Part shown: positions 1 to 64,000 of the stretch, in pieces
How positions within the stretch are numbered: position 1 is the stretch's first letter
Layout of the letters: each line of letters opens with the position of its first letter
Assembly: GCA_949710005.1 (NCBI GenBank)
Contig: OX453281.1
Coordinates: forward strand, 25,877,339-25,941,338
DNA length: 64,000 nucleotides
Source: Ricordea florida
Lineage: Eukaryota; Cnidaria; Anthozoa; Corallimorpharia; Ricordeidae
Direction: 5' to 3'
The notes under the pieces: model-generated
Told to the model about the DNA's origin: nothing
The model's database searches: none
Seen by the model: the letters and a program-made list of their open reading frames with translations, nothing else
Translations under genes and position numbers: made by a program

Positions 1-2
1 GA

Positions 3-1727
3 TACTATGAAGGGGCAAACTTTGATCTTTTGGCTAGGAAGGGAGTGTTCCCCTATGATTGGTTTGATGGCTTTGACAAGTTACAAGTGTCCAGTCTACC
101 ACCCAAGGATGAGTTCTATTCGATACTATACGACACTGACATATCGGATGACGAGTATCAACATGCTGGAAACGTGTGGGAGACCTTTGATATGAGAAGT
201 TTCAGGGATTACCATGACTTGTATCTCAAAACAGATGTGATCCTGTTGGCTGACGTCTTTGAGAATTTCAGAGGGGTTTGTATGAAGAACTATGGGTTGG
301 ATCCAGCATGGCATTATACTGCACCTGGACTGGCTTGGGATGCTACGCTGAAGATCACCAAGGTTGAGTTGGAGCTTTTGAGGGATCCCGATATGCTGAT
401 TATGGTGGAGAATGGTATCAGAGGTGGAATCTCAACGATCTCTACCAGGTATGGGAAGGCCAATAATCGATACATGAAGAACTATAATCCCAGGTTGCCT
501 ACAAAATTCATCACCTATTTAGATGCGAATGGACTCTATGGGTATGCAATGACCAAGGCGTTACCAACCCACGGTTTTGAGTGGATGAGTGATCAAGAGT
601 TGGTAGACTGGAGGAACCATCCATGCATATTGGAGGTGGACTTGGAGTACCCGTTGGAGTTACACGATCTTCACAATGATTATCCGTTGGCTCCAGAGAG
701 GTTGGATGTTGATGGGGTTGTTAAGTTGGTTCCCAATTTGAGATCCAAGAAGAAGTACATTCTACACCACGAAGCTTTGAAACAGTACTTGTCGCTGGGG
801 TTGAAGTTAACCAAGGTTCACAGAGGGATCAAGTTCGAGGAGTCGGAATGGATGAGGTCCTACATTGACTTGAACAATAGTTTGAGAGCCAGGGCTGAGA
901 ACGATTTCGAAAAGGACTTCTTCAAGTTGATGAACAACGCAGTGTTTGGCAAGACCATAGAGAACATTAGGAAGAGGGTGGATATACAGTTGGTCACTGA
1001 GGAGAAGAAAGCGCGTAAGTTGATTGTGAAGCCAAACTTCCATCACAGGAACATCTTTTGCAAGGATCTGACCGCCTTCCACATGAAGAGAACGAAATTG
1101 CTCTTTGATAAGCCCATTTACTTGGGACTGTCCATTCTGGATCTGAGCAAGACTGTCATGTACGATTTCCATTACAGGTACATAAAGCCCAAGTATGGGG
1201 AGAAGGCCAAGTTGCTGTTCACAGACACGGATTCTTTAGCTTATGTGATAGAGACGGAGGACTTTTACAGGGACATCAGTCCAGATGTGAGGGTTAAATT
1301 TGACACCAGCAATTACCCCACGGAGCATCCATCCGGGATTGAGACCGGAGTGAACAAAAAGGTCGGAGGGATGTTCAAAGATGAGGCTGGTGGTGAACAG
1401 ATCACGGAATTTGTGGGTCTGAGGGCTAAATTGTATGCTTTCAAGACGGACAAGGAGAAGGAAGTCAAGAAGTGTAAGGGTGTTAACAAGGCAGTGGTTA
1501 GCAAAAGCATAAGTTTCCAAGATTACAAGACTTGCCTTTTCAGTGGCCAATCCCAGAGACGGAAGATGAACACCATAAGGAGTCATAACCATGACATCTA
1601 CACTGAAACCATCAACAAGATAGCATTATCACGCGAGGACGATAAACGTGTGATAATGGAAGACGGGGTAAACACGTATGCACATGGTCATTTCAGAACG
1701 CTAGAAGGTGGTGATTCAGTGTCTTGA
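3..1727 (+). CDS. Protein-primed family B DNA polymerase, C-terminal part (pPolB)
   Basis: The frame is open from base 3, so the gene begins left of the window and only about 575 residues are present. It should replicate the element by protein priming. An exonuclease-type segment (DVILLADVFENFR, near 234-272) is followed by the three polymerase motifs: A with YLDANGLYGYAM (about 515-552), B with KLMNNAVFGKTIEN (about 925-966) and C with LFTDTDSLAY (about 1214-1243), which holds the catalytic D-x-D. The order and the wording DxNxLYG and FTDTDS fit the DNA_pol_B_2 family of Polintons. The last 40 bases overlap the 3' end of the integrase gene, which runs the other way. No frameshift or stop is seen in the visible part. 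Confidence 0.92.
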   Translation, partial: YYEGANFDLLARKGVFPYDWFDGFDKLQVSSLPPKDEFYSILYDTDISDDEYQHAGNVWETFDMRSFRDYHDLYLKTDVILLADVFENFRGVCMKNYGLDPAWHYTAPGLAWDATLKITKVELELLRDPDMLIMVENGIRGGISTISTRYGKANNRYMKNYNPRLPTKFITYLDANGLYGYAMTKALPTHGFEWMSDQELVDWRNHPCILEVDLEYPLELHDLHNDYPLAPERLDVDGVVKLVPNLRSKKKYILHHEALKQYLSLGLKLTKVHRGIKFEESEWMRSYIDLNNSLRARAENDFEKDFFKLMNNAVFGKTIENIRKRVDIQLVTEEKKARKLIVKPNFHHRNIFCKDLTAFHMKRTKLLFDKPIYLGLSILDLSKTVMYDFHYRYIKPKYGEKAKLLFTDTDSLAYVIETEDFYRDISPDVRVKFDTSNYPTEHPSGIETGVNKKVGGMFKDEAGGEQITEFVGLRAKLYAFKTDKEKEVKKCKGVNKAVVSKSISFQDYKTCLFSGQSQRRKMNTIRSHNHDIYTETINKIALSREDDKRVIMEDGVNTYAHGHFRTLEGGDSVS

Positions 1728-2677
1728 GGTACAAATTGAAGCTCTTCACGAACGAATCCCCGTTTTGGACCTCCACTCAAATAATACAAGACTGGTTGAC
1801 CCGGTTCGATTATGGTTCGAGCCAAATCATAGACTTCAAGACTCCATATGGGATCAGTAGCCCTTCGTTTGTCTCCACCTTCATCTTCACCGGGGGCATA
1901 AAGATACCTGACTTGAACATCTGGAGGTAACCTCTTCTCATTCAACCCCACAGGCCGCTTGTAGTCTGGAGTTTTGGTGTCAATCGAGTCCATTTTCAAA
2001 GCTTCGTTGGGCTCTTTACCAGTAATACGGGTGGTCTCACTGTTGAGGGTCTTCATGATGGCGGGCAATCTATTCACCCAAACCGTGGATCGGGTATCAC
2101 TAATCATCTCTTGAGCGTATTGATGGCTGAATAGCTTCTCACCGAGAGTCCTGTTGGCCCTCTCCACAAAAGCTTGAGCTCTATGATTCCCAGCTTCACT
2201 ACGCTGGATTGTGACTTGATGCTTTTTCATAAGAGTTGTTACATCACCCTTGAATTCTGTTCCCGGATCCACCATTAATGTTTGTGGCCACTTCAACTTA
2301 CGGGAATAAATCCGTTGAAAGGCATTGGCAACTTCACCACTCTCCTTTGAGGTCAATGGTTCGGCATCCTTGTATCTTGACGCGATATCAATCACGACTA
2401 AGGCATAGCGGTATGTTTTTCTTCTCACTGTATCGTGAGGAAGAAACAACAAGTCCGCCTGATGAATCTGGTTAGGCTTATTCACACTCCAATGTGGCCT
2501 GGGTATATACTTGGGGGCTGGGAGGTAAATTTGCCACAAGGCTTGCTTCTCCAACCACCCTTTGGCGACCTTTTCACTAACTTTGGCTGCTTTTGCCAAT
2601 TTGGGTATGGCTGAGTATCCTTTCCAGTATCCATCAGTGGAGTAATATAATCGATTTAAAACGTTAGAATCAGTCAT
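1688..2677 (-). CDS. Retrovirus-like (rve) integrase of the Polinton
   Basis: This 329-residue protein should insert the element into host DNA. Residues 1-75 resemble a small DNA-binding helix-turn-helix. The core follows: first Asp in HQADLLFLP, second in VDPGTEF, and Glu in AFVERANRTL, with 34 residues between the second Asp and the Glu (retroviral integrases have 35). A basic C-terminal part ending in a GGPKRGFVREEL-like stretch may be an SH3/chromo-like domain. The gene runs towards the polymerase and overlaps its end by 40 bases. Its start codon lies only 26 bases from the start of the capsid gene on the other strand, so that short gap must hold signals for both. All catalytic residues are present. 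Confidence 0.9.
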   Translation of the reverse strand: MTDSNVLNRLYYSTDGYWKGYSAIPKLAKAAKVSEKVAKGWLEKQALWQIYLPAPKYIPRPHWSVNKPNQIHQADLLFLPHDTVRRKTYRYALVVIDIASRYKDAEPLTSKESGEVANAFQRIYSRKLKWPQTLMVDPGTEFKGDVTTLMKKHQVTIQRSEAGNHRAQAFVERANRTLGEKLFSHQYAQEMISDTRSTVWVNRLPAIMKTLNSETTRITGKEPNEALKMDSIDTKTPDYKRPVGLNEKRLPPDVQVRYLYAPGEDEGGDKRRATDPIWSLEVYDLARTIIEPGQPVLYYLSGGPKRGFVREELQFVPQDTESPPSSVLK

Positions 2678-2703
2678 TTACAAAAAGAACATAAGCATTT
2701 AAA

Positions 2704-3939
2704 ATGGCTTCCATACCAAGCATTCTTGATGTCAATCGCGTTCCAAGGACTCGCGAAGGTTTGAAGGCTATGACGTCATTAAATAGGGTCACACTAAACC
2801 CATCGTCAGCCGAACCTGGTGAGACGCTGTACATTGAAATACCAAGATTGAGTGAAAATCTTGTGATTGTGCCTGGTAGCGTCTATATAACCTTTGATAT
2901 GGTTGTGACCGGGCACAAAGACAACACTCTTGTTAATAATTTGGGAAGGAATCTGATTTCACAGTATAAGGTTCTATTTGGTGGTGAAGTCGTCGAGGAT
3001 CTTGGTAGATTTGATTTGTTCAAGACTTACCACGACTTGTTTCTGACCACAGAAGACCGTGAGAATAGATTGAGACAGGGCATATCTGATGTTAACATAA
3101 GGAGGATTAGGACCAATGCGGGCAACAAAGATACATCAAAAGCAAGGGACAATACGTTAGCTGTGATTCACAACACTAGGTACGCCATTCCATTAGATCA
3201 CACAATCCTCAAAGATCATGGCGTATTTTACCCAATAGGATTACTCCATCCACTTAGATTTGAATTGACGTTGGCCAAAGTTTCTGATGTTGTGGTTTAT
3301 TCAAACCGTGAAGCACCGCCTGATTACAAATTAATAAACATGGAGATGGAGTACCAGTGCATATCAAGCAATCCTTTGGCAAGTCAGGCTGTTACGTCTT
3401 ACACAAATGGGAAAGGGTTCACGTATGAAAAGGTACTTCTTCACAAAACCTTCACAATCTCTGAGGCTAATGATTCTGTGATAAATCAGCATGTCAATGT
3501 GCCGAGGAGATCCATGACTGGCATACTATGTCTTTTCACCGCCCCTCATGCAGAAGGCCTCAGGGACTCTGAGATGTTTGCAAACCCAAAGATCACGTCA
3601 GTCAAGATTGACATAGATGGAGTGCCCAACCAAGTTTATTTGAAAGGTATGATGGCGACTGATTTGTGGCAATCCATCATTAAGCGAGTTGGCCTTAGTG
3701 ATTCAATCGATGAAGCTGATTTCTACACAGATAAGTTCGCTTTGTGGATTGACCTGAGGACTTATCCAGACAACGATATCCATGGAAGTGGTTTGTACAT
3801 TCACGCTACTCGTGATGGGGTGACTTTGGAAATTAAGAGAGAAAAGGTAGGCACTAGAGTTCTTACGTGTCATATGTTTGTTATTGCTGACGCGGTCATG
3901 AGCATTGTTAGTGGTGGTCTAAAGGAGATTAGATATTAA
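2704..3939 (+). CDS. Putative major capsid protein (double jelly-roll candidate)
   Basis: A 411-residue beta-rich protein without membrane segments. It belongs to a family I have seen repeatedly as an uncharacterised Polinton-linked protein in cnidarian genomes; typical wording includes SLNRVTLNPSSAEPGETL near the start, NNLGR around residue 80, and FYTDKFALWIDLRTYPDN and TCHMFVIAD near the end. The call as capsid protein is inference: length fits a hexon-like double jelly roll, and the gene directly precedes the packaging ATPase, a common Polinton pair. The start ATG is 26 bases from the divergent integrase start. A 9-bp-stem hairpin follows the stop (3953-3980). Alternative: another abundant virion protein. 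Confidence 0.6.
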   Translation: MASIPSILDVNRVPRTREGLKAMTSLNRVTLNPSSAEPGETLYIEIPRLSENLVIVPGSVYITFDMVVTGHKDNTLVNNLGRNLISQYKVLFGGEVVEDLGRFDLFKTYHDLFLTTEDRENRLRQGISDVNIRRIRTNAGNKDTSKARDNTLAVIHNTRYAIPLDHTILKDHGVFYPIGLLHPLRFELTLAKVSDVVVYSNREAPPDYKLINMEMEYQCISSNPLASQAVTSYTNGKGFTYEKVLLHKTFTISEANDSVINQHVNVPRRSMTGILCLFTAPHAEGLRDSEMFANPKITSVKIDIDGVPNQVYLKGMMATDLWQSIIKRVGLSDSIDEADFYTDKFALWIDLRTYPDNDIHGSGLYIHATRDGVTLEIKREKVGTRVLTCHMFVIADAVMSIVSGGLKEIRY

Positions 3940-3952
3940 GCCGCTGTATGGT

Positions 3953-3980
3953 TTTCTTCTCACGATGTCACGAGAAGAAA
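3953..3980 (+). terminator. Hairpin after the putative capsid gene
   Basis: A perfect 9-bp stem (TTTCTTCTC at 3953-3961, GAGAAGAAA at 3972-3980) with a 10-base loop lies 13 bases after the capsid stop codon and 31 bases before the ATPase start. A role in 3' end formation is inferred from position and similarity to hairpins at other gene ends of this element. Confidence 0.4.
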
Positions 3981-4011
3981 CATCAATCTAAAGGGATTCA
4001 TGTAGTGAGTA

Positions 4012-4650
4012 ATGATGAACGAACTCAGAGATCTGATCCCATTCAATTGCATCATCACTGGTCCCACGAATTGTGGAAAGACCCAATACATAGTGGAGCA
4101 GCTTCGAGGTCACTATAGGCAAGTGTTTGATTATATTGTGTTGATTTGTCCAACATATGCCCACAACAAGACGTATAGAGGCTTTGCCAAAGGGGAAAAA
4201 CGATTCTTTGTACTGTCGCCAGATGCCAGTGATCATGACGAAATCAACAATTTGTTGATGGACTGTGAATCGTTCTTCTCGGGTACCAATACGCTCCTAA
4301 TTTTGGACGACTGTGCCGTTTCCAAGGATCTGAAGAATAGGTCCAACAAATTCATCGGTTTGGCCTTCTCTGGGAGACACGTAGGGATATCAGTGTGGGT
4401 TCTCACTCAGCAACTGACATCCATAGCCAAACCATTCCGTGAAAATGTAGCTTGTGTGGTCTCATTTCACAATCCATCTCAAACGGCGATGAAGATGCTT
4501 TTCGAGGAGTATGGCGGGGACCTGGATGCTGAAACGTGGAAGAAACTCAAGAAGCACCTTATGAATGAAAAGTATGCCAGGCTATGCTTCTCCCTCAGAC
4601 ATCCATTCCAAAACTATTTAGAAATACCGGCTCTAACGGCACAATCATGA
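4012..4650 (+). CDS. Genome-packaging ATPase, A32/FtsK-HerA-like
   Basis: A 212-residue P-loop ATPase expected to pump the element's DNA into capsids. Walker A is GPTNCGKT at residues 17-24 and Walker B is TLLILDD at 94-100. A Q-rich LTQQLTS segment (131-137) sits where a sensor strand is expected, and a GRHVGISVW strand precedes it. Size and motif spacing fit the short packaging ATPases of Polintons and related viruses. Two ATGs in tandem open the frame. The stop overlaps the start of the next gene by ATGA, suggesting co-expression. It lies directly after the putative capsid gene. Confidence 0.87.
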   Translation: MMNELRDLIPFNCIITGPTNCGKTQYIVEQLRGHYRQVFDYIVLICPTYAHNKTYRGFAKGEKRFFVLSPDASDHDEINNLLMDCESFFSGTNTLLILDDCAVSKDLKNRSNKFIGLAFSGRHVGISVWVLTQQLTSIAKPFRENVACVVSFHNPSQTAMKMLFEEYGGDLDAETWKKLKKHLMNEKYARLCFSLRHPFQNYLEIPALTAQS

Positions 4651-5195
4651 CAACGCCTGAAGAAATCATGAATGGTCAAACTGCAGTGGCGGAACAATCG
4701 CCGCCAACCATGAACGTCGATGATGTGAAAGCTAAAAGAGAAGAGCTGGCAATACTAACTTCTCTCGGCTCTAGCAAGGAGTATCTTGGCGTTCAGATGG
4801 CTCTAGGTGATGTCCACAGATTGTCGGATAGGGACGTAGAGAAGTACTACAAGAGGTACAAGATGGTGTCAGGTAAGAATGTGGCTGAAGGACTATTTGA
4901 TCCTCCTCTACATCTATTGGCCAGACTAGTCAACTGGTCTCTTAGTAGTTACGGTGGAATAGATGATCCAGATGCTTTGGTAAAGGATTGGAAGAACAAC
5001 CAGTTGATCAAGCAGTCGCTGTCAGAATATTCTGGTTCAATAGTAGTACATGGTGGTGTGATTGTTACGTTATTGATAATAGCCATTACCGCTCTCAAGC
5101 ATTTCAAACTAAAAGAGCCTAGTCCCCCAGCTACATTGTACGACATGGCTAACGCGGATGAAGATTGGGGTGAGGGCGTTGACACTGTTCGGTGA
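4647..5195 (+). CDS. Polinton protein of unknown function with one membrane segment
   Basis: The frame is open further upstream, but the ATG at 4647 overlaps the ATPase stop (ATGA) and is the likely start, giving 182 residues. Residues 1-130 are hydrophilic with a helical stretch around 25-80. Residues 131-150 (SIVVHGGVIVTLLIIAITAL) form a clear single transmembrane helix followed by a short charged tail. I do not recognise a family. Position between the ATPase and a row of other small membrane proteins suggests a virion or membrane-associated role, which is inference. Confidence 0.72.
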   Translation: MTTPEEIMNGQTAVAEQSPPTMNVDDVKAKREELAILTSLGSSKEYLGVQMALGDVHRLSDRDVEKYYKRYKMVSGKNVAEGLFDPPLHLLARLVNWSLSSYGGIDDPDALVKDWKNNQLIKQSLSEYSGSIVVHGGVIVTLLIIAITALKHFKLKEPSPPATLYDMANADEDWGEGVDTVR

Positions 5196-5257
5196 AAAAA
5201 TTGAAAACGATCTTGGAAGGGTTCGGTGTGAAGGCATACTCGAAAGAGATCGAAAAC

Positions 5258-6127
5258 ATGTCTCAGAGAACAAACTCAACTTCCTCAAATGGTTCAATGA
5301 CGTCACTGAAAACTCTTTTTGTACCCATCGACGCGGATGACTTCGATTGGGACAGTATTGAGATAGAAGCTCCAGTGAAGAAAGGCAACTACTCATTTTC
5401 AAGTCTTATTGTTCGGGATGGTGATGGTGAAGCCTGCAATCTAGCTTTCCAATTGGCTGACCAAAACATATTTGGCCTCAAATGGAACAATGGCCCTGAG
5501 AACAAAAAGCCTCAGTCTGGTATCAAATTCACCTATTTGCTGCGTGACGATGAGACTCGAGACAGGTTTGACGTCATCATAGACAAAGTAGCTAAAGACA
5601 TTGAGAGATTCTACGCTGATGAGACCATTCGCAAGAACATGCCCAAATTGAGTAAAATTCAGCTCGACACTATGAAGAAAGGGGACACAATTGATTTGAT
5701 CAAACCATCGTATACCACAAATGAAAACGGTAATACGTGTGTATACCCTGAATTCAACACAAGCGGACGTGGTGATAAACTAAAAAACTACACAACATTC
5801 ATAGGCCGAAAGAAGAGTGACAGATGGAGTGATTACATCCAGACGGATGCAGACGATGATCGTACCAAGGCATGCGCAACAGTTTCATTGAGAATCAGAG
5901 GGATAACATTTGGCGCCTGTGGAACTGGGATGAGTTGCATTGCCAATGTAAAATATGTGGTTCAAGCAATCAAACTAAGCAAACCCATGGAAGAAGAAAG
6001 GGTTCAAGAAGACAATGTTTTTGCACACATGGGTTTTGAAGAAGACTCTGAGGAAGAAGAGGAGGAAGTTGTGGAAGAACAGCCCCCAACTCCACCAAGA
6101 ATGTTGAAGGGTAAGAAGAAGAAATAA
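5258..6127 (+). CDS. Soluble Polinton protein with acidic tail, possible ssDNA-binding protein
   Basis: The open frame runs from 5192 through a GTG codon; the first ATG is at 5258, giving 289 residues. The body (about 15-245) has alternating strands and no membrane segment. A C-terminal Glu/Asp run (EEDSEEEEEEVVEE) is followed by a proline-rich piece and a basic KGKKKK end. A beta-rich body plus an acidic tail is common in single-stranded DNA-binding proteins, and a protein-primed replicon would need one, but no specific motif proves this. Related unnamed proteins seem to occur in other cnidarian Polintons (from memory). Alternative: a virion core protein. Confidence 0.72.
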   Translation: MSQRTNSTSSNGSMTSLKTLFVPIDADDFDWDSIEIEAPVKKGNYSFSSLIVRDGDGEACNLAFQLADQNIFGLKWNNGPENKKPQSGIKFTYLLRDDETRDRFDVIIDKVAKDIERFYADETIRKNMPKLSKIQLDTMKKGDTIDLIKPSYTTNENGNTCVYPEFNTSGRGDKLKNYTTFIGRKKSDRWSDYIQTDADDDRTKACATVSLRIRGITFGACGTGMSCIANVKYVVQAIKLSKPMEEERVQEDNVFAHMGFEEDSEEEEEEVVEEQPPTPPRMLKGKKKK

Positions 6128-6167
6128 GCAGCTATCCAAATAGGGGGTTGGGTGGGATCTGACAGTT

Positions 6168-6190
6168 TCCTAGTATACAACTTACTAGGA
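6168..6190 (+). terminator. Hairpin in the gap after the acidic-tail gene
   Basis: An 8-bp perfect stem (TCCTAGTA at 6168-6175, TACTAGGA at 6183-6190) with a 7-base loop lies in the 101-base gap between two genes. A 3' end or processing role is inferred only from position. Confidence 0.35.
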
Positions 6191-6228
6191 GACTTAAAGC
6201 TTACAGTAGATTACCTTACAACGACAAT

Positions 6229-6621
6229 ATGTCTGAAGAAACAGGTCAGGTTGAGCAAATCACTAGAGAGCCTTCTGTCAAAACCAAGGTCAAAGACCCC
6301 AAGAGAGTTCAGGCTGGTAGAACGTTATCGGAAAAGAACAAGAGGGCTAGAGAGGCTTTGAAACGTGAAGAGGAAAGGGAGAAGAAAGAGAGCGAAAAGG
6401 AAGAGGATAAGGGTAATTCTGGTGGTGGGAGAGGTGGTTGGAAGCCGTATCAAACTATCTTTTTAGCCATAGGTGCAATTGGCCTCGCCGCCTACAGCCT
6501 ATGGACCAACTATCGAGACAGGATACCTGACTTGCATTTTCCATCGAAACCCAAAGTCACAGAAAGTCAGCCCGTGGCCAGCAAAGCAGAGGAAACCGAT
6601 TTAAAAGATGATGTGTTATAA
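6229..6621 (+). CDS. Small Polinton protein: charged N-terminus plus one membrane helix
   Basis: 130 residues. Residues 20-62 are very rich in Lys, Glu and Arg and likely helical; a short glycine-rich linker (63-70) leads to a hydrophobic helix at about 75-92 (TIFLAIGAIGLAAYSLW). The C-terminal 35 residues are polar. The next gene starts seven bases after the stop. I do not recognise the family; the layout suggests a single-pass membrane protein with a basic/acidic coiled domain, possibly contacting DNA or capsid. Confidence 0.68.
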   Translation: MSEETGQVEQITREPSVKTKVKDPKRVQAGRTLSEKNKRAREALKREEEREKKESEKEEDKGNSGGGRGGWKPYQTIFLAIGAIGLAAYSLWTNYRDRIPDLHFPSKPKVTESQPVASKAEETDLKDDVL

Positions 6622-6627
6622 TTCAAA

Positions 6628-6849
6628 ATGACTGAGAATAAGCTCATAAAGACAGTTACTGGCTCTGCATTGCTCGTTGGATTGTCAGCTGGGATGGGCT
6701 GGCTTGGCAAAAAGGCTCTTCGGGAGTCGTTCATCGGTGACCCATCGACCAGTATCATGAACTATGCCAAATGGGTAGGTGTGCTGACTATAGCCATGTA
6801 TGTCAAAACCTATTTAGAGGATCAGAAGATACTACCCACAGGTGATTGA
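6628..6849 (+). CDS. 73-residue Polinton protein with two hydrophobic segments
   Basis: The ATG follows AAAA seven bases after the previous stop. Two hydrophobic stretches (about 10-25, glycine rich, and 45-60) suggest a small two-pass membrane protein. Its stop (6847-6849) lies two bases before the next ATG at 6852. No family recognised. It is part of a run of small membrane-segment genes from 4647 to 7659. Confidence 0.6.
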   Translation: MTENKLIKTVTGSALLVGLSAGMGWLGKKALRESFIGDPSTSIMNYAKWVGVLTIAMYVKTYLEDQKILPTGD

Positions 6850-6851
6850 AC

Positions 6852-7238
6852 ATGCCTTTGAGTTTCACTGAAGCAATTAAAGATGCCCAAACTGATTACA
6901 TTATTGATCTTATGAGACACATAAGACAATCATACGTTGATGCTTTGCATGAAACTGAGTATCTCTCTGTTGTGAGAAATTCAGAGGTTGAAATCGACCC
7001 CATGCCTAGTAACAGAGAGCTTATCGAATGGTATTTCAAACTTGGAAATAGACAATTTCATCATGCCACGGAGCCTAGACTGGTAAGCTATCTTTTGAGA
7101 GATATGGATAAGGAACTTGATGAGACCAACAAAAAGTCAGAACAACCACGACTAGGCCCACACCCACTGGTGTCATTTACGCTTGGAGTGTTGACATCGA
7201 TCGCGTTATACACAGGCTCGAAATTGTTTAAGAAGTAG
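6852..7238 (+). CDS. Polinton protein of unknown function with C-terminal membrane anchor
   Basis: The open frame starts at a TTG at 6846, but ATG 6852 is preferred (128 residues). Residues 1-95 are mixed helical and charged. Residues about 103-122 (HPLVSFTLGVLTSIALYTGS) form a hydrophobic helix followed by KLFKK, a typical tail anchor. No catalytic motif is visible. It sits two bases after the preceding gene and 16 bases before the next. Confidence 0.65.
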   Translation: MPLSFTEAIKDAQTDYIIDLMRHIRQSYVDALHETEYLSVVRNSEVEIDPMPSNRELIEWYFKLGNRQFHHATEPRLVSYLLRDMDKELDETNKKSEQPRLGPHPLVSFTLGVLTSIALYTGSKLFKK

Positions 7239-7254
7239 GACAACAAATGGATAA

Positions 7255-7659
7255 ATGGCGACTATAGCAATTATGCTTGGAGGGGCAGTCCTCAACGCAA
7301 CAGCCTTCATTGGTGGAAACTATTTAGCAAAAGTCATTAGCGGCTCGTCTTCGGCCGATCTCCAACTTGAAAGGGAGAGGCATGACAAAGCCATGGAGAA
7401 GTACCAGAAAGACTATGCTGCTTATCAAGAGAGACGAACGGCTTATATTGACTTTGAGAACCGTAGGAAGGGTGATGAGAATCAAGCCTCTGAGAACATA
7501 TCAAAGACGGACGAAGCGCTAAGATTGTACAATCAAATGGGCAATCCCCCCAAATTCTCAGACTATTACCGACCCAACTCAGATCAAAAAACCGGGGAAA
7601 TGGTCTACGTTTCTGGTGGGATGTTAGCCTTGGGATACATTGCCAGCAAGTGGATATGA
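7255..7659 (+). CDS. Polinton protein with hydrophobic ends and a charged coiled middle
   Basis: 134 residues. A hydrophobic N-terminal helix (about 3-25), a long charged helical middle rich in Lys, Glu, Arg and Tyr (34-100), and a second hydrophobic helix at the very C-terminus (115-134). This hairpin-like layout could span or bridge a membrane. The stop codon overlaps the ATG of the next gene (7656). No family recognised. Confidence 0.65.
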   Translation: MATIAIMLGGAVLNATAFIGGNYLAKVISGSSSADLQLERERHDKAMEKYQKDYAAYQERRTAYIDFENRRKGDENQASENISKTDEALRLYNQMGNPPKFSDYYRPNSDQKTGEMVYVSGGMLALGYIASKWI

Positions 7660-7895
7660 TGACTCCCCATGAGTATGTCAAGTTGGTGGGGACCAGAGCT
7701 GAACAATTGCAGATGGGTAGTAAACCAATGATAGACTGGCCATTTGATTTCAACCCTATAGCCATTGCCAAGAGTGAACTCAAACAGCGCGTTTTGCCCC
7801 TTGCTATAATTAGAAAGATCCCGGACTGCAATTCAAAGACTGGTTTCCGCGACGAGATATGGGACCCAAACGACATGCATATACGAGACTTTTGA
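7656..7895 (+). CDS. 79-residue Polinton protein of unknown function
   Basis: Two ATGs in a row (7656, 7659) overlap the preceding stop; a GTG at 7650 is in frame but less likely. The product is soluble, without membrane segments or Cys pairs, and includes PMIDWPFDFNP and IWDPNDMHIRDF stretches. I do not recognise it. Tight overlap with its neighbour supports it as a real gene. Confidence 0.55.
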   Translation: MMTPHEYVKLVGTRAEQLQMGSKPMIDWPFDFNPIAIAKSELKQRVLPLAIIRKIPDCNSKTGFRDEIWDPNDMHIRDF

Positions 7896-7910
7896 AATCA
7901 ATTTAGAAGC

Positions 7911-7936
7911 TGCCATATTCAACTTCAAATATGGCA
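7911..7936 (+). promoter_or_regulatory. Hairpin enclosing the start codon of the next gene
   Basis: A perfect 9-bp stem, TGCCATATT (7911-7919) and AATATGGCA (7928-7936), with an 8-base loop. The ATG of the following gene (7931) lies inside the right arm. In RNA this could affect start access; in DNA it is a boundary palindrome. Function is inference. Confidence 0.4.
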
Positions 7937-8875
7937 ACTGCTTATGATGATCCTGATTTGGATCCGACTACACTAAATGAGGCAGGTGATGGTGATGATG
8001 GGGATGATACACTTTACTTGAGCCCAATCACAAAGACATCCACCACTCGTCCAATTGAACCTGATTATGAAGAGGAAGAAACCTCGTTTGGTGGTGTTGA
8101 TGAAACTCGGCCCTTAATGATAGAAGAGATGGAAATAGAACAAGATGAGGCCTGGGCCAAGATTAGATCAAGATTCCCCAAAGTTGATACGTCCAAGTTT
8201 ACAGCCAAACTGAATGAATTCAAACAAGTAGTCGTCAAATTGCTTAGGAAAGGATCAAAACCTTATGTGTTGTTCAAAGGTGATGATGAATTAAATGATG
8301 GATTGCCAGACACCATCAAAAACAATCTAGGCCCAAGAGCAGAAGAAGTTGTGGAAGCCAATGATGGTGTGATCGCTGAGAAAAAGGGATTGCTCACCAA
8401 AATGAAGGAGACGCTAAGATTCCAAAGAGATAAGCCGCTGAAGACCCCAGAAGAAGAAAGTAACATAGAGACTCTGGAGAGGGAAATTGGTGAGCGGGAA
8501 GAGGAGATAGCCAATTTGGAGAGTGAGAATGAAGAGATACAGGAACGAATGTCATTGCGGGATCGTGTAAAGGCCATCTTCAAGAAATACGGATTCACAG
8601 TCTTTGCTGTCATGAGTGCCGTTGGAGTGGTCATTGGTGTCATAGTCTCCAACCTCTCCAAAGGGCTATCGAAATTAGGCAAGGGCGTTGGTGATGGACT
8701 AAAAAACCTTGGGAAGAAACTTGGCGAATTGCTGCCTGGGATGGTGGGCGCAATTGTAAGCTTTCTGTTCAAGACTGCTGGAGAGGTCGTCTCATTCCTG
8801 GGGAAACATGCTTGGCTGTTGATAATGGCAGTTGTGCTTTACTTCATAGAAGAGTTAAAAAGGAAACGTACATGA
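7931..8875 (+). CDS. Putative membrane-active virion protein with coiled coil and hydrophobic C-terminus
   Basis: 314 residues. Residues 1-75 are acidic and disordered; 175-208 form a Glu-rich coiled coil. From 222 to the end come three hydrophobic or amphipathic stretches (222-241, 269-281, 285-306) joined by a glycine/lysine repeat around LSKGLSKLGKGVGDGLKNLG, which would be strongly amphipathic. This C-terminal part is conserved in many uncharacterised cnidarian Polinton proteins that I remember. The layout resembles membrane-lytic minor capsid proteins such as adenovirus protein VI, but that is analogy only. The stop overlaps the next start (ATGA at 8872). Confidence 0.7.
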   Translation: MATAYDDPDLDPTTLNEAGDGDDGDDTLYLSPITKTSTTRPIEPDYEEEETSFGGVDETRPLMIEEMEIEQDEAWAKIRSRFPKVDTSKFTAKLNEFKQVVVKLLRKGSKPYVLFKGDDELNDGLPDTIKNNLGPRAEEVVEANDGVIAEKKGLLTKMKETLRFQRDKPLKTPEEESNIETLEREIGEREEEIANLESENEEIQERMSLRDRVKAIFKKYGFTVFAVMSAVGVVIGVIVSNLSKGLSKLGKGVGDGLKNLGKKLGELLPGMVGAIVSFLFKTAGEVVSFLGKHAWLLIMAVVLYFIEELKRKRT

Positions 8876-9060
8876 ATCAAATGAAGAGCTATTGTGTCAA
8901 AGAGAAAAAGCTGACTGATTGTGTGCCTGGTAGTGAAACCTTTGCCAAAACAGCCAAAGGAAGGCTGATGATGAAGTGTAAATGTTCCAGCTGTGGCATC
9001 ATCAAAACTCGATTCCTCTCAGATGCCGACTATAGAAGTTTAAAGATGGCGAAGAAGTAA
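8872..9060 (+). CDS. 62-residue zinc-ribbon-like Polinton protein (DUF5679-like)
   Basis: The frame extends upstream, but ATG 8872 overlaps the previous stop and gives the conserved start. The product begins near MKSYCVKEKK and has a second cluster CKCSSCGIIKTRF. Small Polinton proteins of this type usually read YCVKCRKKT ... CxxCGxxKxRF with two Cys pairs. Here the second Cys of the first pair is Glu, so only Cys in YCV, CKC and SSC remain; zinc binding may be altered. In related elements it is a likely basic virion core or nucleic-acid-binding protein (inference). Confidence 0.7.
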   Translation: MNQMKSYCVKEKKLTDCVPGSETFAKTAKGRLMMKCKCSSCGIIKTRFLSDADYRSLKMAKK

Positions 9061-9069
9061 TCAAACAAC

Positions 9070-9702
9070 ATGTTGAGCATTACTATGTACGAGTCTGAAA
9101 CCAGAGTGTATTTGGATCCCCCATTGGAAGAGGTTCGGGAGATCCAACTCCTCGACTGCATTGTACCCAAACGATTGGTGAACTTCAAGGATCGACAGGG
9201 CTTTCTCAAGGAGGATAATCGACCCATCATAATAATCCCGCCCGGTACATACTCTCTACGTGGCATACACGCAATCCTTCTGAACGATACGGATAACGCC
9301 AAGCTGTCGATCGTTGAGACTGACACCGTTGATTACCTGTACTCCAACAAGACGTTCAACATTAAACTCACAAGAGGTCTCCAAGTTGCTCTTGGGGTGC
9401 CTGAAACCGTAACCCCTGGAAAGCTGTACCCCATAAACATACAGATTAAGGAACCGCTGAGACTTTTGTGTAGTCTAGTGGACAATAAGTCGTCATATGT
9501 GAATGAGACTAAGTATGGCGAACTCGTGAAACTCTCGCCTTCCCACCTCCTTGCCAACATACCATCACAGGATTACCCGGCCATGCCGGTCCAAAACCAT
9601 GAGAGTCTCCTAACCCACTTCGACTTAAGCATCCTCGACATTGGATGGAAGAAACTTGATCTGAAGGGTTCCCCCATCACATTCAGTTTACGATTCAGAT
9701 AA
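9070..9702 (+). CDS. Putative minor capsid (penton-like) protein
   Basis: 210 residues, beta rich, without membrane segments. The order of features matches the Polinton penton family as I know it: an N-terminal strand with a bulky-acidic-pro-pro pattern (YLDPPLEE), a short ILDC/IVPKRL strand, an IIIIPPGTYSLRGIH segment near residue 55, a LGVP stretch near 115, and a final strand ITFSLRFR after a single-jelly-roll body. It would close the five-fold vertices of the capsid. It starts nine bases after the zinc-ribbon gene. The assignment rests on pattern memory, not on alignment. Confidence 0.62.
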   Translation: MLSITMYESETRVYLDPPLEEVREIQLLDCIVPKRLVNFKDRQGFLKEDNRPIIIIPPGTYSLRGIHAILLNDTDNAKLSIVETDTVDYLYSNKTFNIKLTRGLQVALGVPETVTPGKLYPINIQIKEPLRLLCSLVDNKSSYVNETKYGELVKLSPSHLLANIPSQDYPAMPVQNHESLLTHFDLSILDIGWKKLDLKGSPITFSLRFR

Positions 9703-9733
9703 CATCTTAAAAGTAAGTGATCCTCAGTCCAAA

Positions 9734-10336
9734 ATGGATGCATATAAGCCGATTTACCCTAACTTGGAAGCCACTGCACCTCCTCCCATTGATGGACCAT
9801 CATTCCGGCTTCAACAATGTTGTGATGCCTTGAACAAGCTAAAGTCTGAATTAAACCACTACGAGACAGTACTCAAAAAATACAACCGATCCAAGGGTAC
9901 ACTCATGGATGTAAGCTCGACCTGTGGTATACTGTCTTGCGTCTTGGCGGCTGGTGGATTGGGCACAACGCTTAGTGGTGTCGGAATCGTCGCATCTGTA
10001 CCATTGGGCGTGGTGAGTGGTGTATTTGTATGCGCATCCATAGCATGTCAACAAATATCCAAGAGACTGTCCCAGAAAGCCGTGAAGCATCAAAACACCA
10101 TCACACTGGCCAGATCCAAGATAAACACCATTGAAGACCTGGTTTCCAAAGCCCTTCGTGACAATACGATCTCTGACTCAGAATTCTCGTTGATCATGGA
10201 CGAACTCAAGAAATTCGAAAAGCTTAAGGCTGAGATACGGGCTAAGGCTCAAAAAAATGTGAGTGGAGAGGACCCATTGGTGCTGAGGCAGAGAGTACGC
10301 GAAGAAATCCTCAAAGAACTAAAAGGAGGACCATAA
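9734..10336 (+). CDS. Polinton-linked protein of unknown function with glycine-rich hydrophobic core
   Basis: 200 residues: a proline-rich start (PNLEATAPPP), a helix with KLKSELNHYETVLKKY, a long hydrophobic glycine/valine segment (about 60-105, with LAAGGLGTTLSGVGIV), then a helical C-terminal half with ISDSEFSLIMDELKKF. I recognise this arrangement from many uncharacterised cnidarian proteins, but no function is known to me. The two-helix membrane hairpin suggests membrane insertion. It follows the penton candidate by 31 bases. Confidence 0.68.
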   Translation: MDAYKPIYPNLEATAPPPIDGPSFRLQQCCDALNKLKSELNHYETVLKKYNRSKGTLMDVSSTCGILSCVLAAGGLGTTLSGVGIVASVPLGVVSGVFVCASIACQQISKRLSQKAVKHQNTITLARSKINTIEDLVSKALRDNTISDSEFSLIMDELKKFEKLKAEIRAKAQKNVSGEDPLVLRQRVREEILKELKGGP

Positions 10337-10403
10337 CTATCATATACGAGCAAAACAAATACTAGTCCAAATAGACTTAAAAGTAATATTAATAAGAGTA
10401 CAC

Positions 10404-10583
10404 ATGGATAACCGAGAAGTCAATGAAGCTCCAAACTATATAACTGAATTGGATTGTGAAAGATTAATAAATTCTAAACTGTATTATACAAGAAAAGAGG
10501 TTGAAGAATTGTCTACAACAACCTCATACATAAAGGCTGCAGTAGTATTATATTTAGCGTACTTGATCTATGACCAGATATAG
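10404..10583 (+). CDS. 59-residue single-pass membrane protein candidate
   Basis: A short frame starting at ATG 10404, ending with TAG at 10583. The N-terminal 42 residues are polar (MDNREVNEAPNYITELD at the start), and the last 16 (IKAAVVLYLAYLIYDQI region) are hydrophobic, giving a tail-anchored layout like other small genes in this element. It fills the gap between two clear genes in the same direction. Low complexity of evidence because it is short. Confidence 0.45.
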   Translation: MDNREVNEAPNYITELDCERLINSKLYYTRKEVEELSTTTSYIKAAVVLYLAYLIYDQI

Positions 10584-10632
10584 ATTAATGGCTTAAACGT
10601 TTGAACTCTTCTACCCAAATTCTGGATAGAAG

Positions 10633-12051
10633 ATGGTCTTACTCGATGACTTCAGAAATAGGTATCCAAAGGCTGACCTTGACCAATTCAAATTTGTGAA
10701 CGATCAATATGGGGGGTACGTTAGATGGAAAGATAACAGTATGACAGTCATGTCCTATGATGACCCCACTGGCAAGACATGGACTGATGGGATGCAACCA
10801 AGTTTGAAATCGCGACTCTGGGTTGATCTTGGACTGGCCGCATTGAACTCATTCCCGCCAAGCTTAACCATGACCAAACGATACTACCCGATACCCGCCG
10901 TTGACTTTGACAGCCCCACCAGTAACACCACAAGTATGCTGACATCACTGGACATATACGTGTCCAATACGAAGAAATTCACCGCCAAGATGCGTAATGT
11001 TTTCACCTCCCAAGTTGTAACTTTCAAGTTTGGTAAGCAAAGTCGAAAGTGGTTGAACGCCCCCGACATGAACTACTGGCCACAACAGCTGAACTTTGCA
11101 GTGTGGTGTGCGACCTCTGGCTGTGGGATAAGTCCCTTCGAGAGCCTCAACTACCCCAAAGTCGTGAGTAGCTTCATCAAGTTTCATGTATATTTCACCA
11201 TAAGACGGATATTGTATGAATTGAATCTTCCACTGCCTGATGAGCAACCCTTTGTAATCAACAATAACCCTTATAGTAAGGTTGCATATCAACGATTATG
11301 CGCTGAATTTGGCATCTCAAACAACTCTGACTTCAGATGGAAAGGTGGACGAAACGGGGGTTTGGGTGACATATTCATCGATTATGGGGCTGGATACCAT
11401 GGAGTGGGTGGGGGATACCAAAACGTCCATATGGTAAGGAATTACGACAAAGAGGCTGATCAATGGCCTGGTGAAGGTGGCAAATTCGCTGATGATGGGG
11501 GTAAGAAGGAAAAAGGTGACCTCGTCTCATTCATTCGTAATGATGACTTTGCTGATTACAAGTATGCTTGGTTCATACCAACGAGTGGCTATGGACTCAC
11601 TAAAGCTGGACTTGGCAGGTTGAATCGATCTGCTGAAGCCTTTGTTTACTGTGTGTTGGGGGCGCAAGTCAACACTAGAAACTCGATTGTGGGCACTGGT
11701 GGTGGAGCGATCGAGACCCAACAAGAATTCTTGGCCCTGTTTGAGAGTAGTGTGATCGAGAACGACATTTCGAGTTCGATCCAAAGGTACCAACTGGCGA
11801 CTCAAGAGGCTAAATTAAGGCTTGATTTGGCCATTGCTCCTGGAGTGTGGTTGATGCCTAGTAACATGATCATAAACACAGAGAGTGTGGTCGGGTATAA
11901 CAACAACCTCATGAAGGCCACTGATGGGATGAAATTTGGTGTCAACACAAACATAAACCTGGAGACTAAGACTGTGGGGATCAACCATAATCTGGGATCA
12001 TCAAAGGTCAAGTTGCCACATGGACTTAACAGGGGTATTCATGCAACTTGA
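10633..12051 (+). CDS. 472-residue Polinton-linked protein of unknown function
   Basis: The longest complete gene of the element. No membrane segment or known catalytic motif. Recognisable conserved stretches are MNYWPQQLNFAVWCATSGCG (residues about 140-160), YFTIRRILYEL (190-200), RSAEAFVYCVLGAQVNTRNS (337-356) and PGVWLMPSNMIINTESVVGYN (about 413-433). I have seen this family many times as an uncharacterised protein in cnidarian genomes near other Polinton genes. Its abundance and size fit a structural or fibre-like protein, but that is inference. The stop codon lies inside a 20-bp hairpin shared with the convergent next gene. Confidence 0.78.
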   Translation: MVLLDDFRNRYPKADLDQFKFVNDQYGGYVRWKDNSMTVMSYDDPTGKTWTDGMQPSLKSRLWVDLGLAALNSFPPSLTMTKRYYPIPAVDFDSPTSNTTSMLTSLDIYVSNTKKFTAKMRNVFTSQVVTFKFGKQSRKWLNAPDMNYWPQQLNFAVWCATSGCGISPFESLNYPKVVSSFIKFHVYFTIRRILYELNLPLPDEQPFVINNNPYSKVAYQRLCAEFGISNNSDFRWKGGRNGGLGDIFIDYGAGYHGVGGGYQNVHMVRNYDKEADQWPGEGGKFADDGGKKEKGDLVSFIRNDDFADYKYAWFIPTSGYGLTKAGLGRLNRSAEAFVYCVLGAQVNTRNSIVGTGGGAIETQQEFLALFESSVIENDISSSIQRYQLATQEAKLRLDLAIAPGVWLMPSNMIINTESVVGYNNNLMKATDGMKFGVNTNINLETKTVGINHNLGSSKVKLPHGLNRGIHAT

Positions 12052-12069
12052 ATACCCCTGTTAAGTCCA
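12021..12069. terminator. 20-bp perfect hairpin containing the stop codons of two convergent genes
   Basis: Left arm 12021-12040 is the exact reverse complement of right arm 12050-12069, with a 9-base loop. The TGA of the + strand gene (12049-12051) and the TAA of the - strand gene (12061-12063) both fall in it. Outside the stem, CAAGTTG (about 12009-12015) and CAACTTG (about 12076-12082) extend the symmetry with an internal mismatch. It most likely forms the 3' end signal for both transcripts (inference). Confidence 0.7.
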
Positions 12070-12492
12070 GACACACAACTTGCCTTTCAACGCATCGTCA
12101 ATTACATAACGTTGAAATTTGCCATAATCATCACTAGCAACCAAGTCATCACTAACATTCAAACGGATATTAACCGTGATGATTTCGTACTCGTCAGATC
12201 CATAATTGGCTACACAACGTTCATGAAAATCGCTACAAAGACCTTCAATGTTAAAAACGTCCTCCAACCTTCTTTTGGTTAATACTCTAAACTTGTAGCC
12301 CAAATAGTCAAACGAAACGACATCTTTGAAAAGTTCACAAATGTCGTTGGGCGCAAAATGTTGAAAGAAACCAACCATTTCGTCCCTCATCTTGGTAATG
12401 AAATCATCATTACGTAGCTTGTTGCAGTTGTAAAGAGCCAACTCCATATAATTGAAAGCCGGGTTGAAATCAATTTGCAGGTTTCTTTGCAT
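12061..12492 (-). CDS. Rightmost Polinton gene, unknown function
   Basis: First ATG at 12492 (MQRNLQIDF), giving 143 residues; the frame is open a little further to a TTG at 12531. The protein is soluble and mixed alpha/beta with three or four Cys, including HERCVANYGSD near residue 90. It runs convergent to the 472-residue gene, nine bases apart, sharing the hairpin at their ends. I do not recognise the family. It may be an early or regulatory gene transcribed inward from the right end of the element, as its position near the terminus would suggest. Confidence 0.62.
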   Translation of the reverse strand: MQRNLQIDFNPAFNYMELALYNCNKLRNDDFITKMRDEMVGFFQHFAPNDICELFKDVVSFDYLGYKFRVLTKRRLEDVFNIEGLCSDFHERCVANYGSDEYEIITVNIRLNVSDDLVASDDYGKFQRYVIDDALKGKLCVWT

Positions 12493-14001
12493 TTCGTTTG
12501 CGTATGCCAATCGGTGCAACCCTCGACCCAAAATCCCACTTTAACAAATCGGCCCCCACCCCACCCGCCAAAGGACATCGACGATCCAAACGAAAAAATC
12601 GACACTCGACGGAAAAAGTCATCGATTGAAAATCAACCAAGTCAAACTCGACTCGACCCAATTAATTATGCACAAACTTTTTTGGCCACACCCAAAACCA
12701 CGAATTCACAAAAAAATCGATCGAAAATGAAATTGCGCCAGAACGCCCATAATACAACTACTAGTGTTCAAAATGTTGAGACATTGTAATGACGCATACT
12801 CGCTGTGGATAAGAGTACAGACAAAACCATGATTTGTTAATTTGCCAGCTCCCAGGAGTTTCTGAATCAGGGCACTGAAAGGTTCTTGTACCAGCTACAA
12901 CTATAGTCAGTGTGGAAAATGGCTGTCCTTTTCAGGGGGTGCTCCCTATCTCCCTGGGTTGCTGTTACAGGGATCTCAGTTAGGAAAGGGTATTTAAACG
13001 CACTTAAAAAAATTAGGACTCAAAAATCTTGGGAATACAATAGTAATTTCATATAAGCTTTTAGCTTCATTAGAACTTCCTTGCCACGTTTATTTATATC
13101 TAACTATTAATATCAAGCTATGTTGTAATCTGTTTTAACTTTGTTGTGTTTGTGGGTGACTAAATAACTGAAAGTTTAATTTGATTGTACGGTTTGTCAA
13201 TATTTGGAAAGCCCACAAGTAAGCTAATCGGATTTCAGGTTTTCAAGTGGAACTTCATATCCATTCGTGGGATATTTATTATATAGGTGAGAGTACTGGG
13301 CCGGAATTACGGTACACCGCTCGTAAAATTCATACGAAACCACATCCGGGACCGTAGTGGCGTATTTTCCATATCCTCACTTGTGATGATATCGATGACG
13401 TGATTTCCCGCCTTGCACGATTCAGTTTGTGTACAAAGCTGCCAAACGAACGTCTTAATGTGCTTTTGTCTATATAATAGTTTTTGAAGAAAATCGCACA
13501 TAAGCTCAGAAGATATGAATTTTACGTTCTCGTGGCAAGAAAAATATCTCACTCATTTGCTGCGCTTACTCGTGAGATATTGCTCTTGCCACTCGAACAT
13601 AGGACTTTCATAAATGGCAGTCGATTTATTATTCTTTTGTATGTATTTTAATCAGACCCACTAGACTCAGTTAGAACAAAAATTATACTGGATTGTGCAC
13701 ATCCTAGCGAGGCCAGTAAGGCTCATTACCATGAAAAATTCACATCTCTCCACCGTGTAAAATCCTCTATATATGTATCTGTTGTAGTTCAGTTTTATCC
13801 TTGGTTCAAATTTTATTTTCCTTTGTTTCAAACTCATTATCATATATTACCATACCAGGAAACAAAGGAAAATAAAATTTGAACGAAGGAAAAACTATAA
13901 ACAAATAACAAAAAAACTATGACATATATGTCATTGCAACTGAGTAAAAATTTATGACGTAGGATCATTTTTCTTTTCTTGTTTATTACAATGTCCAATA
14001 G
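12493..14001 (+). other. Right flank of the Polinton and DHX9 intron; no gene seen
   Basis: 12493-12790 is G-poor and A/C-rich with no clear frame, probably the subterminal part of the element. From about 12800 the sequence is AT-rich and intron-like. 13307-13560 is a dispersed repeat also found inverted at 47930-48160. 13798-13890 is a fold-back with near-perfect 32-base arms. A helicase motif I exon was looked for and not found. Confidence 0.6.
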
Positions 14002-17000
14002 CCACGACGTATTAGTGCAGTGAGTGTTGCAGAAAGAGTAGCAAGCGAAAGAGCCGAGTCGTTGGGAAACAGTGTTGGTTATTCAGTGAGATTTGACACA
14101 GTTCTTCCGAGGAGTCATGCTTCCATCCTGTTTTGTACAGTCGGTAAGTAAAGTTGTTTCTTTACTCGTCTTATAATACTACATGAAAAATTTCTGTAAT
14201 TTGATTGGCTAAGAGCAGTGGTATTTCTGCTTAATTTGAAATACCTACATGTGAAAATTACAAACCTTTTACGAGTAGTAGTATAAACAAATAATAGCAT
14301 GATTTGTACGTTATATTTGGCATAAATACCACTCGAGATATTTCAAAATTGTCTCAAATTTCACTCGCCTAACGGCTCTTGAAATTACGTACAACAATTT
14401 TGAAATATCCCTCGTGGTATTTATACCAAATATCACTACAGTCTATGAAATTTCGGAGATTTGATTGGATGATAGTATCACTATTTCCGCGTTATAGCAA
14501 AATTCTATGGTATAACAAGGTTACCATGACAACACTGAACACATTACCTTTTTGCTTTTGTTTTCAACTGAAAATGGCGGAGATTCCCGGAAATTTCCGG
14601 TGAGGAAATACAAAAAGCTCGCCGAAAAGCAGTAAATAAAAATACAGTCAAAACTATTAAGACATGGATGAATGTTTGGAAGTCTTGGATAGAAAGCAAC
14701 GGCCTCAACTCAACGACGACATTGTCAGATAGGAAGCGAAAATTTCTTTTGGACAATTTTGAAATATTACTCGCGGTATTATTGCCAGATACCACTACAA
14801 GTCATGCTATTAGCAATACTTATTCAGTGGTTGCATACTGTAAAGTTATGAAAGTAACGACCGTCTGATTAGCGACCCTCCGAAAGTAGCGATAGAGTTT
14901 CGCAGGTGTTCGCAAAAACCCTAAAACAGCCACCACCCAGAAAAAGGGTTCCTCCGATAGTAGCGACCTCAAAATGAATTTCGCTTTTTAGCAACAAATA
15001 ACGGAAATAATTAAGATAACAAACTACGTGACTGTATACCAAACTGATCCGAAGTTTGTTTATTTGGCTTTGTATTCAATTAACTTCGAACGGCCCATGT
15101 GCGGTACTTGTTTTAGCTACCCGAACGTAGCGACCTCCCGAAAGTGGCGAAAGGAAAAGGGCTGCTGAATTCACAAGTAACGGGGGTCGGTACTTTCGGA
15201 ACTTTACGGCAGTTAAATCACAAGACGTTTGCCAACATAATTGTACCCTGCACTCAAAGTTGTGTGATGTCCCATGCAAATGCTTTGTTTTGAGGTGGAA
15301 CAAGGCTATTTTAATACCGGAAAGAAAGATTTAGTCTTTGTTTGAGCTAGATTGAGCTATTGACAAAGGTAAACTTGGCAAAATCCCAGAGTTTATATGT
15401 CATGTAGTTGGTATCAAATATCATTGTCATTTCCACTTTAAGTATTGTTCCGGCTAAAAGGTAGGCAGGCGTACGGCAAAACTCATCAAAAAGGTACGAA
15501 CAGTTAATTGTTAATTCCATTTAAATCGCCTCATTTCATTGGCTAATACCAAAAAACCCCGAAAATACAATAAAAAAATGAAAAAAAAAAACGTCATTTT
15601 TAGACCTTGTCTTTTCCATACCCCTATTTTCTGTCTGTCGGCCAAATTTGGCTTTTGCTCTATGCGCCAATCAGCACCACAAAATTAACTGACACTATTG
15701 CCGAGCGCTATTGTTTTTCTGCCTGCTTCTTAGCCGGACCATTACTTAATTGTTCTCTTGTACAGCAGCCATCTTCTTTATCTTGTAGGCGTCCTTCTAA
15801 GAAAACTTGAAAATGGTCTGCATGGCGTTTCACATGTTGTTGTGGATGAGATTCACGAGCGCGACATCAATGTAAGTTGCGCAATGATAGCAGACTTACC
15901 CTTTTTTCGAAAACCTGTTTGTTTATTTGTAAGTAAATCACATATCTCAATGTTAAAATCAAATTTACGGTACCTATATTGTTACTCATTTTCAAAAAAT
16001 CGCGAAATTAAAGTCCTGGGATAAAAGGTTCTCGCGAAATTGACCGCGCGAAATTTAATACCCTGCTACAGGTTTCTGTAATCAATTTTGGCTTCTGCGA
16101 GAACCCATATGAAACAAGAAGACGCCTGAAGGCGTTTACGCGGGATGTGTTGGTTTAAAATTGCTGACGCAGTATGTTTTTTTGCTGATTGTGCGATCAT
16201 GGATATCCATGGTGCAATCCAACCTGACTTGCACGCGATTCGGAGTTACAGCCAATAAAAATCACACAATTTTTTCGGGACGGGCTCGGGATACGGGAAA
16301 GTTAAAAAAAACAAGGCAATTTTTGACTCCAAAGACGACGAAAGGAATGCGCTACCGAATTTTATACGCTGGCTGACTACGTCATCCCGCGTAAAAAGGA
16401 CAATGTCTTTCAGCTGCAGGCGCACTCCGACGGTGTCATATACTAAGTACTCTTGGAAAGCTCTATTTTTTTTGCAAAGCAACTTGTCAAACCCTGCACA
16501 GTTTTTTTCTTGTCGTTACTCGTATAATTTTGTTCAGTGTAATAGAAACTATCCCTATGGAAAATTAAAGTCAGTCTTGCCAACTCTGACACTAATTGGT
16601 AATGGCGATCAGTCCTTTGACGTTTTTCGCGAAATTTAGCTCCATGGTAATCCATTTTTTTTAAAAATCGCGAAATTTAAGTCTCGCGAAATATGCCCGT
16701 TCCATTTTCGTGAAATTACGTAAGTTCCCGCGAAAATAAGGGACAATAAGTAATTTGTTATTGTTCATGTACCAACTTTGTTTCAGACTGACTTTGTATT
16801 GGTGATTTTGCGCGACATGATTAAATCCTACCCTAACCTAAGAGTGGTCCTCATGTCGGCTACCATCGACACTCAGATGTTTACAGAGTACTTTGGTCGC
16901 TGTCCTATTGTTGAAATAGAAGGACGGTCATTTCCTGTACAGGGTAGGAAACATGCATAAATGATAAATATGGTGACGCTCTCTCTCTTCTTGTAGTAGT

Positions 17001-20000
17001 GTAAAATGCATGTGAACAGTTAGAGAGAATTTGCATCTTGGTTTTAGGGCTTAGAGGATAAAAACGTATTTCTTTGTGCAGACTGATTTGTTTTAAGCTA
17101 AATGAATTCATGGCATTGCAAAATCAAATGTTCTGAAGTATAAAATTAAATACCTAATCTGTGATACTAAAATGTTTAGTCCAAGACTCTGTGAGACTGC
17201 CAAACCCTTAATTTATAATTTAAACTGGAACTTTCAAGACCCAAAATTTTCCGAACAGAGCGTCTGAATTTCAATTTTTATGAATTCAATTTTGTAAGAG
17301 TACATTCCATTGGTATGATCTAGATCTAGATTTGTGATCCGAGATCACACGCATCATGGCGCATCAAAGGAACCGATGAATCCTTGTCTAGTGTTGATTC
17401 ATCGGCTCCTTTGATGTTTCATGATCCGTGTGATCTCGGATCACAAATGTAAATCCGGATCATGCCAAAGGAACGCACCGCAAGTCTCCAGTTTTGACAA
17501 CTTGAGGATGTCTTAGCGATTAAAATGGTAGGGTTGTGGGATGTGGCTTAAAATAGTAAAGCAAATCAAACTAGGGTATTACAACTGCAAAAAAGGGCTG
17601 CAAGGGTGATTTTAGATTCCTCAAGACTATCACCGTCAGTTGAACTTTTTAATAAGTTGGGATGGCTTCCTTTCTATGAAGAAATTAAAGTGAATAAATG
17701 TAGTTTGACTTATAAACGTGTAAATGGTGAAGTTCCATCATATATTTTTGAAGCGTTAAAATTGAATAGCCAAATGCATGCTAGAAATACCAGACATGCA
17801 AATTTAAACTTGATTTGTCCTAAGGTTAACAGGAAAACTGAGGGTGGCAAAATGTTCTCTGTTACAGTGGCTCAACTTTGGAATAGTTTATCATGAAATT
17901 TAAGAAGGCAGGCATCGGCTAGCTTGTTTAGAAAGAAATTTGAAAAGTTGTTATTAGATGAACAAAAATTTTTAGTACATTTTTGTCCGTGATTTGCAAT
18001 GCATTAGCTTTTATATACTTTTTAGGTCTGTATTATTACGTATTTAGTCGATTTTTAGGTGTTTATAAATTTTAATCTGTATTTCGTGAGGGCTACAAGT
18101 TTGTTAGTACTTTTGTACTATTATGTACTACCCTCGTTAAATAAAGCCGTTACTTACTTACTTACTTACTAAAATGACGTCAAAATGTAGTAAGGGTATG
18201 TAAAAGCCACGCATATGCCCACTGAGGCGACAGTGGTAGAAGAAGGTAAAACCCTGTTGCTACCAAAAAAATATATGAAAAAATTGATGTTGTCTTAGTC
18301 AGGTAGTTGGATAAGACCATTCCATACCAGTAATCTAGAACTGCATTCTTACGTCTCCATCTCCACAGAGTACTACCTGGAAGATGTCATTCAGATGTTA
18401 AATTTTGTTCCTCCGCTTCCTGAAAAGAAGAAAAATAAAAGAGACGACGTTGAAGATGAGGAGGAGGTAGTGTTTCTGACATATAGTGTTTCTGATATAT
18501 TATAGTGTTTTCTTGTGAACGATGTTTAATATAAATACTCAGGTTATTATACAAAATCGCGCGCTCTGATTGGTTCACTATCTCGGATTATCAGCCGATA
18601 ATCACCTCGACAAACAAAGTGGCTGCCAGGCGTTCGCGCGCTTTTGACGAAATAAAATTTTTTCGTGTTGTACAATGCTTTTTCTTTTTTTTTTTTATGA
18701 AATAATCACCTGTGCATTTATACTAAAACAATTATTCGCCTCAGGCTCAGTGATTATCGGTGAATATTCACTGATAATCACTTAAATATTGCCACTTCAG
18801 GATGAAAAAAGTCACTACTGATAAGTGTGTGTGAGGTTCGTTTTATGAAGCATTTAAGATTTTTGTTTGTTTAGGTCTTAACTCTGAGGTATTATTTTTG
18901 GTTTTGTGGTTTTCTTCCTCAGTAGTTAAGTCTTAATAATTCAAATTCTCATCAGAGTGTTCTTATTACATTTAAGTTCTTCAGTGTAACAACCACGCTC
19001 TTTTAAAGAGTTAGCTTCTGATAAACAGTTTTGTTCTCCCAAACTGTTACAGTTGACCTTCTCAGTCAACAATGGGAGAATTTGACACAGAATCATGTCT
19101 TTCTATTTGTTTAAAGGAAAACTGCAACATGATCTGCAGCGAAGATTATTCATTCCAAACAAAGAACGCAATGGCGCAGCTTAGTGAGAAGGAAATGTCG
19201 TTTGAACTTGTAGAGGTAAATGCTGTTAAGATGTTTTGAAAGCCCTCTGTTGTTTTTATTAGTATTTTTGCTCCTTCAACTTTCAAGTTTAAAAGTTTAA
19301 AATTGTTTCACCCCTAAATTAATCATGCACGAAACATTAGTATATTGACAAACAGCAGGAGGGCTCCTGCAAACAGTCATTCACGTCACGGCTTAAACGA
19401 CCAATCACAGCGTTGAGCAGCAGACACATAAATACCATCACCTGACGACATGTAAATCACGTGACCCTGATGATGGCTTCCGCTCAGGTTGTCGAAACGT
19501 CAGTCAACGTCATCAACAAGGGGAGCAGGGTTGGCGCTGTGGTGAGAGCGTTCGCCTTCTACCAATGTGGCCCTGGTTTGATTCCCGGCCCCGGCGTCAT
19601 ATGTGGGCTGAGTTTGTTGGTTCCCTACTCTGCTCCGAGAGGTTTTTCTCCGGGTACTCCGGTTTTCCCCTCTCCACAAAAACCAACATTTGATTTGATT
19701 TGATTTAACTAGATATGATTTGATTTGATTTGTGCTTTACAGTGTCCTCAATTAGTACGTTAGTGCTAGAGACAGTTGACACTCAAATAAAGTTCATTAT
19801 TATTAACAACGTTTCCTTTCAGAATTACCTTCACCCAGACGATCAAACTCAACAAACAACTACTGAGACTCCTGGGTTCAAATCGCAAGACGCAAACATA
19901 GTAAACACAAAAAGCCGAGGAAGCCTAGTCGAAGTTAAACGGGTTTTTCATCAGAGGATTTCCCCCGAGAAAAAGATATTTGTGATCTGTTTAGGTGTTC

Positions 20001-23000
20001 AATTTGTAAGGTTTAAGGAAAGTTAAGTTGCCTGCGGGTAGTCAAAAGATTAACCTGACAACTCTCTGTTTTATCAGGCGCTGTTAAACTACATTTCTGG
20101 TTTGAATATTCCTGGTGCGATTCTCATCTTCCTTCCTGGTTGGAACTTGATCTTTGCATTACACAAGTTCCTCAAAGTGCATCCAAAATTTGGTGAGTTT
20201 AAAAAATCCATTATCAAACTCATCAATAATGCGTTAAGGAAAGACAAAGGAGATAGTGCAATGTGATGTGTTTAGATATCTAATGAATATCGGCTCGCGT
20301 TTCTGTCGTTTATTTCCCATAATTGAAGAAACCATACCCAACACTCGATATATGTGTTTCATCACATATAACACACTTCGAATTTTGCAGAAAAATACAC
20401 CGCTGTGCGCCTAATTTTCAATTCTCTTCTCGTTGTGTATATGTGTTGAAACACTCTATCTCTTGTTTGATATATTTCTTCTCTTTATGCTAAAAAGAGC
20501 AACATGACTCTCTACCAACGTCTTTTTTTAGTTTGAATTAGATTCAATATTCTCAAACCAGTGTACTCCTTTTGTGTGTATTCCTTTTCAAGTGTATTCC
20601 TTTTTAAGGAATAAAGTTTGATCACACGGCTGAAACACACTGCGAAAATCATTCGCTCTGACGAAGGACTAACGCTCGAAACTTCAGCACCCCCGTTTAC
20701 CTCACAGTGATATAAGTTACTTTATCAATTCGTTTGATTATCCCAATTTCTTGTGTTTCAATTTCCCACCGACGCAGCACCAGTTTCTTTAGAAACTACC
20801 ACCACATCAAAATGTTTACAGTTCTTTGGTAGAAATACACGTGAGCGAAACATATCAGTTACCCAAGTTTATTTATTGTTCTTTTTACAGGTAGTAACAA
20901 GTATCGTTTACTACCGCTGCACTCTCAGATTCCCAGAGAAGATCAACGACGAGTGTTTGAGACTGTCCCAGAAGGAGTAACCAAGGTAACAGTTACACAG
21001 TACCACAGTACAGTACTGTTCAGTAGCTTTACAAAGAATGGTAACACTGCATGGTTTGATCCACAGATGAAAAAGTTAGAAAACCACACTGTATAGGAAA
21101 ACAAACAGTACCACAGTACAGTACTGTTCAGTAGCTTTTAATAGCATGGTCAGACTGCATGTTTTTTGTTTTATTTTGTTCTTTTGACCTTTTTTGTCTT
21201 GTAGATCATTCTTTCTACCAACATCGCTGAGACAAGTATTACCATTGACGATGTTGTGTTTGTCATTGATTCTGTGAAGTAAGTGATTTTTATGCTTTAT
21301 AGAGACGCTCCGTGATGAAGGTCTGGGCTCTTTCTTGAGAAGTTAAAGTAAAGTTGAAAAGGTTGTTTTTTTTTAGAGGGGGGAAGGGGTGGGGGCAGTC
21401 ATGAACCCACCCTCCCGACCCCCCATCCCTTGCTGCTGTCCTGAGAGGGCCTCACTATTTGATTATCTCGGAATGATAGGAATAAAAAGTTAGAACCTTA
21501 GTGGCGTTCTATTCAACAATAATCTGTTTTTTTTTTCTTTTGTTTGTTAGAGCCAAAGTGAAATTGTTCACAGCACATAATAACATGACAAACTATGCCA
21601 CAGTTTGGGCCTCCAGAACTAACATGGAGCAAAGACGAGGGCGTGCGGGCAGAGTGAGGCCTGGGTTTGCTTTCCATTTGTGCAGTAGAACGCGGGCATC
21701 GAGGTGAGTTGAACAGTTTGTTAAAGTGTTTCAAAACTGTACGCTTGTACGCTCCCAGAACCAGCCATATGAGATAAATCACGTTGTTGCTTTTTTTACA
21801 CAGACTCGTTGAACATGCCACACCCGAGATTTTACGCACCTCTCTCCATGAACTAGCACTGACAATCAAACCAGCCATATGAGATAAATCATTTTGTTGC
21901 TTTTTTTACATAGACTCGCTGAACATGCCACACCCGAGATTCTACGCACCCCTCTCCATGAACTAGCACTGACAATCAAACCAGCCATATGAGATAAATC
22001 GTTTTGTTGCTTTTTTTACATAGACTCGCTGAACATGCCACACCCGAGATTCTACGCACCCCTCTCCATGAACTAGCACTGACAATCAAACTGCTTAAAC
22101 TTGGAGACATTGGAGAGTTTCTGAACAAAGCGATTGAGCCCCCTCCTCTGGACGCGGTAGCAGAGTCTTTGGCACTGTTAAAAGGTAGGTGTACTGTACA
22201 GCACATGACACCATTAATCAACACAACCAGGTCTTCAGAGTACTCAGGGATAGTGGGGTCGTTACACCCTAGTTGGGTCAATGTAAGTACTTGGGCAACT
22301 GTGCACCTACCCCTCTCCTAACGCAACAGCAACGCTAAGTTTTTAAGTTATTAATTATATCTTGTTTGGTTAGGGGAGGGGTAGGTGCACAGTTGTCCAG
22401 ATACTTACATTAATCCTCCTAGTTCCCGTACCCACGTACATCGGTCTCCACTTTCCAGCGCTGCTGACAGATGTTGTAACAGATGACGCGAGAGCGTAGA
22501 AAACAAAGCTTGCCTCGCTATCTTAATGTCAGTGTCTTGGTGTTGCGAACGGTGCAAAGAAGATTAAGAAAAGGTTCAAACAGCCGCTGAAAAATGACTC
22601 AAAGAAATATGCACATTGCAACCAGGTGGCGGGTCAGACATAGTTTGATAGTATGCTGGTTTAAAGCTGAGTCAGTGAATTTAGTTACATTCATTATTAT
22701 AATTAAGCGAAGCATCAAACTGTGCCAGACACCGAAACGTTCCCTCGTAGCAACTCAAAGGTAACAAAACAATAGCTTCCGAAACAAGTAGAAACGGCCC
22801 TCCTTTGCACCTACCCTTAAGTTTCCGTTTCTTTTTCTTCGAATTTCTATCTGTTGCCTCCTGCAGATCGTTCAACAACAACAACGATCAATCTTTATTG
22901 TACTCACTCTTGCTCAAAAAATAAAATTACAACAATGAAGATATTTAAAAGGAATAATTGGAGTACTCTTGTCTAGTCTGAATCGTGAAGTGTTTCCACA

Positions 23001-26000
23001 GCTCCGCTTGCAACTTCGTTAACTGAATTGTGTTTGTCTATCACTCAGATATGGAAGCGTTGGACAAGAACATGAACCTGACCCCCCTGGGGTACATTTT
23101 AGCTAAGCTTCCCATCGAACCACGACTCGGAAAGATGATAATATTGGGCTGTATGTTCTTGTAAGTATAAACTTTCGTGAGTTATTGGAAGTGATATCGC
23201 CGGCTCGTATTTGCATCATTATACCACTCATATAAGTAGACGAACTTTGAAACAAGGGTACAATTCATTCTCCCCTTTAAACCCCGAGATTAGTTCCTAA
23301 AACGTAGATTTTGCCACGTGGAAAGGCACTGTCGTTCAGTAGCCTTATTCAGTAACGTTCCACAGAATGTCACAGTCAAAAGAGCTTCAAGAGATCTTCA
23401 AAAGATCTTTATTTTCTTTGATGTCTACCTTGCTCGCCCACAAGACAAACATGTTAAGTAGTTACTATTTTGAATTATTATAGTTGATGTTTTTGCTGTG
23501 ATTACTGAAGTATACTGTTGTATGTAGGTATGGTCAGTGGTATAATCTGCACTCTGATGGTTGACCCAGGATGTAGATGATTGGCCTGCCAAAGAAAGAA
23601 CATGACTTCGTTCAAAAACTCTATTTGATTGGCTGAGTTATAAGAATACAAAGAATGGTCACACTGCATGGTTTGATCCACAGATGAAAAAGTTAGCACC
23701 ACTCTGTATAGTAAAACAAACAGTACCACAGTACAGTACTGTTCAGTAGAAGACCATGGTAATAACTTCACGTTTTTGCTTGGATATGTTATGGTTCAAA
23801 TTTTTCCGTGGTTTTTTTAATATATCAAAACTGTTTAATTTTTGTTTTTCTTTGTCTTTGATTATGGCAATTCGTTTAAGACAAAGAAAAGTAAAAATTA
23901 AACTGAGTTGAAAAGTTTTAAACCAAAAATTGAACCACAACAGATACAAGTCAACATTTTGTGAAGGAAATGATGGGAGACTAAATTCTTTTGCGTTCTG
24001 TTTTTCTTTTTATTTCATTTTCAGTTGTGGAGACGCTATGTGTACAATCGCTGCTAGTACCAGTTTCCCCGAACCGTTTGAAACACCAACTGACCGCAAG
24101 AGACTGGGATGGGTTCATAAGCAGTTTTCAGGCACACGTCATAGTGATCATATCGCGTTACTCAGTGCTTACCAAGCATGGGAAGATGCGCGGTAAAACT
24201 ATCAAATTATGTTCTTATTGACTAAGTAGGAGGGCCGGACGGGAAAATGTTTGGCTCAAGGTCATGACGTACGGACCTCGCTGCACTCGGTCCATACGTC
24301 ATGAACTTACTCAGTTTTGAAAATTTCGAAAATTTGTTTTTATTCCATATAGGAAGCGTTAGCTTGGCACTCGCGGGAAAAATCACAAAAAAAATTATAC
24401 AATAAAAACTTTCCCTTTATTTTTTCAAGTCGGAACAAGGATTTCGCAATTCATCGAAAAACGTGACTTATTTTCTCATTTCTTTTGTTCTGTGTTTTGT
24501 TTTTTTACTTCGCAACAAAGCCGAACAAGCGCACAAGGACCGGATGGCTTTTTTCAGACCGGTTCACGTCAACCCGTCCAGCCCTACACACGTCAGCTTT
24601 TACTATAGTTTTCTTTGGGATTGCGCCAGCGGAGCCGGGCGGGTCATATTATGCACTTTATGTATGGCCCCGAGAGAAACAGTTAGTTCTGTTTTCCCTC
24701 GAGTGCTGATGTTTCAAGAATGAAACATGAAACATCAGCACTCGAGGGAAAACAAAACTAACTAGTTTCCTGAGTGATCATACATTAAGTGCTTTGTTAA
24801 TTATTTAGACCTTCCCTTAAAAAATCTTATAGCAAAAACAAACAAAGACGGCACAACTGGCGCGCGGGCAACAACTGCGCAATTGTATCCCGGTCGAGAT
24901 ACATTTGAATTTGATCAGGGGCACGTGACCAAGAATCAACCAATAACAGTTCTCGTTTTCTTGAGTGAAAGACTGGGGATATAACAAGATAAATTGCTTA
25001 TTGCATAGTATTATGCACACTGCGTGGGAAAGTGTGGACTACAAACAAACAGCACAACAATACAGTACTGTTGAGTAGCTTTCCATAGAATGGTCACACT
25101 GCATTGTTTGGTCCGCAGATGAAAACATTACAACCACATTGTATAGTAAAACAAACAGTACTACAGTACAGTACTGTCCAAAGAATGGTCACACTGCATG
25201 GTTTGATCCACAGGTGAAAAAGTAAGAACCACATTTTACAGTAAAACAAACAGTACCACAGTACAGTAGTGTTTGGTATGAATTTTTCGTTATCTGCTGT
25301 AGGTCAGTGGAAGATGAGTCAGCGGAGATTTACTTCTGTGACAGCCATCAGCTGAACATGTCAACACTGCGCATGACAGCAGAAGCAAAGGTTTGTTATG
25401 TCACAGTGTACAATCATGTTAGTGTTTCACCCTCTTGGTTAGCTCGGCATTGATTGTAATTGCATTCGAGTGCATTTTTTACCACAACTGCTACTAATGT
25501 CGCAATCTGATTGGCTAATTTGCCGTTGGCGTTAAGAGTCCAGACAACGCTGCTTGCGTCAATGTGTCACGCACTGTAATAGCCAATCAAAAACGCTAAT
25601 TTTGGAGAATAATCCAGTGAGATTGCGAGAAAGTTATAGGCATCGCTTGCTCTTTCTTTGTGTCACAATCTTGGTCACGCTCTGAAAAAAGACATTTTCT
25701 TTGACGTTGATATTGTGGTAAAAAACAAATAGAATGTGGTTTAGCGTTGTGTGTACTCTTATCGACAACGATATACGTCATCGCAGCGGTCAAAATTTGT
25801 CGTGGACTCATAAGGCGAGTGGACCTTTCCGTACATTAATTGGAACGACCCTAATTCGCCTTGACTTTTATCACGCTAAACAGCAAAAGCAATAGACGAC
25901 TTAAAAACAACAGTCTCGTGGTTGTCTCTCGTTTGTCGTAGACGTGATGCTTGACTCCTCGTGTTCCTCTTCTTATTTTATTTTACAGCTTCAGCTCAAG

Positions 26001-26505
26001 AATCTTCTGTGTAATTCTGGATTTCCTGATGGTGAGTTTTATTAAAGATCAGTATTGATTTTGACTTGCATAATAAACCCTGGAAACCCCAGTGTCGTAG
26101 TACAAATTATTCTCATTTGTCACATCCAGTAATATTAAGTAGAGAATGTTCACTCGTTTCTTGTTGTGCAGAATGCATGCACCCTCAGCCATTCAACTAC
26201 AGTGGCCCGGACTCCAAGCTCGATATGGTAAGTACCTCTGCCACAGGAGACCCACTCAACTGGAGGTCATCCTTATTCCTGTAACATGAAGTACCTAGGG
26301 GAATCGTTACATCCGCCCTCCCCCCTCCCTTCTGCGTACAAGTTAGATACGACATCTGCTTTTCAGACCTGCAAACCGTTCCAGGTTATGAGCGGTACCC
26401 CTGATTTCCCGGTGAAGTCGATCCTGTCGGTTTTTGTAGCCGTTGAGATATATGGGTTATTGACTAAGCGTGAGGTCAAGATGGCTGGATATTGGCTAAG
26501 TTCTT

Positions 26506-26548
<43 letters not shown>

Positions 26549-26621
26549 CACGCAAAAAAAGAACGAGGCCATTATCCAGCCATCTTGACCGAACAAGCTT
26601 GTGAATATTGGCTAAGTTCTT

Positions 26622-26664
<43 letters not shown>

Positions 26665-29600
26665 CACGCAAAAAAAGAACGAGGCCATTATCCAGCCATC
26701 TTGACCGAACAAGCTTGGTCAATAAAGGATTTATTATATGGGATAAAACACCAAAAAATGATCCGTGTACGTGTTTATTTTCAAGGACTGAAAAGGAAGC
26801 CCGTTACATGCAAAAATCAAGTTTTCTCGTTTTCCAGCTCCATCGATACACAAACCACAGGAAATCTTTAACTGTCACGGAAGAGATTTTTCAGGGAAAA
26901 ACTAAGAAAGAAAATTTTGGTAAACCGGCTTTCGCCTCGGATGAATTTTCCTTGCGGGACAAAGCCCTCATCCCGAGCGGGCAAGATAGCTCCATATTCC
27001 CCGCTCGGGTAGCCAATCACAGCGCGAGATTCGGTTCATCTTGCCCGCTGACGGAGCTAGTCATATAATAATGGGAAAATATTGACTCTCGCGGGACAAG
27101 AAATGAGGAAACTAATTGGCTTATTTTAGTTATTGGCCCTCGGACTGATGCTGTCGCGTAATAAGAGCATTTATTGCATGGCTGGAATAGTACGCGCGCT
27201 CTGATTGGCTGCTGAGCGGGCAAGATTTTCTTGTAATGACCGGGCATTATGAAAATTTTTCCCCCAATTTTTTTTACTATACATAGAAGTTGTCTCATTT
27301 TCAAAGAAACTGTTTTTCTCTCACTTCTGGTTTCGATCGCTTCGTCAGGTGTGTTTCGGTTCAGTGAACATGAGCTCGAATGACGTCTTGCGCGCGCAAG
27401 CGGATTTTGAAAAACCCTTCCGGTTTTTTTTTCCAGTGCTTAGAAGGCCATATAATACATAACCTATCAGCCTCGTCCGTTTGCTCATTATAAGAAAATC
27501 TCAGACCTCGGTCCGAGATTTCCCTGTAATGACCTCACTCTCGGTTTATAAGTAGTATTTCTAATTCGGGTAACACTGTCGTAGAAATTTTTTCCAGTGC
27601 GTCTCCAGATTTTATCTGTCGGTGGCCGGCAGTCCTGTGATACGTGAACCACATACCTGACAACACTGAGCCTTGTAACTGTTTGTCGAGGAACGATTTT
27701 CTGAGAACTGTTGTCCACGTCTTTGTTGATTGTGCCGTCTGATTATTGTTTCTGCGAATAGTTTTGACTGAGGCTTCGAACATATTGGAGAGGAATAGAG
27801 ACAGAAATGGAAAGAGAATTGAGAAAGTGGAGAAAGAGTTCTTATTTAACAATTATTCGCCGAAGGCGAAGTGAATATCACTGAGCCTGAGGCGAATAAT
27901 TGTTTTAGTATAAATGCACAGGTGATTATTTCAAAAAAAGAAAAGAAAAAGCATCTTACAACACGAAAAAAAATATTTCATCAAGAGCGCCATTTTGTTG
28001 GTCGAGATGATTATCGGCTGATAATCCAAGTTAGCGAACCAATCAGAGCGCGCGATTTTGTTTAATCACCTGAGTATTTATACTAATGAGGTTTATTTTT
28101 CCAGGTAGTGGCGCTGTTATGTTTAGGATTGTACCCAAATGTTTGTGTCCATCGCGAGAAGCGAAAGGTGTTGACAACAGAGGGAAAGGCCGCTTTAATT
28201 CACAAATCATCTGTAAACTGCTCCAACAGGGAACAGATCTTCCCATCTCCTTTCTTTGTCTTTGGAGAAAAGGTAAGCCATAACGTATTATGCATGGTGT
28301 TGTGGATTGGTTGACTTGGTTAAATATTAAAACACAATACACGGTTTATGAGTTTTTATTACAAGATATTTCTACCACGGTGTGTTTCTTTAAAATTTTG
28401 CAGTGGTACAACTTCCTTTATCGACTCCTTTAATAAGCCATTTTTAGCTCGTGGATATCGTGGATTCACGAGAAATGTCACGCATAACAGAGAACAAAAA
28501 AAAAAACATTTGGAGCCAATAGTAACCGTGGATTTGCCATGAAAATAACGATCGTCTTGAAGTTTCGTTCTGTTATTAGCTGATCACAGTTACGTGATTA
28601 AGCATTAGCTCATACAACACTAAAGGTTTCAAGAAGTAATCGAAACCGTGTTGCATTAAACGCCTACAAGACACTTGTGTCCTTAAGAAAATACTATATA
28701 TTCCTCGATATTGGTAACTTTTAAGTTAATTTTTTTTCCCAAGCTCACCATTGAATACATGTAATTAGTGTTGTTACTCACCGACGCAATACCAGTCTCT
28801 TTACAAAATAATCCCTTTAAATTACTTTAAATATTTGCGTGAATTCAAATAGTGTCTGATTATACATCTCGCGGGGTGAGAAAGGCGTACACGAGAAGAC
28901 CGAAGCTTCCGTGGCATGAAATCCCCAGCAGTATCATTTGTTACTCCCCAAATTAATGGGCTAGTTTTCTATCGTATTGTGTAACTCATGGTTTGGCTTT
29001 GTCAGTGAAAGTTTGAAAAGTTAGCTGGTTCTGCGAGCGGGCAAGATGAGGTGAATCATGAGTTCTGATTGGCTACCCGAGGGGGACAGATGAGCCTGTC
29101 TCGTCTGATCGTTATTTCCCGTATTGTCCCGCGAAACAAAACAAAATGGCCATATGAGAGATCTGTGTTTTTGACCAAGCTTGTTCTGTCAAGATGGCTG
29201 GATATTGGCGTCGGTATTTGTGAACCAGTCGGTCATTAAAAACGCAAAAAAAGAACTTGGCTGATATGCAGCCATCCAGACCGTGCAAGCTTGATCAATA
29301 ACACATATTTATCCTTGAGGTTACTAATTTGCTTATTCTTTAGATTCGTACTCGCGCTGTTTCGTGTAAACAGATGACCATGGTCCACCCTCTGCAACTT
29401 TTGCTCTTCGGCCAAAGCAAAGTCGAGTCCGAGAATAGCATAATTAAGATGGATGATTGGTAAGTCAACGCAGCTCAGATCTGAATGGCAGTTCTCATTT
29501 GTAATAACCATACAGTTCGCTATGTTTTAGTTTGGAGAATTTGATGCAAGATCAACGTAAAATCTTAAGGTTTGTGGGGTGCTTAATTCTCCTAGTCTGT

Positions 29601-31679
29601 TTGCTTAACAGTGTGTTGAGAAGTTACGTTTTGATCTCTGATGGGGAAAGACACGCTAATGAGAATTGCTATTTGGACCTTGGGAATGGAAGGGTCAAGT
29701 TTTATTAGTGGTCAGCATACAATTTCTCTTAGTTATATCAATGCCCAATATAGGCAGGTGAAGAGGTATAATCGGGTATTTATCATTCTCGGTTCTAAAC
29801 GTTTGGAACAGACAAAATTAGGAGAATTTGTATTGAACCTTTGGAGCGTAAAAGTTGCAATATCTAACTCCAAAATTGAAATGAGCAGCTGATTTATGGC
29901 CTGCAGGCATTTTTCATCATGCTCCTTTGAAATATCTCAACAAATCCCATAATTTTAAAAATTCAGTTTTTGTGATGTCATCACTTTAGTACTCTATTGC
30001 TAACATTGCGTCAATACTACAAGTATATAGTACCAATCCATACGACAAACGAAAATTCCGAAATCCAAAACCAGAACGTTTGTTGAATGGTTAGGGAGCA
30101 TTCATTTTTTTGGAGGAAGGGGGGGGGGGGTGTACGGGCCAGAGAAATTCAGGGAAGGGTCGTTAACTTTTTACATGCTCGAAAAGGGAGGGTCAGCATA
30201 AATTACACACAACATAGAGGTGGTCACTTCTTTTTCTTTTTACAAGGTTTTGTCAGTAGGCAGGGGGTGGGTCAATATAAATTTAACTACTTCTCGGGGT
30301 AGAGTCACATTTTTTAACAAAAAATATATAGGGAGATCTGGGAGATTTTACATTTATACTCATAGTGATTTCTCCCGGCCTACCACCCCTTCCTTCTAAA
30401 AAATGAATGCACCTCCAGTGCCCTCTGTTTTTTGTTATCTGCCATGTTGTTGTTAAGGCCCTTGACATCTTTTCTCATTTTGCTTTGCAGGTTGCAGTTC
30501 CGTATGCCACACAGTCAGGCCGCCATGGTGGTAGCCCTTCGCCAAATTCTTGATGTGCTTTTGATTCGCACTGCTACCAGCCCAGAAAGCATTATTGAAC
30601 CTACTCACACAGATGAGAGAATATTTAATGTGATCAAGTCCCTTATGCGAGCAAACGCTGGCAGTTTTGTCGCAGGCGGCAGCGCAAGCCAAGCACGCCC
30701 TCTTATTCCTGGGTAAGTAGGGACATTGCTTTGCTCTCCGTCTATACCCCTGTAGGTGCGAAATAACAGTCTTTACTAACTATGCACTGACGAGTTGGAA
30801 AATGTTAACGCTGCAATGGTGAAAGGGGATGAGAAAACCTTTACTACAATAGATTACTATCAGGTGATCACACTGCAGGGTTTGATCCACAGATGAAAAA
30901 CTTAGAACCGCGCTGTATAATATAACAAACAGTAGCACAGTACAGTACTGTTCAGTAGCTTTACAAAGAATGGTCACACTGCATGGTTTGATCCACAGAT
31001 GAAACAGTTAGAACCACACTGTATAGTAAAACAAACAGTACCACAGTACAGTACTGTTCAGTAGCTTTACAAAGAATGGTCACACTGCATGGTTTGATCC
31101 ACATATGAAAAAGTTAGAACCACACTGTATAGTAAAACAAACAGTACTACAGTACAGTACTGTTCAGTAGCTTTACAAAGAATGGTTACACTGCATGGTT
31201 TGATCCACAGATGAAAAACTTAGAACCGCACTGTATAATATAACAAACATTACCACAGTACAGTACTGTTCAGTAGCTTTACAAAGAATGGTCACACTGC
31301 ATGGTTTGATCCACAGATGAAAAAGTTAGAACCACAATGTATAGTAAAACAAACAGTACCACAGTACAGTACTGTTCAGTAGCTTTACAAAGAATGGTCA
31401 CACTGCATGGTTTGATCCACAGATGAAAAAGTTAGAACCACACTGTATAGTCAACCATCTATCCTCATACACAGACTTGCAGTCATACGTGTTTTATCTT
31501 TCAACAGACACAGAGGAGGGCGTGGTGGACCCCCAGCCAGACGTGGTTACCAAGGTCCTAGACATTACCAAGGAGGATTTCGTGGTGGGCCACGTGGTGG
31601 TGGTGGTGGTGGATTTAGAGGGCGACCCTTTCGGGGTGGTTTTAGAGGAAGTAGGGGGTTCTATGGTGGACAGTACTAA
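14002..31679 (+). CDS. DHX9: DHX9 (ATP-dependent RNA helicase A), 3' 19 exons
   Basis: Nuclear DEIH-box RNA/DNA helicase of the DHX9/Maleless family. Exons: 14002-14143, 15789-15871, 16787-16943, 18369-18466, 19117-19215, 20078-20192, 20891-20985, 21205-21278, 21551-21703, 22024-22184, 23049-23160, 24025-24192, 25303-25390, 25989-26031, 26172-26227, 28105-28272, 29344-29459, 30491-30712, 31508-31679. All junctions are GT-AG and phases agree, giving 773 residues and a stop. Seen in order: motif Ia ([13 protein letters not shown]), DEIH ([12 protein letters not shown]), SAT (VLMSATID), motif V ([11 protein letters not shown]), motif VI ([12 protein letters not shown]), helicase-associated domain ([23 protein letters not shown]), OB-fold region ([18 protein letters not shown]), and an RGG-rich end finishing GGQY. 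The N-terminal dsRNA-binding domains and Walker A exon are missing to the left. The last two exons occur again at 39710-40898 through an assembly duplication. Confidence 0.95.
14311..14438. repeat. Fold-back element in DHX9 intron
   Basis: Left arm around 14311-14352 (from TTATATTTGGCATAAATACC) is matched inverted at about 14393-14436. Related fragments follow at 14755-14805. A MITE-like non-autonomous element is inferred. Just downstream (14860-15190) are several AGCGACCTCC-type fragments of another dispersed repeat. Confidence 0.55.
17331..17447. repeat. MITE-like element with perfect 21-bp inverted ends
   Basis: 17331-17351 is the exact reverse complement of 17427-17447, and the interior (GGCGCATCAAAGGA and TCCTTTGATG) is also palindromic. 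A related, diverged copy lies at about 60068-60206 upstream of the dioxygenase gene. Confidence 0.7.
17545..18170 (+). pseudogene. 5'-truncated LINE fragment (reverse transcriptase C-terminus, 3' tail)
   Basis: The frame around 17590-17990 encodes the usual end of CR1/jockey-type LINE polyproteins: [13 protein letters not shown], then [14 protein letters not shown] and AQLWNSL. A TGA at 17894-17896 breaks it; the frame continues afterwards with [23 protein letters not shown] (18139) and a 3' tail of TTAC repeats (18150-18170) mark the end. It lies in a DHX9 intron in sense orientation and is dead. Confidence 0.75.
18528..18785 (+). repeat. Dispersed MITE-like repeat, copy A
   Basis: About 250 bases from ATAAATACTCAGGTTATTATAC to the GCCTCAGGCTCAGTGATTA region, ending in a CCGATAATCA palindrome. 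The same sequence lies in reverse orientation at 27850-28088 in another DHX9 intron. No coding capacity. Confidence 0.65.
19526..19735 (+). repeat. tRNA-derived SINE
   Basis: The head looks like a tRNA: box A-like TGGCGCTGTGG at about 19533-19543 and box B-like GGTTTGATTCC at 19575-19585, the normal 30-45 bases apart. Box B has T where the fifth base is usually C. A conserved body (CTCCGAGAGGTTTTTCTCCG) follows, then a 3' tail of TTTGATT repeats to about 19735. It lies in a DHX9 intron. The tail and missing acceptor structure argue against a real tRNA gene. Confidence 0.75.
20994..21150 (+). repeat. 106-bp minisatellite unit, DHX9 intron copies
   Basis: Two partial units of the CACAGTACAGTACTGTTCAG family begin nine bases after an exon donor (20985). 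Single or paired units recur at 23642-23755 and 25040-25280. All have the same orientation as DHX9 transcription. Confidence 0.7.
21761..22083 (+). repeat. Triplicated 110-bp segment with a DHX9 splice acceptor and exon start
   Basis: CCAGCCATATGAGATAAATC starts at 21761, 21871 and 21981. Each unit has a T-rich tract, an AG acceptor (exon starts 21804, 21914, 22024) and the coding bases for [18 protein letters not shown]. Only the third continues into the full exon (22024-22184). Units 1 and 2 run into the next unit and reach an in-frame TGA soon after, so they are pseudo-exons. Units 2 and 3 are nearly identical; unit 1 has Val for Ala and Ser for Pro. Confidence 0.9.
22278..22413. repeat. 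Fold-back MITE-like element
   Basis: About 45-base arms (CAACTGTGCACCTACCCCTC on the left, its reverse complement near 22375-22395 on the right) enclose an AT-rich centre. Ends resemble TTAATGTAAG. Lies in a DHX9 intron. Confidence 0.65.
24240..24760. repeat. Region with two strong hairpins, DHX9 intron
   Basis: 24271-24304 folds as CATGACGTACGGACC against GGTCCATACGTCATG. 24691-24752 folds with 25-base arms (CCCTCGAGTGCTGATGTTTC and reverse complement). Both look like non-autonomous element ends. No gene is seen here apart from the neighbouring DHX9 exon. Confidence 0.5.
26451..27072. repeat. Fold-back element with internally doubled hairpin, copy A
   Basis: A hairpin of GGATATTGGCTAAG...GCCATTATCCAGCC type, centred on the GACCGAGACGAAGTCGAGGTC palindrome, occurs twice in tandem (about 26488-26590 and 26603-26706). 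The following 360 bases to CGGAGCTAGTCATATAATAA at 27050-27070 match 56901-57257. A diverged copy lies at about 28990-29310. Confidence 0.7.
27850..28088 (-). repeat. Dispersed MITE-like repeat, copy B (inverted)
   Basis: Reverse complement of the repeat at 18528-18785, including GCCTGAGGCGAATAATTG and AACCAATCAGAGCGCGCGAT. It ends 17 bases before the acceptor of a DHX9 exon (28105), so part of the splice region borders the element. Confidence 0.65.
30091..30416. repeat. Fold-back element of the AGGGACCRTTCATTTTTT type
   Basis: AGGGAGCATTCATTTTTT on the left pairs with AAAAAATGAATGCACCTCC on the right, with G- and C-rich subterminal arms. Lies just before a DHX9 acceptor (30490). Same superfamily as 49631-49806 and 59507-60043. 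Duplicate at 39310-39635. Confidence 0.6.
30864..31454 (+). repeat. 106-bp tandem minisatellite in the last DHX9 intron
   Basis: Five units with exact 106-base spacing; TACAGTACTG begins at 30941, 31047, 31153, 31259 and 31365. Each has the palindrome ACAGTACTGT and the text GGTTTGATCCACAGATGAAA. The array ends about 50 bases before the last exon. Duplicate at 40083-40673. Confidence 0.9.
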
Positions 31680-34058
31680 CACCGTACTGCCACGACCCAC
31701 TAGCGCAGGTCGATCCCGTTTCCTCAGCTTGAATTCCTTCCGGCCAGCAGGAATAAAAAAAATGGACGTCAAGTGAACGTCGTAAGTTTTACGGAAACTC
31801 TACAGTTGTGGGCCGTAGTAAGGCGTGTCGCTACATTTCGCGCTTAATAAGAATCTGTCTTAAAAAAAGTAAATTCGTTGGACGAACAGAAAGCACCTCG
31901 GATAGCAATATATCAGCGATCTCTTTGATCGTGATGACTGCACTGAATTAACAGAATGTAGTCATTATCATATCTTCGATGCCTTAATAAACTCGTTTTA
32001 CACCGATCAGTTTACCGATGTCATTTTCCATTGGCGCACACGTTAGCTTGGTCCCATGCCTAATCAACGGTCACCATGTCTTCCCCACGCCACCCAGATC
32101 AACTTAAGAATTCACTCAGTCTTATGCACCTATCAATGTAAACCCCGTTGGGGGGGGGGGGGAGGGAGTGCGGGCAAGGGGTGGGGATTTGACCGAGAAG
32201 CAAAAATTCTGGTCAATTTCCCAAGGGTGGGGCAGCATATGTTCATCAAATGTAGTCAAAATCCCCACCCAGGGGCAAAATAACAAATATTAAAAGACAA
32301 GCTATAAACAAACCTTTAACAACTTGTGACTTAAACTTGAAGTATGAAGATAAATATCGTTAAAAAAAACTCACCTTCTCCCGAAACCCACGCCATTCCA
32401 AAGACAAGAAAGACGATGCCAGGTAGCCACGGTTTGTCTTGGCCCCAGTCTCTCTGCCGAACAAATCAAATGTCCCGACCCCCGAGCAAAAGTGCACGAT
32501 CAAATCTCCCACTGGGGAGATGGATTCCTTGATCAAATCCCCACCCCTTGCCCGCACTCCCCCCCCCCCCCACGGGGTTTACATTGATAGGTGCATTACG
32601 TTTCATAGGCCATTTTTACGAGAGCACATGGTGCCATCAACCCGCGGGGGACAATGGGTACAAAACGTTTTTTTGCAGTGAAAATTGTTCCGCTAACCAT
32701 GGGCTCCTGCGCCAACATAAAGCTCCCAACACAGTATGGCCTCCAAAACAAACGCATTCCTACAAATTACCAGCACCAAGTATACGAAAGAGTTTATTTA
32801 TTCTGTTTATAAGGGCTCACTTGTCTCCCACATGAAATCCTTAATCACCCTGCTTTAACTGGACCGGTGATATGTAATGCGCTTTTCTCGTTCAATTTGT
32901 GATTTACTTGCACGAGTTTTTCAAAAATCTCAAATTGCACGGGCAGCTTCGGCAAGTGCAAATTGAGATTTCTGATAAATAAATGACAAATTGAACGAAA
33001 AAAGCGTATAATTTCTTGTTCACTTTTTGCACTGGTATTACACCTTTTGCACTGTCATTACACTGGAACTGCACTGCTCTTGACCAATCACAATCTAGTA
33101 ATTTTTTCATGTATATTAAAAAATTTAACAGGAGCAGGGCTTCCCCGGAGTCCTACGTACGTACACTCACCGTTAATTCACCAGTGTCCAACTTCGTGGG
33201 TGCAGTCGCGAAAATTAACGGACACAAGTTACAAAGTGGATTTCACTGTCGTATAAGTACTCAAAAATTATAACCTTTAGCTACAATCCTGGAATATCAA
33301 AACAAAGTGGACCTCGAAAATGGCTAGTTTTAGATTAATCCCGGCTTTTGGTTTGTTTCTAATCTTAATAAGTTAGTTATATTTTTACAATGGAAAGGTA
33401 GCGAATCCCTTATACACCACACACGTCCTCAAAATAATGTTGCAAGAAACCTTCAAACGTCACCGTTATTGGCCCGTTGTCACTAAATGAAAACTTATTT
33501 TCATTCATTTTGTTTTCGTCTTCAACATCTAGGATACTGTGTAATAATAACTTCACTAACAGCAATAAACTCCTGTAGTGTGCACAAGGTACGATGAAGC
33601 CTCGTTGAAATATAACACTTTTTTAAGATTCTTAGAAAACGACGCTGGCCACGCAGACAAATGCAGCTACTAAGAGACAGTTGACACTGGATATTCTTCG
33701 TTGTTTTCTTGTTTTGTTCTTTTTTTTTTCTTGATGAGTAACGCAAGGTGAGAATAACGCAAGCTAAGAGCTGAGTAGACAATAGGTAAGAGACTTGGAC
33801 TTTCTCTCCTACTTTGTGTAAGAACAAAGGTGATTGCGCATGGCTTCAACATTACGGCGTAAATTAATCAGTAATGTGGCATTCACTGTACAGCTCAGTT
33901 TTGGGTCACCTGTGTATGGTTCCCCGAACGTCTATGGCTGATGGACAAAATACAACTGTTTAGTTGAGCAATGCGTAGAAATTCTACGATATTGCAATAT
34001 CGACTAACGATGAAGAAGTACAAACTGCGCCAGAGGTTTTGCGATTTCGTCGCCATTT
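31680..34058. other. Intergenic region between convergent DHX9 and CDC73 (copy 1)
   Basis: AATAAA occurs at about 31752 and 31986 after the DHX9 stop and may serve its polyadenylation. 32128-32600 is a large fold-back element. The rest is AT-rich with no convincing frame. The same region recurs at 40899-43278. Confidence 0.6.
32128..32600. repeat. Large fold-back element with poly-G/poly-C arms
   Basis: TGCACCTATCAATGTAAACC on the left is mirrored by GGTTTACATTGATAGGTGCA on the right (about 32580-32599). The arms continue through a 13-base G or C run and GGGCAAGGGGTGGGGATTTGA. Its poly-C run holds the single difference between the two 9-kb copies. Duplicate at 41347-41820. Confidence 0.7.
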
Positions 34059-34169
34059 TCAGAAACGAAGATGAGGCTTCGTCTTTGTCATGAATCTGTT
34101 AAAAGAAATATAACAAAGCATGTTATAAAAGTGGATAGGTTAGTCTGTTACTATGTACTTCTTAGGACG

Positions 34170-34655
34170 TAAGATAATGATAACGATAACGACAGTTATG
34201 ATGATGACGATAATAATAACGATTACAATAATAACAATAATGATAACAACAACAACAATAATAATAACAATAATAACAACAATAACAACAATAATAATAA
34301 CAACAATAACAACAATAATAAGAACAACAATAACAACAACAACAATAAGAAGAACAACAATAACAACAACAACAATAATAACAACAACAACAGCAACAAC
34401 AATAATAATAACAATAACAACAACAATAATAAGAACAACAACAATAACAATAACAACAGCAAAAACAATAATAATAATAATAATAACAACAATAATAACA
34501 ATAATAAGAACAACAACAACAACAACAATAACAACAATAACAACAACAATAATAACAACAACAATAACAACAACAATAATAACAACAACAACAGCAACAA
34601 TAATAATAATGATAACAACAACAATAATAATAACAACGATTACGATAATGATAAT
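34170..34655. repeat. Imperfect AAC/AAT microsatellite, about 480 bp
   Basis: Almost pure trinucleotide AAC/AAT mixture with rare ACG, ACT and AAG units, between the CDC73 last exon and exon 19 (copy 1). It generates long meaningless Ile/Val, Leu and Thr/Ile frames on both strands. Duplicate at 43390-43875 with the same length. Confidence 0.95.
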
Positions 34656-35514
34656 TTTTGATAATAATAGAAGGGGGTTAGTTTCCAAAGAGGCCGGTGC
34701 TGCATGGATAGAAAATTGAGACACCAACAAATAACTGAGCTTATCAAGCGAGTTTATAACGTAAACGGTACCACCGTATGATCAAATAGAAGCTGACGGT
34801 TCAAACGTCGGTCTTTCGTCAGAGCGACTACACACAATATGTCTTATAGATAAACCAAAACCTCTATACCACTGCAAAGGAGTGCATAGAGCGTAACAGT
34901 AGGACCCAAGCAATGCAAAATCATAGCAATCACGTAAGTACTTCCAAAGTGAACTGAAAAAAACCTTCAAAAGCAACAACGTACTGTCAAATGACAACAC
35001 GGAAATACAAACTGAATGCGGCAAACTGCCGTTGGTACGTACTTATCGAGGATTTCCCAGAACTTGATGATGGACACTTTATCCAGATGTCGTTTATTGC
35101 GGCTGATCTGAAATTATATACAATGTAAAAGAAGAGCACAGTTGACTGAAAATTCAAATCATTTGTTTTGAGAGCAAACGCATGTGTTAACTGAAAAAAA
35201 TGTGTTTTAGCAAGATCGCTACTTCTGGTTCTTGACAAAAATCTCGCAGTTGCCTCTACATTTGCTTTGATTGTTATTTCAGTGGAGGAATTTTTAGCAC
35301 TAAATCTGCTTACAGTAAGGATTTGTACATCCCACTTTTGTACATTAGGGTCCGTTTTCATTTCATCGTACTTGAGGTAGAAACCCTTGGCTGCAAAGCA
35401 ACAACAAAATCAATTCAAAGACTGCAACATTTGGTTACGTTATCAGCAGGTGAAAAGGTGGTTTTGACGGATTCATTTGCGGATTACACCATGCACCATA
35501 AGGATTGTCTGGAA

Positions 35515-36795
35515 AGTTACTGAACAGTACTGTACCGTGGTACTGTTTGTTTTAATATACAGTGTGGTTCTGACTTTCATCTGTGGATCAAACCATGCAG
35601 TGTGACCATTCTTTGTAAAGCTACTGAACAGTACTGTACTGTAGTACTGTTTGTTTTACTATACAGTGTGGTTCTGACATTTTCATCTGTGGGTCAAACC
35701 ATGCAGTGTGACCATTCTTTGGAAAGTTACTGAACAGCACTGTACTGTGATACTGTTTGTTTTAATATACAGTGTGGTTCTGACTTTCATCTGTGGATCA
35801 AACCATGCAGTGTGACCATTCTTTGTAAAGCTACTGAACAGTACTGTACTGTAGTACTGTTTGTTTTACTATACAGTGTGGTTCTAACATTTTCATCTGT
35901 GGATCAAACCATGCAGTGTGACCATTCTTTGCAAAGTTACTGAACAGCACTGTACTGTAATACTGTTTGTTTTAATATACAGTGTGGTTCTAACATTTTC
36001 ATCTGTGGATCAAACCATGCTGTGTGATCATTCTTTGTAAAGTTACTGAACAGCACTGTACTGTGGCACTGTTTGTGTTACTATACAGCGTCCTCCTAAC
36101 TTTTTCATCTGTGGAACAATCCATGCAGTGCAACTATATTTTGCAAAGCTACTAAACAGTACTGTACTGTGGTACTGTTTGTGTTACTATACAGCGTCCT
36201 CCTAACTTTTTCATCTGTGGAACAATCCATGCAGTGTGACCATTCTTTGTAAAGCTACTGAACAGCACTGTACTGTGGTACTGTTTGTTTTACTATACAG
36301 TGTGGTTCTAACATTTTCATCTGTGGGTCAAACCATGCAGTGTGACCATTCTTTGGAAAGTTACTGAACAGCACTGTACTGTGGTACTGTTTGTGTTACT
36401 ATACAGCGTCCTCCTCACTTTTTCATCTGTGGAACAATCCATGCAGTGCAACTATATTTTGCAAAGCTACTGAACAGCACTGTACTGTGGTACTGTTTGT
36501 GTTACTATACAGCGTCCTCCTAACTTTTTCATCTGTGGAATAATCCATGCAATGCAACTATATTTTGCAAAGCTACTAAACAGTACTGTACTGTGGTACT
36601 GTTTGTTTTACTATACAGCGTCCTCGTAAGTTTTTCATCTGTGGATCAAACCATGCAGTGTGACCATTCTTTGTAAAGCTACTGAACAGCACTGTACTGT
36701 GGTACTGTTTGTGTTACCATACAGCGTCCTCCTAACTTTTTCCTCCGTGGAACAATCCATGCAGTGCGACTATATTTTGCAAAGCTACTAAACAG
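35515..36795 (-). repeat. 106-bp minisatellite array in the CDC73 intron (copy 1)
   Basis: About twelve units of roughly 104-108 bases, reverse complement of the DHX9 array, with two sub-types: one with GTGTGGTTCTAACATTTTC, one with GCGTCCTCCTAACTTTTTC. The array touches the donor of CDC73 exon 17 (36803). Oriented the same way as CDC73 transcription. Duplicate at 44735-46015. Confidence 0.88.
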
Positions 36796-37261
36796 TACGT
36801 ACTCTTTGTGAAAATGTCGACAGGTGAACCATCAGGCAGAAGCCAGGGCCAACCTTTGAACTGCCAGGCCGGGCCTTGAACGAATACCGCCACTACACGG
36901 TTCCTAGAAGGCAACAAAGAAAAGCAATTTATATAAAAAAGTAGGAAAGTTTGCACCATTCAATAAGTGAGAGATCAACACAGTTATGCACGCAACTTAC
37001 GCAGTTGCGAAGATAAGACCTGAAAACATTCAGGGTTGAACCGGATTCGACGTCACGACCTTGTGACACCTGTGCAATGGTTTGACCAAGTGAACTATCA
37101 ATCCAACTGGGAACTGGTCATTTGCGAGTTCGTAATATGTTTGTAAAAGTAAAGGATTACTCAGTGTCAACCAATCAGAGAGGTGAATTCCTAAAGTCGT
37201 CACCACGTAGTAATATATCGAACGGGATAAACATTGACCTAACTTTAGACCACATGCTTTT

Positions 37262-37280
37262 GTATTATTATTACTATTAC

Positions 37281-37332
<52 letters not shown>

Positions 37333-38410
37333 ATTTTTTTCTGGGCCATCTTGCTACACTCACAAATTAGGTGATTTACTGTCTCTTCCTTTCTTCTCAA
37401 TTTTTGCCTTTGCCGCATTAGTTCTGAGTGCCTGATTTTGAGCCGCCATGACAAGCCCCTTTGTTTCCTTCTTTAGATCTCCTTTCTTTGTCCAGTCCTA
37501 TAACCCGCCATCCCTTATTTGCACTGTGTGCCGCAATAGCTGGCCATATAGGGGTTTAGTTCTCCACTTCTCAATCTTCTGTGGCGTTTTCTCTTTTAAT
37601 CTGTTTCGGGTCTTCCACATGATCTTCTTTAGGACTCCCTCGTGTAACGCTGTTTTGAGCAATAGTTCTTCATTGCTCTGGATATAATATGCTAGCCCCA
37701 TCTGTTCTTCTTGTACACACACCTCCACGCTAATCAGGCCCCCGCCAGCGAAACGTCTTGGCAAATATATGCGCTCAACATCTGCTCTTGAGTAGAGCAT
37801 TCCACAGATACTCCAGTGCTTCACTGTCTTTCTGTCCATTTCTTTAAATTCGCCCTTCCTCCAATTCACTATTCCAGCTCCATATCTCACTAGTGACAGT
37901 GCTCAAGAGTTTATTGCTAGGATAATATTCTTTCCATTGAGCTTTGATTTCAATATTTTATTTTCTTCACTCTCCAGAAGTACTCCTTTGTAACATTTCT
38001 GTTTATGTGCTCACGTAAAAGATCGTCATATTCCAATATACAAGATACTTTTAGCCCTCTTCTTTAACTGCTTTCATTTACCGATCATCTGGAAGTAGGA
38101 TGCCTTCACTTCTCTGAACCTTTCCTCTCTTCAAGATAAGTATACCACATTTCGTCAACCAAAACTCAATGCGTACATCATCGCTGAAAGTACGCACTGT
38201 GTTGACCAATGAATCCAGTTCACGTTCATCCTTCCCATACAGCTTCAAGTCGTCCATGAACAGTAGATTGTTGATTCATCTCCCCTCTTCGTCTAACTTG
38301 TACTGTCCTTTCGCAATTCGTAGGATTATGGATAAAGATATTAAGCATGTAACAAACAGCAATGGTGATAAACCGTCACGCTGAAAAATTATTAACTATT
38401 ATTAACATTA

Positions 38411-38474
<64 letters not shown>
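37262..38474 (-). pseudogene. Dead LINE reverse transcriptase fragment between two TTA microsatellites (copy 1)
   Basis: On the - strand, 38390 to 37448 encodes pieces of a non-LTR retrotransposon [13 protein letters not shown], a catalytic-box variant [11 protein letters not shown], and near the end [19 protein letters not shown] and [21 protein letters not shown]. Several stops and frame changes break it. Pure TTA repeats lie on both sides (37262-37327 and 38385-38474). It sits in CDC73 intron 16. Duplicate at 46482-47694. Confidence 0.75.
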
Positions 38475-38477
<3 letters not shown>

Positions 38478-38800
38478 GCATCACTCACCAGTCATTAGGT
38501 TGGAGGCGTGACGGGTTGTCAATCACTCTGTACGGTACAGTGACCGTGTTGGGTGTAGTTCCTAGTGGAGCCTGGGTCTGGTGGATTTCCTTTCTTCGTT
38601 GAATGAGTACCTCATTTTCTCGCCGCACACCTTGAGCTTTTTTCTCGTCAGAACTTAAGAATCTAAATAGAGAGATAGAGGATATCACACGGTGGTGAGA
38701 AAACGTGAATTTTGTGTTCTCGTGGCAAGAACATAAAATTCATATCTTCCAACCAACGTGAAATCGTCTTTGTATTACACAGACAGAAACACATTAAGAC

Positions 38801-39000
38801 NNNNNNNNNNNNNNNNNNNNNNNNNNNNNNNNNNNNNNNNNNNNNNNNNNNNNNNNNNNNNNNNNNNNNNNNNNNNNNNNNNNNNNNNNNNNNNNNNNNN
38901 NNNNNNNNNNNNNNNNNNNNNNNNNNNNNNNNNNNNNNNNNNNNNNNNNNNNNNNNNNNNNNNNNNNNNNNNNNNNNNNNNNNNNNNNNNNNNNNNNNNN
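38801..39000. other. Assembly gap, 200 N
   Basis: Exactly 200 unknown bases, a common fixed-size placeholder. The left contig end lies inside a dispersed repeat (38700-38800, compare 13307-13560), a typical place for an assembly break. Confidence 0.98.
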
Positions 39001-39709
39001 ATCATTCTCGGTTCTAAACGTTTGGAACAGACAAAATTAGGAGAATTTGTATTGAACCTTTGGAGCGTAAAAGTTGCAATATCTAACTCCAAAATTGAAA
39101 TGAGCAGCTGATTTATGGCCTGCAGGCATTTTTCATCATGCTCCTTTGAAATATCTCAACAAATCCCATAATTTTAAAAATTCAGTTTTTGTGATGTCAT
39201 CACTTTAGTACTCTATTGCTAACATTGCGTCAATACTACAAGTATATAGTACCAATCCATACGACAAACGAAAATTCCGAAATCCAAAACCAGAACGTTT
39301 GTTGAATGGTTAGGGAGCATTCATTTTTTTGGAGGAAGGGGGGGGGGGGTGTACGGGCCAGAGAAATTCAGGGAAGGGTCGTTAACTTTTTACATGCTCG
39401 AAAAGGGAGGGTCAGCATAAATTACACACAACATAGAGGTGGTCACTTCTTTTTCTTTTTACAAGGTTTTGTCAGTAGGCAGGGGGTGGGTCAATATAAA
39501 TTTAACTACTTCTCGGGGTAGAGTCACATTTTTTAACAAAAAATATATAGGGAGATCTGGGAGATTTTACATTTATACTCATAGTGATTTCTCCCGGCCT
39601 ACCACCCCTTCCTTCTAAAAAATGAATGCACCTCCAGTGCCCTCTGTTTTTTGTTATCTGCCATGTTGTTGTTAAGGCCCTTGACATCTTTTCTCATTTT
39701 GCTTTGCAG

Positions 39710-40898
39710 GTTGCAGTTCCGTATGCCACACAGTCAGGCCGCCATGGTGGTAGCCCTTCGCCAAATTCTTGATGTGCTTTTGATTCGCACTGCTACCAGC
39801 CCAGAAAGCATTATTGAACCTACTCACACAGATGAGAGAATATTTAATGTGATCAAGTCCCTTATGCGAGCAAACGCTGGCAGTTTTGTCGCAGGCGGCA
39901 GCGCAAGCCAAGCACGCCCTCTTATTCCTGGGTAAGTAGGGACATTGCTTTGCTCTCCGTCTATACCCCTGTAGGTGCGAAATAACAGTCTTTACTAACT
40001 ATGCACTGACGAGTTGGAAAATGTTAACGCTGCAATGGTGAAAGGGGATGAGAAAACCTTTACTACAATAGATTACTATCAGGTGATCACACTGCAGGGT
40101 TTGATCCACAGATGAAAAACTTAGAACCGCGCTGTATAATATAACAAACAGTAGCACAGTACAGTACTGTTCAGTAGCTTTACAAAGAATGGTCACACTG
40201 CATGGTTTGATCCACAGATGAAACAGTTAGAACCACACTGTATAGTAAAACAAACAGTACCACAGTACAGTACTGTTCAGTAGCTTTACAAAGAATGGTC
40301 ACACTGCATGGTTTGATCCACATATGAAAAAGTTAGAACCACACTGTATAGTAAAACAAACAGTACTACAGTACAGTACTGTTCAGTAGCTTTACAAAGA
40401 ATGGTTACACTGCATGGTTTGATCCACAGATGAAAAACTTAGAACCGCACTGTATAATATAACAAACATTACCACAGTACAGTACTGTTCAGTAGCTTTA
40501 CAAAGAATGGTCACACTGCATGGTTTGATCCACAGATGAAAAAGTTAGAACCACAATGTATAGTAAAACAAACAGTACCACAGTACAGTACTGTTCAGTA
40601 GCTTTACAAAGAATGGTCACACTGCATGGTTTGATCCACAGATGAAAAAGTTAGAACCACACTGTATAGTCAACCATCTATCCTCATACACAGACTTGCA
40701 GTCATACGTGTTTTATCTTTCAACAGACACAGAGGAGGGCGTGGTGGACCCCCAGCCAGACGTGGTTACCAAGGTCCTAGACATTACCAAGGAGGATTTC
40801 GTGGTGGGCCACGTGGTGGTGGTGGTGGTGGATTTAGAGGGCGACCCTTTCGGGGTGGTTTTAGAGGAAGTAGGGGGTTCTATGGTGGACAGTACTAA
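39710..40898 (+). other. DHX9: DHX9 last two exons, extra copy
   Basis: Exons 39710-39931 and 40727-40898 repeat 30491-30712 and 31508-31679 base for base, including the RGG-rich end and stop. No upstream DHX9 exons precede this copy after the gap. Best explained by unmerged contig overlap. Confidence 0.9.
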
Positions 40899-43278
40899 CA
40901 CCGTACTGCCACGACCCACTAGCGCAGGTCGATCCCGTTTCCTCAGCTTGAATTCCTTCCGGCCAGCAGGAATAAAAAAAATGGACGTCAAGTGAACGTC
41001 GTAAGTTTTACGGAAACTCTACAGTTGTGGGCCGTAGTAAGGCGTGTCGCTACATTTCGCGCTTAATAAGAATCTGTCTTAAAAAAAGTAAATTCGTTGG
41101 ACGAACAGAAAGCACCTCGGATAGCAATATATCAGCGATCTCTTTGATCGTGATGACTGCACTGAATTAACAGAATGTAGTCATTATCATATCTTCGATG
41201 CCTTAATAAACTCGTTTTACACCGATCAGTTTACCGATGTCATTTTCCATTGGCGCACACGTTAGCTTGGTCCCATGCCTAATCAACGGTCACCATGTCT
41301 TCCCCACGCCACCCAGATCAACTTAAGAATTCACTCAGTCTTATGCACCTATCAATGTAAACCCCGTTGGGGGGGGGGGGGAGGGAGTGCGGGCAAGGGG
41401 TGGGGATTTGACCGAGAAGCAAAAATTCTGGTCAATTTCCCAAGGGTGGGGCAGCATATGTTCATCAAATGTAGTCAAAATCCCCACCCAGGGGCAAAAT
41501 AACAAATATTAAAAGACAAGCTATAAACAAACCTTTAACAACTTGTGACTTAAACTTGAAGTATGAAGATAAATATCGTTAAAAAAAACTCACCTTCTCC
41601 CGAAACCCACGCCATTCCAAAGACAAGAAAGACGATGCCAGGTAGCCACGGTTTGTCTTGGCCCCAGTCTCTCTGCCGAACAAATCAAATGTCCCGACCC
41701 CCGAGCAAAAGTGCACGATCAAATCTCCCACTGGGGAGATGGATTCCTTGATCAAATCCCCACCCCTTGCCCGCACTCCCCCCCCCCCCCCACGGGGTTT
41801 ACATTGATAGGTGCATTACGTTTCATAGGCCATTTTTACGAGAGCACATGGTGCCATCAACCCGCGGGGGACAATGGGTACAAAACGTTTTTTTGCAGTG
41901 AAAATTGTTCCGCTAACCATGGGCTCCTGCGCCAACATAAAGCTCCCAACACAGTATGGCCTCCAAAACAAACGCATTCCTACAAATTACCAGCACCAAG
42001 TATACGAAAGAGTTTATTTATTCTGTTTATAAGGGCTCACTTGTCTCCCACATGAAATCCTTAATCACCCTGCTTTAACTGGACCGGTGATATGTAATGC
42101 GCTTTTCTCGTTCAATTTGTGATTTACTTGCACGAGTTTTTCAAAAATCTCAAATTGCACGGGCAGCTTCGGCAAGTGCAAATTGAGATTTCTGATAAAT
42201 AAATGACAAATTGAACGAAAAAAGCGTATAATTTCTTGTTCACTTTTTGCACTGGTATTACACCTTTTGCACTGTCATTACACTGGAACTGCACTGCTCT
42301 TGACCAATCACAATCTAGTAATTTTTTCATGTATATTAAAAAATTTAACAGGAGCAGGGCTTCCCCGGAGTCCTACGTACGTACACTCACCGTTAATTCA
42401 CCAGTGTCCAACTTCGTGGGTGCAGTCGCGAAAATTAACGGACACAAGTTACAAAGTGGATTTCACTGTCGTATAAGTACTCAAAAATTATAACCTTTAG
42501 CTACAATCCTGGAATATCAAAACAAAGTGGACCTCGAAAATGGCTAGTTTTAGATTAATCCCGGCTTTTGGTTTGTTTCTAATCTTAATAAGTTAGTTAT
42601 ATTTTTACAATGGAAAGGTAGCGAATCCCTTATACACCACACACGTCCTCAAAATAATGTTGCAAGAAACCTTCAAACGTCACCGTTATTGGCCCGTTGT
42701 CACTAAATGAAAACTTATTTTCATTCATTTTGTTTTCGTCTTCAACATCTAGGATACTGTGTAATAATAACTTCACTAACAGCAATAAACTCCTGTAGTG
42801 TGCACAAGGTACGATGAAGCCTCGTTGAAATATAACACTTTTTTAAGATTCTTAGAAAACGACGCTGGCCACGCAGACAAATGCAGCTACTAAGAGACAG
42901 TTGACACTGGATATTCTTCGTTGTTTTCTTGTTTTGTTCTTTTTTTTTTCTTGATGAGTAACGCAAGGTGAGAATAACGCAAGCTAAGAGCTGAGTAGAC
43001 AATAGGTAAGAGACTTGGACTTTCTCTCCTACTTTGTGTAAGAACAAAGGTGATTGCGCATGGCTTCAACATTACGGCGTAAATTAATCAGTAATGTGGC
43101 ATTCACTGTACAGCTCAGTTTTGGGTCACCTGTGTATGGTTCCCCGAACGTCTATGGCTGATGGACAAAATACAACTGTTTAGTTGAGCAATGCGTAGAA
43201 ATTCTACGATATTGCAATATCGACTAACGATGAAGAAGTACAAACTGCGCCAGAGGTTTTGCGATTTCGTCGCCATTT
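40899..43278. other. Intergenic region between DHX9 and CDC73 (copy 2)
   Basis: Same content as 31680-34058: possible polyadenylation signals, one large fold-back element (41347-41820), otherwise no gene seen. Confidence 0.6.
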
Positions 43279-46200
43279 TCAGAAACGAAGATGAGGCTTC
43301 GTCTTTGTCATGAATCTGTTAAAAGAAATATAACAAAGCATGTTATAAAAGTGGATAGGTTAGTCTGTTACTATGTACTTCTTAGGACGTAAGATAATGA
43401 TAACGATAACGACAGTTATGATGATGACGATAATAATAACGATTACAATAATAACAATAATGATAACAACAACAACAATAATAATAACAATAATAACAAC
43501 AATAACAACAATAATAATAACAACAATAACAACAATAATAAGAACAACAATAACAACAACAACAATAAGAAGAACAACAATAACAACAACAACAATAATA
43601 ACAACAACAACAGCAACAACAATAATAATAACAATAACAACAACAATAATAAGAACAACAACAATAACAATAACAACAGCAAAAACAATAATAATAATAA
43701 TAATAACAACAATAATAACAATAATAAGAACAACAACAACAACAACAATAACAACAATAACAACAACAATAATAACAACAACAATAACAACAACAATAAT
43801 AACAACAACAACAGCAACAATAATAATAATGATAACAACAACAATAATAATAACAACGATTACGATAATGATAATTTTTGATAATAATAGAAGGGGGTTA
43901 GTTTCCAAAGAGGCCGGTGCTGCATGGATAGAAAATTGAGACACCAACAAATAACTGAGCTTATCAAGCGAGTTTATAACGTAAACGGTACCACCGTATG
44001 ATCAAATAGAAGCTGACGGTTCAAACGTCGGTCTTTCGTCAGAGCGACTACACACAATATGTCTTATAGATAAACCAAAACCTCTATACCACTGCAAAGG
44101 AGTGCATAGAGCGTAACAGTAGGACCCAAGCAATGCAAAATCATAGCAATCACGTAAGTACTTCCAAAGTGAACTGAAAAAAACCTTCAAAAGCAACAAC
44201 GTACTGTCAAATGACAACACGGAAATACAAACTGAATGCGGCAAACTGCCGTTGGTACGTACTTATCGAGGATTTCCCAGAACTTGATGATGGACACTTT
44301 ATCCAGATGTCGTTTATTGCGGCTGATCTGAAATTATATACAATGTAAAAGAAGAGCACAGTTGACTGAAAATTCAAATCATTTGTTTTGAGAGCAAACG
44401 CATGTGTTAACTGAAAAAAATGTGTTTTAGCAAGATCGCTACTTCTGGTTCTTGACAAAAATCTCGCAGTTGCCTCTACATTTGCTTTGATTGTTATTTC
44501 AGTGGAGGAATTTTTAGCACTAAATCTGCTTACAGTAAGGATTTGTACATCCCACTTTTGTACATTAGGGTCCGTTTTCATTTCATCGTACTTGAGGTAG
44601 AAACCCTTGGCTGCAAAGCAACAACAAAATCAATTCAAAGACTGCAACATTTGGTTACGTTATCAGCAGGTGAAAAGGTGGTTTTGACGGATTCATTTGC
44701 GGATTACACCATGCACCATAAGGATTGTCTGGAAAGTTACTGAACAGTACTGTACCGTGGTACTGTTTGTTTTAATATACAGTGTGGTTCTGACTTTCAT
44801 CTGTGGATCAAACCATGCAGTGTGACCATTCTTTGTAAAGCTACTGAACAGTACTGTACTGTAGTACTGTTTGTTTTACTATACAGTGTGGTTCTGACAT
44901 TTTCATCTGTGGGTCAAACCATGCAGTGTGACCATTCTTTGGAAAGTTACTGAACAGCACTGTACTGTGATACTGTTTGTTTTAATATACAGTGTGGTTC
45001 TGACTTTCATCTGTGGATCAAACCATGCAGTGTGACCATTCTTTGTAAAGCTACTGAACAGTACTGTACTGTAGTACTGTTTGTTTTACTATACAGTGTG
45101 GTTCTAACATTTTCATCTGTGGATCAAACCATGCAGTGTGACCATTCTTTGCAAAGTTACTGAACAGCACTGTACTGTAATACTGTTTGTTTTAATATAC
45201 AGTGTGGTTCTAACATTTTCATCTGTGGATCAAACCATGCTGTGTGATCATTCTTTGTAAAGTTACTGAACAGCACTGTACTGTGGCACTGTTTGTGTTA
45301 CTATACAGCGTCCTCCTAACTTTTTCATCTGTGGAACAATCCATGCAGTGCAACTATATTTTGCAAAGCTACTAAACAGTACTGTACTGTGGTACTGTTT
45401 GTGTTACTATACAGCGTCCTCCTAACTTTTTCATCTGTGGAACAATCCATGCAGTGTGACCATTCTTTGTAAAGCTACTGAACAGCACTGTACTGTGGTA
45501 CTGTTTGTTTTACTATACAGTGTGGTTCTAACATTTTCATCTGTGGGTCAAACCATGCAGTGTGACCATTCTTTGGAAAGTTACTGAACAGCACTGTACT
45601 GTGGTACTGTTTGTGTTACTATACAGCGTCCTCCTCACTTTTTCATCTGTGGAACAATCCATGCAGTGCAACTATATTTTGCAAAGCTACTGAACAGCAC
45701 TGTACTGTGGTACTGTTTGTGTTACTATACAGCGTCCTCCTAACTTTTTCATCTGTGGAATAATCCATGCAATGCAACTATATTTTGCAAAGCTACTAAA
45801 CAGTACTGTACTGTGGTACTGTTTGTTTTACTATACAGCGTCCTCGTAAGTTTTTCATCTGTGGATCAAACCATGCAGTGTGACCATTCTTTGTAAAGCT
45901 ACTGAACAGCACTGTACTGTGGTACTGTTTGTGTTACCATACAGCGTCCTCCTAACTTTTTCCTCCGTGGAACAATCCATGCAGTGCGACTATATTTTGC
46001 AAAGCTACTAAACAGTACGTACTCTTTGTGAAAATGTCGACAGGTGAACCATCAGGCAGAAGCCAGGGCCAACCTTTGAACTGCCAGGCCGGGCCTTGAA
46101 CGAATACCGCCACTACACGGTTCCTAGAAGGCAACAAAGAAAAGCAATTTATATAAAAAAGTAGGAAAGTTTGCACCATTCAATAAGTGAGAGATCAACA

Positions 46201-46500
46201 CAGTTATGCACGCAACTTACGCAGTTGCGAAGATAAGACCTGAAAACATTCAGGGTTGAACCGGATTCGACGTCACGACCTTGTGACACCTGTGCAATGG
46301 TTTGACCAAGTGAACTATCAATCCAACTGGGAACTGGTCATTTGCGAGTTCGTAATATGTTTGTAAAAGTAAAGGATTACTCAGTGTCAACCAATCAGAG
46401 AGGTGAATTCCTAAAGTCGTCACCACGTAGTAATATATCGAACGGGATAAACATTGACCTAACTTTAGACCACATGCTTTTGTATTATTATTACTATTAC

Positions 46501-46552
<52 letters not shown>

Positions 46553-47630
46553 ATTTTTTTCTGGGCCATCTTGCTACACTCACAAATTAGGTGATTTACT
46601 GTCTCTTCCTTTCTTCTCAATTTTTGCCTTTGCCGCATTAGTTCTGAGTGCCTGATTTTGAGCCGCCATGACAAGCCCCTTTGTTTCCTTCTTTAGATCT
46701 CCTTTCTTTGTCCAGTCCTATAACCCGCCATCCCTTATTTGCACTGTGTGCCGCAATAGCTGGCCATATAGGGGTTTAGTTCTCCACTTCTCAATCTTCT
46801 GTGGCGTTTTCTCTTTTAATCTGTTTCGGGTCTTCCACATGATCTTCTTTAGGACTCCCTCGTGTAACGCTGTTTTGAGCAATAGTTCTTCATTGCTCTG
46901 GATATAATATGCTAGCCCCATCTGTTCTTCTTGTACACACACCTCCACGCTAATCAGGCCCCCGCCAGCGAAACGTCTTGGCAAATATATGCGCTCAACA
47001 TCTGCTCTTGAGTAGAGCATTCCACAGATACTCCAGTGCTTCACTGTCTTTCTGTCCATTTCTTTAAATTCGCCCTTCCTCCAATTCACTATTCCAGCTC
47101 CATATCTCACTAGTGACAGTGCTCAAGAGTTTATTGCTAGGATAATATTCTTTCCATTGAGCTTTGATTTCAATATTTTATTTTCTTCACTCTCCAGAAG
47201 TACTCCTTTGTAACATTTCTGTTTATGTGCTCACGTAAAAGATCGTCATATTCCAATATACAAGATACTTTTAGCCCTCTTCTTTAACTGCTTTCATTTA
47301 CCGATCATCTGGAAGTAGGATGCCTTCACTTCTCTGAACCTTTCCTCTCTTCAAGATAAGTATACCACATTTCGTCAACCAAAACTCAATGCGTACATCA
47401 TCGCTGAAAGTACGCACTGTGTTGACCAATGAATCCAGTTCACGTTCATCCTTCCCATACAGCTTCAAGTCGTCCATGAACAGTAGATTGTTGATTCATC
47501 TCCCCTCTTCGTCTAACTTGTACTGTCCTTTCGCAATTCGTAGGATTATGGATAAAGATATTAAGCATGTAACAAACAGCAATGGTGATAAACCGTCACG
47601 CTGAAAAATTATTAACTATTATTAACATTA

Positions 47631-47697
<67 letters not shown>

Positions 47698-50600
47698 GCA
47701 TCACTCACCAGTCATTAGGTTGGAGGCGTGACGGGTTGTCAATCACTCTGTACGGTACAGTGACCGTGTTGGGTGTAGTTCCTAGTGGAGCCTGGGTCTG
47801 GTGGATTTCCTTTCTTCGTTGAATGAGTACCTCATTTTCTCGCCGCACACCTTGAGCTTTTTTCTCGTCAGAACTTAAGAATCTAAATAGAGAGATAGAG
47901 GATATCACACGGTGGTGAGAAAACGTGAATTTTGTGTTCTCGTGGCAAGAACATAAAATTCATATCTTCCAACCAACGTGAAATCGTCTTTGTATTACAC
48001 AGACAGAAACACATTAAGACGTTCGTTTGGCAGCTTTGTACTCAAAATGAATCGTGCAAGGCGGTAAATGACGTCATCGACATCCTCACTGGCACCATGG
48101 TCCCGGATGTAGTTTTGTATGAATTTTACGAACGGTGTAATTCCAAGTAAAACACTCGCGTATATATATAATAACTTCGAATACGTCACAATGATGCAGA
48201 GGATTAACAAATTCATTTCTAAGAAACAAGAAGCAATTCTCAACAGTGAGCCTCGTTCGCTTCCTTACGCGTTAGTTTGGAGATTTTATTGCCAGATCAA
48301 CAGACCTATCAAGTTGATAAACAGCTCACTTCTCCTCATCTGTTTGGTTAGCAATGCGTTGATTTTACTTACTTGAAGTCTTGAAGTAGATCCTTAGCGT
48401 TGTAGAGTGTAATGAGAGATGTTGCACCAGCAGGGACAATAATGATCGGAGTTCGTGATTCTAGGGAAAAGAACACGCCTATGAACTTTCACTTTTTCAT
48501 CTGTGGATCAAACCATGCAGTGTAAAAAAAAAATGCAAAGTGACCCTTTTTTGCCAACCCAATGAACAGTACTGCACTGTGGTACTGTTTGTTTCACTAT
48601 ACAGTGTGGTTCTAACATTTTCATCTGTGGATCAAACCATGCAGTGTGACCATTCTTTGGAAAGTTACTGAACAGCACTGTACTGTGGTACTGTTTGTGT
48701 TACTATACAGCATCCTCCTAACTTTTTCATCTGTGGAACAATCCATGCAGTGCAACTATATTTTGCAAAGCTACTAAACAGTACTGTACTGTGGTACTGT
48801 TTGTTTTACTATACAGCGTCCTCCTAACTTGTTCATCTGTGGATCAAACCATGCAGTGTGACCATTCTGTGTAAAGCTACTAAACAGTACTGTTCTGTGG
48901 TACTGTTTGTTTTACTATACAGTGTGGTTCTAGCTTTTTCATCTGTGGATCAAACCATGCAATGTGACCATTCTTTGTAAAGCTACTGAACTATACTGTG
49001 GCATTTCTTTTTTTTTGTGCTTTTCTTGGACACAGTTCCTACCTCGCTTGGGGGGATGTGACGGCTTCTGCGGGACTGCAACAAGACAAGTAAATAGCCA
49101 TCATCCATTATCCAGGATAATTATAGACCTTCAGCACAAGATCTTGCCAATGTTTCCAAACGCGTGACAGAGCATCGTTTTGGTGTGAAATACGTAACAT
49201 CTTCACCATGGGATGGGGTTTTGCGAAGATGACGTCAGAGCGAATTAAATTATTTTTGTTACTACACTTAGAATTCCACTCAACATGAGCGTTGACAAAG
49301 CTTTATTCAATAATCATAATTATCAATGGATTACTTTCTAAAGAAACTGGTGCTGTGTCCGTGGGAAAATAAAACACACAACAAAGATGGTTTATCAAAG
49401 AAATTGCTAACAAGGGCATAGCTAGGAGGGGGGCTCACAAGGTCTCCTTCATAATATTAGTTACTAACAAGAATATGGTCCACTGCAGATGTTCGGTCCT
49501 GCAAATGGACTTTGTAACTATCTAGCACTGGAAAATATTTATTGCATGTTGATTCTTCGGATTCACATGTTTTTATCTCACAAAGGGGGGTCACCGGTAA
49601 CCCAGGACCCCCCTAGCTTTGCCCCTGGATAAGGGCCATTTATTTTGTCACGAGGGAGGATGGGGCTGGTGGGCTTTGGCGGGGTCATGCGAAAAAAGAT
49701 TAGGGAAAGTGAAAAATTGGCAAGCTGAGGGGGGTAATGCAACTTTTAAATGGTGCTTCCCGAATCACACCAGTCCCCCCTCCCTCGTAAAAAATGAACG
49801 GTCCCTCATGTAAGTTGTACCAGCGTAAGAATAAAGGGGTGCCGACGTTTCGAGCGCTACCCCTTCGTCGATCACTCCACTTACACGCTCGCGTACAACA
49901 AAAGAATGGAGACTTAAAGAAAACCATCAAGGGAACGTCATTTAGAACGCCATTGATCAATAACGCTAATGAGAAAAACAAGTGAAAACAATGAATATGC
50001 ACGTGAAAACAATGAATATGCACGTGAAAATAATGATATGCACGTGAAAACAATGCATATGCACGTAAAAACAATGAATATGCACGTGAAAATAATGAAT
50101 ATGCACGGGCAAATTACAATCTCGTAGATTTCTTTGCCGTCCTCTTCAAAATAACAACATGAAATGGGCATTCTCCAAGTTTCATAGGGAACGTGAGCGA
50201 AAGAGACTAAATTTTCTCTAAAGAATTCCAGGATAAATAAAAGCAGTAGGCATGTTACTACTTTGCAGGGGGGGGGGGGGGGGTGACGATAACACAATTA
50301 CTTTTGATGAAAACAGGCGTGAACGATATATGAGCAACAGAAACTAATTTTCCAAGCAGTGCCGTCCAAGACGAGTTGCCGTCCTGTTTGCTTGAAGTTT
50401 ACTGTGTCTCTTCAAACTTTCGATCCCACACATTTTGTTACATCTGTTACGCTTTTCTAAATACGTACTCGTTATAGAATACACTAATCTTAAAATAGGT
50501 CAAAGTATGCATGTCAACAACAAGATACCACAGAGCAACTTGATCAACTTGTAACATAGCAAACAAAATTCCATTATGAAATCGAGAATTTAGTGTGAAC

Positions 50601-53600
50601 TGCTCAAGTTCTGAACACGAAGTACTTACTAGGTCTTGGCGATTTACTCGGATGAGTGTGGGGAGAAGGACTGGGTAAGACTTTTCTCACAGGTTTCTGC
50701 ACTCCTTCCTGTGGACAGAAAAAAGCAAAGTCGTTTGATTGCGCATTTTAGGGCGTTTAAGCAGAACACGACGATGATATCGACCCAAGACACCGAGCAC
50801 TAGCGTTAATAAACGAAACACGAAAACTGCACCAACAAAACACAGTCTGGTAGGTTTCTTTGCCGTCGTCTGCAAAATGAATGATTAAGTTTCATTAAAA
50901 AGGGTGAGTGTAAAACGTCAAAATTGCCTGAAACGAAATGCAAACGGTAACAAAAGGAAAATTCTAAACTTTGGAAGCAACATAGAGACAAAACGACACA
51001 AACATGCCGCCATTGGTACGGGAGACGAAAATTTTCAATTATTCAATGGTGTCGCTCTGGGCGACGTCGTCGTGTTTGCTCTCTTTTTACTAGGATGGTA
51101 ACAAGAAATTAAGGCTAGGTTTTTCAAATATGATTACTTTGAGAGATCTTACTGAGATTTCCCTTCACAGTTATCTCTAGAAATAGTAATAATAATTATT
51201 ATCTTCAAAATTCGACGTTTTGCTTAACCAAAACAAGATCAAAAGCCTAAGAAAATAATCTAAATATGCGCACCTTTACAGATTCTAAACTAAGACCATG
51301 GTAGGTTCCCATTGTGTCAATGTTGAATCCCTCAGTTTCTGTTGAAAGCGGCAACATACAACTGCTTTAGTACAGTAAAAGAAGCATTTTACAAAAAAAA
51401 AAAACTACTTCAGTTTCTTACTTCCTGACTATTTTTGCAACACTTGTTTTGTGGGGGTGGTTTCTAAAGAAACTGGTGCTGCGGCGTCGATGGGGAATTG
51501 AAACACAAGAAATTGGTATAATCAAACAAGTTGATAAAGTAAGCTATATCATCGTACGGTAAAAAAGGGGGTGCTGACGTTTCGAGCGTTAGCCCTTCGT
51601 GTGAGAGCGAAGGAGAGTATGACGGGTTATTTGCGATTCAAATAGAGAAGTTTGGAGCTATGCTATTGGTGGAGCTATGCTATTGGTGGAGCCATAGCAG
51701 TGTGTGAACGGAAGCGAATTAATTTTTGCAACCTGACTCTTAAAACCATAAATAATGCAAGGAGAAAAGAAAAAGTACATCACACTAAGTGGTTGCACTG
51801 GACAAAACACAGCTCATTTTTGTGTCTTGAACTTCTCCTTTTAGATATTGTTATTTGAGAAGCTGTAACAAACCTGTAATGCACGGATTGGATTTCATAT
51901 CAAACACTTTAAATCTAATAAAAATACTTGACTACACCAGTACAGTATTGTATATGTCAGATTTTCACCTCAAAATAACAATCACAGCTATCCAATGGCG
52001 AGCTCGTGCATAAAATGTAACTTAAAAGTTGGCAATATTAAGTAGTGTACAGTATTTTCTTCAGTGCACAAGTTTCTAGGAGTTTAAAGCAATACGGTTT
52101 TTTTCGAGCGCAAATGACTACATTTTGTTCGGGTGCCTAGTCTATAAATTTGGAGCGACATGTACGTAGTTTAAATTAGTTGGGCATTGATGTTTTAAGA
52201 AGAATATGTAATTTGTAATAGCAAGCAATTTGCAGTTATGGCATGAAATCTTAGCCACCAACAGAACGAAACTTCAAGACGATAGTTATTTTCATGGGAA
52301 ATCCAAGGTTACTATTGGCTCCAAATGTTTTTTTTTGCTACCTGTTAACCATGACATTTCTGACCCATCTCACCTTCCTTTCCTCTGAACCTCTCCTGAT
52401 CATATCGGTTGTATGGTACAGGTGTAGCCGGCTTTTTCCTGATTTCCTGGTCCACAAATACAATTCGGAAAACACAATGTGTCAAAGAATAAAGAGATCA
52501 AAACAAACGGATTTAAAACAGAAACTGCAGAGCACAGACGTAATTTAGTACACTGATGAAACAATATTGAAACATACAAATTACAAAAATAATATCAATA
52601 GAGTTAATAAAACCGTTGTCTACACTGAATTTGTGCTTCTCCAACTTAAGCTTTCAATCTTGTTTATACCAAACTAGAAAAAAAAAGTCAAAACCTGCTT
52701 ACTGAAAATGAGTTTACTTCATTATGTTAATTAACCCTTTAAGTCCCAGTAATGACCAGCATCCAATTTCTCATTACAATATTTACTTGTTCATCAACCA
52801 TCCATGTTATGAGAATAATGAAAATGATCACCAAAAAAGAGTTGTATAGATATTTAAACAAATTCTCCTTACTAGTACCAAAACAAATGTATGAGAACGG
52901 TTAGGAGAAAATGAATATTGATATTGGGCTTTGAAAGGTTAATCACAGATTGGTCGGGTAGTGAATCCCGTAAGGCTTTACAAAATATCCTGAGGAGTAG
53001 TGAATCATGTAAACCTTTACAAAATATCCCGAGGGGTAGTGAATCATGTAAGCCTTTACAAAATATCCCGAGGGGTAGTGAATCATGTAAGCCTTTACAA
53101 AATATCCCGAGGGGTAGTGAATCATGTAAGCCTTTACAAAATATCCCGAGGGGTAGTGAATCATGTAAGCCTTTACAAAATATCCCGAGATCTTCTGACT
53201 ACCCCTCCCCCCCTACCCCCAAGGAGATCTCGCTATATTTTGAAAAGGCTTACATGATTCACTATTCGATTGCTCAGTTTCAATCCCTTCCAATTTTACT
53301 TAAACCACAGCTTTGGTTTGACACTGTTGAGATAACCAGCCCAATGACTTCTTTCAGTGAAATTCTCCATCACTGTCACAGCTATATCAAATCAACTCAA
53401 TAATTTTCACTTACAGGAGTAGCTAACACATCTTGGTTTTGCTGCTGTTTAACTTTGCCCTCCTCTTGAGCTTTAACTGATTGAAGAATGGCTAAAACAT
53501 TCTTCAAAAAATGCTGAAAGATCAAGTTATAATGTCAGCATGAAATAACGGCACACCCTGTTGTAAGCACTGCTCTTTTAGGAGAGAGGGAAGAAGGTAG

Positions 53601-54440
53601 CAAATCTGCAACTGCTCTTAAACGCTAAGAAAGGCAATCCCAGTCATAACCATGTAATAGCAAAGAATCTCATGGCAATCTATATCAAAACAACTCAAAC
53701 AGATTAGTTTTCTTGCTATTTTCTAGGTGGCTTGTACCTTACATAAGTGGTGCTGTCTTTTTTCAATGTCTCTTTTTTTTGTCTTGTCAATCCTACTAGC
53801 AAGATTCTAGTAAGAGAGACTGTGTGTATCAAGGAGAAACATTGTCAAACAAACCTTGCCAGAGCTCTGTAACACAGTAGTCCTTGTACGGAGGGGTCTT
53901 TCCCGACTTACAATGTCCCTTGTCACATCCACTTCAGCATCAACAAAGAAACGTTGCTCCTGAAGACAAAATCATGGATCAGATTTATCACATTCTGTGG
54001 ATAGGTACAGAGTATGGGGATCCCCAGTGGCTCAGTAGAGCCTTAACCTGCCTGACTTCTATTTTGATTCCCCTTACAATACCAAGTCCTATCAGTACCA
54101 GTTATCCAAATCACATTGTCCTTGGACAATAACAGCTATCCAATACCAGCTACCCAAATCACTCTATCCTTGGACACTGTCCATTACAGTGGAACCCAGT
54201 TAAGATAACCACAGCTTATGGTGTGACTGTCATGAAAACATGATCATGCATAGCAGTGGTTTCATTGAGGGTCCAGCAATTGGGCTAATTATGCTGAAGA
54301 CAACTTTGCCTGGCAGCTTTTAATATTCCAAACAAAGGAACAAAGTTGAAGTGTAAAACTGAGTTATAAATGCCTGGGTGCCAAATCCAGATGCCTTCCT
54401 GCTGGAAACTTTAACCCTTTCACTCCCAAGGGGTCTCCAT

Positions 54441-54485
<45 letters not shown>

Positions 54486-54554
54486 AGTCACTCTTGGGAG
54501 TGAAAGGGTTAAGGGAGATGGTTTTTAACCCTTTCACTCCCAAGGGGTCTCCAT

Positions 54555-54599
<45 letters not shown>

Positions 54600-54668
54600 A
54601 GTCACTCTTGGGAGTGAAAGGGTTAAGGGAGATGGTTTTTAACCCTTTCACTCCCAAGGGGTCTCCAT

Positions 54669-54713
<45 letters not shown>

Positions 54714-54782
54714 AGTCACTCTTGGGAGTGAAAGGGTTAAGGGAGATGGTTTTTAACCCTTTCACTCCCAAGGGGTCTCCAT

Positions 54783-54827
<45 letters not shown>

Positions 54828-54896
54828 AGTCACTCTTGGGAGTGAAAGGGTTAAGGGAGATGGTTTTTAACCCTTTCACTCCCAAGGGGTCTCCAT

Positions 54897-54941
<45 letters not shown>

Positions 54942-55010
54942 AGTCACTCTTGGGAGTGAAAGGGTTAAGGGAGATGGTTTTTAACCCTTTCACTCCCAAG
55001 GGGTCTCCAT

Positions 55011-55055
<45 letters not shown>

Positions 55056-55124
55056 AGTCACTCTTGGGAGTGAAAGGGTTAAGGGAGATGGTTTTTAACC
55101 CTTTCACTCCCAAGGGGTCTCCAT

Positions 55125-55169
<45 letters not shown>

Positions 55170-55238
55170 AGTCACTCTTGGGAGTGAAAGGGTTAAGGGA
55201 GATGGTTTTTAACCCTTTCACTCCCAAGGGGTCTCCAT

Positions 55239-55283
<45 letters not shown>

Positions 55284-55352
55284 AGTCACTCTTGGGAGTG
55301 AAAGGGTTAAGGGAGATGGTTTTTAACCCTTTCACTCCCAAGGGGTCTCCAT

Positions 55353-55397
<45 letters not shown>

Positions 55398-58300
55398 AGT
55401 CACTCTTGGGAGTGAAAGGGTTAAGAAACCCCTGTCATAGTGAAAGCATTGGATGGTAGGACAAACAGGACAGCAAAAATAATACTACAACAACAACAAC
55501 AACCTTCCCATTGTTTGGGACACAAAACTGCAAATAATACAGGGATGGTCACGGCACATTCCTTGACAGTTTTACCACTTGTGTGTGCAATATATGGGTT
55601 TCACGATAGAGTCTAAGTTTTGAATTTTGATTTTTTTTTTCATACCAGTACTCCGGCTTCCAAATCGTCATCCACTTTTATGGTTGTTCTCTTCTTTGCC
55701 AAACGTTTTGCTTTGATTGCTGCGATTTTCTCTACAGACATAGCATCACTCAAAGACCTGCAAAATGGGTATAGGGATAATAAAAATTATTATTAAAATT
55801 TATCAACTTGCTGGGGAATGTCCTGAGATTACAACATGACTTTCATGTGTACTCTGCTTTACTGGTCAATTCAAATAAGATGAGACATTAATAAGCAAGA
55901 CATGAATACGATGTACCTAATTTGTTCTGTGGTGACCGTTCCTTCCTTATGGCCTTCAAGTCTAGCCTCCAACCTTTTCTATTTAAATGACATGAAGAAA
56001 AAATTGTAAAATATTGATAAACCAGTCTGAGAAAAGTTCATCTAGATTTCAAAATTTAACTGCTTTGAAAAACCTCAAACCAGAGGTGGAATTTAACCAT
56101 AACATGCACAATGCTGTGACAAAGGTGACTTGACACTTGACTCTGATAATGACTTCTGCTTGTGTTGTCTAAACATCACTTGATGTCATCAACATGTTTC
56201 TCCCAGAACTACTTTCACCCAGACAATAATATTGAACTCCACAAACAGTAATTAACAGAAATTATTGCAAATGAAATCTCTGAAAATCATTTGATGGAAT
56301 ACTGTTTAAACATTAGTGTGGCTTGGTTGTTAATAATAATTAACAGAAAATATTGTTAATGAAATCTCTGGAGATCTTGTGATGGAATACTAATCAAACA
56401 TTAGTGTTGCTTGGTTGTTAATGATAACTATTTATTTATTCAAAATGTTGCACTTATACCTTATCCAATCGTAACTGTTCAGTCTGAAAGAAGAAAAAAC
56501 AATATAGATATGAGGCAGTCTTCATAAACAGTTGCATAATGAGGGTTTTTCCAATGATCCATGAGGACTTTTATATAATTTATTATATGGCTGGTTCTGC
56601 AAGCAGATAAGGTAAATCCTGGGTTCTGATTGGCTGAGTGGGCAGGATGACCTTACCTTGTTCACACAGAATTTCCCACGTCCCACGAAACAAAACAAAA
56701 CAAAATGGCCGTATAATAAAGCCTTCGTTGACTTAGCTTGTTCAGTCAACATATATGGGTTATTGACCAAGCGTGAGGTCAAGATGGCTGGATATTGGCT
56801 AAGTTCTTTTTTTGCATTTTTATGGACGAGACGAAGTCGAGGTCCATAAACACGCAAAAAAAGAACGAGGCCAATATCCAGCCATCTTCACCGAACAAGC
56901 TTGGTCAATAAAGGATTTATTATATGGGATAAAACACCAAAAAATGATCCGAGTACGTGTTTATTTTCAAGGACTGAAAAGGAAGCCCGTTACATGCAAA
57001 AATCAAGTTTTCTCGCTTTCCAGCTCCATCGATACACAAACCACAGGAAATCTTTAACTGTCACGGAAAAGATTTTTCAGGGAAAAACTAAGAAAGAAAA
57101 TTTTGGTAAACCGGCTTTCACCTCGGATGAATTTTCCTTGCGGGACAAAGCCCTTATCCCGAGCGGGCAAGATAGCTCCATATTGCCCGCTCGGGTAGCC
57201 AATCACAGCGCGAGATTCGGTTCATCTTGCCCGCTCACGGAGCTAGTCATATAATAAGGCTAGTTATTGGCCTAATTCTTTTTTATGTTTTTATTGACCT
57301 CGACCTTGTCATAGTCAGTAAAAACCCAAAATTAAACTTGGGTGATTTGCAAGCATCTGGACCTCACGCCTGGTCGATAACACATATATACATGTACAGT
57401 ATGTAAATTGCATGTATAAACCTTTCCCTCATTAATTTTTCTTCTATTTATAAACAGAAAACTAGGGCCTATACCTCACATGGTTTTGTGGCCATGAATT
57501 CTTAGCACAAAAAAATTGAAACAAATTTGTGCTTGAAATACAATTACCATAATGTTGCCATACCAAGTTATCTATTAATAAAGCTGAGCAATAACAACCA
57601 ATTTGACAGGAATACCTTACAAATCCATTCAGTTAATAGACATAAAATAAATGAATAAAAATAAAACAAGATCTTCTTTCACCTCCACTCTTGGTTTCTT
57701 GAATTCCCCACCAACTGAATCATCTCCAGGCCTTTTAGCTGTCAAAGCAAGATTGATAATTTAATAATATTTTCCTTATATTTCAATCAGTAACAAATCA
57801 AGGCTGTTATTTGAACAAAGCTGCCAACATACCTTGAGCTTGAGAAACAGCTGAGCGCTGGTTGGGCATTTCCAGAGGAGCACTTTTATCAATGCTACTT
57901 GAAGTATCTAGGAAAGAGCGTATGACATTTAAGGCAGGCATAAATAAACATTGGAATAAAAATAGCAACAAAGACAACTTTGGGTCAAGCAAGATACAAC
58001 TCAATCATTAAAATAACTCTGAAATAAAACCATTTAATTATTGAGGGCTTAAAGAAATCTAAAACAATTCTAGGAAAGACTGTTGGCTCTAACACTTCAC
58101 CAAATAGCAGGAAGTTAACAATGATCTGTTTACCTGTCTCACCATTGAGGTAACTTAGCAAGCCCTGGAAAAAATGAGATGACAAATTGATGCTGTAAAA
58201 TAATTAATGTTCAAAATAAAATAATGTTGTTAATTGACTCTCCTCACTGAATGCCTTGTTAAGATAACTGCAGTGCAGTAAGTCTTCTGCATTATTTGCT

Positions 58301-59387
58301 TGGTTCAATGAAAACAAAAGGGGATTTCTCCATTGCTAGTCTTCTAATAATACATACTTTTCTGTCAGGCAATCTCACAACTGGAATCTTTGTACCCTGG
58401 TATGAGAAATAAAACACATATTGGTATCAAAGTAAAGCACCCTAATACCTTAATTTAACAGTAAATTCTTCAGCAAATATATATTGAGTTAATTGGCAAA
58501 ACTGATTTAGTCAAATTAAAATAATAACTCCAATACTAATAATAAATCTATCAGTCTACACTCTATGAAATGTTGCTGAAGAAAACTTATTTTCAATAAA
58601 ATAGAACTGGTAGACTATATGCAATAATTGCCTAAAATTAAAATAGTGGGCTATCTAACTAGAAAGAACATAATAAAATTTCCATAAATTGTAGTAGGCG
58701 ATGGTATTATCTAAACAGTCTGTGATAACTGATACAATTGCGTTATTCTTGCTTTGAGTTTCAAATTAAAGCAAACTTGAAGGAGTTCCAAGGTCTGGAG
58801 TAACAAATTAACAACGCATATTAATCAGTAATTTACTGCCCTCAAACCAAACACTTGTTTACAACCGACTAGTGTAAAATAAATATAGACGAATCTTTTT
58901 CGCAAATATTACAGTGTAAAATGGTGGTGGCATCGATGGCATTGATATGATCCAAACCATAAGTAAGTTTTTTTATGTGTTTTGACTGATTCTTACCGCT
59001 GCACGCTGAACGTAGATGGGATGCGACAAATGCACGTTCTTTAAAAGAAACAATAGAGATTCCAGAGTGTAGTACTCCTTCGGCTGCGACCTGAGGAGAT
59101 AATTTCCAACAGTTTCAAAAGTAAAAACCTTACGAAGGTCCCAAAATTCGTAAGCCAGCACAAAATGTTCGAGGACCCCATAATCCGGTGTATGTGCAAA
59201 TTTCGGTATTACTCTGAGGCAAAAATATTTCTCTGCAAAGGAAACAGGACTCTTACTTGAAGATGACATAATTTGTCTTCGCTATCCTTGGAAAGGAGAA
59301 CTCGTCAAAGATGATTTCATCAGCTCTCTCAATGATTTCTTTCTTGTTTATGTTGTACTGGCGGAGGAGTGACAAAGGGTCCGCCAT
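43279..59387 (-). CDS. CDC73: CDC73 (parafibromin), complete 20-exon gene
   Basis: Nuclear subunit of the PAF1 complex, which travels with RNA polymerase II and promotes elongation and histone modification. Exons from 5' to 3': 59257-59387, 58997-59090, 58358-58396, 58134-58164, 57833-57907, 57683-57738, 56460-56483, 55917-55978, 55646-55757, 53855-53959, 53415-53513, 52374-52446, 51274-51338, 50630-50708, 48373-48460, 47709-47882, 46023-46123, 44534-44610, 44263-44327, 43279-43315. All junctions are GT-AG and in phase; total 1587 bases, 528 residues (human protein 531). Seen: [18 protein letters not shown] at the start, [56 protein letters not shown], then the Ras-like C-terminal domain ([47 protein letters not shown]) ending KPHLRF. 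Exon 7 is only 24 bases. Convergent with DHX9. Confidence 0.97.
43390..43875. repeat. AAC/AAT microsatellite, second copy
   Basis: Identical in length and interruptions to 34170-34655. Such a locus normally varies in length between alleles or old duplicates. Confidence 0.95.
44735..46015 (-). repeat. 106-bp minisatellite array, second copy
   Basis: Same as 35515-36795, shifted by 9220 bases, lying between CDC73 exons 18 and 17. Confidence 0.88.
46482..47694 (-). pseudogene. Dead LINE RT fragment between TTA repeats (copy 2)
   Basis: Same as 37262-38474. Lies in CDC73 intron 16, in the same orientation as the gene; its TTA repeats begin seven bases from the exon 16 donor region (47700). Confidence 0.75.
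47930..48160 (-). repeat. Dispersed repeat, inverted relative to 13307-13560
   Basis: TTCTCGTGGCAAGAACATAA, CAGAAACACATTAAGACGTT and GGATGTAGTTTTGTATGAAT appear here and, reverse complemented, at 13307-13560. The first-contig end at 38800 cuts through the same repeat. Confidence 0.7.
48495..48995 (-). repeat. 106-bp minisatellite, third cluster
   Basis: About five units in CDC73 intron 14, same orientation as the other CDC73 cluster. Outside the 9-kb duplicated segment, so independent evidence that the family is spread along the gene. Confidence 0.85.
49631..49806. repeat. Fold-back MITE-like element
   Basis: AGGGCCATTTATTTTGTCAC with GAGGGAGGATGGGGCTGGTG on the left faces CACCAGTCCCCCCTCCCTCG and a TGAACGGTCCCT end on the right. 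CDC73 intron. Confidence 0.6.
49982..50107. repeat. 21-bp tandem repeat, six units
   Basis: Units close to ATGCACGTGAAAACAATGAAT with small variations (one is a base shorter). Each has CACGTG or a near form. CDC73 intron; no coding meaning. Confidence 0.85.
51445..51605. repeat. Dispersed repeat of the AAAGAAACTGGTGCTGC family
   Basis: Starts TTTCTAAAGAAACTGGTGCT and ends near GACGTTTCGAGCGTTAGCCC. Diverged copies: 34675-34830 (and 43895-44050), 49330-49380, and inverted fragments near 20660-20800 and 28775-28810. No coding content. Confidence 0.6.
52958..53190. repeat. 39-bp tandem repeat, six units, with an inverted partial unit after it
   Basis: GTAGTGAATC begins at 52958, 52997, 53036, 53075, 53114 and 53153. 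The later units are identical. At 53228-53267 one unit occurs reverse complemented (AGGCTTACATGATTCACTA), so array and inverted unit can fold. CDC73 intron between exons 12 and 11. Confidence 0.92.
54411..55424. repeat. Nine-copy tandem array of a 102-bp TTAA-ended fold-back element (114-bp period)
   Basis: Units begin at 54411, 54525, 54639, 54753, 54867, 54981, 55095, 55209 and 55323. Each has 20-bp perfect inverted ends starting TTAACCCTTTCACTCCCAAG and is joined to the next by GGGAGATGGTTT. Units appear identical. TTAA at both ends suggests a piggyBac-type MITE (inference). It lies in the CDC73 intron between exons 10 and 9. Confidence 0.95.
56579..57257. repeat. MITE-like element with TTATTATATG ends, copy B
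   Basis: The left end TTATTATATGGCTGGTTCTG and right end AGCTAGTCATATAATAA are inverted and imperfect, each followed by a GATTGGCT-containing subterminal part. Inside is the GGATATTGGCTAAG hairpin (56788-56887). The right 350 bases match 26715-27070. CDC73 intron between exons 7 and 6. Confidence 0.75.
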
Positions 59388-60979
59388 GGTTCGCGTTTTG
59401 GAATCGAAACAGCAAGTCAAGAGAGCGGCTACTCAGCGTCCTAGAGCGGTTACCAATGCTGTCAGTTTTCCACCCACTCTACTCTACAAAAGTTCTGTTG
59501 CGAGTAAGGGACTGGTCATTATTTATCACCTGGGGGGAGGGGGGCGGAGGATTTTGAGGGAGATCACAGGGTTTTCTGAGAAACTGAAGCGGGGATCAGG
59601 TGTAATTGACAGGCACAAAGGGGGGGACCAGAATTAAAACATGGAATTTCTGGTGGCGGTGGGATCCCTATGAATATTTAACATTTAACACTGTTCAACC
59701 ATTTGAGATTGTTATATCGGCCGCATGTCAGCTGACAACAGATAATGGGATCCAGACTAGAAAAAGACACGGATCAAGAGACACTTTTGAGACTGCGGGA
59801 TAAGGGCCTCGTTATACTGTAAGTACATCATAGATTGAAATTCTAATTCACTGAATGTTAAAAAACACTGAATATACACCTCAAAAGTTGAATATGGGTG
59901 CGAAGACATGGTGGGGGGGGGGATCACGACAGCTGTCAACAGTGTTGAGGGGGGAACACTTCGGTGATATAACATTTAAAGGGGGGATCGCCTAAATTTC
60001 GCAGTGTTCAGTCCAAAATACTCCAAAATAATGACCGGTCCCTAAGGAGGGTAAGGTATTGCGAGGGTGTGTGATTCCGATTTTAATCTGAAATGCGAGA
60101 TCACACGGACAAGGGCGCATCAAAAAAGCGATGGATCCTTGTCCAGAGTAGATTCACTGGCTCCTTTGATGCTTCATTATCCGTGTAATCTCGGACCACA
60201 AATCCACATCCGGATTATACCAAAGGAACGCATTCTATCACAGTATGCTGGTGTAGAGTTTACTTGACTTAAGACTTTGTATGGACAATTCACATCCATA
60301 TAAGCTTTACTGTAAAATGGAAAGCTTCTAAATCATCTGTGACAAAAAACTTCTCAAAACGCGCTAAAATTTCACCAGAAGAGAGGACACGACAACTAGT
60401 CATTTAACGAACAGCTTTGCTGAGCACCTTTTTGCTTCTTAGCTTTAAAGGCCTTCATGTCAGGAGCCCATTTTAGTAAGTTGAAAAGTTTTTCTGAACA
60501 CAAGAGACTTATATCACTCTTTTCATAATTTCTTACAGATTGAACAATAGGCTACAAAGTATTTTTCTATTTATTTTTCGTTTAATTTTATTTATTTTCT
60601 TTACTTTTGGGGGTGGTGGGCAATTATCAAAACAAAATTTCCTGCACAGCAAAAAGTATAAAAACAAATCATGCACAGTGGGCCAGGGGAAAACAAGGTG
60701 CTAAAAAGGCCAAGGAACTAAAAAATTCTTGCACAGCCCAAAGGAGGAAAAAAAATTCTTGACACGACAAAATTGTCCAGCCTCCCTACCCCCCCCCCCC
60801 CCTCCCCACCTCAAAAAAGAAAAAAAAAACAATCAAACCCTAACTCTCTAGGAATACCCCTCTTCCCAGTCTCCCCGGAATTTACATCGATTCCCACAAC
60901 TTCCTGCATCAGTTTGTGTTCAGTGTCGTCTTCCTTGTTGGTTGCTAAATCCCGTTTTCCTTCGGGAACAAGACGCACG
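59388..60979. other. Divergent intergenic region between CDC73 and the dioxygenase gene
   Basis: Promoters of both genes should lie here. Only about 120 bases separate the CDC73 start codon from a fold-back element (59507-60043). A MITE related to 17331-17447 sits at about 60068-60206. No TATA box is convincing. 60600-60860 is low-complexity A- and C-rich DNA before the dioxygenase start. Confidence 0.55.
59507..60043. repeat. Fold-back element with AGGGACYGGTCATTATT ends
   Basis: AGGGACTGGTCATTATTTAT on the left, AAAATAATGACCGGTCCCT on the right, with G-rich stretches just inside each end. Related to 30091-30416 and 49631-49806 by end sequence and composition. Confidence 0.65.
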
Positions 60980-63705
60980 ATGCTTCAAACATTCATCATC
61001 TCCAATTCCCTATTGCTGTTAAACATGTTTGTTCATGCCTTTGAATCGTCACTTGTCTCAGAACGAGTCTTTGTAGAGGACAACTTATTTACCGCCGATG
61101 ACTTCCGGAGCATGAAATCGCTCTTCGCGAGAGAAGAATCACTGTGGACATACCAGCCAAGAGAGAGTACGGAGTTTGAAATTATCAACGCCCAATTTGA
61201 AAATAAGACGGGAACGGCTAATGCCTGCTTCTCTTGGTCCACTCAGCTAAATTCACTAACTTTTATGGACCTTTCCACATGGAGTATAATTTCTAGCGCT
61301 ATGACAACAAGGTTGAAGTTAATCCTTGATGACTGGCACGTGATAGCACACACTGTGGAGGGATTTATAAACACTAGAGGAGGTCAAACATGTTCCAGTC
61401 GTTTCAACGATGTTGATGCCAAGAGAGTAAACTTCACCGCAATTGTTTTTCTTGTTGAAAAATGGGGACGAAACGATTATGGCGAGTTAATCGTTTACGA
61501 CAAAGGCGAAATCATACAAGCTGTGCATCCTCGAAAAGGAAGATTGGTGGTTATGCCTGCCTCTTTAGAGCACGTTATCAAACCACCCTCAATCAATAAA
61601 CGGGATAACTTATACATTTTAAAAATTCACGTGAAGGTTACAAAGGGAAGTGAGAATGAAGTGGAATCAAGTGAAGAGAGAACTGAGAGAGTTCAAGAGC
61701 TAGAGGATGCAATCTTTCACAAACGTTTTCCAACTTTTAATTTGTTGACAGATTCATCAGCTGATAATGACAGCCCAGCGCGCCAAAAGTTGGATATTGA
61801 AATTGAAAAATTTGTGACAAGAAAATTTACAACCCGTGAAGGTCATATCATTGTTGTCTTGGATGACATATTACCAAGAAAGGAAGTGGATAGCTTGTCG
61901 CGAACTGTCTATACGAGCGGCTATAGTGACAATCCCCCAAGTCCAGAAAGCGTCGACAATGTGTATTGGATTATGTCATTTGAAGTCGAAAATCTCGTGA
62001 AAAAGTCACTCTGGCAAGTGCTAAGTCAAATTGTGGCACATGTTTCAAGAATCGAAGGTTACTATCCATATGACATTGGATGTAACAACATCCAGCGAGG
62101 TGATATCACTACAATTCACCAAGATTGCGCGGAACGTGAAAATGAATTTACGTTACTGATTTATTTAAACCATAACTGGACAGAAAACCAGCATGGTGAG
62201 ACTGTGTTTTTCAGTGACATGAAAGGAAGTGAGGTTATCTATGCAGTGAGACCAAGATATGGGCGTGTCCTTATTTTCAATGGGATTATACCCCATAGTG
62301 CACGCCCACCCCCCTGGACACATGCAGGTGAGTTTGACACCCCTTCATGCATAAAGTTAGATAGAAATGAAAAAAATTGAGTCTCATTATAAAGAATTAC
62401 TGGAATTATGCATTTCATTCACTCCTTCATGTTGAGAAGTTGTGTGTTTATTGAAGGTTACTCGAAAACTGTTCAGCATTTTTATTTTGGCCTAGACTGA
62501 CCAGAATCACAAACTTAGTCACTATTATTTTCTTTCTATTCTAAAAAAGGCACCATTTTTTTTTAGTTTTATTTTTATACAATAAAAGTATGATAAATCA
62601 CCAGGGGTCATAAAGAATTTGAGGGAAGAGTTCATTTGATAAATATTAACTGCTGTTATCTTGGAGTACTTTTCACCTTGGATAATGAGACTACAACAAC
62701 TTAATTAAATAACATTGCCTACCCAATGAACTGATCAGCCTGCCAAAACTTATAGGCATTTCTTTTACAGTACAACTTACTCAAAACAAGACCACCCAAG
62801 TAAATAGACCATTTTACAGTTGTGTGCTTAGTACCCTGGCCTTTGAATAGAAGCGAGGCTGGAGGTGACCTTGTTTTGTTACAAACCTTCCTGTTCTTCA
62901 TATGTGAATAATATGATTTGCACATGAAAGGCGGAGAGGTTTGTAACCAAGCAAGGTCACCTCCAGCCTCGCTTCTATTCAAAGGCTAGGTTCCTTAGGT
63001 CAAAACTGTAAAATGGTCTATTTTCATATAAATTTTGAATGTCTGGTTTTGACACTGAACAACAGATTTGTGGTGAGTTTCTACCAACTAAGATGATTCT
63101 TTTTCAATCTTGATATGTTTTGTACAGTTATGCAATTTATGTGCATTTCAAGTGAAATATAAAAGATTTGTAGAGATTCTATTCTTTAGATACTTGATTG
63201 TGATTGGATAATTTTTATGAAAATTTGTTTGGGTGACCTTGGTTCAAGAAGCCGCATTGTAACGTAGTGAACTGGAACTTGACAGTGCCGTAGCAAGGGG
63301 AGGGGCCAGGGGGGGCGTGCCCCCCAGTTTTTTTCCCAAAAAGTAAAAACAGACCTGTATAAAATGTTGAAAATATAATTTTATCTCGCGTGCCCCCCCC
63401 CCCCGCACTTATTTTACCCTTGCCACGGCACTGTTTGAACACCATAGCTACCTGCTAATCTGTCTCGCATGCACTCAACAGGTGCAAGGTTTAGCTTTGC
63501 TATCAAGATGTCACCATCTAAGGAGATTGCATTGAAAAAGTCACTTTATTTGGACCTGGATGTCCTTTATGATGTTTTGCAAAAACTACATGGATATGAA
63601 GCAGAAAATCTGAGAAGAGCTTTGGAAGACATAACAGAAGGAAAAATGGAACGAGAAGAGATTAAGCAACTTCTACATCACTACGAAGAAAAGTATGACT
63701 TGTGA
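60980..63705 (+). CDS. Secreted or ER-lumen 2-oxoglutarate/Fe(II) dioxygenase-like protein, two exons
   Basis: Exons 60980-62327 and 63482-63705, joined in phase across a GT-AG intron; 523 residues. The upstream open frame is low complexity, so ATG 60980 is chosen: it gives a signal peptide (MLQTFIISNSLLLLNMFVHA). There are two double-stranded beta-helix halves. The C-terminal one has the iron ligands HQD (TTIHQDC) and the distal His (IIPHSARPP), and after the splice ARFSFAIK gives the Arg expected for 2-oxoglutarate. The N-terminal half keeps a distal-like HVIKPP but lacks a visible H-x-D. After the second domain comes a helical tail with EAENLRRALEDITEG. This resembles prolyl-4-hydroxylase-type enzymes; substrate unknown. 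Confidence 0.82.
62800..63024. repeat. Fold-back element inside the dioxygenase intron
   Basis: Long arms: AATAGACCATTTTACAGTTG and AATAGAAGCGAGGCTGGAGG on the left return reverse complemented on the right (to about 63022). Centre is AT-rich. Confidence 0.75.
63282..63434. repeat. Short fold-back element with ACAGTGCCGT ends
   Basis: CAGTGCCGTAGCAAGGG on the left and CCCTTGCCACGGCACTG on the right, with G- and C-runs inside. It ends about 50 bases before the second dioxygenase exon. Confidence 0.7.
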
Positions 63706-63750
63706 CACATAACCTGTCTTGTCAGATTCTTGTACAGGTGAATAGATGTC

Positions 63751-63780
63751 TTAACCCTTTCACTCCCAAGGGGTCTCCAT

Positions 63781-63846
<66 letters not shown>

Positions 63847-63919
63847 GTAAAGTCACTCTTGGGAGTGAAAGGGTTAAGGGAGATAGTTTTTAACCCTTTC
63901 ACTCCCAAGGGGTCTCCAT

Positions 63920-63960
<41 letters not shown>

Positions 63961-63991
63961 GTAAAGTCACTCTTGGGAGTGAAAGGGTTAA
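63751..63991. repeat. Two TTAA-ended fold-back elements in tandem
   Basis: Same family as the array at 54411-55424. Unit 63751-63877 has an internal 25-base duplication (GTAAAATCGTCTGGCGTTAGAC twice); unit 63890-63991 has the normal 102 bases. Both read AAATCTGTAAAG where the big array reads AAATCTATAAAG, so they are a separate lineage. They lie just downstream of the dioxygenase stop. Confidence 0.92.
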
Positions 63992-64000
63992 GACATAATA

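Follow-up and report, generated by a model that had tools for sequence, protein, structure and literature searches.

A deletion-damaged Polinton of a recently spreading family in Ricordea florida, with capsid-only elements probably mobilised in trans

The 64,000-nucleotide stretch of Ricordea florida DNA analysed here (the window; C10:25877339-25941338, OX453281.1) opens inside an integrated Polinton-type element of 15,952 bp, and this copy is a deletion derivative, a damaged member of its family and not an intact element. Taken together, we consider it highly probable that the locus holds a damaged Polinton of a recently spreading family under selection, and that short elements carrying only a capsid gene are probably mobilised in trans by such a family. 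The initial annotation had described an intact, recently inserted, virus-like element with undescribed genes; its recency, viral character and undescribed genes are supported, and its intactness is refuted for the window copy.

Ends and gene content of the element

The ends of the element, read in the genome assembly (537.8 Mb, 48 contigs), place it at C10:25874149-25890100, so that window 1-12762 represents its right 12.8 kb and 3,190 bp lie further left of the window. The initial annotation had set the right end at 12790 and had proposed extending leftward and looking for terminal inverted repeats with a 6-bp target duplication. That extension recovered the missing 3,190 bp and the left inverted repeat (6810-7082 of the left-flank sequence L009), which matches the right one over 273 bp with 0 mismatches; both carry 5′-AGTAGT ends. 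The element stops at 12762, and the duplication that flanks it is AGTGT, of 5 bp. The recent insertion first proposed is supported (Table 1).

Table 1. Features of the window copy, in window coordinates
Feature	Position	Strand	Remarks
pPolB C-terminal part, 574 aa	3..1727	+	N-terminal 719 aa left of window, L009 7842-9998
rve-type integrase, 329 aa	1688..2677	-	Pfam rve E 1e-7
Major capsid protein (MCP), 411 aa	2704..3939	+	Pfam Capsid_N E 2.7e-5
A32-type packaging ATPase, 212 aa	4012..4650	+	Pfam Pox_A32 E 4.9e-11
Unnamed 203-aa protein	4584..5195	+	fast evolving, pN/pS 0.44
Unnamed 289-aa protein, acidic C-terminus	5258..6127	+	no profile above cut-off
Unnamed 130-aa ORF	6229..6621	+	open frame, no profile name
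Unnamed 128-aa ORF	6852..7238	+	open frame, no profile name
Unnamed 134-aa ORF	7255..7659	+	homologues in two other sampled elements
Unnamed 314-aa protein	7931..8875	+	coiled-coil-like and hydrophobic stretches (by eye)
Candidate penton (minor capsid), 210 aa	9070..9702	+	position and size only
Unnamed 200-aa protein	9734..10336	+	hydrophobic stretch (by eye)
Unnamed virion-type gene, 472 aa, truncated	10633..12051	+	1149 homologues found
Deletion joint	12021..12069		21-bp palindrome arms 12021-12041 and 12049-12069; 7-nt loop
Right-arm gene, 143 aa	12061..12492	-	final residues altered by deletion joint
Right terminal inverted repeat	12490..12762		273 bp, identical to left one
Target site duplication AGTGT	12763..12767		5 bp, present both sides of element

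About 90% of window 1-12489 is coding, window 1-12051 forms a nearly gap-free run of open frames, and the ORF list confirms that all listed frames are open. Besides the other inverted repeat, the left flank contains a gene for a 218-aa Cys/His-repeat protein as well as codons 1-719 of pPolB, whose frames are open and in register on either side of the single codon at the window edge. The pPolB frame contains DANGLYG, NNAVFG and DTDS, which we take to be family B polymerase motifs and which are the sole basis of its identification; Pfam and NCBIfam searches with the C-terminal part and the left-flank ORFs returned no polymerase profile. Upstream of the polymerase, the left-flank part carries ECFKWA and NHYCWIKN, presumably vOTU-like Cys and His motifs, and no OTU profile matched this N-terminal part in Pfam.

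Profile matches together with the capsid model place an rve integrase, a packaging ATPase and a double-jelly-roll MCP in the element. The integrase matched an IS481 transposase model in NCBIfam (E 7.5e-13, under that model's cut-off), and Pfam reported only rve and DUF6140 (the latter below cut-off) and no chromodomain. Among PDB entries, the AlphaFold2 model of the MCP (mean pLDDT 72) was nearest by Foldseek to the PBCV-1 MCP (E 8e-14), with the Singapore grouper iridovirus capsid protein also among its neighbours; an adintovirus capsid entry ranked 11th in BFVD, at 10% identity. The Polinton-type identity proposed at the outset therefore holds on the rve, Capsid_N and Pox_A32 matches and the terminal inverted repeats, and the pPolB, DDE and Walker motifs are present, the hallmark genes having been described at the outset as keeping their catalytic residues. 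The element is a Polinton with pPolB (by motifs), integrase, double-jelly-roll capsid protein, packaging ATPase and about ten unnamed genes that have no convincing profile. From this gene content, a protein-primed polymerase would start replication at the inverted repeats, the capsid gene set would assemble a capsid, and the integrase would insert the element with a 5-bp stagger that yields the 5-bp duplication.

For the 289-aa protein just seven homologues were found, and a putative role in binding ssDNA is our guess. The penton candidate matched no profile in Pfam or NCBIfam, and profile searches likewise returned none for the 143-aa gene, of which another copy (L019) has a homologous 143-aa ORF that also adjoins the repeat. 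The structure model of the 472-aa protein reached a pLDDT of 55. No Ulp1/adenain protease was matched by Pfam among 14 window ORFs and nine left, variable-slot or right-arm ORFs, where a diverged one is possible. Named PHROGs matches comprised only transposase- and terminase-like entries plus two weak ones near the limit; PDB sequence searches with pPolB, the MCP and an MCP profile gave nothing meaningful, and no relatives were confirmed in viral contigs, whether scanned with the MCP, with two alignments or with pPolB. Elsewhere in the window, an N gap adjoins a 9.2-kb duplicate.

Genomic copies and capsid-only elements

Capsid matches at 94-100% identity number at least 101 in the genome (101 scored of 6121 loose candidates), three of these 101 with a stop. 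The degenerate terminal pattern (up to two mismatches) occurs 825 times forward and 838 times in reverse, and its reversed control in neither direction. With a stricter pattern there were 22 + 19 matches (control 2 + 2), whose ends make 18 pairs including that of the window. All 17 other pairs show a perfect 5-bp duplication and none matches at 6 bp, so the 6-bp duplication was dropped; their repeats share 95-100% identity across 151-319 bp, with 100% in six of the pairs. Counting the 17 pairs, the window copy and six more, every long copy whose two ends were read (24 of 24) has the 5-bp duplication; of the ten copies opened at the start, two are left out (one repeat truncated, one displaced).

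Sixteen copies were compared, the eight with the best capsid match (window included) and the eight ranking lowest among the 101 listed; pN/pS was 0.07 for the pPolB end, 0.11 for the integrase, 0.08 for the ATPase and 0.44 for the 203-aa gene; the capsid value of 0.12 is pushed downward by sampling on capsid similarity. Nine of the 16 are lesion-free in the pPolB end, integrase, capsid and ATPase, and the other seven carry lesions in the C-terminal part of pPolB, the integrase or the ATPase. Counting also the 203-aa gene, which aligns poorly in places, three of 16 are lesion-free. As judged from these sequence comparisons, purifying selection acts on the core genes between copies and many insertions are recent. 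This pattern of selection and lesions is consistent with spread in a functional state followed by decay of the inserted copies.

Pairing of 100 listed mismatch-free ends of the degenerate pattern (C1 to the start of C4) yielded 38 pairs: 24 at 16-19.5 kb, five longer, four at 13-15.6 kb, one at 5.2 kb and four at 2.37-2.46 kb. The four short pairs, picked by ends and length alone, each consist of inverted repeats and one complete capsid ORF of 411-412 codons, with a 5-bp duplication in three of them and none in L075. Searching 20 of the 24 unpaired ends with four proteins brought up two further short elements, each through a capsid match close to the end: L098 (2,408 bp, duplication GCTTT, complete capsid ORF) and L082 (2,157 bp), in which the ORF is shortened to 379 codons, the right terminal motif has one mismatch and the poly-T flanks are uninformative for a duplication. 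In all six (2.2-2.5 kb) the capsid gene is the sole recognisable gene, the other listed ORFs of 70-141 aa being without any match. Each combines its own capsid gene with helper-like ends and lacks a polymerase and integrase of its own, features expected of a capsid-encoding satellite, which would also depend on a helper and be packaged in its own capsid.

Four short-element capsid proteins compared with that of the window are 62-64% identical to it. In a tree of 143 tips (six short elements, 17 full-length elements and 120 database MCPs), the six form one clade with support 0.976; its parent node has support 0.07, which leaves the neighbour unresolved. Capsid segments matched in five full-length elements of other terminal types share 57-70% identity with the capsids of the short elements. 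Within the five close short elements pN/pS is 0.37-1.06, one near-identical pair giving 2.2, and between these five and L082 it is 0.23-0.27. These values suggest long-term constraint on the short-element capsid, and recent constraint looks weak. Without correction, the two branches of the clade differ by about 0.4 synonymous changes per site, so a satellite lineage would be long-lived beside several full-length Polinton lineages.

We give roughly even chances to the reading that these are short products of ordinary deletion, with a capsid gene that is carried as passive cargo and heading to decay. The pN/pS within the five close elements (bar the near-identical pair) and the shortened ORF of the sixth point this way, as does a neutral simulation in which a stop-free ORF survives 64 changes with a 14% chance. 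Against it, the first four elements all keep a complete ORF although capsid content played no part in their choice, one of the two later finds does so as well, all six stand in one well-supported clade apart from the full-length and database MCPs, and dN/dS between the two branches of that clade is 0.23-0.27.

The capsid-only elements may accordingly represent a capsid-carrying satellite lineage, of which six members were found. More tentatively, and at somewhat less than even chances, they are putative self-sustaining Polinton satellites, whose own capsid lineage would package them or interfere with the helper capsid. Full-length copies most likely supply the polymerase and integrase that mobilise the short elements. 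In four of the short elements the repeats are similar to those found in different full-length copies (best identities 78-96%, across part of the repeat); this similarity would be consistent with mobilisation in trans and is too distant to name a helper. Searches of titles and the starts of abstracts found no non-autonomous Polintons with capsid genes, and a literature search combining Polinton, nonautonomous, satellite and major capsid protein found nothing, although such searches cannot prove absence from print.

Affiliation and right-arm deletion of the window copy

Assignment to the adintoviruses in the strict sense, with an Alpha/Beta hexon and a chromodomain integrase, appears unlikely. 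It draws on the presumed vOTU-like Cys and His motifs ahead of the polymerase and on the naming of a Stylophora coral adintovirus in PMC11071308. The integrase lacks a chromodomain in Pfam, however, the PDB neighbours of the modelled MCP are PBCV-1 and iridovirus capsids, and the adintovirus capsid entry comes only 11th in BFVD. The definition in PMC11071296 asks for a hexon that reciprocal BLASTp links to Alpha/Beta references, an integrase with a C-terminal chromodomain and a PolB with an N-terminal OTU-like domain. The adintovirus label is thus unproven for the element, which we file as Polinton-type, a 5-bp variant without a detected protease, and not as an adintovirus.

The 10633-12051 gene lacks a C-terminal tail that is present in all nine readable copies of the ten opened, the tenth being unreadable at its right end, where it is displaced, probably by an insertion. 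In eight of the nine, the tailed gene encodes 511-514 aa with a membrane tail at the end, and a tail with a hydrophobic segment occurs in all 21 homologues displayed of 43 aligned (alignment A2, 44 sequences). A 122-127-aa gene follows the tailed gene in all nine copies; scanned in one of them (L010), it matches the YspA-type SLOG family (Pfam E 5.3e-10), with only weak DprA-like matches among PDB sequences (best E 0.037) and PADLOC matches to ShosA (E 4e-6) and PsyrA (E 7e-5). Beyond it, a Cys-repeat ORF of at least 90 aa is found in seven of the nine copies, and each of the nine has one to three genes ending in WHPxRFxxWC-like residues (the WHPxRF family). The SLOG-type gene and these accessory right-arm genes are missing from the window copy.

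A query across the joint (window 11960-12120; 40 of 444 candidates scored) gave 41 listed matches, among which only the window spans it; one other is the palindrome itself, and 39 are partial, covering only 1-63 (16) or only 86-161 (23) of the query. Four copies list both halves, 1.7-2.3 kb apart, and relative to L019 the window copy lacks 2,199 bp between the two flanks of the joint. At 15,952 bp the element compares with 17.1-19.3 kb in 16 of the 17 other strict-pattern pairs and 34.1 kb in the remaining one. Since 4 of 38 pairs measure 13.3-15.6 kb, shortness by itself is no proof of damage. With the membrane tail, the SLOG-type and accessory genes and about 2 kb missing, the window copy is not intact; either a deletion, apparently private to this copy, removed about 2 kb from the right arm, or the assembly dropped this stretch.

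The latter possibility, an assembly artefact at a hairpin with a longer real locus, seems to us quite improbable. The joint is palindromic, and the N gap beside the 9.2-kb duplicate indicates that local assembly errors may occur; yet ordinary deletions with a short inverted insertion likewise yield palindromic joints, and on both sides of the joint lies otherwise element sequence. That the copy is an intact, live provirus with a short right arm as a natural variant is very improbable and was dropped, although its frames are open, its terminal repeats identical and four other pairs of 13.3-15.6 kb known (ends paired only), because the tail is missing in alignment with nine of nine readable copies, all of which also have the SLOG-like and WHPxRF-family genes, because the palindromic joint is spanned by the window alone among the matches listed, and because each of the 17 others paired by its terminal subtype exceeds it in length. 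We therefore retain the deletion derivative as the preferred reading.

Comparison with known systems

Whether animal Polintons form particles is a long-standing question, and this family, which has inserted many times recently and has exact ends and conserved capsid genes, is well suited to a search for them. Particles of Polintons/Mavericks had not been observed, according to PMC8097293. The family shares with Polintons/Mavericks a pPolB (by motifs), an rve integrase, a double-jelly-roll MCP, an A32-type ATPase and long inverted repeats, as well as the terminal (AGT)2 motif that PMC8097293 reports in vertebrate Mavericks. It departs from vertebrate Mavericks, for which the same paper gives a 6-bp duplication, by its 5-bp duplication. 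An Ulp1/adenain-type protease was identified in 74% of Polintons, according to PMC4028283, whereas none was found here among the ORFs scanned. A further difference lies in the right arm, which varies and carries SLOG-type, Cys-repeat and WHPxRF-family genes; in the window copy it is truncated.

We guess that the SLOG-type protein may bind or cut a host nucleotide signal, a function proposed for viral SLOG domains in PMC9503650. That 2022 survey reported such domains from no viruses other than tailed phages and large DNA viruses, a range that the right-arm gene extends. The adintovirus integrase carries a C-terminal chromodomain, and Pfam reports none in the integrase here. A Stylophora coral adintovirus was reportedly described by Starrett in 2021. 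It is alike in its perhaps related hosts and in a pPolB with vOTU-like residues, and differs in that its terminal protein is a separate gene, as given in PMC11071308, whereas the N-terminal half of pPolB here belongs to one long frame.

If the capsid-only elements are true satellites, this would imply that capsids matter for Polinton spread. Satellite tobacco necrosis virus, a satellite virus that encodes only its own capsid, offers a parallel of a short element with one capsid gene that would borrow replication from a relative. RNA satellites are unrelated, and the elements described here are DNA copies integrated between target duplications and ending in inverted repeats; as true satellites they would be subviral elements of a new kind, in which integrated DNA carries a capsid gene and no other.

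Arrangement of elements and their ends

Five matches to the terminal pattern of the Polinton-type element (two of the five were opened) share a single orientation on contig C3 at a spacing of 9.5–10.2 kb, and constitute a tandem array of element ends. On C10, paired ends lie 34.1 kb apart, about twice the usual length, with identical 264-bp repeats; this pair is probably a nested insertion. A shorter element of 5.2 kb (L078), bounded by ends of the same kind as those of the Polinton copies and a 5-bp duplication, carries a piece of protein-primed family B polymerase, a gene of the right-arm WHPxRF family and one further frame that resembles a captured THAP-type host gene.

Coordinates of the features described
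Feature	Location	Strand
Co-oriented ends	G000:C3:3907133-3946213
34.1-kb pair	G000:C10:6551248-6585330
5.2-kb element, L078	C1:20411445-20416756
Capsid-like match, L097	C3:24445348-24448208
Variable slot, L011	254-727
Variable slot, L015	698-988
Variable slot, L019		reverse
~9.2-kb stretch, twice	window 29782-48000
N run	window ~38.8-39.0 kb
114-bp array	window 54410-55425

Variable slot and window repeats

The slot preceding the unnamed 511-aa virion-type gene varies between copies, encoding in some a 157-aa protein whose first part is similar to the start of the 511-aa gene, and in others a 94–96-aa protein instead.

Elsewhere in the window, a ~9.2-kb stretch is present twice in nearly identical form (starts 29782 and 39001; spacing 9,219–9,220) with an N run between the copies, and looks like an assembly duplication. 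Separately, a 114-bp unit recurs in ~9 near-identical tandem copies, and its translation gives an uninterrupted frame made up of repeated peptides.

Possible other capsid lineages

Because L097 contains a distant capsid-like match (~29–39% identity, in pieces) 1.9–2.7 kb inside one unpaired end, older capsid lineages may exist. One database capsid cluster, P0095, shares 55% identity with the window's capsid and represents 4,980 member sequences, so that far larger numbers may be present in another genome.
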